In this document: positions 1-64,000 of the stretch, piece by piece
Layout of the letters: the number at the start of each line of letters is the position of its first letter
Numbering within the stretch: position 1 is the first letter of the stretch
From: Zanthoxylum bungeanum
Lineage: Eukaryota > Streptophyta > Magnoliopsida > Sapindales > Rutaceae
DNA: 64,000 nt
Assembly: GCA_019454045.1 (NCBI GenBank)
Contig: SKCR01036756.1
Location: 1-64,000 of the forward strand
Reading direction: 5' to 3'
Notes under the pieces: generated by a model
What the model was told of the DNA's origin: nothing
The model's database searches: none
The model's input: the letters and a program-made list of their open reading frames with translations, nothing else
Program-made: the position numbers and the translations under genes

Positions 1-267
1 TCCAGATTGACGCTCCAAGCACCAACCCTAACACCTTCATCCTAAATAGATTGATCTCAGACAACATAATTTTAAGATATGAATGTCTTCACAATGTGAG
101 AGAGAGAAAGAAGGGGAAACAAGGTTTGACAGCTCTTAAGTTGGATATCAGTAAAACATGACATGATTGAATGAAACTTTTTGGATAGTGTGTTAGAAAA
201 ACTTAGGGTTCTCAGAGAATTGGAGGAAGTTTATCAACAATTGCATATCTACAGCCTTATTTTCATT
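1..267 (+). pseudogene. LINE (L1-type) reverse transcriptase, 5' piece
   Basis: Translation gives a degraded plant L1 RT segment with the recognisable run LISDNIILRYECLH followed by ALKLDISK, equivalent to the region before the RT catalytic palm. It enters from beyond the window start and has several stops. Reading resumes in the same frame at 4716, after the CACTA element and one ATT target copy are removed, giving the typical continuation into NSKVHGTI. This shows that 1-267 and 4713 onward are one LINE split by a later insertion. No function remains. Confidence 0.8.
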
Positions 268-287
268 CACTACAAGAAAAAAGGCCT

Positions 288-600
288 TTACTGACACTAA
301 GGTTAGTGACACTAGGCTAAAAGTGTCAGAAACGACGTGTAAATGGGCCTATTTCCGTGTTTTTCACTTAAATATCAATAATTACTGACACTATGGTATC
401 AGCGATTTTAGTGTCAGTAATTACTATTACAATAGTATCAGTAAGAAATAAAAAAAAAAAAAAACGCATAGTCGTCTGGAGTCGAACCAACACCTCGCGG
501 AAGTGACGTTTTTCGCATATATTACTGACACTAGAGTATCAGTAAATTTAGTGTCAGTAATTAATGATACCTTAGTATCAGTAAAAAAATTAAAAAAAAA
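288..600 (+). repeat. 5' subterminal TACTGACACTA repeat array of the CACTA element
   Basis: Many copies, in both orientations, of a motif close to TACTGACACTA or TAGTGTCAGTAA. The matching array is at 4340-4700. Known CACTA elements bind TNPA-type protein at such subterminal repeats; the role here is inferred from position. The minus strand also holds GGTTCGACTCC (486-496), which looks like a Pol III B box, but no tRNA fold is visible. Confidence 0.8.
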
Positions 601-893
601 ATTATTTCCTTAAGTCTGCTGGGACTCGAAATTGTAACCATTGATATAAATTTTTTTTTTATTGTAAGGCTTTACCACTGGGCCAAATCGTGACTTTTGT
701 TCCTTAAACCGCGGTTTATAAAAATATATATGTATTTGTCGGGTCAAAACCTGAACCGTAGTTACCAAATCAATCTTAGTAATTTAGGGTTCCTCTCATT
801 CCCACCTTTTTTTTCATCGCGCAGCCTTTGTTTCCCTCTTCTTTACTCTCAAATATGAATCTCTCATTTGTAATTTCTAATATCTAAACAAAA

Positions 894-922
894 TCCAGTA
901 CATCCTGGAAGTTTTGAATGCG
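894..922 (+). repeat. Left copy of duplicated Ulp1-exon segment flanking the captured gene
   Basis: The 19-mer CCTGGAAGTTTTGAATGCG at 904-922 recurs exactly at 2661-2679. Similarity extends to about 29 bp (894-922 against 2651-2679) with three mismatches. The right copy is a coding exon of the Ulp1-like gene. The left copy abuts the first aminopeptidase base, so the two copies bracket the captured DNA like a target-site or repair-generated duplication. Confidence 0.8.
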
Positions 923-2625
923 AACTCGAAATTACAGAACTCAATTTTGAAAAAGCTAGATGCCCAATTGGGTGGTCTTTTATCTGAAGCCTCTTATGGG
1001 GAGGATTTCACTGGAAAAGCTGGTCAGTCAACTGTTCTTAGACTCCCTGCCCCTGGCATCGGCTCCAAAAGAGTAGCCTTGATTGGTCTCGGCCAGTCGG
1101 CTTCAAGTACGGGGGATTTTCAGAGTCTTGGTGAGTCTGTTGCAGCTGCTGCAAAGGCTGTTCGAGCCAGCAATGCTGCTGTCGTGCTTGCCTCTTCTGA
1201 GGGTCTCTCGGATGAATCAAAGCTTGCTGCTGCTTCAGCAGTGGCATCTGGTACTTATTTTATGAGTCCCTGGTATTATAGATGACATGTGACTATATGA
1301 GGTAATTGTATAAAGAAGTGGAATTGATTTTTGGTGGAATGACTTAAATTTTGATAGGAACTGTTTTGGGGACATTTGAAGATAATCGGTATATCTCTGA
1401 GTCAAAGAAACCAGTACCATTTAAGTCTGTGGACATTATTGGGCTTGGAACTGGACCTGAATTAGAAAAGAGGCTCAAGTATGCTGAAGATGTTTCTTCT
1501 GCTGTGATTTTCGGGAGGGAGCTTGTGAATTCCCCGGCCAACGTGCTTACCCCCGGTTTGTTTTTTTTGGTGATAAATTTCTTTTTATTTCTTGCAGTTA
1601 ACCCATGCTGTGGTCAGTTGTAAATGTGTTGTGCATGTAATTGTTCAAGAAGTATGGATGTCTTATCTTGTTTATGAAAGTTGACATCTTGATGGGCCAT
1701 CGGTATTTTTGTTTACAGTAGTTGGAGATAATTCTTAGAATTAATTTATATGGGTTGACTTCTATGCTGCAGCGGTACTGGCGGAAGAGGCTTCAAAGGT
1801 TGCTTCCATGTACAGTGATGTTCTTTCTGCCACCATTTTGGATGTAGAGAAATGTAAAGAGTTGAAAATGGGGTCCTACCTGGGTGTTGCTGCAGCTTCT
1901 GCGAATCCTCCTCATTTCATCCATTTGTGCTACAAACCTCCAGGTGGATCTGCTAAAATCAAATTGGCTTTGGTTGGAAAGGGATTGACCTTTGATAGGT
2001 AATTATTATGGATGTAATTTAATACAATTATTACTTTAAAGAAAAGAGAAAACGAGAATATGTAGGGAGTGGGAATTGGATATCAGTTCCTTCGAATATT
2101 TCAACAAATGATGCTTCTAATAAAGATTAGGTTGCCTAGTGATTTCAGCTTTGTGTAATAATGTATTTCTTGGAAGTGAATTGAATCATACTATTTTTTT
2201 TTTCTGATGCATTTTTGTTCTCCACTGCTGTTACTCGATGGAGATAGTATGTAGTGTTGTACTTGGATTCCGCCTTTAGTTTAGTTTGGAGTTCTCTATA
2301 TTTATGTCATTAAATATTTGTCCTGGATGTTGTTAGTGGTGGCTACAACATCAAGATTGGGCCTGTCTGTTCAATTGAGATCATGAAAGTTGACATGGGA
2401 GGTGCAGCTGCTGTTCTAGGTGCAGCAAAAGCCATTGGTCAAATAAAACCTCCTGGAGTAGAGGTAAGTTAATATGTTTTTGTTTCCTTTTTGCCTCTCT
2501 TTTTGTCACTTCTGCAGTCTCCAAGCAACCACATATGATGTAATAAGCCTTTGTCTCTGTGAATGGTCTTGCATACGCAGGTTCATTTCATTGTTGCAGC
2601 TTGTGAGAATATGATAAGTGGGACA
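923..2625 (+). pseudogene. LAP: Captured leucine aminopeptidase (M17) gene fragment, five exons with introns
   Basis: Exons inferred from GT..AG junctions and continuous homology are 923-1250, 1358-1555, 1773-1998, 2337-2463 and 2581-about 2625. Together they encode about 308 residues of a plant chloroplast-type M17 leucine aminopeptidase: the N-terminal domain (GGLLSEASYGEDFTGK, KRVALIGLGQS), then ELVNSPANVLTP, the metal-site region GKGLTFDSGGYN and [17 protein letters not shown], and the start of VHFIVAACENMISG. All exons remain open. The fragment ends before the NTDAEGR metal and catalytic region, so it cannot be a working peptidase. Kept introns mean capture happened at DNA level. The aminopeptidase frame is not continuous with the flanking Ulp1 frame. 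Confidence 0.9.
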
Positions 2626-2648
2626 GATATGATAATTCTTTTTTATAG

Positions 2649-3055
2649 TGTCCAATGCAGCCTGGAAGTTTTGAATGCGGTTATTATGTGATGAAATACA
2701 TGCAGCAAATTGTAACAAATGTGAACATTCTAAAAGACAATGTAAGTTAACAATAGTTAAGTTTTATCACTAGTCAATTAAGATATCTTACTGTTTAAAA
2801 TTCTAACTTATAAATATTTTAAAGTTCAAGGGGATTAATGAGTACACTCTGGAAGATATAACGCAACTCCGTGATGATTGGGCAATATATGTTGCACATA
2901 TAATCACACAGTATAATGAAGAGGTAATTACAAGGACATGTTTTACAGAGGTGATTATTACTTCCTATTTTTTCACTTTAATTCATGACATATTGGGAAA
3001 TCTTCTATTCTTGCAGAATACAAATGACAAGGACAACATAGCTATTGTTCGTTGA
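2649..3055 (+). pseudogene. Ulp1-like (C48) protease C-terminus of CACTA origin
   Basis: Three spliced pieces (2649-2741, 2825-2923 and 3017-3055 ending in TGA) read CPMQPGSFECGYYVMKYM, then FKGINEYTLEDITQLRDDW, then a short tail. ECG is the catalytic cysteine block of Ulp1-type SUMO proteases, and this variant is typical of proteins carried by plant CACTA and MULE transposons. The upstream part with the catalytic His and Asp is missing and appears to have been displaced by the aminopeptidase insertion. The cellular role of the transposon protease is unclear. Confidence 0.7.
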
Positions 3056-3700
3056 GTTAATGAAGTAGTATGGTATTTCTTTTTTCTGTAAATTAATACA
3101 TTCTTGTTTCTACTTTTAGCTTAGAATTTTTTCCCCAGATTTTTTACTTCAGTGAAAGCAATATGAATCATATCTTTTATTTCAGTTTTATGCCCTGATG
3201 GGTTTAATTTGGTGGGTTAATTTGTTTTATTTGTGAGTTTTGCTAGTGGGTAAGATTGCTTTGAGACTTGAAAGTTAAAACAATCATGATGTAAAATATT
3301 CTATTAACAGTGTCTCGATGTTCTCTATGTCAGACATGAACTTGGAGATAGTTTTTTACCTGATGAAGTTTTGCCATGTTCTGATTGATACTTGTTGAAA
3401 CCTTTGGGGGATATGGCACCTGTCATCTGATGTGCTTTGAGGTGCAGCATGAATGCTATGGAAGCAGTATTTGATATATTGAGATCTAACATGTTTATCT
3501 CATCTATTTTTATGGCAATTACCTGGAATGTTACATTCTAGTACATTTTGAGCTTTGAACTTTTAGTTTCCAGGAATTCCATAATGAACAACTATCTTGT
3601 CATCTTGATTTGCTTCCTGCATTTGGAAACAGTATTAGATCATGTCATCTGATAAACTTCATCTGGTTCATGAGATCCTTTTATTTCAGTTTTATGTCCG

Positions 3701-3753
<53 letters not shown>

Positions 3754-4339
3754 GATTTGTTTGTTTTGGTGATTATGTAGCGGTATGAAAGATACAACTT
3801 GTTATTATGGATGCCATTTGGTTTTTTATATGCATGCTCTTAGGTTGTTGGTATGGTTATTGTCAATAAGTGCTTTATGTGACAAAAATTAGATTAGGGT
3901 TATATTTTGTATTTTTATTTGGATGTATTTAATGTTTTTATTTATGAAGATATCGATTTTTTTTGGAAGTCCATCTAATTCTTAACATTTGGTTTATAAT
4001 TTCAGATTTTGTGCCAGATATCATATTGTTGGGGGATTGTTGCAGGCTTCTCAACAAGTATCATTAATTTTGGTGGGGGCATGACATTTTGATGGGACTT
4101 TAAGAGTAGTTTTTGAAATATATATATGTTAATTTAAAGATTGTCTATGGAGTTTTTGTATTCATCATGTGATACTGTTGAATTGATTAATACGATTAAT
4201 CTATTATATTGCGAATTTTATATAAATGTAATTTTTTAGTTTTTTATTTCATTGAGTTGGTATATATATATATATATATATATATTTTATGATTAATTTA
4301 ATTACAAAAAATAAGAAATATAATTGTGAAATAATACGA
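3056..4339. other. Internal non-coding DNA of the CACTA element
   Basis: I see no coding similarity. The stretch includes a (TA)n(TG)n microsatellite at about 3702-3750 and a (TA)n tract at about 4261-4285. It is probably the 3' end and downstream region of the element. Confidence 0.6.
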
Positions 4340-4712
4340 TTTTTAAATTTTAAAAGATATTGACGGATATTGATACTATAGTAACAATAATTACTGACAC
4401 TAAAAATCAAATATATGCGATATACTGATACTGCAGTAACAAAATTTACTGACACTATAGTATCACTAAATACTGATGATATAGTGTCAATAATTTACTG
4501 ACACTAAAATAGTGTGAGAGATTACTGATACCATAGTGTCAATAATTTTCTGATACTACAGTATTAACGTTTACTGACACTAAGAATCACTGACACTAGA
4601 AACTAGTGTCAGTGATTTCTGGCTGCGGCAACACTGACACATTTATATAGTGTCAGTAAAACCCTTTACTGACACTAATTTAGTATCAGTAAAAGCCTTT
4701 TTTCTTGTAGTG

Positions 4713-4834
4713 ATTTATTCTTAATAGCAAGGTTCATGGAACAATTAATCTGAAAAAGGGGTTGAGATAAGGTTGTCCCCTCTCGTCTTACCTTTTCATT
4801 ATTTGTACTGAAGCTTTTTTGGGGTTGTTGCAGT
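4713..4834 (+). pseudogene. LINE reverse transcriptase, middle piece
   Basis: Continues the RT broken at 267: NSKVHGTINLKKGLR, one stop, then GCPLSSYLFIICTEA, which matches the RT palm region of plant L1 elements (GLRQGCPLSPYLF). It is interrupted at 4835 by a hAT MITE and resumes in frame at 5628. Confidence 0.85.
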
Positions 4835-5619
4835 TAGGGGTGGGCAAAAAAACCGACCGAATCGAACCAAACCGCAAACCGAACCAAACTGGACCGAATT
4901 TACAGTTTTTTTTCTAACAGATCGGATTGGCCCACCCCAAACGGTTTACGGTTCGATTCAGGAGCTAATCCGAACCGCACCTGTTAAACCGAACCGTTAT
5001 AATTAAAAAAATTATATATTTTTATAAAAAAATTTATATTTTTCTTTTAATTTTATTCAATGTTTTCTTTTTATTAGTATGTTAATACTTTTATTCTTAA
5101 ATATTTTGTTAATATATTTATTTGTTAATACTTTTATTCTTCAATTTATTTGTTAATACTTTTATTCTTCAATTTTTTTTGTTAATACTTTTATTCTTCA
5201 ATTTTTTGTTTTATGGTAACATCATTATTCTTGAAAGTAAGATGTTGGATTTTTCTCTTATGGTAGCATCATTATTCAAGGTAATTTTTAAAAAATACAA
5301 GAATTAATTGTGTCTCATTTTTTAATCCTTTATGGAGTGCATGTGTTCCCTGAAGTCACAGCTTACACCCTAACACTTCATATTATTTGTTGGATATACT
5401 ATTTTTTTTTCCACTTAAGTGGATGAAAATTTGTTTTAAATATAATAATCTGTAAACCGAACCGAACCAATCCGTAAACCGCTGGTTTAAAAATTTTTCA
5501 ATCCGAACCAAACTGTTATTTAATGGTTTGGTTTGAGAGGTAAAAAATCCGAACCCTAAAATATGGTTTGGTTCGGTTTTTAGCAAAAACCGAACCAAAC
5601 CGAACCGCGCCCACCCCTA
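4835..5619. mobile_element. hAT-type MITE with TAGGGGTGGGC termini
   Basis: The 785-bp non-coding insertion has 11-bp terminal inverted repeats TAGGGGTGGGC/GCCCACCCCTA and a perfect 8-bp target duplication GTTGCAGT at 4827-4834 and 5620-5627. Removing it with one target copy restores the LINE frame. Subterminal sequence is rich in AACCGAACC-type motifs on both sides, common in this MITE class. Confidence 0.92.
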
Positions 5620-6401
5620 GTTGCAGTATGTAGAAAAGGAAGGTCGGATTAGTGGTATGAGGTTCAACTGGAATCTCTTCATCTCCCATATACTTTTAGC
5701 AGGTGATTTCTTAGCATTCACTAAAGCTAATGTCAAGGATTTACAAATACTAAAGAATTTTTTTGGGTGCTATGTTAGTGTCTCGGGGCAGATTTTCAAT
5801 TTTTAGAAGTCTCCAGTTTACTTCAGCCCCAATACCAGCACTATAATGGCCAACTTTTTTAAAGATATCCTAGGACTCGACTCAGCTTCCTTTAATGAAA
5901 AGTATTTGGGGCTCTCTTCTATGGTTAGTAGGAATAAGAAGGCCCTGTTTGCTGACTTAAAAAACATAATTTTAAGGAAGATAATTAATAGATGGCACTC
6001 TAAGTGGTTCTCTCTTGTGGGGTAAATAAGCATTGATAAAGACAGAAAAAAGCTATGAGTATTTTTAAGATCCCTTCAGGACCGTGTGATGAAATTCAGA
6101 AAAAAGCTTAATAGCTTTTAATGGAGATCTACAGATACGACAAGGAAGATTCACTAGGTCAGTTGGGATAGGCTTAGCAGAGCGAAGAGAGATGAGGGAA
6201 TCAGTTTTAGGAACTTTGAAAGCTTCAACTAAGCCTTGTTAGCCAATCAAGATTGGATGATCATCCAAAATCCAAACTCCTTGGTGACCTTAATTCTCAA
6301 GGCTATGTATTTTAAGAATACCTCTTTCTTTAGTGCAGAGGTGGATTACAACCCCTCCTACATACGGAGGAGCATTTTGTGGATAAGGAGAGTTGTTGTA
6401 C
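5620..6401 (+). pseudogene. LINE reverse transcriptase, 3' piece
   Basis: Reads YVEKEGRISGMRF, then LLAGDFLAFTKAN, where the usual FADDSLVF catalytic block has decayed. VSGQIFNF, YLGLSSMVSRNKK and VDYNPSYIRRSILW follow. The similarity stops at about 6395, where a SINE is inserted. Multiple stops and frameshifts make it a dead copy. It is related to, but clearly older than, the LINE at 19755. Confidence 0.8.
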
Positions 6402-6588
6402 TATTTTTTTTTTTTTTTTAAATCGTTGGAAATCTTATTGTCAAATTACTCATTCCGGACATAAACGAAGCAAGTAAAACCTCCAGCTATCTCAGACTCT
6501 TACAAGAAACACACTCCTTGAATTCGAACCTAAAACTTGAAGATGAGATCCTGAACCCTACACCACCAAGACACGCCCTGCATTTAAT
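6402..6588 (-). mobile_element. tRNA-derived SINE, minus strand
   Basis: On the minus strand the body has an A-box-like CTTGGTGGTGTAGGG, a B-box-like GGTTCGAATTC and a 3' poly-A (T run at about 6404-6419 on the plus strand). An 11-bp target duplication AGTTGTTGTAC lies at 6391-6401 and 6589-6599. Its 3' part (GATTTCCAACGATTTAAAA) resembles the element at 15330. Confidence 0.85.
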
Positions 6589-6599
6589 AGTTGTTGTAC

Positions 6600-6831
6600 A
6601 TTCATTACTTAGATTGCAAAAGTGAGATAAGCTGCATTTTTACAGGATTAAATAATTAGCTATTTTTTTTGAAACCAAGTTGATTTAAAATGGATGGTAC
6701 ATAATACATTCATGGGACGTTTTTAGAAATTTGGTTGAATTGTGGCATAATTAAACTATAATTCATTATCTCTTCGTAAAAGTTCATATATTATCAAAAA
6801 AAAATAATAAATAAAATCTAACATCTTAATT
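6600..6831. other. AT-rich spacer
   Basis: I see nothing recognisable here; it may be residual LINE sequence. Confidence 0.5.
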
Positions 6832-6849
6832 CACTACAAGAATTATGGC

Positions 6850-7500
6850 TTTTAGCGTCCAAATATTTAGCGTCGAATGTGTTTTCGACGCTAAAAGTGA
6901 TATTTAGCGTCGAAAATGGTTTTCGACGCTATATGTCAAGTATTTAGCGACGGAATAAATTGTCGACGCAGAATATTAATGTTTTCGCGTCGAAAACTAT
7001 TTTCGACGCTAAATACAGAACTTTAGCGTCGAATAGTATTCGACGCTGAATAATTATATTATTGCAATAATTTTTGGCGCCAAATATTACACTTTTAGCG
7101 TCGAAATAACGTGTCGACGCCAAAAATATACTTTTAGCGTCGAAAAAAATATAGTCGCTAAAGGTTTATAAAGTTTCCACCGACAAACCCCTGACTCTTT
7201 CGCGTCTAAGTTAAATTCGACGCTAACAGTATAATATTCAGCGTCGAAAAAACCTTTTCGACGCTAAAAACTAACACAATTGGCGTCGATTATGTATAAT
7301 CGACGCCAAAGATAATACTTTGAGCGTCGAAACTATTTGCGACGCTGAATAGTTATGAAATTTCCACCGACAGATCCTTGATTCTTTCGCGTCTAAATTA
7401 AATTCGACGCTAAATATCAACAATTAGCGTCGACATAACGTATTCGACGCTAAAGATAGTAACATTTAGCGTCGAATTTCCTTATTCGACGCTAAAGATA
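6850..7500. repeat. 5' subterminal GCGTCGAAA array
   Basis: A dense array of direct and inverted copies of about 10-12 bp around TTTAGCGTCGAA and TTCGACGCTAAA, many forming short palindromes. It runs from the terminus up to the apparent 5' leader of the transposase gene (about 7510), so it covers the likely promoter. In En/Spm such motifs are TNPA-binding and methylation-sensitive; this is inference here. Confidence 0.85.
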
Positions 7501-7509
7501 GATTAAAAT

Positions 7510-7907
7510 ACAGAAGGTCACCAACCCTTCTCCCCCTCTGTTTTTTCTCTCATTCTCTTCATTTTCATCCTCTGAAATCTCAGAATTTCTCCTCTACATC
7601 CTCACATCTCTCCTAAAAATTTTCAATAAAATTGTAATCAATTTCCGATAAGGTAATTCTTGTTTCATATTTCTTTATTATTTTCAATTTTTATGATTAT
7701 ATATGTTGTTTATATGCTGTTTGTTAGTGATTTATGATTCATATATGTAGAGTAAGTATATTAATTAATAAAATATAAATTTTTTGTAAACTATTTAATT
7801 TATCAACCAAATATATATATATATATATATGCTTAAATTAAGTATTACTGAATTAGTAATGTTGATTACTGTAAAATGATATCTAATGATTATATTATTA
7901 TATTTAG
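7510..7907 (+). promoter_or_regulatory. 5' leader and leader intron of the transposase gene
   Basis: A pyrimidine-rich stretch (7520-7590) typical of a plant 5' untranslated region is followed by a probable donor GATAAG|GTAATT at 7653 and an acceptor TATTTAG ending at 7907, just before the ATG at 7921. This gives a leader intron of about 255 bp, which includes a (TA)n tract at 7810-7831. Confidence 0.5.
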
Positions 7908-7920
7908 GTATTCTGCTGAA

Positions 7921-10900
7921 ATGGATAGAAATTGGATGAGCTCTCTGGATAGATTGAGTGTTGAATATCGTAATGGAGTGTCTGAGTTTATGGAAGTCGC
8001 AAAGCAACACATTGATGCAGAAGGTCGTGTTCGTTGTCCATGTGCAAATTGTTTGAATAGGAAAAGGAAGCGGTTAGATGAAGTTCATAATCATTTATAC
8101 ATGCCAGGAATATCACCAACTTACCGTACGTGGATTTATCACGGTGAGCAGTATAATTCTCAGTCACGGTTTTATGATGTCGGTGAAGGGAGCAGTAGTT
8201 ACAATCAACCTGCAAACGATGAGATCGCCGATATTTTGCATGACTTACAAGGTCCACAACTTGGTCATAGTGTTAGTGGCGACATGCCAGTGTTAAGTGG
8301 AAATGATCAAAATTTATTTAGTGAACTACTTGATGAGGCAAAAAAAATTCCATTCGAAGGTGCTGGAATGTCGATCTTGAATTTCGTTGTGAAATTATTA
8401 CACATTAAAGTGATCAACAGAATGACCAACAAAAGTATCGATATGATGTTAGAGTTACTGGCCCAAATGTTACCGGTTGGAAGCGAATTGCCTAAGTCGT
8501 ACTACGAGGCAAAGAAAATGTTGCGTGATCTGGGAATGGGGTATGAATCCATTCATGCTTGTAAGTTTGATTGTGTATTATTTCGTGCCGAGTATGAATC
8601 ACTTGAACATTGTCCGATATGTGGTGAAAGTCGGTACAAAGTCCGTGGTATGGGGAAGAAAGTGCCTCAAAAGATATTGCGATATTTCCCTTTAACGCCC
8701 AGGCTGCAGAGATTGTTCATGTCACGACACACAGCGACTGATATGATGTGGCATCATGAAAAGAGGATCGGTGCGGAGGGCATACTTAGACATCCTGCGG
8801 ACGGAACCGAATGGAAGGAATTTGATGACATGTACCCTCGTTTCGCAGAGGACCCCCGTAATGTCAGGTTAGGTATTGCCTCTGATGGTTTTAACCCATT
8901 TGGGAATATGTACAACTCTTATAGCATCTGGCCCGTTATTGTCATTCCATATAACTTACCTCCATGGAAATGTATGAAGGATCCGTTCATGTTTATGTCA
9001 TTGCTTATCCCTGGTCCACGTTCACCTGGTAAAGATATAAATATTTACTTGAGACCATTGATCGAGGAGTTACAAACATTATGGAATGTGGGTGTGCATA
9101 CCTATGATGCAGCTTCAGAGCAGTATTTTCAGATGCATGCCGCATTATTATGGACCATTAATGATTTTCCAGCCTATGGTTCATTATCTGGATGGAGCAC
9201 TAAGGGATACATGGCATGTCCAGTTTGTGCGGATCATACACCTTCGCAACGATTACGGAATAAAATCGGATACACGGGCCACAGGAGATTTCTTGAGTCG
9301 AGTCATCCTTGGCGGAGGAGTAAATTATTTAACGGGCACATGAACCTCAGAGTAAGCCCAATCGATTGTCTGCATTTGACATACTTTGCCAACATCAACA
9401 TCTGAAAGACAGCACACCAGGTAAACATCCTAATAATAGAGATAAAAATCGAAAACGGTTACCTGAAGAGTTGAATTGGACAGGAAAAAGTATTTTCTTT
9501 GAGTTAGAATATTGGGGGACTCTGAGTTTGCGACATAATTTGGATGTAATGCATATAGAGAAAAATATTTGTGAGAGTTTAGTGGGTACACTATTCAATA
9601 TTCCGGGTAAGACAAAAGACACTGTAAATGCTAGATTGGACCTACAAGATCTTAGAATTCGCAGTGAATTGCATTTACAAGACTCCTCTCGAGGTTTTAT
9701 TAAGCCTCCTGCTAGTTATGTGCTCAATCAATCGGAGAGAAAATCATTCTGTGATTGGCTGAAAATGGTTAAATTCCCTGATAATTATGCATCCAATATT
9801 GGGCGTTGGGTCAGAGATGATACAATAACGGGATTAAAGAGTCACGATTGTCATGTGCTGCTCGAGATTCTCCTTCCTGTTGGCATTCGACCTTATCTCC
9901 CCCCGAATGTATGTGACGCCGTACTTGATCTATGTGGCTTCTTTAAACAATTGTGTCAGAGGACATTAAGCACATCTGTTATTGACGACCTTGAGCAAGG
10001 AATCGTGATAATCCTATGCAAGCTGGAGCGAATTTTGCCACCCGCTTTCTTTGATGTCATGGTACATCTGGCTGTGCATTTACCGGATGAAGCTAGAAAG
10101 GGAGGTCCTGTCCATTACAGATGGATGTATCCCATTGAGAGGTATTATATATATATATATATATAATACAGTTTTATATAAGAAAATTTGTAACCGTTTT
10201 TTTGTGCATAGAATTTAGTGTTAATGCAAACTTGTTGTCATATCTGCAGAGCTTTGGGAGATTACAAACAATATGTCAAAAACAAGGCACGACCTGAAGG
10301 TTCAATAGCTGAAGCTATTATAATAAATGAAGCAATAACATTTTGTTCGATGTACATGCAGAATATTGAAACTCATTTCAATCGTCGGCCACGAAATTAT
10401 GATGGAGATGCAAGTAATAGCCAAGAGATCACAGTGTTCCGTCAAAATTACAGACCATTTGGGGCAGTAGGTGTCAAATTACTAACCCGTCAGGAAGTTC
10501 AACGTGCGCATTGGTTTATATTGAGTAATTGTGATGAAGTGCAACCATATTTAATGTAAGTTTTTCTGGTGCATCATTACTGAATTTTTTCCATACATTA
10601 ACCGTGATAATTTATTGTAGGCAACATCTAACAATGCTACAAATTGCTGGTGACCATAATGTTGATGAAACCCACAAAAAAGAATTTCCTAAATGGTTTG
10701 AGACAACTGTAAGTTATAATATTTTATATTTATTTTGATCCTAACATTAGACATTTCAGTTTGTTATATTAACACATATATTTCATTGTCAGATTATTAA
10801 TCAAGTGGAAAATGGTCAATTGGACTCGCAATCCTCGTTGGTTTCTTTGGCTTATGGGCCTCAAATGCAGGCGTATGAGTACAGTGGATGTATTGTCAAC

Positions 10901-11525
10901 GGAGTTAGATTTCATACCGAACAGCGAGATGTTAATCATGTGACTCAAAATTCTGGAATTGTAGTCCAAGGAGAACACGGCTCAGATGTAATTGACTTCT
11001 ACGGCGTATTGCAATCGGTCATTGAGTTCATATATCGACCCAGACGACATACTGTGCTATTCCAATGTAAGTGGTTTGACACTAATGCCAGAAAGAGGAG
11101 AATTCAAGTTAGTAATCATCTCACGTCAATTAATGTTCAACGTTGTTGGTACAAGAATGATCCATACATTTTTTGTACCCAAGCACGTTCAGTGATATAT
11201 ACCTGATCCTAAGTTAGGAACTGGATGGATGGTGGTAGAAAAGTTACAACATAGGGCCATTTGGGACACGCAGGAGAAAGATAGAGTTGACATATCAGAT
11301 GAAACACAAGAAGTCTCAGGCAATTTTGAAGTTCCTGAACAGATATTTGTTGGACCAACTGTCAACGTTCCTGAAAATATCACATTAACTCGAGCTAGTA
11401 CAGACGTTGAGCTAATTCCTCATTCTGAAGTGAGCGTTGAAGTAGCAAGTGAAGAACAATTTGACACTGAAGATGACTTCGATTCCAGTCACGAATCCTC
11501 AAATACCGACGATAATAGTGATTAA
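7921..11525 (+). pseudogene. TNP2/TNPD-like CACTA transposase, frameshifted
   Basis: Exons inferred: 7921-10141, 10250-10555, 10621-10708 and 10793-11525. The start is the ATG of MDRNWMSSLDRL, which opens a transposase-associated zinc domain (RCPCANCLNRKR, residues 1-75). The tnp2 catalytic region follows (CPICGESRYK, ASDGFNPFGNMYNSYSIWPV, GPRSPGKDINIYLRPLIEEL, FPAYGSLSGWSTKGYMACPVC). Next come a DUF4218 region (YRWMYPIERA, QYVKNKARPEGSIAEA) and a DUF4216 region (YRPRRHTVLFQCKWFDT). The tail is acidic (EDDFDSSHESSNTDDNSD). A one-base loss near 9343 shifts the frame, and a second shift lies near 11195 just before IPDPKLGTGWMVVEK. The family cuts element ends and joins them to target DNA. Family call certain, activity unlikely. 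Confidence 0.9.
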
Positions 11526-12160
11526 TTATGAAGTTACAGTATTTTGTAATGGATGAATAATTTATATGGATTAATGTATGGTTGTTGATTTTAATTACGC
11601 TTTAGATATGATTGAAATATTAACGTAATGATTAATAGTATAACTATGATATATTTGTTTTCAATTATTATTTTTAATGATACACATTTAGCGTCGAAAT
11701 TGTTTACATTTGGCGTCGAAATTATTATTATTTTTAATGATACACATTTAGCGTCGAAATTGTTTACATTTGGCGTCGCAATTATTCGACGCTATATGTC
11801 TTAAATTTCCCGGAAAAAACCCAAAATTTTTAATAAACCGCCAATTTTTTAGCGTCGAAATTGTGGACGCTAAAATGAATTTATTTCGACGCTAAAGGTG
11901 ATATTAGCGTCGACTGTTGTTATTCGACGCTAAATATGAAAAATTTAATTTCCCGGGAAAATAACCCTAAATTTTAATTGACCGCCTAATTATTAGCGTC
12001 GAATTTTTCGACGCTAAAAGACTGTTAATTCGACGCTAAATGTCGTCCAAATCCCTAAAACCAGAGACCTCTTCTCTTCTGCGCAAACGACCCAAATTCG
12101 CCCAACCTTGCATTTCTCCTGCAATTCTCGGCTTATACTCATTGCAAGCAACAAATTTAA
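11526..12160 (+). promoter_or_regulatory. Intergenic GCGTCGAAA array and leader of the second CACTA gene
   Basis: Positions 11686-12045 repeat the terminal motif in both orientations, including a tandem copy of a segment of about 58 bp (about 11667-11780). A pyrimidine-rich leader then follows (12060-12160), ending at donor AAG|GTGAGT (12162). This mirrors the arrangement in front of the first gene and implies a separate promoter for the second gene. Confidence 0.6.
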
Positions 12161-12161
12161 G

Positions 12162-12876
12162 GTGAGTCTCACTTTTTGATTTTTATTTGATGCTTGATGA
12201 TGATGAATGATGATGATTATTGTTGATGATGAATGATGATGATTATTGTTGATGATGCTTGTTGATGATGAATGATGATGATTATTGTTTATGATGATAC
12301 TTGTTGTTGATTGTTGTTGATGACAATGATTGTTGTTGATGATTGTTGATGATTTTGTTGATGATTATTGTTGATGGTTGATGATGATTTTATCGAAATT
12401 AGAGGGACGAATATGATATGAATGAAGGATGATGATCGACGAATTAAAGGGACGGGGACGGCAGAATTCTGGGCAGAACACAGCTGCTGTGTTCTGCCCA
12501 GAATTCTGGCAGCAATTCTGGGAAGAACAGCTGCTGTGTTCGCCCAGAATCTGGGCAGAACAGACACATCAGTGTTCTGCCCAGAATTCTGGGCAGAACA
12601 GGCAGGCCCAGAATTCTGGGCAGAACAGGCAGCCCCCGATGGTTTTCCGTTTAACTTCGTCGTCCATTTAGTACAGTATGTGTTTTGGAATTCGAAACTT
12701 CGTATAGTATAGTATGTGTTTTGGAATGTTTGTATGTGTTTTGGAATTCGAAACTTACGAAAGTGAGCATTCGATGTGATAAGCGCTTTTGTTAAGTTGT
12801 ATTGACTTGTATGGATATGTATGTATATGTATAAGAACTTTGGAATTTGATGATGCTAATGCGACGGGTTTTGCAG
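12162..12876 (+). other. Leader intron with TGA microsatellite and palindromic repeats
   Basis: Bounded by GTGAGT at 12162 and TTTTGCAG ending at 12876, immediately before the ATG. It holds a (TGATGA)n-type microsatellite (12182-12390) and an array of the 20-mer palindrome half TGTTCTGCCCAGAATTCTGG and its complement (about 12460-12630). Confidence 0.6.
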
Positions 12877-14312
12877 ATGGCACCGGGCAATCGCAAACGG
12901 GCTACCGCGACTCCATCTACATCAACAAGGGCAACTGGCCCTGGTGATTTCTCTGCTAGCACAGGTGAGTCCAGTACAGTGAAGGGTCGAGGACGCACCC
13001 GTGGCCTGGGGTTGGCTAAGTACGTTAAGGCTCACGGCCGTATTCAATACAGATATCAGAGGATGGACACACTCAAGTCGGACAACATAATTCAGCGTTT
13101 AATACAGCCATAGGAGCTACAGCTCGATATGAAGCTCCCCAAAACTACGTATCTTGGAGAAAGATACCGTGGGAGACAAAAATGAACCAGCTATTCCCTT
13201 CGCTACTTGTAAGTTTTCGATATTGTTTGTTATTTAACATTTTTATTTGATACTTATTTTTACTCGAATTTTCATGTAGGAATGGTTCGAGTTCGATCTG
13301 ACCCAAGTGAATGTCCAACAATATATTGACTACCACATGGGGAAAAGTTATAAAGATTATAGAACAAAAGTCCTGAAACCAATATTCGACGAACATGGAC
13401 CTTCAAATGCTCCACAACACAAGCCTGATTTTATAGAGGAACAAGATTGGACATTCTTATGTGAGCTTTGGTCTAGCAAAAAACACGAGGTAAATTTTGA
13501 AATAAACAGAAATTTATAATTGTCTTTGTTTTCGGTACTTACAGTGTTGGTGAATACAGGATAAATGTCACGCAAATGCGGAAAATCGAAGTCACTTGCG
13601 TTTTAACCACCGTGCAGGTTCGAAGCCATTTATCCAACATCGTGCCGAACATTCTGAGGTAAATATATCCTAACGTAAAATTTAACAGTTAATTGTTTTT
13701 ACTATCTGGAATAATATTGAATTTATTTTATGTTTATAACAGAGTAACACAGGTGAGGTGCAATCATTTCCAGATTTTTTCCGTGTGACGCATTACAATG
13801 ACAAGAAGAAATGGATAAATGAAGAAGCCGAACGCTGCTATGTAAGTTTCAGTTTTTAAAATAAAATAATTAATATTATATATGTTAAATTTTTTTCTCA
13901 AATTCTAATATTAACTTTTTTTTTGAAACAGAACGAAATGACGGAACTCCAACATCAAACTCAGGAGACAGGGACCGACCCCATACCAGATGAGCAGCTG
14001 TCGCAAATGGTTTTCAAGAATCAGACAGCTTACAACGTTGGTCTTGGCACTCGTAAGAAGCCAACGTCATCTGCACGCAATAATGGTAATTCGGACAATG
14101 TCTCTCTTCGAGACGAGTTAGTCACCACCAAAGACGAGCTGCAGCAGACTAAGGAGAAGCTACAACAGGTCACGGTGGACCACGAGAAGAAGATGATGGA
14201 CCACGAGAAGAAGATGGAGCAGTTGGAACAGCAACTGCTGGCTTTCCGTCAGATGTTCGAGGCCTCAATGAGTCATGGTGCATCGGGCTCGAGCGTCCCC
14301 CCATCACAGTAG
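12877..14312 (+). pseudogene. TNPA-like plant transposase (Ptta/En/Spm family), frameshifted
   Basis: Exons inferred: 12877-13208, 13280-13489, 13560-13658, 13743-13841 and 13932-14312, all with GT..AG borders. The product starts MAPGNRKRATATPS, passes through a basic RGRTRGLGLAKY segment, then the family core (NYVSWRKIPWETKMNQLFP, WTFLCELWSSKKHE, FRVTHYNDKKKWINEEAERCY). It ends in a coiled coil rich in K, E and Q (about 14110-14250) and a Ser/Gly tail. A frameshift at about 13045 separates the N-terminal part from the in-frame continuation into FNTAIGATARYEAP. In En/Spm the TNPA protein binds subterminal repeats and holds the ends together; that role is inferred here. Confidence 0.85.
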
Positions 14313-14499
14313 TAATTAATTTTATATTTAGTTTTGTATAAACATTTTGAACAAATAGATTTAATATAATATTTCTTTTTTCTAAAACAAATTTCAATAT
14401 AATATTTCGTCATTAATTACATTTTTTTTCAACTAAATTAAATATTTTAGACCAAAAAATAAGTAAATTACTAATTTTTAAAAAAATAAATTATTTACT

Positions 14500-14960
14500 T
14501 TTAGCGTCGAATATTTCGACGCTAATAGTATACAAAATGGCCACATTTATTTCTTTTTAAATATATGTAGCTACGTCGACTAGTTTCGACGCTAAAGGTG
14601 ACTTTTAGCGTCGACAAATATCGACGCTAATAGTAAAAAACATGGTCGCTATAAGCTTACATATAATACTTTTTTAATATACTTTAGCGTCGAAATGTTT
14701 CGACGCTAAAAGTTTGAATTTTTGCGTCGATATATTTCGTCGCCAAATATACAATATAGCGTCGAAAATTTTACTTTAGCGTCGAAATCAATTGGACGCA
14801 GAATTCTCTTTTTTAGCGTCGCATTTACTTATTTCGACGCTAAAAGTGGTTTTCGTCGACATTTTATCGTCCATTGTTTGCGTCTAATTTTTTCGACGCT
14901 AAATATAATTTGCGTCGAAATTGTCACTTATGGCGTCGAAACAATTCGACGCTAAATGGT
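14500..14960. repeat. 3' subterminal GCGTCGAAA array
   Basis: The same GCGTCGAAA/TTTCGACGC motif family as at the 5' end, direct and inverted, extending to the 3' terminus. It lies directly downstream of the TNPA-like gene, after an AT-rich stretch at 14313-14500. Confidence 0.85.
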
Positions 14961-14975
14961 CTAATTCTTGTAGTG

Positions 14976-15329
14976 ATTTGATAATTCACGGAAGGAAATT
15001 CGATCTTACAATACTAATAATTGGTAAAAACTAATTAGCAAGATTAAAATAGCTATAAATTTCAATGCCGATGATGAAATTGAGAGCGCTTTTGATATTA
15101 CCAAACTCTCATTGAAACTGCTAAAAGTACTCAAGCTCAGTGAAACCATTATCAAATAAAATAGACTAAATTAACCAACCAATATTAACCCTTATATATG
15201 TATACTAATAATTAAGTAAACTTTGAAACAATATAATTGTAAAAGAAAATACACACATTTGATGCTCTTATATGTTAGAACTTAGAACAAAGAAATTACT
15301 CAACTTAGCTAAACTGTATATAAATTTCA
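14976..15329. other. Spacer, nothing recognised
   Basis: AT-rich DNA without coding similarity or clear repeats that I can see. Confidence 0.5.
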
Positions 15330-15486
15330 CGTCCATTGACTTGGTGGTGTAGGGTTCAATATCTCACATTGAAGTTATGAGTCCGAATCAGTGCGTTTCC
15401 GGACAATCGGGGGTTTTACATGTTTCGCTTAAGCCCAAAAGAGGTTGTTTGGCCGTAGAATTTCCAAGGATTTAAAAAAAAAAAAC
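15330..15486 (+). mobile_element. SINE copy, plus strand
   Basis: Begins near an A-box-like CTTGGTGGTGTAGGGTTCAA, has a degenerate B box (GAGTCCGAATCAG) and ends in poly-A at 15474-15485. The body shares GGTTTTAC.TG.TTCG and the pre-tail AATTTCCAAGGATTTAAAA with the SINE at 6402, so they are one family. I find no clear target duplication. Confidence 0.65.
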
Positions 15487-15962
15487 ATAAGAGACAAAAG
15501 AAAAAATTTGACATTAGAAAGAAAATAGAATAACTTTTATTTCAAAATCTAGTTGGGGCAAATGTCGCAACCGATCCTCAACTAGCTTCGTCAGTGAGTA
15601 CATTCATTGAATACATAGCAATTATATGAAGAAAAAGGGAAAAAAAAAATAATAATAAAGAAGATATGGGAATAATAAGTGAATATTGAAGATATTGGAG
15701 ATAAAATCTGCAGTCAAATTATTGGTATGAATTCTGATATCTTAAGTTCTTGTGCATGCATGCATATGCATCCAAGCATGACTGTAGTCATTTTCTTTCG
15801 TTTAATTAAAAAAAAAAAAAAAACTTTATCTTCTGACTAACATTCTTTGGGTCGTTTCATTTGACTGCATGCATGCCAGCATGGAGACTTATGAGACGAG
15901 CCTTTTTGCAAAATCATGAACAATCATATTTATACAAAATGGTGATAAAATAATATCTAATT
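15487..15962. other. Spacer, nothing recognised
   Basis: AT-rich intergenic DNA with A-runs and the short palindromic TGCATGCATGCATATGCA region near 15752. I see no gene. Confidence 0.5.
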
Positions 15963-16533
15963 AGGCTTGATCGTTGTTCGGTTTCGGAACCGAATCGGCG
16001 ATTCTGGTTCCTGCTGAAGAAGAAATCGGAACCAAACCGTACAGTGTATTGTTCGTTTCGGTTATAATTCCCCTTTGTTTTAGTTAAACAAATACAATAA
16101 TGATAATTCGTAATTTAGTAATTAGGTAATATTCATATAATCACAATACACAATATTAAGTAAAATATTTTTGGAAAACAATTAACAATTATACCTTGAT
16201 AAATTAATTTTTTATTAATTAAAGTATAAATTAATAAATATTAATTTAAATATTTTCTTGATTAATTAATAAAATTTTTCGGTTATGCGAATCGGTTTCG
16301 TGGTTTGGATTGGCGGTTCAGTTCAAAAGGTTCGGTTTCGATTTGGTTCAACCATCGGTTTCGGTTCGGTTCAAGGTTCAGTTCCTCAAATTGGAAGAAC
16401 CAAAATCGAACTGATTCTTCGGCGGTTCCGGTTCAGCTCAGAACCGTCAAACTATTGACTGATTCGATTCGGATCCTGACCCGATTTGATTCCGGTCTGG
16501 TTCGCGGTTCGAAACCAAATCGTAGTCAAGCCT
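15963..16533. mobile_element. hAT-like MITE with AGGCTTGA termini
   Basis: Short inverted termini AGGCTTGA/TCAAGCCT, with flanking 8-mers ATCTAATT (15955-15962) and ATCTAAAA (16534-16541) matching at six of eight positions, as in an aged hAT duplication. Both arms are dense in GGTTCGGTTTC-type motifs and the centre is AT-rich. No coding capacity. Confidence 0.65.
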
Positions 16534-16671
16534 ATCTAAAACCATGTAATTTCAATTATTTAAAAAAAAAAAAAACTCAATAATTAAAATTATTTAGTTT
16601 TGAAAGTTATTTTATCCCATTTTTTTACTCTTTTGTACAAATATCATTTTCCAACTTCTTATAATAAGTGT

Positions 16672-17010
16672 TTTCAGAACCGGACTAGTGATCGAACAGA
16701 TGATTCAAAAGGTTCAATGAGCCAGTGGTTTGACCGGTTGAATCGTTCTGAAAAAATCAGCAAAATCAGCTTACGTCATAAATAGTTTTATTTAATTAAA
16801 AATTATTAAAAATATTAAATTTTAAATTTTAACTTTTAACTTTTTTATTTTAATAATTAAAAAATTGAACTAGTCTGGTCCAATTCACTAATTTTGACCG
16901 ATTTTGACTGATTTTAATCTATTTTTTTCGAACCGATTTTTATCGTATAAACCGGATGAACACAAGATTGGTTCCTAATTCGACTGGCCGATTCAGTCGG
17001 ATTTTAAAAA
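16672..17010. mobile_element. Probable MITE with CCGG-rich arms
   Basis: The arms CAGAACCGGACTAGTGATCGAAC and the reverse complement of the right end are imperfectly inverted, and the AT-rich centre is non-coding. I cannot fix the ends or a target duplication, so the call rests on composition and symmetry. Confidence 0.4.
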
Positions 17011-17378
17011 TTATGCTCATAATTTCTCAGTTTATATTTTGTCCTTTGCTAGTGCCTCCAGTTTCTCAAAATATGCTGTGGGTGCCGTATGGCAATTTTT
17101 AAATTTTTTGCTTCCATTCCCTTGCATCATTTGTTTCCATTCATTGATATGATATTTTGTTTTGTCATAAAGCTCCTACATAACAATATGGGTCTCGATC
17201 TCATCCTTGTAACAACTCTACACGACACTTGTATATTGAGAAATTCTGTATTTTATTAAATGCGGCCAAAATATTATAGTACTGATATTTAGTTACAAAA
17301 TAATTTTTTAAAAAAAAAAAGAAAAAGAAAATACAAACCCCAATGCAACGTTATTGTCTTTGTAATAGATTGCAGTTG
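17011..17378. other. Spacer, nothing recognised
   Basis: I see no gene or repeat in this stretch. Confidence 0.5.
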
Positions 17379-18078
17379 CACTACAAGAAAAAAAAAAGCC
17401 TTTAATGTCCAAAGATTTCGTCGCTAAAAGTCAAAATTTCAATGCTAAAGGTCTTATGTTTCGAAATAAAATTTCAACTCAAAAGCTTCTGAATATATTT
17501 AGCGTCAAAAATTGATTTCGATGCTAAAAATATATCTTCAACTATAAAATATTTTATCGCTAAAAATACTAATTTTTAGCGTCGAAAATCATTTTTGACG
17601 CTAAATACCTTCCTCGACCAAGCTTTCGCGTCAAAATTTTATTTCGACGCAGAAGACCTTTAGTGACGAAATGTTTTGACGCTAAAGGTCAAAATAATAA
17701 TAATAAAAATACAAATACAAAATTTATTATAATTAGTTTTAAAAATTAATTATAACAAAATTGACATTGCAAATTAATTTCATACTGAATTTCATTACAA
17801 AACTAATTAAATATTTAGAAAACATAAAAACATTATTATAAATTTGTTATAAAAAATTATAACAAAGATATCTTTATTGATATAAAAAATATATAAAATT
17901 TATCACAATAAAAAAATATAAAAAACAATTTTTTTATATATATATTTTCTTCTTCTTCACTTTCATTTGTTTTTCATAAGCGAAATGTTTACCTTCTAGC
18001 GTCGAAATTAAAATTCAATACTAAATGGTTATTAGCGTCGATAATATTTTGACGCTAAATGTCCATTTTATTGTAGTG
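17379..18078. mobile_element. 700-bp non-autonomous CACTA derivative
   Basis: Starts CACTACAAGAAAA and ends TTGTAGTG, with a 3-bp duplication TTG at 17376-17378 and 18079-18081. Subterminal DNA has the GCGTCGAAA/TTCGACGCTAAA motifs of the 8.1-kb element at 6832, with an AT-rich centre, so it is most likely a deletion derivative or MITE mobilised by that family. Confidence 0.88.
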
Positions 18079-18106
18079 TTGGTTAAGTTAGTTGAATTTC
18101 ACATTA

Positions 18107-18117
18107 TACATACATAC

Positions 18118-18154
<37 letters not shown>

Positions 18155-18266
18155 CACACGTATATATATATATATATATATATATAAGTGTAAGCTTTTG
18201 TATAAGATTTGTATTGGTGTTATATATATAAGTGTAAGCTTTTGTATAAGATTTGTATTTGGTGTT
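18107..18266. repeat. Microsatellite and short tandem duplication
   Basis: A (CATA)n, (CATATA)n and (TA)n run to about 18186. A segment of about 37 bp beginning TAAGTGTAAGCTTTTGTATA is then duplicated (about 18185-18221 and 18229-18266). Confidence 0.85.
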
Positions 18267-19204
18267 GAGTTAAACTTTTTGAAGAGTTTTTTAATTGGCG
18301 ATTGGTAATTATTGGATAATAATTTAAATGTAATTGAATCTTAATTGTGTATTGTTATTAAAATACGTGTTAAAATATGCACTAGATTCAAATCCGAGTA
18401 AATATCATTTATATGCCTATATTTTAGCTTTAAATCCCATTACATCTTTATATATAGTTTGCAAAATACCTCAACACATCCCTCTAACTTAATTATTAAC
18501 TGAATTTCACCTTTTTACCCATATTCATTTTAGATAATTAACATTATAAAAATATATAAACCAAAAAAAATGTGAATTATATAAATTTTAACAAAAATCA
18601 AATTTATTTGTAAGAATTTAAAATATATTAACAACTATGCTCTATTGAAGATTTTAATATTTTTTTTTATTGTATATGTTATTGTTAATTTTTTATTTCT
18701 TTAAATTAATTTTTTTGTATGTTTATATATAATCACCACTAAATTCAAATAAATGAAAATACATGAAGTATTTTCTTAATTAAATTATAAATGTTAAAAA
18801 GTAATCGTAATACTCTAATTTAATATTTGAATATCTGCTGTCATATGAAATATATTTTACATGATTAATAATTACAATGTTAATTAAAATAATAATAATT
18901 AAATTAATAGTTAATTCTTTTTAATTTAAATAATTTTTATTTATTTTCAAAAAAAGTTTTATTTAGTTTGACAAAATTAAATCCCTCTTAATTTAAATAA
19001 TTTTCATTTTTTGTTAAAAAGAAATTTTTTATCATTTATTTTAATTATTTAAAATTTTCAAGGATAAAATTGTCAAACTAAGTAAAACAAATTGTCAAAC
19101 TAAGTAAAAACTTGAGAAGGAATGGTATTTTCAGGTATTTTTAAATTATAAGGATGTTATGAAAAATTGAAACAAAATATAAAAATATGATGGACATTTA
19201 GATT
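18267..19204. other. AT-rich spacer, nothing recognised
   Basis: Very AT-rich non-coding DNA without features I can support. Confidence 0.5.
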
Positions 19205-19405
19205 GCGTTTGGTAGAGCGGCGGACGAACGTTAACACTAGTGTTTCAACGCTCTGTCAAACATTTACTTTAACGCTAGCGTTAACGCTTACAGAATCATA
19301 ATCTCATAATATGAACTTATTTTTTGACATTAGTTTATACTTTAACGTTTGTTCTTTATTTTATAAGATAACTTGTACTCTTTGATAATATTCTCTGCCA
19401 AACAC
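19205..19405. mobile_element. Possible short MITE with GCGTTTGG termini
   Basis: The 13-mers GCGTTTGGTAGAG (19205-19217) and CTCTGCCAAACAC (19393-19405) are inverted with two mismatches, about 200 bp apart. GYGTTTGG ends are common in small plant MITEs. I see no convincing target duplication. Confidence 0.4.
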
Positions 19406-19754
19406 ACTTGTACCCTTCAAATTATTTACAATATCTCCGACCTTTATATCTGAAGAGTTTGCCAAAGAGAGTCTTAAGGTGGACGTACATGTTTATTGTT
19501 ACAAGAAATATTAAATCTCTAAAATGATAAATAGAAAATAGAGTTATACAAAATCCGAGGATTAATTTTATGAAACAATAAAATATGAGTGATTTGATAT
19601 TATTAATTAATAAATATGTAACATATGTAATTATATTAAATATAATTATTAATAATTTTTTAATTTTTTAATATGTGATATTATTATTATATTATAGACT
19701 TTTTTTTAAAAAATTAAAATTACTATTCAATACAAATTATATTCACCGTTAAAA

Positions 19755-21154
19755 CCAAATATTGGGATTTCCGGAATCATGGAAGGGGCTGATATCTAAC
19801 TGTATCTCTTCACTCAGCTACTCTGTTATTATTAACGGCAAGGTTAGAGGGTTGATTCGTCCACAAAGGGGGTTGAGGCAGGGATGTCTGTTATCTCCTT
19901 ATCTCTTCATTTTGTGTGCTGAAGCACTATCAGGACTACTAAATAAAAGAATCAGGGAGGCAGATTTTGGAGGGATAAAATTTGGGAAAGATGTAGTAGT
20001 ATCCCACTTATTTTTTGCGGATGATAGCTTGGTGTTCACAAAGGCCTCTACTAGAGACTGTTCGAATTTAAAAGTGCTCTTTGATTGCTATGCTACGGCC
20101 TCAGGTCAGATTTTTAATTATGCTAAGTCTTCAATTTTATTCAGCCCCAATACTTGCCCAGCCACAGTTGAAGGAATTAAAAGTATTCTTAAGCTGAATT
20201 CGGCCTCTCACCATGAGAGATATCTGTGACTACCCTCTATTGTGAGCAGGAAAAAAAAGAAACTTTTCAATGAGATTAAGAACAAGGTTACTCAGAGAGC
20301 TATTAAATGGCTTGGTAGAACATTCTCCAGTGGCGGTAAAGAAGTTCTAATTAAAGCAGTTGCACAAGCAATCCCATCTTATGCAATGAGTGTGTTTAAG
20401 CTCCCTCGTGGGTTATGTGAAGAGATGCACAAGAAGCTAAATGCGTTTTGGTGGGGTTCTTCCAGTGAGAAAAAAAGGATACATTGGGCCAGCTGGGATA
20501 GGCTTAGCAAATCAAAAGTAGAAGGGGGAATGGGGTTTAGAGATTTAGAACTCTTTAACAAAGCTCTATTGGCGAAGCAGGGTTGGCGAATTTTGCAAAG
20601 CCCGGAATCCTTAGTGGCAGTAGTGCTAAGAGCTGGGTATTTCAGAGATGGAAACTTCCTCAATGCCAAATTAGGGCACAACCCGTCCTTTATTTGGAGA
20701 AGTATCCTTTGGGGCAGAGCATTACTGCAAAAAGGAATTCGGTGGAGGATTGGGAATGGGGACAGTGTGACAATCATGGAGAGTAGTTGGTTGTCTAGAC
20801 CAAACCTTTTAAAACGAATTATGAGCAAATTGTTGCCCGGGAATGCAAAAGTTAGCTGTCTGCTCTTGGGTAATCAAGGTTGGAATGAAGACTTAGTCAA
20901 GGAAATTTTTTTCGATGAAGATGCGAAGGAAGTTCTGAACATCCCCTTGCCTAAAGGATCAATGCAGGATAAGTTGATATGGCATTTTGACAAGAGGGGA
21001 ATTTTTTCGGTGAAATCGGCGTATCACCTTGCTAGGAACAGTGAGATGACAACTGAAGAATGTTCCTCATCAAGCTCGACTTACAATCTCTGGGGAAAAT
21101 TAGGGAGCTTACGCCTGCCTGAAAAAGTTAAGATCTTCATTTGGAAGGGGCTGT
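19755..21154 (+). pseudogene. L1-type LINE reverse transcriptase, 5'-truncated
   Basis: One frame reads GFPESWKGLISNCISS, GLRQGCLLSPYLFILCAEA, the catalytic block FADDSLVFTKAS, then SGQIFNYAKS, a single TGA at 20227-20229 and LPSIVSRKKKK. It continues through the thumb and linker (KWLGRTFSSGGKEVLIKAVAQAIPSYAMS, FWWGSS, GGMGFRDLELFNKALLAKQGWR) into the zinc-binding RT domain (KVKIFIWKGL). The upstream ORF1 and endonuclease are absent, typical of 5' truncation. The RT ends at 21154, where an Athila-like element is inserted; reading resumes at 37634. Apart from one stop the RT is intact, so the LINE was young when it was interrupted. Confidence 0.93.
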
Positions 21155-22120
21155 TGACCGGCGTAAACACACATGTATAACGCAAGCATACGTATCGTTC
21201 AAGTAGTATAAAAAGTATCGATCCCACGAGGACTTAATACCTAAGCTATTAATTTTATGAGGTCAAATGATTACTAGTATCTAACAGGTTGTTTGATTGA
21301 TTTGAAATGACGACGATTCTAAATTTAAAGACAAGTAAATAAAATTGTTTGAAAGTAAATTTTAAGAAAATTCAATATTAAAAACTATCTAGGGTTGTGA
21401 ATCTTTTCAATATTATTTAAAGATGAAGTGGTTATCCTATAGTTGGGTAATATATTAATTTATTAACCTGGAACACTAAATTATGTGAAAGCCTTTGTCG
21501 ATGGTCAGACACAAATACCCAGTTTAACCCAATTGAACCATATGTCTATGTCAACCAAATTATCTGGATTCATTAAGTTTAAGTTCCAATTATGGCCACC
21601 TCCTCCCGACAGGTATATGTCTATCCTGTAAGGAAATCTATTAAAGGGTTATCTATCCTCAATCCTGTAAGGAAATCTATTAAAGGGTTATCTATCCTCA
21701 AGGAAGATCGTGGGCTATTGAGTCTAAGGTCTCAAACTTAAAATCCCTATGACTAGTTCATTTTAAGTTTACTTAATCAATTTTATTAATGGCCACTTAA
21801 TAAAAAGCATTAAGATTAAGACTAAATAAATAAATCTTTATATTACCCAAACTATAATCTAACCCTTATAAACCGGTGATATTGAAATTCATCACAACCC
21901 TAGATAACTAACTTAGTTATGACACATGACTAGGGCTAGTAAAAACTTAAAAGTAAAAGCCATAAAGTAAAAATGCGAAATAGTAAATGCGGTAAAGTAA
22001 ATACTGAAAAGTAAATAACAATAAAATAAAATGCTAAGGTAAAAGGAATTACTTTTACTATTTACTATTTTAGATATCTCTCATAAAATAATATATAAAC
22101 TTGTGATAATATTACCAACC

Positions 22121-22315
22121 AGCCATATAGGCGGTAACCTGATTAATTCACATTATGTTCGACCAGCCATAAAGGCGGTATGATTTGTCCATGAACCTGC
22201 CATATAGGCGATAAGAAAATTTAATTATCAACCAGCCATATAGGCGGTATCCTTGATTAGTCGGGTTTAAACCAATTTAAATTTAATAGCCAACCGAACA
22301 ATATGACGGTATCCT
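22121..22315. repeat. LTR array of ACCAGCCATATAGGCGG units
   Basis: Five imperfect copies of a 17-20 bp unit, spaced about 35-60 bp, lie downstream of the LTR TATA box, hence in the transcribed R/U5 part. Matching arrays are at 36424-36620 and, more degraded, 54331-54530. Confidence 0.75.
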
Positions 22316-22620
22316 TATTAAGTCAAATTTTAAATAGTAAATATATTATATTTAAGGGAGATTAATCTAAATAGTAACAGTAAAAGAATTACATTTCACC
22401 TTAGCAATGAGAAGTTACCTCATCATGGTTGAATAGTAAAACTGAAACAGTAAAAACAAGATAAATTACTATTACTATTACAGAAAGTAATTACTATTAC
22501 AGAATGTAATTAAAAATTAATTACAAAACTTAAATTAAAAGAAATTAAAGAGAGAAACTTCATATTTACATCAAAGAAATGAGAGAGAATGGTGCCACTA
22601 AAACTGAAATCTCGAGCTCA

Positions 22621-22633
22621 ATTTATAGATAAT
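22621..22633 (-). promoter_or_regulatory. TATA box of the 3' LTR
   Basis: Minus-strand TCTATAAAT at about 22629-22621, just upstream of a leader with CTCTCTC-type sequence. The equivalent in the 5' LTR is at 36939-36931. The G-box array lies about 115-430 bp upstream. Confidence 0.6.
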
Positions 22634-22743
22634 TTTTGCGTCCAGCGTCGCGACGCCAAAGGCTTCAGCGTAGCGACGCTGGACCTGTTTACTTTGGTCC
22701 ACGCGGGTTGACCACGCGCATTGTTGGCATAATCTCGTGATGA

Positions 22744-23056
22744 CACGTGTCACGCGGTAAAGGTGGTGCAATAGGAAGACGACACGTGGCAGACGGTGAT
22801 TGGCTGAGCTATCGGTCTAATGAACATCTGACACGTGGCACGCATTTAGGATTGGTCCAATGAGAGATTAACACGTGGCAGCATGTGAGTCGTCGGTAAT
22901 TCGGTCCAATGAAAACTCGACACGTGTCACGCGCTTGCTTTGGTCCAATGAGATTTCGACACATGGTAGACGACGCATTTTAGCTGATCTTTCTGTGATG
23001 ATGACACGTGGCACGGCGCACGTTAGCAAGTCCATTTTCTCAGATTCTGACACGTG
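22744..23056 (-). promoter_or_regulatory. Eight-site G-box/ABRE-like array in U3 (3' LTR)
   Basis: CACGTG cores start at 22744, 22783, 22832, 22872, 22921, 23005 and 23051, with a decayed CACATG at 22962. Steps are 39-49 bp. Most sites read GACACGTGGC or GACACGTGTC, and GGTCCAATGA (CCAAT-type) motifs sit between several. Such G-boxes bind bZIP and bHLH factors in plants; response to ABA, light or stress is inferred. Confidence 0.8.
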
Positions 23057-23315
23057 TCCCTCGGCGCACGTTAGCATGTCCGGTGCACTTAGGCGTCGCG
23101 ACGCGATGAGTCTTGGCGTCGCGACGCGAACAAATTACCAAAATGCCCATTTTCCCAATTTTCACTATTTTGCTCCAAATCACCTCCAGAATGTCCTGAA
23201 ACTTTATTTATCTACAAAATAACACAAAACACATCAGAATATTCACAAAGCTCAAGAAACTATACAAAATATTAGGTTGAATGAGTGAGAAATAGTGATA
23301 GATTACCACTCATCA

Positions 23316-23329
23316 CACCCCCAAACCTA
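23316..23329 (-). promoter_or_regulatory. Polypurine tract of the Athila-like element
   Basis: Minus strand AGGTTTGGGGGTG directly abuts the 3' LTR start TGATGAG, the expected plus-strand primer position. A second similar tract (TTTAGGTTTGGGGGAAGG) lies at about 24560-24577. Confidence 0.85.
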
Positions 23330-24657
23330 ACATTTTGCTAGTCCTCGAGCAAAACACAAAATAAAATAACATAAAAAATTTAACTAAGCCACTTTCGTAG
23401 GGATCACGGTTGCATTTAGCGTATGCAACAAGCCTTTAAACCCCTAGGTGTCCCTAGTGGACGAGTTGTAGTCTCGTGAGGGTTTACAACAATGATACCC
23501 ACAAACATTTTACAAAAGTAAAAAGGTAATAAAACTAATGCACACAAAAGCAAAAAGACAAGCGAAAATAGAATAAAGAAGTTAGTGACTAATCAGGTGA
23601 AATTTCTACTCCAAGTTATTAGTTGTTTTGTTTCTTTCTAAATTACCGAATAGGTAAATTCTCTGATTATATTTACCATTCTCCATATACACAGCCAACA
23701 AAATATTAATCAACTCATTTTTGCCCACAACAGTCATAACTGCAGTTGATAAGAGAGTAATATTTTTGTCCTAAAGTTCTATCAGATTTCACACCTTTTT
23801 GTAGCAATGGAATAATTTTTCTGATTTTTCTGATTTTTTCTTTGATTTTTCTCTATTTTTTATTTATATACAATATCTTCCGTCTATGTAGCGAGTTTTG
23901 GGTCGGTGGCTCCCAAACCAGTTGGCTTTAGGGCACCAGGTGTTAAAACACCCATACGGACTTAATTACTCAGACTTCAGATATATATATTTTTGCAGCA
24001 TCTCCGTTCATGTAGCGAGCTTTGGGCCAGTGACTCCCAAACCAGTTGGTTTTAGGGCACTAGGTGTTAAAACACCCTTACAGACTTAATAACCTGGATC
24101 TTAGATGCTTTATTTTATACATCAGAATTTTTTTTTTTTTTACTCCATTACTTTTTTGAGATGCTTCCTCCAATTAAATTAGAGCACTGAATATTACAAA
24201 CTTTTCAATTACAGCTCATGTCCGTATGTTACTATGTATGTTGATAATATCTGTCAACTGAGCATATGAAGATCCATTTTAGTCAGTGTTAAGGAGAATT
24301 CACTAATTAAATAATTTAAAAGGAAATAAACAAAAATTAACTTATTTCGAAAATAGGCTTGAGATACGTCTCAGGAGTGGAAACTCCTTACTCGGCTATC
24401 TTTTACCAATTTTACATTTTTAGTCAAAACACAAAAACGCAAAATATTTTTGTAATTTTTGAAAAATTTTCAATTTTTTTTGTATTTTTCGAAAAATTTT
24501 GGATTAAAAATAAAAACAACACACAAACTAAAAAAAACAAGGTACTGATCAACTAATTCCTTCCCCCAAACCTAAATGAGACATTGTCCCCAATGTCTTA
24601 AACAGTAAAAGGAGAGTTTAGAAAATAATACCTAGCTAGCTGAAATTCTACAGGAAA
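23330..24657 (-). other. 3' untranslated region of the Athila-like element
   Basis: No open coding frame. It contains a diverged tandem duplication with a period of about 122 bp (23885-23970 and 24006-24092, each with TAGCGAG.TTTGGG and CCCAAACCAGTTGG). It also contains the minus-strand motif ACATTGGGGACAATGTCTCA followed by a GGTTTGGGGG tract near 24560-24600, a layout seen near the 3' end of Athila-type elements. Confidence 0.7.
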
Positions 24658-25350
24658 TTAAAGGTTAAGATCCAGATTAATCCTACGCCTCTTACCACGA
24701 TCATCCTCGGACCAATTTATCTTTGAAAGGATAGGGTCAACTCGTGGTTCATATGCTATGAGTTGGTCTATTAGATCCGAAGCAGTTCTGGCAGTAAAGA
24801 GGAGTTCTTTTAAAGGTTTCGACACGAACCCATTTCTCCGAGCATCATCAAGAAACACACAAAGAAAATCATAAAATCCATCAACGTTGAGCAGTCCAAT
24901 TGGTTTCTGGTGTATGTTCAGGTTCGCCCAAGATAACACAATAAAAATTTCCTCCAATGTACCCAAGCCACCTGGCAAAGCAATAAAAGCATCAGCACGG
25001 TTAATCATTTCCACTAGTCATTCAGACATACCTGGCACAATCAGTTCTTCTCCGTTTGATGGTTCAATAAGATTTGCCTCTGCCAAGGGTTTTGGGATGA
25101 TTCCCAAAACGTGACTACCTCCTTCCTGTGCAGCCTTTGAAACGATCCCCATAAGTCCAAGATTTCCTCCGCCATATATCAAGTGCATATTCCTCGCAGC
25201 TAAGACTCGACCCAATTCCTGTGCTGCTTCTATGTATTGTGGCTTAGTACCAACACTGCTACCGCAAAACACATAGATGTTTTCAACTCGTCTTCTTGAA
25301 GTGGCTTCCATTTTTTTATGTATTTCTTTCTCAACTCTGGATGCCTTCAA
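24658..25350 (-). pseudogene. LOG: LOG-like cytokinin riboside 5'-monophosphate phosphoribohydrolase carried by retrotransposon
   Basis: A single intronless frame of 230 codons with one internal TGA (25020-25018). It shows the LOG/lysine-decarboxylase-like fold signatures in order: IYVFCGSSVGTKPQYIEAA, LIYGGGNLGLMG, GGSHVLGIIPK, ADAFIALPGGLGTLEE with the PGGxGTxxE nucleotide and ribose site, and KPIGLLNVDGFYD. The likely start is the second Met at 25311 (MEATSRRRVENIY). Plant LOG enzymes release active cytokinin bases from nucleotides in the cytosol and nucleus; their genes normally have several introns. Here all are absent, so the copy passed through RNA. The stop falls at MSE*LVEM, where CGA to TGA is a likely cause. 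The C-terminus is basic and ends LDLNL. It lies in pol orientation, 222 bp after the neighbouring cargo frame. Confidence 0.9.
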
Positions 25351-25571
25351 AAGTACAATGACGGGCTGAATTTATAGTACCTGAAAAGGGTGAGTAAAAA
25401 TAGCACAAGTATCTTCCAGAGGACGATTAGTAGCGAAATAATATCATGATTAGTCAAAAAGGTCTGGATCCTGTCGAAGAAAATAAAAGAAAACAACAAA
25501 ACAAATTACAATTATTAAGAAAAGACAAAGAGATATAATATTCACAAGAAAAGTAACAGCTTGATTGACGT
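25351..25571 (-). other. Spacer between the two cargo frames
   Basis: 222 bp of AT-rich DNA without a clear frame. The internal promoter or splice site that would be needed to express the downstream LOG frame cannot be identified by eye. Confidence 0.5.
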
Positions 25572-26120
25572 CTATGCGTCAGGGACAAGTTTCCCATCCA
25601 ATTTTCTTATAAATTGGCAAACAGGGTCTTTTTGAGTCAGATTCCCAAGACTTAACTGTTGTCTTTCTTTTTTAAATTGTGTATGTAACTTGCGAATGGC
25701 TATATGAACATATCCACTGGGATGCGTCTCAAGAGTTGAAGATATTTCAACTACAGACTCCTTACTCAAGCCATCCCTAATGAATTTAATTTTGTCTTCG
25801 CGATTATCAGACACCATTCCTAAAGAACGACAACGAGTGTTGCAATTAAATCGCGCACATTTGAAACAAACACTCATTTGCTTAGCTCTACGTTTCTTTG
25901 CATAGGTGCTTCTTCCAAAACCAGGCAGATGTGAAATAAAAGAGTCAGAAGACTCACCTGCCAATCAGACTCGTGCTTCAATTACCTAACGAATATCATT
26001 AGGAATACCATGGATTGTCAATAACCTCATCCGTTCCAAGCGAGCTTTATAGACTTTCATCAGAGATTTTTGAGGGAGAGAAGGAAATTGCTTATGAAGA
26101 CTTGCGAGAGCTTCTTCCAT
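25572..26120 (-). pseudogene. Basic cysteine-rich protein resembling flexivirus nucleic-acid-binding protein
   Basis: The frame runs from ATG at 26120 to a stop at 25572, 182 codons, interrupted by TAG (25988-25986) and TGA (25967-25965). After a helical N-terminal part (about residues 1-44) comes GFGRSTYAKKRRAKQ, a basic patch, then a four-cysteine cluster C-x2-C-x4-C-x3-C (CFKCARFNCNTRC, about residues 80-92), then DKIKFIRDGLSKE. The order GRSxYAxxRRA, cysteine cluster, short FIxxG segment is the layout of the carlavirus/vitivirus nucleic-acid-binding proteins, some of which suppress RNA silencing. The match is from motif memory, not alignment. The frame sits directly after pol. It could instead be an unrelated zinc-knuckle protein. 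Confidence 0.55.
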
Positions 26121-26291
26121 ATTGAAATGACTTAATCTGTAAAAACTAAACACACAAAATTAAATCACACCAAATCACAATATATACACAAATTGCATGG
26201 GTTGCCTCCCTGCGAGCGCTAAGTTTAGAGTCGTCAGCTAGACTTGACTTCTCGAACGTTAAGCTGGATCTGAAAGTGTGACACTTTCTTT
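26121..26291 (-). other. Junction between integrase and cargo frames
   Basis: Contains minus-strand GCAGGGAGGCAACCCATGCA near 26195-26215, a GC-richer island in AT-rich DNA right after the pol stop. It may be a splice acceptor or leader region for the downstream frames; I cannot prove this. Confidence 0.4.
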
Positions 26292-27629
26292 TTATCGCTC
26301 AAATGATTCTCCCCAATAGTGTTTGACACACTGACTATTAACCTTGAATGTGTTGTTGGTATTGGGATCCAGTAACTCAACAGCTCCATAAGGTAAAACC
26401 TGAGTGATCACAAATGGTCCTGACCACCTAGATTTCAACTTTCCAGGAAAAAGTTTCAACCTCGAGTTGTACAACAACACCGCTGCCTTGGTTCCAACTG
26501 TCTGTGAACTATTTTTCGGTCATGCCATTTCTTGGTCTTTTCCTTGTACAATTTGGCATTCTCATAAGCCTGTAGGCGAAATTCCTCCAATTCGTTGAGT
26601 TGGTGAAGTCTTTTTTCTCCTGCAGCTTGTGAATCAAAATTCAACTTCTTTAGTGCCCAGTACGTCTTGTGCTCAAGCTCAACTAGCAGATGGCACGCTT
26701 TCCCAAACACCAATCGATATGGAGACATACCAATGGGTGTCTTGTAAGCTGTCCTATTGGCCCATAATGCATCATATAGTTTTGTTGACCAGTCCCTCCT
26801 TGTTGATCCAACGGTTCTTTCTAGGATTCTTTTGATTTCCCTGTTTGAAACCTCAACTTGTCCATTTGACTGTGGATGGTAAGCAGTGGCAACTTTGTGA
26901 GTAACTCCGTATTTGGATAGGAGTGCATCGAAATATCTGTTGCAGAAATGTGAACCACCATCGCTGATGATTGCACGAGGTGTTCCGAATCGAGTGAAAA
27001 TGTTCTTTTTAAGGAATTTGATCACCACTTTTGAATCATTGGATGGCAGTGCAATAGCTTCGACCCATTTGGAGACGTAGTCTACATCAACTAGGATGTA
27101 CAGGTTTTCGAATGATGGAACAAAGGGTCCCATGAAATCAATACCCCACACATCGAATATTTCCACTTCTAGAATGTTTTGCAACGGTCTTTCATTTCTC
27201 CTTGAAATATTCCCTGTTCTCTGGCATCTGTCATATTGAAAAGCAAAAAGATAAGCATCTTTAAAAAGAGTGGGCCAGAACAAACTTGATTGAAGAACTT
27301 TTGCTGCAGTTTTATTTCTGCTGAAGTGTCCGCCATATGGTGATGAATGACAGTGCTGCAAAACACTGTTGATTTCCTCCAGTGGAACACACCGTCTCAA
27401 TAATTGATCAGCACAACGTTTGAACAGGTACGGTTCATCCCAGACATAGTGTTTGACTTCTTTGAAGAACTTTTTCCGTTGCTGAGTTGTCAATTCCAAC
27501 GGCCATTTTCCTGACACAATGTAGTTGACATAGTCAGCATACCAAGGGACTTCCTGTTGTTTCATGGCAAACAGCTGTTCATCTGGAAAAGTTTCTTTGA
27601 TTGACAGATCTTTGTCAGCTGTTTCTCCA
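26292..27629 (-). pseudogene. Athila-like integrase
   Basis: Reads from a zinc-binding HHCC region at about 27365-27200 ([11 protein letters not shown] and YDRCQRTG, where the first paired Cys is now Tyr) into the catalytic core: Asp in WGIDFMGPF, Asp in ISDGGSHF and Glu in [16 protein letters not shown] (27165-26800). The C-terminal part is reached only after a frameshift near 26495 and ends LKSRWSGPFVITQVLPYGAVELLDP. It would insert the cDNA into the genome. The HHCC change and the frameshift indicate decay. Confidence 0.93.
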
Positions 27630-28656
27630 TTCTCGAGCCTCGATAGATGATCTGCCACCTGATTCTCTGTTCCTTTCCTGTCTCTGATCTCCACGTCGAA
27701 TTCTTGCAGAAGAAGTATCCAACGGATCAATCTGGGTTTGGCATCTTTCTTTGTGATCAGATATTTGATTGCTGAATGATCTGTGTAGACCACCACTTTG
27801 GGACCCAACAAATAGGAGCGGAATTTGTCAAAAGCGTACACAACTGCGAGCAACTCCTTTTCAGTGGCTGTGTAGTTGAGTTGAGCTTCATTCAGAGTTC
27901 TGCTGGAGTAGTAAATGGTGTGGAAAATCTTTGCTTTACGTTGTCCCAAAACTGCACCTACAGCAAAATCACTAGCATCGCACATCACTTCAAATGGAAG
28001 GGTCCAGTCTGGTGCTACAATGATGGGGGTAGAAATCAGCTTTTGTTTTAAGATCTCAAAAGCTTAATGGCATTTTTTGGTGAAGTTGAAAGGCACATCC
28101 TTCTCCAGAAGATTGCAAAGAGGTTTTGCAATCTTGGAAAAATCTTTGATAAATCTCTTATAAAAACCTGCATGTCCGAGAAAACTTCGAATCCCTTTGA
28201 CAGATGTTGGTGGAGGTAGTTTTTCAATTGTCTTTATCTTTGCTTTGTCTACCTCAATCCCCTTTTATGAGATCCGGTGTCCAAGAACAATGCCCTCATG
28301 TACCATGAAATGACATTTCTCCCAATTGAGCACCATGTTTGTATCTTCGCACCTTTGTAACACATGTTCAAAATTTTGCAAACAATGATCAAAAGAATCT
28401 CCAAACACAGAAAAGTCATCCATGAAAACCTCCATACTCTGCTTCTGCATGTCTGAGAATATGGCCATCATGCAACGCTGAAAAGTGGCGGGGGCATTAC
28501 ATAATCCAAATGGCATCCTGCGGAAAGCAAAAGTACCATAAGGACATGTAAATGTGGTTTTCTCCTGATCTTCTGGGGCGATGGCAATCTGATTGTATCC
28601 TGAATATCCGTCAAGAAAGCAATAGAATTCATGTCCCGCCAATCTGTCTAACATCT
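27630..28656 (-). pseudogene. Athila-like reverse transcriptase (second part) and RNase H
   Basis: From 28656 downward it reads LDRLAGHEFYCFLDGYSGYNQI, CPYGTFAFRRMPFGLCNAPATFQ, the catalytic FMDD in MEVFMDDFSVFGDSF, and VLGHRIS followed by a TAA at about 28265. KGIEVDKAKI follows, another TAA near 28063, then RNase H ([38 protein letters not shown]). The N-terminal RT part is on the other side of the 3.84-kb insertion, at 32505-33063, and the junction DQM|LDRL is exact. Confidence 0.93.
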
Positions 28657-29544
28657 TGTAGGACACAGAAGCTGGGGCGACGCATGCTGTTCTAGACTCA
28701 AGGCCTAGTTGGGAGTACAGAGTAGCCCGCGGGGGACTAAACCGGAGAATAATGGAGTCGCCACCCGGTGTGAACCGGGACAAAGATTTAAGGCCGCACT
28801 CACCCCTCGCAAGGGAAGACCTCAAACCATTGGGTTCGGAATGGTCCCTTACTTATGCCACTTGTAATGTACAGATTTATGCACTAATCCAACCAAGCCA
28901 ATGACATATATTTCCAAGTGCACCACAATCCTAAGTTCACATGCTTAAAAGTAAAGTTTACATCTAGCATATATGAAATCCAATCTTATTGCCAAGTTCA
29001 CATGTTTAAAAAAGGTAGGCTTTTGAAATAACGAGCACACAACGTCATAAGAATTCAATCATTCACATAAACATAAACACAAATAGTCATGGTAACATTT
29101 GCATGTAATATAAAGGAAATCAAAATGACGACGAATAATGTTATAGGCGCACTATGTAAAGAAGCACATAAAATATGGTCAAAATAACCGCATGATAAAC
29201 TAAATCAATACAAACACATAACTTGAAAAAATGAAGAAAGACACGAATTTAAATATGCCAAAGATGGACAATCAAAGGTGCAATTTTATATTAAAAAAAA
29301 TGAACATGCCATAATGTGATGCCAAAGAATGCAACTAACATGAGTGAAAGAAAGGAATACTGAGAAGAAGAGAAATGCAATATGCGCCTATACTTGTGCA
29401 ATTACTACCAATTTTCCATTAAGCATGCTATATGTGACACAAGATTATGCAATGAGATGTTATGAATGAATGATATGAAAAGGAAGACATGACCAACATT
29501 GTGCAACAAAAGGAATAAGGTGCATGGTTAAAATGACATTTTGC

Positions 29545-30360
29545 AAAAACAGTGAAAAATCGAGTAAATGACGGCGCGGCAAAACATCATGGCAAAGGTA
29601 GCCTTATGGCATTTTTCCTCGAATGGAGGACCTTAAAACCACCCTAGTCAAGCCCATGCGCACATATCACATAATCAAGTACAATGAATAAAGATGCATA
29701 AAAAGGGTTTTTTGTAAAACAACGAAAAATCGTGTAATAAACAGCGCGACAAAACATCATGGCAAAGGTAGCCTTATGGCATTTTCCCTCGAATGGAGGA
29801 CCTTAAAACCACCCTAGTTAAGCCCATGCGCACATATTACATAATCAAATGCAATAAATAAAGAAGCATAAAAAATGGGTTTTTGTAAAACAGCGAAAAT
29901 CGTGTAATAAACAGCGCGGCAAAACATCATGGCAAAGGTAGCCTTATGGCATTTTTCCTCGAATAGAGGACCTTAAAACCACCCTAGTTAAGCCCATGCG
30001 CACATATTACATAATCAAATGCAATAAATAAAGAAGCATAAAAAAAAGGGTTTTTATAAAACAGCGAAAAATCATGTAATAAACAGCGCGGCAAAACATC
30101 ATGGGAAAGGTAGCCTTATGGCATTTTCCCTCGAATGGAGGACCTTAAAACCACCCTAGTTAGGCCCATGCGCACATATTACATAATCAAATGCAATAAA
30201 TAAAGAAGCATAAAGAAATGATTTTTGTAAAACAGCGATAAACAGTGTAATAAACAGCGCGACAAAACATCATGGCAAAGGTAGCCTTATGGCGTTTTCC
30301 CTCGAATGGAGGACCTTGAAACCACCCTAGTTAAGCCCATGCGCACATATTACACAATGC
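29545..30360. repeat. Tandem array, five units of about 171 bp
   Basis: The core AAAACATCATGGCAAAGGTAG starts at 29581, 29751, 29921, 30093 (one mismatch) and 30264. Each unit also carries TCGAATGGAGGACCTTAAAAC and GCCCATGCGCACATAT. Confidence 0.93.
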
Positions 30361-30720
30361 ATAAAAAAATAAAACAAATAAATAAAGAATATCGGATTTC
30401 GTATACCCGATTGAATACATCTCTCGTCCAATCAAGTATACATCATCCGGCGCGGCGAAGCCTCGGGTAAAGGATTTTAACCCCTTTAAGGGGACCTTTC
30501 ATCACACTTGCTAAGCCCATGCGCACATATTACATAATGCATAAAAAAATAAAACAAATAAATAAAGAATATCAGATTTCGTATACCCGATTGAACACAT
30601 CTCTCGTCCAATCAAGTATACATCATCCGGCGCGGCGAAGCCTCGGGTAAAGGATTTCAACCCCTTTAAGGGGACCTTTTATCACACTTGCTAAGCCCAT
30701 GCGCACATATTACATATGAC
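30361..30720. repeat. Tandem duplication, two units of 180 bp
   Basis: Units 30361-30540 and 30541-30720 are nearly identical (ATAAAGAATATC.GATTTCG, CATCCGGCGCGGCGAAGCC). Each ends with the GCCCATGCGCACATATTACA block also found in the 171-bp array. Confidence 0.93.
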
Positions 30721-31709
30721 ATAAATGAATGATATGCGGAAATTAAAAGACAGAAAAATTAAACGGCAAATAATCAAATGAACAAGATATCACAAAATCA
30801 ACAAGTGTCGTTTGCTCAAGTGGTACGTGGAATTGTTACCCAAGTACAAACCGCACTACCGTTCATTCGGATTCGGCTACGGAATTTACGTCTGGGTTTC
30901 CATCCTATATACTACAAGAGACGACACTTCCATTCATCCAAAATCCACAACAAACATCATATACACAACAAATGCCACAAATACAGAAAAATAATCAAAG
31001 TAAATGACCATAAATTAAATAGAAATAAGTGTGAAAAATACCCTCAGGTCTAACCTTTTTAGTTGTCCTCGGACTTGCGTTTCCCGGAGATCGGAAGGGA
31101 TGAAAGCTCCTTACTTTTCCGGTTCACTAGCTTCACGTTTTGGCTCGCTGTTCCACTGTTTTTCCCACTATTTTGGCGTCGTTTTACTGCTATTTTTGAC
31201 GTGTTTTCTGCTCACTGTTTCAGGTCTTATTATTCTGTTTTGGTGGACTATTTGTGCGTGTTTTAGGGGGCTATTTGTGTATATTTTTTTGTGATTTTTT
31301 AAGGGTTAAATATGCAACTTTTACTCACTGGTTTGGGGTATTTTGGGGGCTATTTGAAGGGCTGGAACTGTACAAAAAGGGCTGCTGTTTGTGCGTGAAA
31401 GGGGTTGTTGTTCTGGTTGCTGTTTCACGTGGATGTGGTTGCTGTTCTGGTTGTTTTTCACGTGGATGTTGCTGCTGTTTATGAGCTTATTTTGGTGGTG
31501 ATTAGGGGCTGTGATGGTGGTGATAAGGGGTGTTGTAAATCGAGTAAGGAGGGGGATGGTGGATGTATGGTTCTCGGCCAAGAGAGAGTGAGATGAAGAG
31601 AAAGGTTTCTAGTTGGTGTCTTGTAATTTGCGTGTGAGAGGAGGGATGTCTTGATGTCTTGGGCGTGAATGAGAGAGAGTGAAGAGGAGAGGTGGCTAGG
31701 TTAGTGCAT

Positions 31710-31718
31710 GTTTATATA
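31710..31718 (-). promoter_or_regulatory. TATA box of the solo LTR
   Basis: Minus strand TATATAAAC, followed about 30 bp on by a pyrimidine-rich leader (CACTCTCTCTCATTC). It places U3 at about 32499-31720 and a long R/U5 downstream. Confidence 0.55.
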
Positions 31719-32504
31719 GAAGAGAGGTAGGGTTTGCCCTTGTCTCACAAGGTAGAGATTTTGTTTCCAAATTATGAGAGATGGGAATGGTATATACAAG
31801 ATTGAGGGGGGACAAAATATTTTAAATTAGGAAGTCAACTAATCTAAATTGGTGGATATCTTATTGAATTAGGAAGTCAACTATTTTAAATTGGTAGATG
31901 TCTTATTAGATTAGGAAGTCAAATATTTGATTAACTTTGATTGGTTAGGATTGATTTTAATTAGGCATATCTTATTTTAATTTTAGTATATGAATTATTT
32001 AAATTAGGCATGATTTTAGTTTAAGTTGGTAATTGTTTATTTTATGTTTGGTATATGTTTTATTTAATTATTTAATTAACTTAATTATTATCTTATTTAA
32101 TTAATGTTTTAATTTAATTAATATTTATTTAATTTGGGGTGTATATTAAGGCTTTGGGCGTGTGGGCTTTGGTGGGTAGGAGTGGGCTTGGCTAGGTGCA
32201 TGTTGATTTAGTTAAGTGTTTGGGCTAAGTTTGTGTGGACTAGGTGGGTGTGTAGGCTAAGTTCATGTGGACTAGGTGTGTGTGGGCCGGGTTTAGGTGT
32301 CTTGGGCCGAGCATAAAATTTTAAAACAGAAAACAAACGAGTTACTTGAAGCCAAACTAGTGAACTTAATCCGTCAATGAGTCAATTCTTGACTCTTCCC
32401 TTCCGATGTCCGTTTCCCGCGGTTTCCGTAACTTAAAAGGTAGTTGTCTCCAAATAAGACTCCTCATCGGGTTTCACATGCAAAAATGCAATGCCTACAC
32501 ATCT

Positions 32505-33063
32505 GGTCAATGAATGGTAGCGGAAAATGGTCCTTTCTCGTGGCTTTGTTCAGCTTTCTGTAATCCATGCATACTCTCCACCCAGTCACCGTTCTTGTTG
32601 GAATTAGCTCATTCTTTTCATTGGTAACCACAATAGTTCCTCCTTTCTTTGGTACACACTGCATATGACTCACCCAACTACTATATAAAATTGGGTAAAT
32701 GATGCCAGCATCCAACCATTTGATTATTTCTTTCTTCACGACTTCCTTCATGATTGGATTAAGTCTCTGTTGATGCTCCACTGTGGGTTTGTACTCATCA
32801 TTCATCAGAATCTTGTGCATGCAAAATGATGGACTAATGCCTCGAATGTCTGCTATAGTCCAGCCAATGGCTCTTTTGTGTTCTCGTAATACTCTCAGTA
32901 GCTTTTCTTCCTGCTTCAATGTTAGTGAAGAAGAAATAATAACATGTAATTCAGAAGTGTTTCCAAGAAATGCATACCTGAGATGGCTCGGAAGTAACTT
33001 CAGCTCCAGCTGTGGTGTTTCTTCAATCGAAGGCTTGATTCGATCTTTCTTGGGCAGTTCCAA
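32505..33063 (-). pseudogene. Athila-like reverse transcriptase, N-terminal part
   Basis: Begins near LELKLLPSHLRYAFLG, then EHKRAIGWTIADIRGISPSFCMHKI, MQCVPKKGGTIVV, ELIPTRTVTGWRVCMDYRKLN and HFPLPFIDQM. This is the Athila RT opening, cut at 32504 by the solo-LTR-like insertion. The residue order matches the family throughout, so it was coding until the insertion. Confidence 0.93.
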
Positions 33064-33090
33064 GCTTTCAACTGGTGGTGTCGCTTTGAA

Positions 33091-33669
33091 TCAGAATGGT
33101 TTTTCAAGGTAGTTGATACATTCCAGGATTTCAACATCTAGCTCACTGTCAGTCATGTTGGTGATGCAAGCTTCAAGTGTATCTGTGGGATTTGGCTCAG
33201 TATATTGAACGATACTTTCAACAACATCAACTCTGAAGCATTCTTCTTCCTTTTCATCACTCGGGAATTTCATGGCTTTGAAAACATTAAAGGTCACTTC
33301 TTGGTCCTGCACTTTCATGGTTAGTTCTCCTTTTTGCACATCAATCACAATTTTACCTGTAGCCAGGAATGGTCTCCCAAGAATGATAGGTATTTCTTTG
33401 TCTTCTTCCATGTCAAGGATGATGAAATCTGCTGGGAGAATTAGTTTGTCTACTTTCACCAGCATATCTTCAACAACACCTCTTGGAAATGCAAGTGTTC
33501 GGTCCGCAAGTTGCAATGAAACTGAGGTAGGCATTGCTTCTCCAATTTGCAGTTTCCTGTAAATAGAAAAAGGCATCAAGTTAACACTGGCTCTTAAATC
33601 ACATAAAGCCTTACCGATGTAATGTTCTCCAATGGTGCATGGAACTGTGAAACTGCTAGGATCTTTCAA
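33091..33669 (-). pseudogene. Athila-like aspartic protease
   Basis: Contains PCTIGEHYIGKALCDLRAS, where the usual catalytic D-L-G-A motif has become D-L-R-A, then LADRTLAFPRGVVEDMLVKV and EIPIILGRPFLATGKIVIDV. The Gly to Arg change next to the catalytic Asp should prevent normal active-site folding. The protease would process the Gag-Pol polyprotein. Its frame overlaps the upstream linker frame with a shift near 33665. Confidence 0.9.
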
Positions 33670-35370
33670 CTTCGGGGGAAGGTTTCCTCTGAATAATGGC
33701 GCTACATTCTTCCGTTAATGCTACTGTTTCGTAGTCTCCCAATCTCCGTTTTCGTGAAAGAATATCTTTCATGAATTTTACATAGCTGGGAATTTCTTCC
33801 AAGGCTTCTGCAAATGGAATGTTGATATGCAGCTTTTTGAATACCTCCAAGAAACGAGCAAACTGCTTGTCTAGTTTGTTTTTCTGAAGTCGCTGAGGAA
33901 AAGGTGGAGGTGGAATGATATGATCTTTTTCTTTTTCCTTTTCTTCTTTTTCCTCCATCTGTGGAACTGCATCTTTTGGAATTTCCTCAATTGTTGCCTT
34001 GATCCCTACATCTTTGTTGATCTCAGTACCACTTTTCAAAGTAATGCTTGAATTTGCTCATTTCCTCGGTTCCTTGGATTGGGTTCTGTGCTGCTGGGAA
34101 GATTTCCTGGTGGTCTGTAACTCTGAGCATTGGCCAGTTGGCCGATTTGATTCTCCAGTGCTTTAATAGAAGCTGATTGGCTCTGAATCACAGCATCGTA
34201 CTTTTTTAACTGAGCCAGCACTTCTGCTATTCCTGGTTCATTTGTCTGCTCCTGGCCTTTGTTTTGTTACTGAAATCCAGGTGGTGGATAGTTCTGTTGG
34301 AATCCATGTTGTGGATTGTTCTTTTGCCCTGAATTGTTACTCCATGAAAAATTAGGATGATTCCTCCACCCTGGGTTGTAGGTGTTGGAATATAGATTGT
34401 TCCCCTGTCTGTTGAAATTATTGACATAATTCACCGTCTCTTCAAGTTGGTTTGGTTCCGGTGCTCGTCCATATGGTGAACTTGTGGATCCAGTGGTAAA
34501 AGTCTCCATGAATTTGCATATCTGATCCAGCTTGGTATTGACTGGTGTATTGACTCCACTTTCATAAATTCCTGCAATTCTTTGGATCATGCTCCTTTTT
34601 GTTGGCCACAAAGAATTGTTGTTGGCCATTTCTTCGATTAGGTCTCAGGCTTGATCTTCTCCTTTTGCCATCAGGGCTCCTCCAGCAGCAGCATCGATTG
34701 TGGTTCTCATTATTCCCGAAAGTCCATTATAAAAAGTTTGGACTTGAAGCCATTTTGGAATCTCATGGTGAGGACATTTCCGGAGCAGATCTTTGTACCT
34801 TTCACAAGCTTCGTAGAGAGTTTCCGAGTCTTGTTGTACAAAGGATGTGATGTCATTTCTCAGTTTTCCAGTTCTGGCTGGTGGAAAGTACTTTGCAAGA
34901 AATTTGGTGGCTAAAATGTTCCAAGTTGTGATGGAACCTGCTGGTAGTGAATGTAGCCAAGATTTAGCTCTGTCCTTCAAGGAGTATGGGAAAACACGCA
35001 GTCTCATTGCTTCTTCAGCTTCTCGGTTGTAATTGAAAGTGCCGCAAACTTCTAGGAAGTTACTGATGTGGTTATTACGGTCTTCAATTGTATTTCCTCC
35101 AAACTGAACTGACTGCTGAATCATCTGAATGCATGTTTTGATGTCACCTGCATTTGCTGGTAAGAGAGGAAGTACAATACAAGAAATGAGTCTGTCAACC
35201 ATCGGAATGGTTCTGTCTCGAATGGGAATTGGTGGTGCAACGTTCAAAGGTTCAGGTTCCATGTTGACTAAAGCTTCTTGGCCTTCTCGCCGTTCCCTTC
35301 TCAACTGTCTGATGGTTCTTTCAATTTCCGGGTCAAGCGGTCGAAGTTCAAAGTTTCTGGTTCGTCTCAT
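33670..35370 (-). pseudogene. Athila-like gag
   Basis: The likely start is the Met at 35370 (MRRTRNFELRPLDPEIERTI). The retrotransposon gag domain follows (RLRVFPYSLKDRAKSWLHSL, KFLAKYFPPARTGKLRNDI, YKDLLRKCPHHEIP), then DLIEEMA after a TGA at about 34645. A Gln/Asn-rich region follows to a TAA near 34267, a coiled segment (LAQLKKYDAVIQSQSASIKALENQ), a frameshift near 34050 and a Lys/Glu/Pro-rich linker into the protease. Gag packages the RNA in virus-like particles. At least two stops and one shift make it inactive. Confidence 0.9.
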
Positions 35371-35479
35371 GAAGTTTCTGAGAACCTGAAACACAAGAAA
35401 ATAAAAAAACAATAAGTAAAAAGAAAATTAGATACAAGTAACGGTATCTAACCTTAAAACTAATAGTGAAAGATAAATA

Positions 35480-35505
35480 AGTCCCCGGCAACGGCGCCAA
35501 AAACT
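35480..35505 (-). promoter_or_regulatory. Primer-binding site of the Athila-like element
   Basis: Immediately after the 5' LTR end (CCGGTCA) the minus strand reads TGGCGCCGTTGCCGGGGAC, the usual PBS of Athila-type plant Gypsy elements, commonly assigned to a tRNA-Asp primer. Confidence 0.85.
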
Positions 35506-37628
35506 TGACCGGCGTAAACACACACGTATAACGCAAGCATACGTATCGTTCAAGTAGTATAAAAAGTATCGATCCCACGAGGACTTAATACCTAAGCTAT
35601 TAATTTTATGAGGTCAAATGATTACTAGTATCTAACAGGTTGTTTGATTGATTTGAAATGGCGACGATTCTAAATTTAAAGACAAGTAAATAAAATTGTT
35701 CGAAAGTAAATTTTAAGAAAATTCAATATTAAAAACTATCTAGGGTTGTGAATCTTTTCAATATTATTTAAGATGAAGTGGTTATCCTATAGTTGGGTAA
35801 TATATTAATTTATTAACCTGGAACACTAAATTATGTGAAAGCCTCTGTCGATGGTCAGACATAAATACCCAGTTTAACCCAATTGAACCATATGTCTATG
35901 TCAACCAAATTATCTGGATTCATTAAGTTTAAGTTCCAATTATGGCTACCCCCGCCCGACAGGTATATGTCTATCCTGTAAGGAAATCTATTAAAGGGTT
36001 ATCTATCCTCAAGGAAGATCGTGGGCTATTGAGTCTAAGGTCTCAAACTTAAAATCCCTATGTCTAGTTCATTTTAAGTTTACTTAATCATTTTATTAAT
36101 GGCCAGTTAATAAAAAACATTAAGATTAAGACTAAATAAATAAATATTTATATTACCAAACTATAATCTAACCCTTATAAACCGGTGATATTGAAATTCA
36201 TCACAACCCTAGATAACTAACTTAGTTATGACAAATGACTAGGGCTAGTAAAAACTTAAAAGTAAAAGCCATAAAGTAAAAATGCGAAATAGTAAATACG
36301 GTAAAGTAAATACTGAAAAGTAAATAACAATAAAATAAAATTCTAAGGTAAGAGGAATTAATTTTACTATTTACTATTTTAGATATCTCTCATAAAATAA
36401 TATATAAACTTGTGATAATATTACCAACCAGCCATATAGGCGGTAACCTGATTAATTCACATTATGTACGACCAGCCATAAAGGCGGTATGATTTATCCA
36501 TGAACCTGCCATATAGGCGGTAAGAAAATTTAATTATCAACCAGCCATATAGGCGGGGTATCCTTGATTCAGTCAGGTTTAAACCAATTTAAATTAATAG
36601 CCAACCGACCAATATGGCGGTATCCTTATTAAGTCAAATTTTAAATAGTAAATATATTATATTTAAGAGAGATTAATCTAAATAGTAATAGTAAAAGAAT
36701 TACCTTTCACCTTAGCAAGGAGAAGTTACCTCATCATGGTTGAATAGTAAAACTGAAACAGTAAAAACAAGATAAATTACTATTACTATTACAGAAAGTA
36801 ATTACTATTACAGAATGTAATTAAAAATTAATTACAAAACTTAAATTAAAAGAAATTAGAGAGAGAAACTCTCTATTTACATCAAAGAAATGAGAGAGAA
36901 TAGTGCCACTAAAACTGAAATCTCGAGCTCAATTTATAGACAATTTTTGCGTCCAGCGTCGCGACGCCAAGGGCTTCAGCGTAGCGACGCTGGACCTGTT
37001 TACTTTGGTCCACGCGGGTTGACCACGCGCATTGTCGGCATAATCTCGTGATGACACATGTCACGCGGTAAAGGTGGTGCAATAGGAAGACGACACGTGG
37101 CAGACGGTGATTGGATGAGCTATCGGTCTAATGAACATCTGACACGTGGCACGCGTTTAGGATTGGTCCAATGAGAGATTAACACGTGGCAGCATGTGAG
37201 ACGCCGGTAATTTGGTCCAATGAAAACTCGACACGTGTCACGCGTTTGCTTTGGTCCAATGAGATTTCGACACGTGGTAGACGGCGCATTTTAGCTGATC
37301 TTTCTGTGATGATGACACGTGGCACGGCGCACGTTAGCAAGTCCATTTTCTCAGATTCTGACACGTGTCCCTCGGCGCACGTTAGCATGTCCGGCGAACT
37401 TTAGGCGTCGCGACACGATGAGTCTTGGCGTCGCGACGCGGACAAATTACCAAAATGCCCATTTTCCCAATTTTCACTGTTTTGCTCCAAATCACCTCCA
37501 GAATGTCCTGAAATTTTATTTATCTATAAAATAACACAAAACACATCAAAATATTCATAAAGCTCAAGAAACTATACAAAATATTAGGTTAAATGAGTGG
37601 GAAATAGTGATAGATTTACCACTCATCA
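35506..37628 (-). repeat. 5' LTR of the Athila-like element
   Basis: 2123 bp, the counterpart of 21155-23315. It carries the same features: TATA at 36939-36931, GCCATATAGGCGG array at 36424-36620, GCGTCGCGACGC-type palindromes at about 36957 and 37430, and the G-box array at 37055-37367. Confidence 0.95.
37055..37367 (-). promoter_or_regulatory. Eight-site G-box/ABRE-like array in U3 (5' LTR)
   Basis: CACGTG cores start at 37094, 37143, 37183, 37232, 37271, 37316 and 37362, plus a decayed CACATG at 37055. The decayed site differs from the one decayed in the other LTR, so the ancestral LTR had eight intact sites. Spacing is 39-49 bp. Confidence 0.8.
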
Positions 37629-37633
37629 GTTGT

Positions 37634-38557
37634 GTGGTTGGCTCCCAACAGCAGCTAATCTTTTAACCAAGAAGGTCGAGATCGACAGAATATGTAAGAG
37701 GTGTGGTAAAGAATTGGAAACTTTGGTTCACGCGCTTTTCACTTGTAAATTTTCTAAGAACTGTTGGTTACTCCCTATCCAGAAACAGATGCGCAAGATG
37801 GCTGAAAGTGGCAGTTTCAGGGACTTGTTGAAATGGTGTATTGACAGCGCACACTGCAAGGTGTTGGAGCAAACTGTTATGTTGATGTGGACCATTTGGG
37901 GGGCAAGGAATGAAGCTATTTTCGAAGGCCGGGAATCTGATTGCAGAACAATTATAGCCAGTGCTGAGGCGACTTGGAACGCATACGAGAGAGTGGCTAC
38001 TGATGAAGCTATGAGCATCACAGCTATTAGCAGTAAAAAAACCTTGAGTTGGTACCCCCTCCTGTTGATTGGATTAAATTGAATGTGGATGCTGCTATAA
38101 ATGTGATAGAAGGTAGTGTTGGGTTGGGTGTTGTTTTTCGAAATCATCGAAGTGAGTTTATAGCGGTAGCGTCAAAGACTTCCAAATTTCAGGGTGATGT
38201 GGAGATCGCAGAAGCAGAAGCAGTCTTGTTCGGGGTGGAATGTGCAAAAGAATTGGGCCTTCTGAATGTTATTATTGAGTCTGACGCAAAAAATATGGTT
38301 AGTTTAATATCAGGGGAGATGCGGAGCTTAAAAGAAGTGTGTTGGATCGTAGGAGAGATTAAAAATGCTTTTCAATTGTTGGGTTCGGTTAGGATACATT
38401 TCAAACCTAGATCTTGTAATATCACTGCTCATCGAGTAGCTAAGTTTGCCTGCTCTAGTAAGGCATCGGGGCTGTGGAGGATTCATTCCCTCCTTTCATT
38501 TCCTGTATTCTCGGTTAATTTGTGCAATGATTACTGAATTTTCAAAAAAAAAAAAAA
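37634..38557 (+). pseudogene. LINE 3' part: zinc-binding RT domain, RNase H, poly-A
   Basis: Continues the LINE cut at 21154: CGWLPTAANLLTKK, then RICKRCGKELETLVHALFTC (zf-RVT Cys/His) and WTIWGARNEAIF. A one-base shift near 38052 follows, then an RNase H domain of plant LINE type (WIKLNVDAA, AEAEAVLFGVECAKELG, IIESDAKNMV, AHRVAKFA). The ORF stops at about 38537 and a poly-A run lies at 38544-38557. The acidic residues of RNase H are present. Confidence 0.92.
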
Positions 38558-39480
38558 ATATCGATCATAATCGATTTGACGACCCACATACCACGTGGGC
38601 TGGTCTCTATACCCAATTTGACTGAACTTCATTACCTATTATTCATTTAAAGACATAAATGCCCTCCTCTCTCTCTCTCTCTGATGTTTTATTGATTAAT
38701 ATATTTTATAAGAGTTTATAATATTAATTTCAGAAAAAAGACAAGTTCTGTAGCAGGGGCATCAAAAGAAGAAAAGCGGCGACTCCTCATACTTGCTTGC
38801 TTTGTCTTCTTCGATCCCGAAGTCAAACTACAAGGCTATTTTGGTCTTTAAAGTCTCAAAATGTTCTTTAAAGAATAATTTTTATTTTAAAATTATTTAG
38901 ACTTTTTTACCCAAGCTTCAAAATCAGGTAACAAATTAAAAAGAATTATGATTGATAATGAAACTGAACATGATGTGATTTATCAATTTTGATCTCATCT
39001 CGTTTATGAAATATGTATCAAATCTCATTTTAAATGAGACGAGATCTTATTAAGATTTGATGAGAGATAATCTCTAAATAAATTTACCTCTTCGAGAACA
39101 ATTAAATAGACTATCTAAATCTCATTATTAATTATAATAAAGCTTCTGAAAAATCACCTCCAGACGATATTATGAAAAAGAGAGTTTTAAGGGTGCTAAC
39201 ACATGTATTGATGATGCCACTTATATCCAATAACAAATTAAACAATTTTATAGATTGTGTCAAATAGCATTATCGTATATTGAGTGAAATAGAGGAAAGT
39301 TTAAGTTGATATAAACATCACTTATAAAAATATACATAATTTTTTTGTAGTTTAATGAAATTAAATAGATTTTTTTTAACCCAAACTACAAACTCATGTG
39401 GCAAGTTAAATAAACTTAGGATTGATAATGAAATGAGAAGTGACGTGATTTATCAATCTCAATCATATCTCGTTTATGAG
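38558..39480. other. Spacer with one half of a diverged duplication
   Basis: Contains a (CT)n run at about 38670-38682. The segment at about 38925-39100 resembles 39390-39480 joined to 40924-41010 (ATTGATAATGAAA, GTGATTTATCAAT, ATCTCGTTTATGA, GATCTTATT). This is an old local duplication, the second copy of which received the solo LTR. I see no gene. Confidence 0.6.
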
Positions 39481-40918
39481 TGATAAGTGTGGTTTATACC
39501 CACTTATTCTCACATATTTATCCTATTATTTTGTTATATTTCGAGATATTTAATGTCATTTATAATTTGTTTTCTGTTTTTATTTGTAGGAGTATTAATA
39601 CATGGATCATGGGACAATTGCACGTGTTTTGGGGACCATACGGGAGAACCAATGAAGATATTATCACAGGCGCCATAGCGCTCGTAGCAGATACAAGATC
39701 CAGCCAAAAGGCCGAGAGAATGGCGCCATGGCGCCACCAATTCCAGCTATTCATGGCGCCAACCAAGCCCATCACAAATGGCGCCAAGGCGCCTGTTGAA
39801 AGGAAGAGAAGTGGCGCCAACAAAGGGAATGTTAAATGGCGCCATGGCGCCTGTTGAAGAAATAAAGTTGGCGCCATGGCGCCTCAAGCCTGACATAATT
39901 TCATAGAAGCAGGCGCCAATTAGTTGAGCTGAGGCGCTGCGATCCTTAAACCTACGCGCTTCAGGATTCAGTTTTTAGGGTTTCCTAATGATACCCAATG
40001 ACTCCCAACCTCCACTATAAATATAACAGTTCGTCCAAGACTAAAAGGGGAGGCTAATACACAGTACAAAACACCAAATACATATTTTTAGAGATCCAAT
40101 GAGGAGGATTGAAGAGCAACAAGAGGAGACGAAGGCGGTGACATCCGAAGAGTAAGAGATTTAATTCAGGTTTTATCATCTTATTTCTTTCTTAGAACTC
40201 TAATGATTTCCATTAGATCCATGACTTATTTATCATTGTTTTTATTTTTTGTCATGAACTAAACTCCTTAATTCTGGAGAATGATGTAACTGATGCTTGA
40301 ACCTTTATTTTAATTGTTGATTTTGTTATGAAGTTTTATTATTTATATATATTCTTTTGAGTTTAATGCTTTGTGTTTGCTGGCCACAAATATGATGATA
40401 TATGTTTAGAATCTATCACTCGAGAGAGAAGATTTTGAATAGATCTAGAGAATATAACTTAGGATTTTATAGAGTTCGAGAGAATCTGTAGTTCCTTTGA
40501 AGTCGTTAATATAGAATCACAAAGCGTAATGAGTTGTTAACTACTGGATTTTTATAGAGATATCGAAGTCTGTAGTTGATGATATTTTCACTCGGCACTC
40601 GAGAGAGGAAGTGGATATTTTCAGAGTTTTGACTTATAAACAATATAGCTGAACAATGATTAATTGGCATGACAAATATATGGGTGACATCTAGGTTAAA
40701 TCAGGATCCAGAATCTCTATCGTATTAGTTCCTCCAATATAATTATTTTTATATTTATTTATTAAAATCTTTATTACTTGCTTTCTAAATAAAGTTAGGA
40801 TTATCAATTGTAATATTTAGTGCGAGTTAATGCAATCTTTGTGGGTTCGTCACTCTAAACTCATTTATACTAAAACTTGACACCGTACACTTGCAGTACG
40901 ATATAAAATATCACAACA
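39481..40918 (+). mobile_element. 1.4-kb solo LTR with GGCGCC-rich segment
   Basis: Starts TGATAAGTGTGG and ends TATCACAACA, flanked by a 5-bp duplication ATGAG (39476-39480 and 40919-40923). Removing it restores the duplicated flanking motif ATCTCGTTTATGAGATATG. No coding similarity. Positions 39665-39950 hold about a dozen GGCGCC sites, several as GGCGCCATGGCGCC. The strand is provisional. Confidence 0.8.
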
Positions 40919-40923
40919 ATGAG

Positions 40924-41955
40924 ATATGTCTCAAATTTCATTTCAAACGGGATGAGATCTTATTGAGGCTGGATGAGATAAGAACAATATCATTTCTAAA
41001 TAAAAGTTACTTAAAAATCACAATGCCAGAATCTTGTTGTTTGATATCAAAAGATTCATCTAACCAAGCTCGTCAAATGGAAAAAGACTTAATTGGTTTG
41101 ATTTGGTGTGCCTATATATCTATAATCATTTATATTCTATGAAGAAAATTGTCTAATTAACCATCTAATCAATAATTAGCAATCTTATACAAAAGCGGCC
41201 ATTAATTTCATATTGTGACTATTCCCTCGAAGTGATTTAAAATTAAATGTTTTTGTTTCTCTTATCGACTGTTTTTACTCCCTGAAAGGGAAAGTTCTTT
41301 AAACCGGGGCTCCCTTCGTTTCCAGAACCGCAAGAATATATTTGGTAAAGATTTGTGGGTTCTGTTGTACACAACACAACACCACATCTTGTCCTGAAAA
41401 ATCACTGGGCTTGATGAAATTTAACCATCAAAATCAAGCAAAATACTTGTACGGAGATTTATTTCTTCATTATTTTGGCCTAGTGATTAGCTGGTGTAAA
41501 AAAAATGCATGGCTTAATCCTTACCGTTCATCAACTTTTTACTGTGTAATCATATAATTATTATATTATGGGAAATTATCATTTTTCCATCTAAAAATAA
41601 GCAAAACTTCAGTCAAACTCAAGGACTTTTAAAGCGTATAATTATTTTCACAAATCAATAGTAGAAGAATAATAATTTTTCTAAACTTCGAGGGAAAATC
41701 GATAGACGTCGGATGGAAATTGATACGCAACTGATAATTTTATGTGGAAAATAATACACTTTAAAAATCAATGAGTTTGATTAATTTTTTGCGTATTTTG
41801 GGTGGAAAAAAAATTGATAATTTTCCAATATCATTATTAATATTAAAAATTAGGTCATTTACAACAAATTTTATTTTTTACTTTTAACCATGCACGTGAC
41901 CTCACAGAATCAACTAACCCATTTAAATATTACCATGCACGTTGATCACGAGTTT
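40924..41955. other. Spacer downstream of the SAUR gene
   Basis: AT-rich DNA. Nothing recognised beyond the end of the local duplication at about 41010; it presumably includes the SAUR 3' region. Confidence 0.5.
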
Positions 41956-42336
41956 TCAACAAGCGTAGAACTCAACGAGTTCATCTAAAGACTCGGGCTG
42001 GGGATCGGCGTTTTGGAGCATCCAAAGCAAGTGTTCGAACAAGACGACCTCGCAGGACACGTGTACGGCGTCTGATGAGTCGCTGGATCGTTCGGCGAGT
42101 TCTTTGAAGAGTGGGTGGTCGATGATGTCGGAGCTGATGAGGTATCGTCTCCGGGACTTTCCCACGTAAACGGGGCGAAGGTCACCTGAGTAGTTGATGA
42201 CGGTGGAGGAATCCTCTGCGGAGGCCACTATAGAGCTCATGCTGGGACTGCAGATACCGCCGCCGCTTTGTTTGCTGAATGAGTTGAGTTTCTTTAGAAC
42301 TGACTTTAGCTTCATCAGCTTGCCACCTTTTGCCAT
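41956..42336 (-). CDS. SAUR: SAUR family protein (SAUR76-like)
   Basis: An intact single-exon frame of 126 codons, a normal size for this intronless family. It starts MAKGGKLMKLKSVLKKLNSF, has a Ser-rich linker and then the auxin-inducible SAUR domain: LRPVYVGKSRRRYLISSDII, DHPLFKELAERS, SCEVVLFEHLLWMLQNAD and the ending LDELVEFYAC. The N-terminal wording and the FYAC end are those of the SAUR76-78 subgroup. SAUR proteins promote cell expansion, mostly by inhibiting PP2C.D phosphatases at the plasma membrane; some of this subgroup have been linked to ethylene signalling. The upstream leader has A and TA runs (42338-42368). It is the only host gene I find intact here. Confidence 0.95.
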   Translation of the reverse strand: MAKGGKLMKLKSVLKKLNSFSKQSGGGICSPSMSSIVASAEDSSTVINYSGDLRPVYVGKSRRRYLISSDIIDHPLFKELAERSSDSSDAVHVSCEVVLFEHLLWMLQNADPQPESLDELVEFYAC

Positions 42337-43385
42337 TTGGGGCCAAAAAAAAAAAATATATATATATAGTTACAAGAATGAAGTGTTTGTGCGAGAGAGG
42401 GGAAGATGGGTGTGTTTGGGGGCTGAGAAAGAGGAGTGAAGGTTCGAATATAAAGGAAAGTGAGAGGGGTGAAATGGGAAATTCGAGCTTTTTCCTGTTA
42501 CAATTGTGAGGCCTAGTGTCTTGTAATGAAAATATAAAGGAAAATAATAATGAGATTAAAGTAAGATTAAAATTCACAAAATGATAGTATTTTAATAAAA
42601 AAAATAAAAAATTTTAAAACGAGGTAATTTTAATGATAATTTTTTTACTCATTTACTCCATGTTTGATCTATACATCATTTCTAGATAAGATAAGACGGC
42701 TAAAATTACACCGGATGATCTTTTTTAACTTTGGTGCCATTTATTTTAAGATTATTTTTCATAATTAAATTAGATTATTTAACATAAGATTATATAATTA
42801 AATAAGATTATTTAAAATTATCAATAAACAGCTTCAAATGATATGTTTGTAATACTATAACTTTATACAGTATTCTATTTATATTACAGTTGGTTAATGA
42901 ATAAGATAAGCAGAAAGAATCAAGATTGCAACTCATGTTGATTTTAGGAGGCTCAATGTACTTTGAATATCCTTTAAGGAGGTTTAGCATTCATTGAAAC
43001 ATTTTATAAAACCCCGTTACTCGCCCTGAAATTGGGCACATAACATCGACTCATTGTTGAGGGTAAAGTTGATTTTTTACGGTAGTTAATGATCTATCAT
43101 TTATAAGTATAACGGACAGTTAGGATTTTACCTATTCTATTTAAATTTAGATCGGGTATTTTGGTGCCTTGATTTCTAATGTTTTCAAAAAAAAAAAATA
43201 TATTGGTTAGAAAATCATGAATTTATTAGGATTTGAGATTTCATATCGCTATGAATGATTTTTAGTTCCAAACAATAAATTGAGTTAGAATTCGGGATTT
43301 CAAATAATTCGAGCTGAAATATGAGATAATTTTTTATTATAATTTAAAATTAGTATGTGATTCTGATAATTTTTACACAAATATA
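42337..43385. other. SAUR upstream region and spacer
   Basis: Minus-strand 5' leader and promoter of the SAUR gene up to perhaps 42600, with poly-A/TA tract 42346-42368. The rest is AT-rich without recognised features. I cannot assign a TATA box with confidence. Confidence 0.4.
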
Positions 43386-43904
43386 TGTTAGAAATTCTTC
43401 AAAATATTTATTTAAGGGTATTTCTGTCAAGTTGGTATCATTGGGTGCTTGTGAGGGGTATAACCCTTTGGAGGGTTGCCCCCAACCCAAAGGGTGCCCT
43501 ATTGGCACCCTCCCATGCCTTATATAAGAAGGCTTGATATCCAAAATAATACACAGAAAGAACCCGATTTTGATATATAAGAGACATTGTTTTCCTTTGT
43601 TTTTAAGAGAGTTTCACCATATTCCTAGTTCATACACTTGTTAAGGAGTGCTCCTTGAACAAGAAGATTCCAAGTAATCCTGGGAGAACGTTGGCAAAAC
43701 GAATCCGTAAAGTACCTGTGACGGAGCCAATAAGTTCTTAAGGACAGAGATCATCTCGACTTGGACAATTCTGTGATCTCCATTTTCTGGTTTGTTTTAA
43801 TGGTTTTCTGGTTTTAGGGTTTCATGCATCTAGATCTATTTTGTTGTTTTGATCTGTTTGATTGCAAGTTATATTACTGTTTAATGACACAAATTATACT
43901 AACA
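43386..43904 (+). repeat. 5' LTR of the Copia element
   Basis: 519 bp with a TATA box TATATAA at 43521-43527, implying transcription from about 43550. It contains CAATAAGTTCTTAAG at 43728-43742, the exact reverse complement of 43907-43921 just outside the LTR. Confidence 0.95.
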
Positions 43905-43906
43905 AT

Positions 43907-43921
43907 CTTAAGAACTTATTG
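43907..43921 (+). promoter_or_regulatory. Primer-binding position self-complementary to the LTR
   Basis: CTTAAGAACTTATTG starts two bases after the LTR, where a PBS is expected. It lacks the TGGTATCAGAGC that the Copia element at 54994 has. Its 15-nt exact complement lies in the LTR at 43728-43742 (also at 49459-49473). Confidence 0.7.
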
Positions 43922-43999
43922 ATCGTGTTATTAGATAGTAATTTGCATGTTAGGGTTTGAATATTTTCTGGAAAATACGAACTGTGCATGAAAAACCCG

Positions 44000-44310
44000 T
44001 AGGGCGTTCGAACGCCCGACGCACGCGAAGACTAAAAATTTGTATTTTCGTAAGAACGTTCGAACGCGTCTGCAAACGCAACTCGAACGCAAGCCTTCTG
44101 CCTTAGAACGTTTGAACGCGTCCTAAATGCGACTCGAACGCCAACTCTCTGGAATCATTCCGTTCGAACGCGTTCTCGAACGCTATACGAACGTGAACTC
44201 TCTGGAATCACTCGTTCGAACGCTTATGAAACGCAACACGAACGTACACACACTGGACAGTCTCGTTCGAACGTAGATACGAACGCGACACTAACGAAAT
44301 AGTCCTGTAA
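44000..44310. repeat. CGTTCGAACGC-type repeat array in the Copia leader
   Basis: About five imperfect units of roughly 60 bp, each with the palindromic CGTTCGAACG followed by ACTCGAACGC-like segments, lie between the primer-binding position and gag. Confidence 0.8.
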
Positions 44311-44629
44311 TTCTTATAAACTGCAAACTTAAATAATATTAACTGGTTAGTCATATACTGTTAACACATTAATCTTGGTAGTATAGATTTAAGTTATTAT
44401 TAGGTTGTTCAATTATCACAAGCATACACATAGTGATAAAGTTGAAATTGTTTGATTGTTGCATAATTGGTTGAGAATTTAAAGTGTAATAATACACAAG
44501 TAATTCCATCCAATCTTGATTGACTTATATCTACATTTATCGTATATCACTTTGAACAAGATCATTCGTTGATCGTTGTGCAATTTGTCTTTCGTAGACT
44601 AATTGACCCTGTTGATTTTCCAGTTACAT

Positions 44630-45470
44630 ATGGCTAGCGGAAATATCACGGTATCGGTCTCTCATGGAGAAAAACCGGAGAAATTTGGTGGGGCAAATTT
44701 CAAACAATGGCAGAGCAAGATGCTGTTCTACCTGACAAACAATTGTTGCAAAATTCCTCAAAGATCCTCCGGGTCCTGTGGAGGGTGAATCCGAATTGGC
44801 CAAGGAAGAGCGAGAACAGACTTGGATGTCTGGAGACTTCTTATGCAAGAACTACCTTTTGGGTGGTCTTGACAATACCCTGTACAATGTGTACCAAGGC
44901 ATGACTTCTGCGAAGATTCTCTGGGAATCTCTCGAGAAGAAGTATAAAACTGAAGATGCCGGACAAAAGGAATTTGTCGTGGGTAGGTTCCTGGAATACA
45001 AAATGGTAGATTCAAGGACGGTGATGTCTCAGTTGGGTGAACTGCAATTAATCATTCATGAAATACTGGATGAAGGAATGAAACTTTGTGAGACGTTTCA
45101 AGTTGCCGCCATAATTGAAAAGTTGCCTCCATCATGGAAGGACTTCAGGAGCTATCTGAAACACAAAAAGAAGCAGATGAGCCTTGAATACCTCAGTGTT
45201 CGATTGAGAATCGAGGAGGACAACATGATGTCCAAGAAAGCCAGCTACAAGACTCTGGAGTCTAAGGCCAACATCATTGAAGGTGTAAAGGGTAGCAAAA
45301 AGAGAAAGAACAGTGGAGCTGACTCTGGGAACAAGAAGTTCAAGGGAAAATGCTACAACTGTGGAAAGAGCGGTCATATGTCAAAGGACTGCAGAAACAA
45401 GAAGTCTCAGGACAAGGGCAAGAAAAAGAAAAATGAGGCCCATGTCACTGAAAGGCGAGCAGCTGACTGA
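44630..45470 (+). pseudogene. Copia gag with zinc knuckle, one frameshift
   Basis: Starts MASGNITVSVSHGEKPEKF, then WQSKMLFYL. After a frameshift near 44745 it continues GPVEGESELAKEEREQTW, YKTEDAGQKEFVVGRFLEYK and VAAIIEKLPPSWKDFRSYL (UBN2/gag-polypeptide type), and reaches the zinc knuckle CYNCGKSGHMSKDC. A Lys-rich tail follows. It forms the particle shell and binds RNA. Confidence 0.93.
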
Positions 45471-46440
45471 TGATATCTCAGAGATGGAACTATCAGCAGT
45501 GTAACTGAAGCCAACATAGTTGGGAATCCGAGAGAATGGTGGGTAGACACTGGGGCTACTCGTCATATATGTGCAGACAATAAGATGTTTTCCATGTACC
45601 AGAAGGTCGATGGCGGCGATCATCTGACAATGGGAAACTCGTCTACCTCTCAGGTGGTTGGACAGGGCACAGTGGTTCTGAAGATGACATCCGGAAAGGA
45701 GCTAACATTGAAAAATGTACTGCACGTTCTAGATATTCGGAAGAACTTGGTCTCGGGCTCTCTTCTTAGTAAGGCTGGTTTTAAGCTTGTATTTGTTTCT
45801 GATAAGTTTGTAATGACAAAGAATGATATGTATGTAGGAAAAGGTTACCTGACTGAGGGCCTTTTTAAGCTAAATGTAATGACTGTTAACCGTGCTATTA
45901 ATAAAGCTAGTTCGTCTGCTTATATTATTGTGTCACAAAATGTATGGCATGGGAGGTTAGGACATGTTAATTATGATACTATGCGTAAATTAATTAACAT
46001 GGACCTTATACCTAAATTTGCAATTGATGGCCAACATAAGTGTGAAGCATGTGTTGAAGCAAAAATGCATCGAACATCATTTCATTCTATAGAACGTAGT
46101 TCTAAACCGCTGGAACTTGTACATACCGATGTATGTGACATGAATATTATGCAAACAAGAGGCGGTAAAAAGTACTTTGTCACTTTTATCGATGACAGCA
46201 TAAGATTCTGTTATGTGTACTTGCTGAGAAGCAAAGCTGAAGCAATTGAGAGCTTCGTACACTATAAGAACGAAGTTGAAAACCAACTTGGCAAGAAAAT
46301 CAAAAGAATCAGGAGTGATAGAGGCGGTGAATACGTTTCACCATTCGGTGATATTGTTCTGTGCACGGAATTATTCACGAAACCACTGCTCCTTATTCTC
46401 CTCAACAAACGGAATTGCAGAACGTAAAACCGAACGTTGA
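45471..46440 (+). pseudogene. Copia protease, GAG-pre-integrase and integrase N-terminal part
   Basis: The protease motif is WWVDTGATRHIC at about 45540-45575, reached after a stop or shift near 45470-45500. The pre-integrase zinc region follows (WHGRLGHVNYDTMRKL, HKCEACVEAKMHRT), then the integrase core with Asp in LVHTDVCDM and Asp/Gly in RSDRGGEY. A shift at about 46350-46420 breaks the catalytic Glu region (QQNGIAERKTE in the other frame). Confidence 0.92.
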
Positions 46441-48535
46441 AGGAAATGATGAACGCCATGTTGACAAGTTCGGGACTACCCCAGAACTTGTGGGGGGAAG
46501 CTTTGCTTTCCGCGAACTACGTTCTTAACAAACTTCCTCACAGAAAGTTGGACAAGACACCATATGAGTTGTGGAAAGGTTTCGTACCTTCCTACAAATA
46601 CCTCAAAGTGTGGGGGTGTCTTGCCAAAGTAATGGTTCCTAAACCTAAGAAGGTTAAAATAGGACCAAAAACTGTTGACTGTATATTCATTGGATATGCT
46701 CGCAACAGTAGTGCGTATCGATTCTTGGTACACAAGTCGGAGATTCCTGACATCAATCCGAAAATGATAATTGAGTCAAGGAATGCGACATTTTTTGAAG
46801 AGACGTTTCCTTGTAAGGAAAGACAGCGCACAGTGTCTCTCAAAAGAACGACTGACGCTGTCAAGGACAGTGATCAGGTTGACCTAGAATCAGATAAACA
46901 TGTTAATACTAAGACAATCGAGCCTAGACGTAGCAAAAGAGCTAGAACGTCTAAGTCGTTTGGTCCCGATTTTCTGACATACCTGTTAGAAAATGAGCCT
47001 CAAAGCTATAAAGAAGCTATGTCTTCTCCTGAGGCACCTCTTTGGAAAGAGGCGATAAATAGTGAGATTGATTCAATCCTACAGAACCATACTTGGGAGT
47101 TGGTTGATCTTCCACCAGGTTGTAAGCCATTGGGCTACAAATGGATATTCAAAAGGAAGATGAAAACGGATGGATCAATAGATAAGTACAAGACAAGACT
47201 TGTCATAAAAGGTTATAGACAAAAGGAGGGCCTTGATTACTTTGACACCTATTCACCTGTGACACGTATCACATCGATAAGAATGCTCATAGCCATAGCA
47301 GCTATATTTGGTCTTGAAATACATCAAATGGATGTAAAGACAGCATTCTTGAATGGTGAATTGAATGAAGAGATTTACATGGAACAACCAGAAGGGTTTT
47401 GTGTTCCTGGACAAGAACAGAAGGTGTGCAAACTTGTAAAATCCTTGTATGGATTAAAACAAGCACCGAAACAATGGCATGAGAAATTTGACAAAGAAAT
47501 GTTGTCAAATGGGTTCAAAACCAATGAGTGTGATAAGTGTGTGTACACTAAATCAACTCAAAAGGATATGTCATTGTGTGTCTCTATGTAGACGATATGC
47601 TGATAATTGGTAGTAATCATGAAATGATTCAGTCTACCAAAAATGTGTTATCCAGCAGATTTGATATGAAAGATATGGGGATAGCTGATGTGATCCTAGG
47701 AATAAAGATTTCTATGACATCAGACGGATATATATTATCACAGACTCATTATATTGAGAAGATACTCGATAAATATATCAAAGGGGATCTAAATGTGGCT
47801 AGAACCCCTGTAGACCTAACTCTTCATTTATCAAAGAATACTGGTTCAAGCATATCGCAACTAGAGTATTCGAGAATCATCGGAAGTCTGATGTATCTCA
47901 TGAATTGCACGCGACCTGATATCGCTCAAGCTGTGAATCAGCTTAGCAGATATACGAGCAATCCAGGACACAACCACTGGAAAGCCATAGTAAGAGTTTT
48001 GAGGTATCTGCGAGAAACTTCAAAATATGGGCTACATTACGAAAGATATCCTGCTGTACTAGAGGGTTACAGCGATGCTAACTGGATATCTGATACGGTG
48101 GATTCCAAATCCACGAGTGGATTTGTTTTCACACTTGGTAATGCAGCCGTGTCATGGAAATCCTCGAGGCAAACGTGTATTGCCCGGTCTACTATGGAAT
48201 CAGAATTCATAGCATTAGACAAAACAGCGGAAGAAGCAGAATGGCTTAGAAACTTCCTAGAGGATATTCCTAGTTGGGCCAAACCGGTGCCAGCGATTAG
48301 CATACATTGTGATAGCCAATCGGTAATTGGGAGAGCCCAAAATACAATGTATAATGGTAAGTCTCGACACATACGTCGGAGATATAATACCATACGTCAA
48401 CTGCTCTCAAGTGGCATAATAACGATTGATTATGTCAGGTCGAAGGAAAACCTAGCGGATCCACTAACTAAAGGTTTACCTCGAGAGCAAGTTGAGAAGT
48501 CATCGAGGGGAAAGGGCTTGAAGCCTATAATCTAA
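46437..48535 (+). pseudogene. Copia integrase C-part, reverse transcriptase and RNase H
   Basis: Two frames joined by a shift at about 47585. The first covers the integrase end (WGEALLSANYVLNKLPHRKL) and RT (WELVDLPPGCKPLGYKWIFK, DVKTAFLNGELNEEIYMEQP, SLYGLKQAPKQWHEKFD). The second starts at the catalytic YVDDML, continues LGIKI, then RNase H ([41 protein letters not shown]) and ends [14 protein letters not shown]. Only the shift separates it from an intact RT/RNase H. Confidence 0.94.
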
Positions 48536-49113
48536 GAATTGTCACTGTGGAAACCCAACCTAGTTGACTGGAGATCCCAAGATCTAGGTTCAAAAGGGAC
48601 AACAGAAACTTTGTGCAATTTAAAACAAGCACTGAAGAGTTTCGTACTCTTTCCCATTCCGATAATGACGCTGAGTGCTGTCTGTCATTGGTTAGGATAA
48701 GCTAAGGCTTTTAATGATCACTATATTAGGAGATGAGTCCTAATGGGGGTAAAGACAGATTACCTCTTCATAGAAGATCACCTATTTCAAGTAAGAAGTG
48801 AGGCCGCTTCCATGGGAACCTTTAAAGGCGGGTTATCCTAAAGTACTTGATGAATCCAGGACCGTTGTTCAGGGCCAAAATGAACACAACCGTAGAACGG
48901 GAAAATGGTCGAATTAAAGCTGTGTGTTGGCAATTGTCTTGGTTTACACCAACGGCAGAACAGTTCAAGACTATGGGTCACTGGTTTGCCAAGTAAATCC
49001 GATTGTCACTCACTAGGAAAGGTTCAAGGCGAAAGCTACCTATTTCGATGCAGGTTTAGTTCATGGTAACTCTCTGAAGTGTCTCTGTGAATATTTGAAG
49101 AATTGTGGGGGAT

Positions 49114-49635
49114 TGTTAGAAATTCTTCAAAATATTTATTTAAGGGTATTTCTGTCAAGTTGGTATCATTGGGTGCTTGTGAGGGGTATAACCCTTTGGA
49201 GGGTTGCACCCCAACCCTAAGGGTGCCCTATTGGCACCCTTCCATGCCTTATATAAGAAGGCTTGATATCCAAAATAAATACACAGAAAGAAATCCGATT
49301 TTGATATATAAGAGACATTGTTTTCCTTTGTTTTTAAGAGAGTTTCACCATATTCCTAGTTCATACACTTGTTAAGGAGTGCTCCTTGAACAAGAAGATT
49401 CCAAGTAATCCTGGGAGAACGTTGGCAAAACGAATCCGTAAAGCACCTGTGACGGAGCCAATAAGTTCTTAAGGACAGAGATCATCTCGACTTAGACAAT
49501 TCTGTGATCTCCATTTTCTGGTTTGTTTTAATGGTTTTCTGGTTTTAGGGTTTCATGCATCTAGATCTATTTTGTTGTTTTGATCTGTTTGATTGCAAGT
49601 TATATTACTGTTTAATGACACAAATTATACTAACA
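49114..49635 (+). repeat. 3' LTR of the Copia element
   Basis: 522 bp, nearly identical to 43386-43904, with the differences concentrated around 49200-49300. It is preceded by the polypurine stretch GTGGGGGAT. Confidence 0.95.
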
Positions 49636-49640
49636 ATATA

Positions 49641-50866
49641 TAATCGGGACGGATCGAGATTGACAAATTCTGACCCATCAAATTGATTATCGACTCAAAT
49701 GGCAAGCGATAAAACTTAAAAACTATTATAAATCAAAATTCCGATATTTGGCTGTGGTGAAAATTATTTTCTATCATAAAGAGGATAAGTACGAGTTTTA
49801 TAACTTATTTACCATTTTCAAGCTATATAAATGGACACTGAGAATAGAGTTTTATGATTTATTTTTCCTTTTCAAGGTATATACTCAATGGACTCAGAGA
49901 CTAGGTTGGGAACTTATTTTCCCTTTTCAAGCTTATACTCAATGTCCAGTAAGGATTGCAATCAGACGTACCGTGGCGATCGAGTCTTATTCTATCTCGC
50001 TTATTATTTGAGATTAATAAATCATCCCGAATTCCGATCGGTAATTTAAATCGAGACTAAAAATCATCTCGAATCTTGTATTGATTGGTGTGAGATCCCG
50101 AATTTTGATCGAGATTTTAAAATTCAAGATTCGGGACCAAAAACAGTTCTAAATCTTGACCCAATTTTTTATTCATATGACAAATCATCCCAAATCCAGA
50201 CCGAAATTTTTATTCGAGATGAAAAATCATTTCAAATCCCAAACAGAATGAGACGAGATCCCAATCAAAATTCGGGATTCGGGATTTTCTTCCAACCCTC
50301 TCTCTCGATGACTAAATTATAATCGTATGGATTTAGATTTTTTATAAATCTTTTAATAATTGAAACTTTAGTATATTATAATATAAATTAAAAAAGGTCA
50401 AAAAAAAAAAAAAAAAAAAAACTATGTGGGCAGTAATATGAAACAAGAAATTGTTAACGGTTTTGTCAACATTTGTCCTCATTCACGTAGCTACTAGAAA
50501 GTTGGTGGTGGTCTCGTCGATTCCTCTATCTTTAGAACTGATTAAATGATCTAATTTTATACTACTTTTTTAAAATCATCTCGAATCTTGATCGGTATTT
50601 TGAATCAGAAAGAAAAATCATTTCGAATATCGGTTCGAATGGTGCAGAATTCCGAATTCTGAATTCTGATCGGGATTTGAGACTTTTTAAACTAAAATTC
50701 GAGATAAAAAATCGTTCTAAATCCTGACCCGATTTTTTATTCGGATGACATTTCATCCCAAATCCCGATTGAAATTTTTATTCGAGATGGAAAATCATTT
50801 CGAATCCTAGACCGAACGGGACGGGATTTCAATCAAGATTCAGGATTCAAGATTTTCTTCCAACTT
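49641..50866. repeat. Spacer with duplicated GGGATTTTCTTCCAAC-ended segment
   Basis: The segment at about 50040-50305 recurs, diverged, at about 50575-50865 (AAATCATCTCGAATC, TTTTTATTCGAGATG, GATTTTCTTCCAAC). Each may be a MITE or a decayed repeat unit. A 20-base A run lies at about 50400. No gene. Confidence 0.6.
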
Positions 50867-52820
50867 GATCGCGATTTTATACCGCATATAAGCGCACGTA
50901 TCACTCAAGTAATATAGTGATTATTAGTCGGATATCGTATTCCCAGTGACTTATTATTTCTCCTATTAATACCAAAACTAACCTACTTAACTTAAACTAA
51001 ACTATTGGTTGAGAAATGAGTATTTATTCTGAAATTAAATGAAAATAAATGAATGGCAAACAATAATTTTGGAGATAAATTTTATATGCGAGAATAACCT
51101 AAGGTTGTAACTTCACCTAAGCACGCAAACAATGAGTTCATGCATTTTTTCATTCAATTGGGTTGTTACGAATTATTAACCTAAAACACTAAATTATCTA
51201 TAAGTCTCTTTCGATGGTCAGACAAATATATTCAACTTAAACCAATTAACTATATGTTTATGTTAATTAATTTAAACCAAATTTATTAAGGTCAGGTTCT
51301 AATAGTGGTTACGGATGTCCTGTAGGAATATTTCTATCCTATAAGGAAATCTATTCATAAGAACTAAATCACGTGCTATTATTCTCACGGTTAATCCAAA
51401 TTCCCTCCGTCGAGTTCCTAACGATTTACCAAGACTATTCTATTGTTGGTCAAATAAATAAAATATACATCAAAGCACAGAGAATAATAAATAATCAATA
51501 ACAACCCAAGAGAATAAAAATATGCAAATCAATTAGTAAACATATGTTTGAGATCCATTACAACCCTAGATTAATGATTTAGCTACTCATGATATTCAAT
51601 AAACTCATGCTAATCATTATTGATACAAAACAAGGACTCATAAAGATAAACTAGAGAGAAAATGGAACAAAGAACTCTCGTTTGCAGTCTTCGCCTTCAA
51701 ACTCCAACACTGTTATTGCCTTGTTCTAGGAGTTCTTTTATACGTTGGGACTCCAAAATTATGTTATGAGGCTTATTTTAGGTTTTGGAACGAACTTATT
51801 CTTATATAAGAGGTCTGGGGGGGGGGGGTCTTTCCTGATCAGAAAATGAGTTCCGGATGAAATAAAGGTGTATCTCCTGTGTTGCGATGCGCGTGGAGCG
51901 CGTCACTATGCGCTTGCTTTTGATTGGCGCATCGCTACGTGCCCAGTAATCATGATTTTATACCGCATACAAGTACATGTATCACTCAAGTAGTACAGTG
52001 ACAGAATGTCAGATATCGTACTTACATGTACTTAATATTTATCTTTTAAATATCAAAACTAACATATTTAATTAAGACTAAATAATTGATTGCAAAAGAG
52101 AGAGTGATTAATCTAAATAACTGAAAGAAAATAAAGAGCAAACAATAAATTTAGAGATAAACTTTATATGCGAGAAGAACTTAGGATTTTAACTTCAAGC
52201 ATGCATGTGATCAGTTCATGCACTTATCATTCAATTCGGTTGTTACGAATTATTAACCTAGAATAGTAAACTATTTACAAGCCTCTTTCGATGGTCAGGT
52301 AGAAATATTAAACTTAAACTGCCGTTAAAAATCGGATACAGGGCGAAACTGGGGCTGAAATTTTGGGTTGCGACGTGCGTCACCCCTTGCGACATTGCAA
52401 AATCGCATTTCGCATAACGCGACTTTGCATGCTATGTGTTTCAACACCGTTAATGTTCTTCAGTTGTTATTCTACATGCTTTTTACGTTATTCATGCTTT
52501 AAATATGAAACTCTGCGTGAATTTTTCTTCAAGTTGCATGTTATGCGCATCACAACTCAATGAAACGGGAGTCGCGATGCCCTACTTAAATAGATCTCTG
52601 GTCAATTTTTATTCCTTGTAGCGTTGAGACGCTCTGAATTTGGCCCAATTTGACTCTGTATTTCTACCATTTTCATTTCAAGTTAAATCCTTTAAGTCGT
52701 GATATTATTTCAACCTACGAAACATACCTAAAACACATCAATTCGCTCATAAAACTCGATATCACCAATAAAATATTAAGATAAGGAGACGGGAAATATG
52801 TGTATTTTAATCGCTCATCA
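50867..52820 (-). repeat. Decayed Athila-type LTR fragments
   Basis: Two starts of the same type (TTTTATACCGCAT.. at about 50877 and 51957) are followed by LTR-like text parallel to 21155 (GTATCACTCAAGTA, CCTAGAACACTAAA-like, TCGATGGTCAGA, CCTATAAGGAAATCTATT). The second ends GCTCATCA at about 52820, followed by CACCCCCAAACTTAACATTTT as at the Athila 3' LTR. So they are 3' LTR remains of related minus-strand elements. A G13 run lies near 51807-51819. Confidence 0.65.
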
Positions 52821-53410
52821 CACCCCCAAACTTAACATTTTCTTAGTCCTCGAGCAAAATAAAAAAAAATAAAATAAATAAACAAACTAAAAATAAAATA
52901 AATTAACCTAAGCCACATTCGTAGGGATCCCGATTACTTTTAGCGTATGCAATAAGTATTTAAACCCCTAGATGGCCCTAGTGGACGAGTTAAATCTTAT
53001 GAGGCCTTACAACGACGACACCCAAAAACATCATTATCACACACATGCAATCACACACAAAATGCAAAAATATAAATAAAAATAACTAACAAAACAAAAC
53101 CATCCTGTGAGTTACACATAATATCGTCCTGAGAGAATGGCCAGTGACGAAACCAGAGAACCTTCAAAGTACTCAATGGCACTCAAATCCAAGTTATTGA
53201 ATAAAACATCTAAGTCAGACTCACAATATGTTTGTGAAAAAGGTTCAGTCACAGCTCGATTTGTAAGTAAGCAACTAGTAATTTCGTCTATAAAATTAGC
53301 ATCTGATGGGTCAAACTAACATAGATATCTCAAAAAGTATTATGTATTTTCCTATTAAATTGGCATTGGATGGGTCACCTAAGCATGCACGTGATGGGTT
53401 AATGTACTTG
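52821..53410 (-). other. Remnant of the 3' region of an Athila-type element
   Basis: Parallels 23316-23480 (TAGTCCTCGAGCAAAA, CATTCGTAGGGATC, TTAAACCCCTAG, GTGGACGAG). A short minus-strand open stretch at about 53310-53107 (FIDEITSCLLTNRAVTEP) has no assignment. It is cut at 53411 by another LTR. Confidence 0.6.
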
Positions 53411-54993
53411 TGACCGGTGCTTACACACACGCGTATAACGCAAGCGTACGTATCGTTCAAGTAGTATAAAAAATATCGATCCCACGAGGAATTAATACCT
53501 AATCTATTAATTTTATGAGGTCAAATGATTACTAGTATCTAACAGGTTGATTGATTGATTTGAAATGGTGATGATTTTAAATTTAAAAACAAGTAAATAA
53601 AATTGCACCAAAGTAGGTTTAAGAAAATTCAATATTAGGAAACAATCTAGGGTTGTGAATCTTTCTAATATCTTTTAAAAGATGAAGTGGTTATTTCATG
53701 TTTGTGTAATAAATCGGTTTACTAACCTGGAACACTAAATTATGCGAAAGCCTCTGTCGATGGTCAGACGCAAATACCCAGTATAATCCAATTAAACAAC
53801 ATGTCTATGTCAACCAAATTATCTGGATTCATTAAGTTTAAGTTCCAATTATGGCTACCCCCGCCCGACAGGTATATGTCTATCCTGTAAGGAAATCTAT
53901 AAAAGGGTTATCTATCCTCAAGGAAGATCGTGGGCTATTAAGTCTAAGGCTGAAACCTAAAATCCTTTGTCAAGTTTATTTTAGATTTACCAGATCAATC
54001 TTATTAGTGGCCAATTAACAATACACATTAAGCTTAAGACTAAATAAGTAAACCTTTAAATTACCCAAACTATAAAATAACCCCTTATAAACCGGTGATA
54101 TTAGAATTCATCACAACCCCAGATAACTAATTTAGTTACGACACATAACTAGGGCTAGTAAAAACTTAAAAGTAAAAGACATAAATTAAAAATGCTGAAA
54201 AGTAATTGCGATAAAGTAAAAGCTGAAAAGTAAATTACAATAAAATAAAATGTTAAGGTAAAAGGATCAACTTTTACTATTTACTGTTTAGATATCTCCA
54301 TTAATATAATATATTAACTTGTGATTATTTTACCAACCAGCCATATAGGCGGTAACCTGATTAAGTCAAATTAAGTACAACCAACCATAAAGGCGGAATC
54401 AAAATAAACCTTCCATACAGGGGGTAAGAAAATTTAATTACCAACCGACCAATCTGGTGGTATCCTTGCTTAGTTAGGTTTAAACCAATTTAAAATGAAT
54501 TACCAACCGACCAATATAGCGGTATCCTCATTAAGTCAAATTTTAAATAGTGAATATATTATATTTAAGGGAGACTAACCTAAATAGCAATAGTAAAAGA
54601 ATTACCTTTCACCATAGCAGAGGGAAGTTACCTCCTCGTGGTTGAATAGTAAAAACTGTAAAAGTAAAGAAAGTAAATTACTATTATTATAGAACGTAAT
54701 TAAAATTAATTACAAAACTGAAATTTAAAAGAAACTAGATAGAAAACTCTCTATTTACATCAGAGAATTCAGAGAGGAAGGTACATCTAAAACTGAAACC
54801 TCGAGCTGAATTTATAGGCGTCGATAGGCCTCCGACGTCGCGACGCTATAGCCTTTGGCGTCGCGACGCCCGTGATTTACGGCGTGGCATGCGGAGAGCT
54901 CGACACGTGGTGTTTTGGATAAGTAGATAAGGTGACACGTGGCACGGCGGCTGGAAACTCAATAATTATGCTGATGTGGCGCTGACTTGGCGA
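53411..54993 (-). repeat. Partial Athila-type LTR, interrupted by a Copia element
   Basis: Begins TGACCGGTGCTTACACACACG and follows the 21155 LTR closely for about 1.58 kb, including the CCATATAGGCGG array (54331-54530), a GCGTCGCGACGC segment (about 54830-54875) and two CACGTGG sites (about 54903 and 54935). It lacks an adjacent primer-binding site, so it may be a solo LTR. The rest is presumably beyond the Copia insertion and outside the window. Confidence 0.85.
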
Positions 54994-57046
54994 TGTTGGA
55001 TAATTATGACCCATAGCGTCACTATTTGTACAGATCATGGTGTTGTTGTACAAATTAACTATGTGACAAAAGAGATTGCACTCTTATCATTTGTGATTAG
55101 ATCACCAAGATGTATAAATGATAGAAGGTCCTTATGATTTGTTCCTGGATTGAGAATGATATTAGACAGTATCAGTCCACGAAGGATAAATCATTAAATA
55201 TCCATAGTCAGAGTATTATCGAGATTGGACATCGATAATGCGTAAAAGACTAATATTACACTTGTGCGCATTGTGAGGGCACAAACGACATAGTTCTCAT
55301 ATATTTAGGTATAGGATACTCATGCAAGTGTTATAGGAGGTTGTGTTTTACCGATGGTACGGGAAATAGCTTCGCTCTAGATAGACCCCCTCGGAATTCC
55401 ATTGGTAGTATGACTATGTGTCTATGGAAGTCCGAAATCAGGGTAGGTGTATTTGGTCTTAACCTGAGACTTACACCGCTAATACTTGCGACAATCAATA
55501 TACTTTGGTTTTGGTCGTCCAGGGCTTTAACAGGTTCTGTGTACACCTCTGCTGGTATATTGAGAATCGTAGTGTGTTGGGTGTGATGTCAAGACGGAAG
55601 TATCACTTCAGTCATATGGAGATGATGGTCACGTAGGATACGGTACAGGTACTCTTATGTACTGCAGTCATCGGGATAAAATGACAAGGTCATGTTTATC
55701 CGATTATAGAGACTGGTTACCAGACATCCGACATGTGCTTCGTACGAGGCAGCCACAATTCCAGCCTCAGGCCTAGCACGTGATCATCCGATACTGGATC
55801 GACATACACAATACTACGTATACTACGTCTGATATAGATCGCTTATTCCTGTAAGCATGTTTCTGGAGAATTGGGTAGGCATGATGATTTGCTAGAAGCC
55901 AGCCTTGTCTTGTAAATCGGTATAAACGTAGTACCAGGTACTTACGTGTTCGGATAGTCCGACGACCGTATTTACTGCCAACATATCCGGGGATCTCATG
56001 GGTCACTTCCTGAAGATTCACCGATGACGTATGACTCGCACTTTAATTAATCTGGGATTAATTGGATGAGAGAGAGAGAAAATTAATCTGGGATTAATTA
56101 CGGAGATATTTTATCTGGGATAAAATATCATTAAAAGAGAGATAACGATTAATTTGGAATTAATCGATAAAATAATATATTCGATATATTATACGAAATT
56201 GGATTTTGACGCGGAATTAAAATTAGATTTTAATTCGGGCGAACGAGTTAATTTAGAATTAATTCGTTAGCGACGTGAATAGTGATTTCACTAGGCATAA
56301 TCATTTAATTACGTCGCAACGGAAAATTCGTTAATTTGGAATTAGCGAACCCGAGCCCCGGATTATTTGCTAGCGCATTCGCATTTCGAATTCGAGTGCG
56401 GCACGCAAGTCAAATCAAGTGTCAAATCGCTAGTCGCATCTAGCGTCACATCATTCGTCAATCAAGTGATGGATGTCTTTCACTTTGAGTGATTGACACC
56501 AGCCACTATTCATTGATTGATGTGAATGATGGAAGTAGTTGGCATAGTTGCCTTTTGACTTTTGGAATTTGAAATTTGGTATATGTTAATTGATTTTAGA
56601 AATCAATAAAATCAATTCACATTTTTCAATTCTCTCTCTTCTTTCCCCCTCTTTCTCCTTCCGTCTTGGCCGGTTCTTGTTCTTTTGTTTCTGGTTTCTT
56701 CTGCCGAACATGGAAAGAGAAGAATTGATGATTTTTTGGCAAAATCAAAGTGCTAGCACACTCTAGGAGACATACCAAGGTGATAGGGAAGTAATTTCGT
56801 GAGCTTGGAATCCATTTTGGAAGCTTGGAGCTTGAAGACATCAATGGAGGACATGACCGATTTTGAGTAGCAAAACAATGAGTTTGCCGTGAGCCTTGGA
56901 GCTCCTCAAATGGCATAATGAGTTTTGTTCATCACCGATCGCATCGACTCAACCGATCATTGTGAGTATTCCGCAACTCCGTGAATGTATTCACTTTGTA
57001 TTTTCATTGCTTGATATGATCTTGGGATGCTTAAAAAATTCCAACA
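54994..57046 (+). repeat. 5' LTR of the second Copia element
   Basis: 2053 bp. The first 350 bases match 62745 onward with about nine substitutions and two one-base indels by my count, near 97% identity. It contains tandem ATTAATCTGGGATTAATT-type repeats (about 56040-56170). Confidence 0.95.
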
Positions 57047-59690
57047 GTGGTATCAGAGCAAGGTAGAGCATGAAAATATTTTAGGGTTTAAAATTGGGTA
57101 AAATGAATTTGAGCATGATTTAATGAAATTGGATGATTTAGTATGCTTAAATGTTGTTGAATTGAAGATAGATTGGATCAATTTCAAGAAATTGTGTTTG
57201 TAACATTTTTCCCCAAAATTGGATGGCTTGGCCGAATCAATAAGATGCCCTAATGTCTTGGATTTTTTGATTTTTTGATTATTGGATGAGTTGGAATCAA
57301 TTGGAAATGTTGATTTAATGTTAATTGAATTCAATTGGATTGGATTTAAAATTGGACATAAAAATCCTCACTTAGCCGAGACTTGTATAGCATGTTTGGG
57401 TTTGATTTTTGTTAAATTGTGTTGGACATGATTTATGATGATGAGCATGATTAATTAGGCTAATTGATGTTTTGGAAATGTTATTGGGTAATTAATTGTG
57501 TAATACACTTTATGTAATTAATTGAGAAATTTGAATTTTTTGAATTAAATTATTTGGGCTTAAATTGGATTTGGGCTTGTATTGTTGTTATTAGGCTTAT
57601 TGGGCTTGGTTGTACCAAGATGAGTTTAGGCAAAATTGGTTGAATCCAATTGGGCCCAAAACCGCTTCCATAAAGCCTAAATGCGACTAATAGACCTTTA
57701 AAGTTTAATTGGGCCTAATGGGGCTAAATTGATTTCTAGGCTTATGGGGTTACTCCTTGATTGGGTTTGACCCGAGTTGACCAAAAGTCCACGCCTTAAA
57801 GAAATTAATTAAAAGCCCATTGGACTTTAATTAAATTGACGTTGGACGTTAATCGGGCTTTGAGACCCGTAACGATTAAATTTGGAATTTAAATCGTAAA
57901 GGTTCGTTAATAAAGTGTAGTATTTAATTTGGAATTAAATAGAGAATTAATATTAAATGCAAATTGAATTGGATTTAATTATGTAGTTTAATTTAATTCG
58001 AGAATTTGTACTTTGAGTACTTATTCATAAAACGAGTTTGACTCGCGCAAATCAAATCGTTGTTTGAACATTGGATGGTCATTAATTATCAGATTAATTA
58101 ATTTGATTAGATTGATTGATAGCATGCTTGTGTGAATACATGGTTGCGATGCATGAATATTGTATATCAGATGGATATTAGATGGGTGGGGCAATTTTAG
58201 AAATTGTTGTAATAAATTTGGAATTTATTAATTGGACCTGCGTGTCCAGCCTTATACCTTACCTCATTTCTCTTTATTTCTCTTCTCACCTATTCCCCTC
58301 AATGTAAATGAGGTTTCTTTAGAAGTGTAGTGTAACGGGTAGAAGTAAATACTTGTGCTAGCGGGAGAGAGGAAAGGGAGAGATTTGATCTAGGATCAAT
58401 GTGTTAAGTATCCATCCGCATATCATTATTATTTTATTATACACGCTTTATTATTGGTTTAGAATGCATGTTTAAGGGTGTATGATGATGAGACCTTAAC
58501 AAAGATAATAAATTGGTTGCCAATTTGCACTCGAAAAACCCTCGCAAAATATTAAGCGTTTTTCCTTCCATTGAGTGATTCTTACTCAAGATCCAAGACT
58601 GGCATTGGCTTGTTGGCCAAAGTCAAGGCCTTTGTCCGTCGAGGATGTGTTTGAATCACGAAGGCTTTGTTCCATATTGGTGTCTTGTCCAAGTTGTGGT
58701 TTGTTGGCCAAAGTCAAGACCACTTCTTGTCCATCGACATTGATTACGAAGCTTTCCATGGTCAATGGGTCACGCTTAACTGGGATCACTAAGTTTGTTG
58801 TGCCAAAGCCAAGGCTTAGTTGATTCAGAGGAAAAAGGTTAGGTAATATATTGGATATATTGGCATATATAAGATATATGTTTCGGACTTGGATGTCCCC
58901 CTACTGGATCTAGGAATTGGATTGGATCCAATTGATCTTAGAGATCTACCTAGTTAATTATCATACAATTTGTTGGCCAAAGTCAAGATTGTGTGATATT
59001 TAACGGGATCCTAGCCGCTAGGAAACACGGTTTCCCGAGTACTCGACAGAGGGTTAGAGGCTCGCCGAAAAATAGTGGGAGGCAAGAATTAAATTTGCAA
59101 TATTCGTTTAATTACTTGCCATACGCGCTCAATCAAATATCATTCGTCAAATAAATTAAATGTTAGTTGGACTAATATTTAAATCGTTGTTTTAATTAAC
59201 AGTTGGACTGTATTCAAACAATTAAAAGTATAGTTGATTAATTATAGTTGGACTATAATAATCATTATATTTAAAAGTACCTAAATCGTTGATTAAATAG
59301 TTGGACTATTAGAATCAAGATAAAATTGAAAGATTGACATTTAAAACATAATCCTAGGGAAAATGTATTTAAATGGTTTAATTTTCAAATTGGGAATAAA
59401 AATTCAGGATGGTCCTGGAAACTAATAAGTTACTTTATTTGATAAAATAACATATTAGGCCTAAGCCCGGAGTTAAGCAAATAGTAGAGCATAATCTTTG
59501 GAAGATTTATGTGATGATAACTTTAGTGCTTAATCCATTAAACTTGTCATTAGACTCCTTAATTTCTTAATCAGAACTAAGGATTAGATCCTTAAAGTAT
59601 GATAATGAAATTGAAGGATCTTCATAGATCTATTTTTAGATGTTAAGTACATTGCAATAAATAACTCTTGGAGAGTTAATGACTATTCTC
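57047..59690 (+). other. Copia leader and gag-proximal DNA, non-coding
   Basis: Follows the PBS. No gag frame is recognisable. It has repeats around TTGTTGGCCAAAGTCAAG (58608, 58689 and 58969) and several AGTTGGACTA units (59165-59310). Confidence 0.6.
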
Positions 59691-60440
59691 AAGAGACAAA
59701 GTCAAAGTTTGCAATAAGGCAAGTAGCGCAAGGCGCACCTTACTTCGATATTCTAGAGGCCAGGCTTGGCCAAAGGCTTCTGGAATGTTGAAAAGGGCAA
59801 AGGCAAAATCATTATAATCTTCTAGGAAGATAAAGACATATCCCAAAATGTCTGCCTAAATTGTGGCAAACGGGATCGCGGAAGCGTGACTGCCGTTTGG
59901 ACAAGCAGACATGAAGGAATTGAAGACGGGCAAGGCTCTGACTTCAAATATGTTTGTCAAATTATGTTCACTACTAGTATTAAAATTATTTTAAATACTT
60001 AGTGTGGAACATAAAATTATGTATTGATGTTCAGAATCTGCTTTGAACAGGATACTGACTTCATTGAGATTTATCTGCGAATCGGAAACGGGACGAAAGT
60101 CGCTGTTTTAACCGTAGATACCTAAGTTTAGGAACTACCTTTGGGTGTGTACTTAAATTAGGAAACTGTTATAATGTAACTAGTTTGACTAGAAACATTA
60201 TCTCTATATCAGTGTTTAACCCGCTGCGGATGTACCTTTATATTCTAGAACACTAAAGTGTTTTATTATATAAAGATGATATTGAGATAAACACATTAGA
60301 TGTGAATAACAGCATTTATATTTTGAATATAAATAAATCTCAAACATATAACATGACAAACAAATAGCTCAAACTGATTTGATCAGAAGAAACTTATGTG
60401 GCATTGTTGTCTGGGACACAATTAAACAAGACTCGTATAT
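59691..60440 (+). pseudogene. Copia gag/protease remnant
   Basis: A degraded zinc-knuckle region reads CLNCGKRDRGS near 59850-59885, with Lys-rich context upstream. The protease cannot be recognised with confidence. Frame and order fit Copia gag. Confidence 0.5.
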
Positions 60441-60960
60441 CCACATTTTGAAGAGTGGGTACTAGGACATATTGATTCTATTCAAATAAAGTCTACGAAT
60501 CTAGTTTATTGGGCAAAGTGCCTAAAACACTTTTACTTGGTAAAAGTGCAAATGCCACCGATCTGTTAGCCCTAGTTCATAGTGAAGCAAGTGGGCCCAT
60601 GTCTAGCTAGGCTAGAGGTGGATATGAATATTTCGTGACCTTTACGGATGTGGCATCGCGTTATGGTTATGTGTTTCTTTTGAAACACAAATCGGAAACT
60701 TTTAAGTTTCGACACGAAATAGACAAACATCGACTAAAAGTATTAACCGTCACGGTTAGACCGTAATGGAAAATACTTAAGCAATAAGTTTCTAATATAC
60801 TTGAAAGAGTATAGTATTCTTTCAATGAGGACTCCTCCCGGAACACGTCATTTGACGGTGTGTCCGAACTGAGTAACCGAATTTTGTTAGACATGATAAG
60901 GTTAATCATGAGTCGCTCTGAGCTACCATTTCCTTCAACGGATAAGCATAAACAGTGCAG
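60441..60960 (+). pseudogene. Copia integrase remnant
   Basis: Reads LVHSEASGPMS, a stop, then ARGGYEYFVTFTDVASRYGYVFLLKHKSE (in two short runs) at about 60570-60700. After further shifts come remains of the NGxxERRNRTLLDMVRSMMS block (60840-60920). The catalytic residues are not all preserved. Confidence 0.8.
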
Positions 60961-61539
60961 AACTTATTTTGAATAAGGTTCCATAAAATCTGTTTGACAG
61001 AATTCATATTAGATATGAACGGAAAGAACCGGGTTTCTCATTCCTGAATATTTGGGTATGCTAGGCATATGTTTGGATGATACCAAACTAAAACCCAAAT
61101 TGGATAAGTGCCAATTGTAGGTTATCCTAGGGATACCAAAGTATAGTACTTATACAACTCACAAGAGAACAATTTAATTGTTGCTCACCATGCGGTTTTC
61201 CTAAGAGGAATACCTATATGCAGTGGTAAGTGGGAGGATAGTAAACTCTCGATGAAAATCGGAGTAATACTATTCCAGGCACCGATTCCTTAATGGAACA
61301 CAAATAGTTCATCAAGGATGAAACTATACCATTAATCTTCGAATACACAAGAACCGCGTAAGTCGGAGAGAGTCAGAAAACAACCTGGGGTATGGGTTTC
61401 TGATCTCACCTCATAAAGATGTCAATCTTATTGAGGAATACCAACTGACTACGTATGAGGAAGTGATACAAGGTATCGACTCCCTATTATGGCAAAGTGC
61501 CATGATATCCGAAATGGATTCCATGTATATCAATAAGTT

Positions 61540-62740
61540 TGGATACTAGTTGATGTACCGCAAGGCATTGTGCCTATTGGTACTATATAAGTCTTCAAGG
61601 AAGACATACATGGATGGCAACATACCAACGTATAAAGCTAGGCTTTTAGCGGAAAGGTATCGTTATCAACATTGTGTTGATTACGATTCAACCTTTTACC
61701 TGTTGCCACGGTAAATCCATTTGGATAATGCTTGCTAATGCTGCATGTTTCATTTATGAAATATGACAGCTGAACGGGAAAATCGCTTTCCTTAAACGGA
61801 AACCTTTAGGAGGATGTTTACAACGTCCTGTCGGTTTTTCGTACCAAAACTAGCAAACAAGGTTTGCAGGTTATTCGATCCATGTTTGGATTGAAGCAAG
61901 CATTAGGTTCTTTGAATTATCGTTTTGATGTAATCATAATAGTTTATGATTTAATTCAAAACGAAATGATTCTTGTGTATATAAAGAGGTTAGTGAGAGC
62001 GCACTGACAATAAATGTCCTATAAATAATGATGATATGTCATTTCTTGGAAATGATATTCCCATAAAATACAATCGGTGAAATCTTGGCTTTCATAAAAC
62101 TCTCCGAGAAATCGTATATTGAAAAATATAAGCGACCTGGTGTCTCATACGTTTTGAGCATATGAAGTCACAAACAGGCCAATCCAGGTGATAGTCACTG
62201 GATTGATATTAAGAACATCATTTAGTTTCTTAAAGAACTAATGATGATGTCTTATACTATGGAGAATGAGAACTTGAAGTGACTAGGATCAATGCAGCAA
62301 GTTTCCCAATCGATAAAACGACTATAAGTCGCAAACGGTACTATACAGTTTGAATAACGGAACAGTGAGCTGGAAATCTTCCAACCAAGATACTATTACC
62401 GAATAAACAACAAATGTGGATTATTGTTGCAGCTGAGGCAGCAATAGAAGCCATTTGGGTCGATAAACAAATCTAATTAGATTAGATATAGTTCTTTTAG
62501 CAGCTGAGCTAGACTACAGCGCATGCTAAAGAATTAATGGTCTCATCAACGATCCAGATACATACTTCGATATTCATCTGATTCGTTCGGATCATACATC
62601 GTGGCGATGTGATGATCGAATAAATCGCATCAGATGATAATCATGCAAATCCGCTGACGAAACCTTTTCTCAGCAGTTTGAGCCAACCGTACATAGTTCG
62701 GGTGTAAGACACTCGAGTGACTGGCTATAGGCCAAGTGGG
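61540..62740 (+). pseudogene. Copia RT and RNase H remnant
   Basis: Traces of the RT opening (LVDVPQGIVPIGTI near 61550) and of the AFLNG region (about 61780-61830) are visible. RNase H traces near 62350-62460 read NNGTVSWKSSNQDTITE. An AKE..SHQRSRYILRY-type stretch and NPLTKPFLS-like end lie at about 62520-62680. Numerous stops and shifts. Confidence 0.75.
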
Positions 62741-62744
62741 AGAT

Positions 62745-64000
62745 TGTTGGACAATTATGACCCATAGCGTCACTATTTGTACAGATCATGGTGTTGTTGT
62801 ACAAATTAACTATGTGACAAAGGAGATTGCACTCTTATCATTTGTGATTAGATCACCAGATGTATAAATGATAGGAGGTCCTTATGATTTGTTCCTGGAT
62901 TGAGAATGATATGAGACAGTATCAGTCCACGAAGGATAAATCATTAAATATCCCTAGTCAGAGTATTATCGAGATTGGACATCGATAATGCGTAAAAGAC
63001 TAGTATTACACTTGTGCGCGTTGTGAGGGCACAACGGCATAGTTCTCATATATTTGGGTATAGGATACTCATGCAAGTGTAATAGGAGGTTGTGTTTTAC
63101 CGATGGTACGGGAAACAGCTTCGCTCTGGATAGACCCCCTCGGAATTCCATTGGTAGTATGACTATGTGTCTATGGAAGTCCGAAATCAGGGTAGGTGTA
63201 TTTGGTCTTAACCTGAGACTTGCACCGCTAATACTTGCGACAATCAATATACTTTGGTTTTGGTCGTCCAGGGCTTTAACAGGTTCTGTGTACGCCTTTG
63301 CTGGGTATATTGAGAATCGTAGTGTGTTGGGTGTGATGTCAAGACGGAAGTATCACTCCAGTCATATGGAGATGATGGTCACGTAGGATACGGTACTGGT
63401 TCTCTTATGTACTGCAGTCATCGGGATAAAATGACAAGGTCATGTTTATCCGATTAGAGACTAGTTACCAGACATCCGACATGTGCTTCGTACGGGGCAG
63501 ACACAATTCCACCCCAGGCCTAGCACGTGATCATCCGATACTGGATCGACATACACAATACTACGTATACTACGCCTGATATAGATCGCTTATTCCTGTA
63601 AGCATGTTTCTGGAGAATTGGGTAGGCATGGCGCTTTGCTAGAAGCCAACCTTGTCTTGTAAATCGGTATAAACGTAGTACTAGGTACTTACGTGTTCGG
63701 ATAGTCCGACGACCGTATTTACTGCCAACATATCCGGGGATCTCATGGGTCGCTTCCCGAAGATTCACCGATGACGTATGACTCGCACTTTAATTAATCT
63801 GGGATTAATTGGATGAGAGAGAGAGAAAATTAATCTGGGATTAATTACGGAGATATTTTATCTGGGATAAAATATCATTAAAAGAGAGATAACGATTAAT
63901 TTGGAATTAATCGATAAAAATAATATATTCGATATATTATACGAAATTGGATTTCGACGCAGAATTAAAATTAGATTTTAATTCGGGCGAACAAGTTAAT
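62745..64000 (+). repeat. 3' LTR of the second Copia element, truncated by window end
   Basis: Starts TGTTGGACAATTATGACC after the polypurine tract and aligns along its whole visible length with 54994-56255. Confidence 0.95.

Follow-up and report, generated by a model that had tools for sequence, protein, structure and literature searches.

An Athila-like retrotransposon lineage of Zanthoxylum bungeanum with a LOG-type gene as putative accessory gene

The element and the genes it carries

Analysis of a 64,000-nt stretch of Zanthoxylum bungeanum DNA (hereafter the window; contig C33159 of the 3.96 Gb assembly that was searched) revealed an LTR retrotransposon with a LOG gene located between its integrase and its 3′ LTR, in pol orientation (Table 1). 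The LTRs had TG...CA termini (first bases TGATGAG, last bases CCGGTCA), and their alignment in two pieces gave identities of 96.7 and 98.2% and a K80 of 0.0265 over 2118 columns. At a substitution rate of 1.3e-8, this distance corresponds to approximately 1 My. A purine tract preceded the 3′ LTR, the primer-binding site was of what we take to be the Athila/Tat type, and the target duplication (ACAAC/ACAGC) was equal at four of five bases. The host sequence of the element was a LINE: joining the flanks without the element gave an open LINE frame, and zf-RVT was found after the element. The LTR pair, the duplication and the LINE flanks bear out an earlier note on this DNA, made from the sequence alone, which had placed an intronless LOG frame inside a single element delimited by LTRs and by a duplicated target site.

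Table 1. Features of the Athila-like element in the window
Feature	Position	Strand	Basis or remark
Whole Athila-like LTR retrotransposon	21155..37628	minus	LTR pair, primer-binding site, purine tract, 4/5 target duplication
5′ LTR	35506..37628	minus	pairwise alignment with 3′ LTR
Primer-binding site TGGCGCCGTTGCCGGGGAC	35481..35499	minus	just internal to 5′ LTR
gag, first of several frames	34648..35427	minus	Pfam Retrotrans_gag 1e-21
RT, two pieces (32467-33090 and 28268-28852)	28268..33090	minus	insertion of ~3.6 kb between the pieces
RNase H and integrase frame	26459..28063	minus	Pfam matches on 26456-27988
Viral-NABP-like gene (182 codons; frame broken by two stops)	25572..26120	minus	Pfam Carla_C4/Viral_NABP
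Conserved non-coding block with TTTTCAGG site and TATAAATT-like run	25351..25411	minus	43-copy alignment
LOG gene, 217 codons, one stop	24658..25311	minus	frame reading and Pfam
3′ LTR	21155..23315	minus	pairwise alignment with 5′ LTR

The Athila-type order of gag, RT, RNase H and integrase was present, as were long LTRs and a long internal region, and we call the element Athila-like on this layout and the primer-binding site. Extra ORFs occur in the 3′ part of Athila elements. The RNase H-integrase frame matched RT_RNaseH (8.8e-34), rve (2e-16) and Integrase_H2C2 (4.9e-8), and the downstream RT piece matched RVT_1 (6.6e-27 at 28265-28825); the upstream piece had no Pfam match and was placed by reading. 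The insertion that splits RT contained tandem repeats of ~171 and ~180 bases at 29530-30682. An additional RNase H is given as a mark of Tat in the accessible parts of PMC6317226, and none was seen in Pfam scans of the element's frames, which are broken. The ATHILA ORF-1 domain (PF03078), for which there was no match among the scanned frames, is present in 16% of Athila elements according to the same parts of that source, so most lack it.

The LOG gene runs from an ATG at 25311 to a stop codon ending at 24658, with a single in-frame stop at 25018-25020. The one interrupting stop agrees with the earlier note, and the 230 codons given there reduce to the 217 from the ATG, the remainder preceding it. 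PF03641 matched at 24658-25014 (3.3e-25) and the SLOG family PF18306 at 25018-25350 (1.8e-11), where PF03641 alone was below its cut-off. LOG ranks among the less damaged genes of this copy, as the note had also noticed with respect to gag and pol, because RT is split by the insertion, gag is spread over more than one frame and two stops interrupt the NABP-like gene. Of 8000 candidates scored in a search of 5.8 billion proteins, 7877 were relatives. Among the matches listed, the closest full-length relatives had 217 aa, 88% identity and no names, and the named ones were mostly from Xanthoceras and Populus, at 50–59% identity. In an alignment of 29 relatives, the proline, glycines, threonine and last glutamate of the motif PGGxGTxxE were invariant. 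As the window's own frame is broken, the fold was assessed on the relative P0001, whose model (pLDDT 85.7) had as its top PDB match 2a33, a plant LOG (2a33_B, TMt 0.94, E 1.7e-19). The element LOG shares both fold and PGGxGTxxE motif with the plant LOG phosphoribohydrolases 2a33 and 1ydh, to which P0001 was 46 and 41% identical, respectively, over the structural match. An IMG/VR scan gave no relative for P0001; a single match (L001) from the IMG/VR scan with A1 lay within a long SbcC-like frame and was taken as chance.

Adjoining LOG is a second gene, unremarked in the earlier note. An open 130-aa stretch of it matched Carla_C4 (6.6e-6; 26.4 vs. a cut-off of 20.9 bits) and Viral_NABP (1.5e-5; 25.5 vs. 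23 bits), and had 340 relatives at E ≤0.01 among 343 candidates, many of them 182 aa long, the named ones coming from Populus, Xanthoceras, Acer, Parasponia, Rhamnella and Orobanche. Among aligned relatives at E ≤0.1, Carla_C4 was found in 43/43 (best 3.7e-8) and Viral_NABP in 42/43 (best 1.2e-8), and C85, C88, C93 and C97 were invariant in the 43, with the spacing C-x2-C-x4-C-x3-C. Like the carlavirus NABP, the protein has a cluster of four cysteines immediately preceded by a basic stretch, but it differs in its cysteine spacing, its length of 182 aa and its location in an element. One carlavirus finger is spaced C-x2-C-x12-C-x4-C (accessible parts of PMC8839810), a pattern not matched by the cysteines of the 43 relatives. 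Because of this difference in spacing, we call the gene NABP-like and do not file it as a carlavirus gene. Its structure model (pLDDT 59.1) was too poor for fold comparison, and the IMG/VR scan gave nothing for the NABP-like protein P0121.

In an alignment of 43 copies, the block lying 100–40 bases before LOG had 20-column means of 0.88–0.90, vs. 0.57–0.79 further upstream. Within 300 bases upstream of LOG, a pyrimidine run ending TCAGG was present in 40/43 copies and an exact CTATAAATT in 23/43. The block is a candidate splice acceptor or promoter.

Copies in the genome, element plans and selection

A genome search with PF03641 returned at least 150 LOG places. The best 150, a set biased to well-preserved copies in which some places may be allelic or on duplicate contigs, were all above the Pfam cut-off, and in 147 the domain was stop-free. 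The loose first-look totals of 47331 (PF03641) and 46456 (NABP) are not copy counts. Twenty of the best 150 places, spread along the list, were sampled in stretches of up to 10 kb. All 20 matched the LTR family of the window, with an LTR downstream of LOG in 19. LTR pairs spaced 5.3–14.3 kb apart enclosed LOG in L011, L012, L013, L018, L019, L021, L022 (where the pair was visible over 182 bases only) and L026, in addition to the window; a repeat at a 4.2 kb offset in L030 was left uncounted. At 53411-54817 the window contained another copy from this LTR family, at about 84–89% identity.

The sampled loci followed different plans. RT and RNase H-integrase matches were present in 10/20, some of them partial (L015 having the first part of RNase H-integrase only). 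In 4/20, pol was deleted and NABP and LOG were kept; these had a common deletion junction, from window-internal position 2271-2281 to 8875, and in two of them (L020 and L027) gag was truncated or only partly inside the fetched stretch. LOG without NABP or pol was found in 5/20 (L011, L018, L019, L026 and, doubtfully, L030), and the contig of the remaining locus was too short to class. The youngest of eight LTR pairs measured (K80 0.0099) belonged to L019, indicating that LOG-only elements moved recently. On a DNA tree of 37 LOG sequences the three plan classes did not cluster (LOG-only required 7 changes vs. a shuffled mean of 7.3), which suggests that LOG may have been exchanged between element backbones, on a tree most of whose branches are weakly supported.

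When P0121 served as query against the genome, at least 150 places were obtained, at identities of up to 99%; this NABP-like protein may therefore itself derive from Z. bungeanum. From the best 150 of these, 19 were picked by NABP rank alone, with ~1 kb downstream included. LOG followed NABP in 19/19, ~250 bases downstream; the pair is thus the rule among the sampled NABP-bearing copies of this genome. Ten of the 19 LOGs aligned ungapped over 217 codons and only six were also stop-free, so many copies have decayed. In the larger fetched LOG set, 29/48 rows (duplicates included) were full-length, ungapped and stop-free. A plant-like contig (L002, positions 1787-2347) from the prokaryote-genome scan carried an integrase followed by NABP and, in the 983 bases that were left, nothing matching LOG. 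LOG is therefore not universal in NABP-bearing elements, and NABP may be an older resident of the element than LOG. The record containing this plant-like retroelement contig is bacterial, a MAG of Candidatus Nomurabacteria, and the contig is probably contamination.

These copies bear on the possibility, which the note had named as its own refutation, that a processed LOG copy was a private late insertion into one element. At least 150 LOG places, the identical placement of LOG next to this LTR family in the sampled loci, the common upstream block and the 19/19 NABP-LOG pairs refute it, and we give it next to no credence.

Selection was assessed by Nei-Gojobori dN/dS pooled over pairs, which share branches and are not independent. 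LOG, whose slight damage the earlier note had read as a hint of retention until recently, is under purifying selection across many copies: dN/dS was 0.206 among 37 distinct copies and 0.244 in the NABP-picked copies (10 ungapped of 19). The value was lowest in the Pfam region (residues 54–184; 0.155), and stood at 0.293 for residues 1–53 and 0.312 for residues 185–217, two stretches beyond the Pfam region by which the copies had been picked. By plan, LOG dN/dS was 0.170 in full elements (9), 0.261 in pol-deleted (4) and 0.219 in LOG-only elements (4). The 37 copies were those kept from 48 rows after L003 (the same place as L011), L010 (the same place as L012), L008 (near-identical to L007), L045 (without a LOG match of 185 residues) and gapped or truncated LOGs had been dropped; L003, L010 and L008 were retained for the neighbouring genes. 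For NABP, dN/dS was 0.281 as a ratio of means over 13 rows (the broken copy of the window and two pairs of duplicates among them) and 0.212 over the 19 NABP-picked copies. Constraint on LOG was looser than on pol, where ratios of means were 0.114 for RNase H-integrase (5) and 0.093 for RT (8).

LOG might also have no function and, as a passenger, owe its spread to high copy number and to recombination between copies, as the 13 decayed LOGs of the 19 NABP-picked copies and the plan classes unclustered on the LOG tree would allow. Pooled dN/dS, however, was 0.155–0.312 in all computed subsets apart from the tail (14 codons) of the NABP-picked, unbiased copies, and LOG was retained in elements without pol and NABP; we consider a passenger improbable.

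Origin of LOG and its C-terminal tail

A host-type motif pattern occurred at 29 sites in the genome, some perhaps allelic, of which four host LOG loci were read. All four were split by introns, with breaks near LOG3 residues 44, 76–86 and 120 (inside the PGG motif). Further breaks lay near residues 144 and 190 in L051 and L053 and near 190 in L052, while L054 was uninterrupted at both; the element LOGs were continuous through every host intron position. The contrast drawn in the note between an intronless element gene and intron-bearing host genes thus held at 4/4 host loci, and it fits capture of a spliced mRNA. In a protein tree of 52 sequences, a single dividing branch (100/100) separated 38 element-type LOGs from 14 host LOGs, the latter being of the LOG1/LOG3 type. 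The simplest reading of these sequences is a single capture of a spliced host LOG mRNA. That the gene might instead be an ordinary host LOG hit by retroelement insertions agrees with its family identity, but the four host loci are intron-split and LTR pairs enclose LOG at 5.3–14.3 kb; for the window this is refuted by the joined flanks, which restore the LINE frame, and its overall probability is negligible.

The window LOG ends in KRRRINLDLNL. Such a basic stretch with an LxLxL end was present in 80/101 element-type relatives, vs. 0/119 LOG1/LOG3-type proteins. The 101 are those of at least 205 residues among 120 listed, classed as element-type from protein alone outside Zanthoxylum; the 119 cover the LOG1/LOG3 type, other host types being represented through the four genome loci, none of which (0/4) had the tail at its end. 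The basal relatives P0033 and P0075 end before the LxLxL. The leucines L213, L215 and L217 were each present at ≥90% in 29 aligned relatives, and among the 37 genome copies L213 was found in 36, L215 in 34 and L217 in 35. In the P0001 model, residues 203–217 were disordered (pLDDT under 50). Tail dN/dS was 0.600 in the NABP-picked copies (14 codons, 10 copies) vs. 0.195 in the selected set, and the value from the unbiased set lends selection on the tail within this genome weak support.

EAR motifs bind TOPLESS. The EAR repressor motif is defined as LxLxL or DLNxxP in the accessible parts of PMC6479872, and L213/L215/L217 have the LxLxL form. The basic stretch and LxLxL end might, as a tentative proposal from the residues, send the protein into the nucleus and towards co-repressors, for which we would put the chances clearly short of even. 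A stronger version would have the tail outweigh the enzyme, the protein being a nuclear factor that recruits co-repressors with the LOG fold as a scaffold, for example dampening host silencing or hormone-response genes. It could draw on leucines conserved in an otherwise disordered tail and on the tail's distribution (80/101 vs. 0/119, and 0/4 host loci). Since the key residues of PGGxGTxxE are invariant in the 29-relative alignment, dN/dS is lowest in the Pfam region (0.155) and reaches 0.600 in the tail of the small unbiased set, and the strict ending is missing in 21/101 relatives, including P0033 and P0075, we regard this version as unlikely. Three Populus proteins named LOGL10 in the database (P0039, P0053 and P0084) also bore the tail of the element-type LOGs. 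Part of the genes annotated as LOG in plants may therefore be copies from retroelements.

Possible function and earlier reports

We place a probability of roughly 0.7 on the reading that LOG is an accessory gene of this Athila-like lineage, in which a spliced host LOG mRNA would have been captured once and the gene retained through many rounds of transposition by purifying selection. Judging by motif and fold, the product is probably still a phosphoribohydrolase, which would free active cytokinin from riboside monophosphates and whose RNA would be spliced or have a start of its own; we lean towards this with somewhat less assurance. The gain to the element might be that local cytokinin keeps host cells dividing or less silenced, so that insertions reach the next generation, perhaps with the aid of the NABP-like protein; this we rate slightly below an even chance.

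Defective oncogene-carrying animal retroviruses have lost replication genes and kept a growth-related host gene. Elements reduced to LTRs, 5′ region and LOG resemble them in plan only, being plant retrotransposons known from sequence. An ambitious scheme would join a viral-type NABP and a nuclear, EAR-tagged cytokinin enzyme in a two-gene cassette for host manipulation, with the defective LOG-only derivatives as counterparts, in plan, of the oncogene retroviruses; as a whole this is doubtful.

In 2011, Steinbauerova et al. reportedly described a LOGL4-like ORF in two Athila-like elements. That work is cited in PMC9289625, whose accessible parts report YgdH domains of the LOG type in Gypsy consensus sequences from two Citrus species and, with a filter off, also from Populus trichocarpa. 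LOG in Gypsy elements has thus been reported before, and the novelty claim of the earlier note, which knew of no described Athila element with such cargo, fails. Those eudicot Ty3/Gypsy elements have the same LOG domain, but the accessible parts of PMC9289625 mention neither an NABP-like partner nor LOG-only or pol-deleted derivatives, the tail or selection on LOG. The same source describes orchid Gypsy elements carrying an AlkB RNA demethylase, likewise a captured enzyme ORF kept through rounds of replication; these differ in the enzyme and in their Ogre/Tat-related lineage, and no viral-like second gene is mentioned in its accessible parts. The element LOG differs from plant LOGs, for its part, in having no introns and in its KKRK..LxLxL tail, absent from the 119 LOG1/LOG3-type proteins and the four host loci.

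Among open papers, PMC9289625 was the one to combine LONELY GUY with Athila retrotransposons, a genome paper being added when Gypsy was sought instead, and LOGL4 was absent from the best ten of 432 matches. No report was found there of the NABP-LOG pair, pol-less or LOG-only derivatives, LOG selection or the tail, and nothing linked the carlavirus NABP with LTR retrotransposons: the names and accessions of Carla_C4/Viral_NABP led to unrelated work only, and 'viral nucleic acid binding' with retrotransposon to an unrelated review. 'Lysine decarboxylase' co-occurs with LTR retrotransposon in the accessible parts of PMC12860560 and PMC10606437, whereas those of PMC7264820 and PMC11963269 have no passage on lysine decarboxylase or carlavirus, nor those of PMC11963269 on cytokinin. 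As far as searched, the pairing of NABP and LOG, the elements stripped of pol or reduced to LOG, selection on LOG and the tail are apparently new.

A brief earlier report of LOG in Gypsy elements thereby becomes a testable case of a transposon possibly using a host hormone, resting on numerous copies, of which a good share are intact, on selection, on a viral-like partner and on stripped-down elements that retain LOG. It is relevant to the role of additional ORFs in the LTR retrotransposons of plants, and to the question whether certain genes annotated as LOG in plants are copies from elements.

Elsewhere in the window, pieces of a tnp2-type DNA transposon, presumably of the CACTA type, lay at 7852-11203 (Transposase_21, DUF4218 and DUF4216). 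Copia-type gag, integrase and RVT_2 frames were found at 44736-48532, flanked by repeats of 98.5% identity (43386-43906 and 49114-49637). A direct repeat pair at 54994-56252 and 62745-64000, 96.8% identical, perhaps represents the LTRs of another element, and a frame at 881-1282 that matched the N-terminal domain of cytosol aminopeptidase (PF02789) is perhaps an exon of a host gene.
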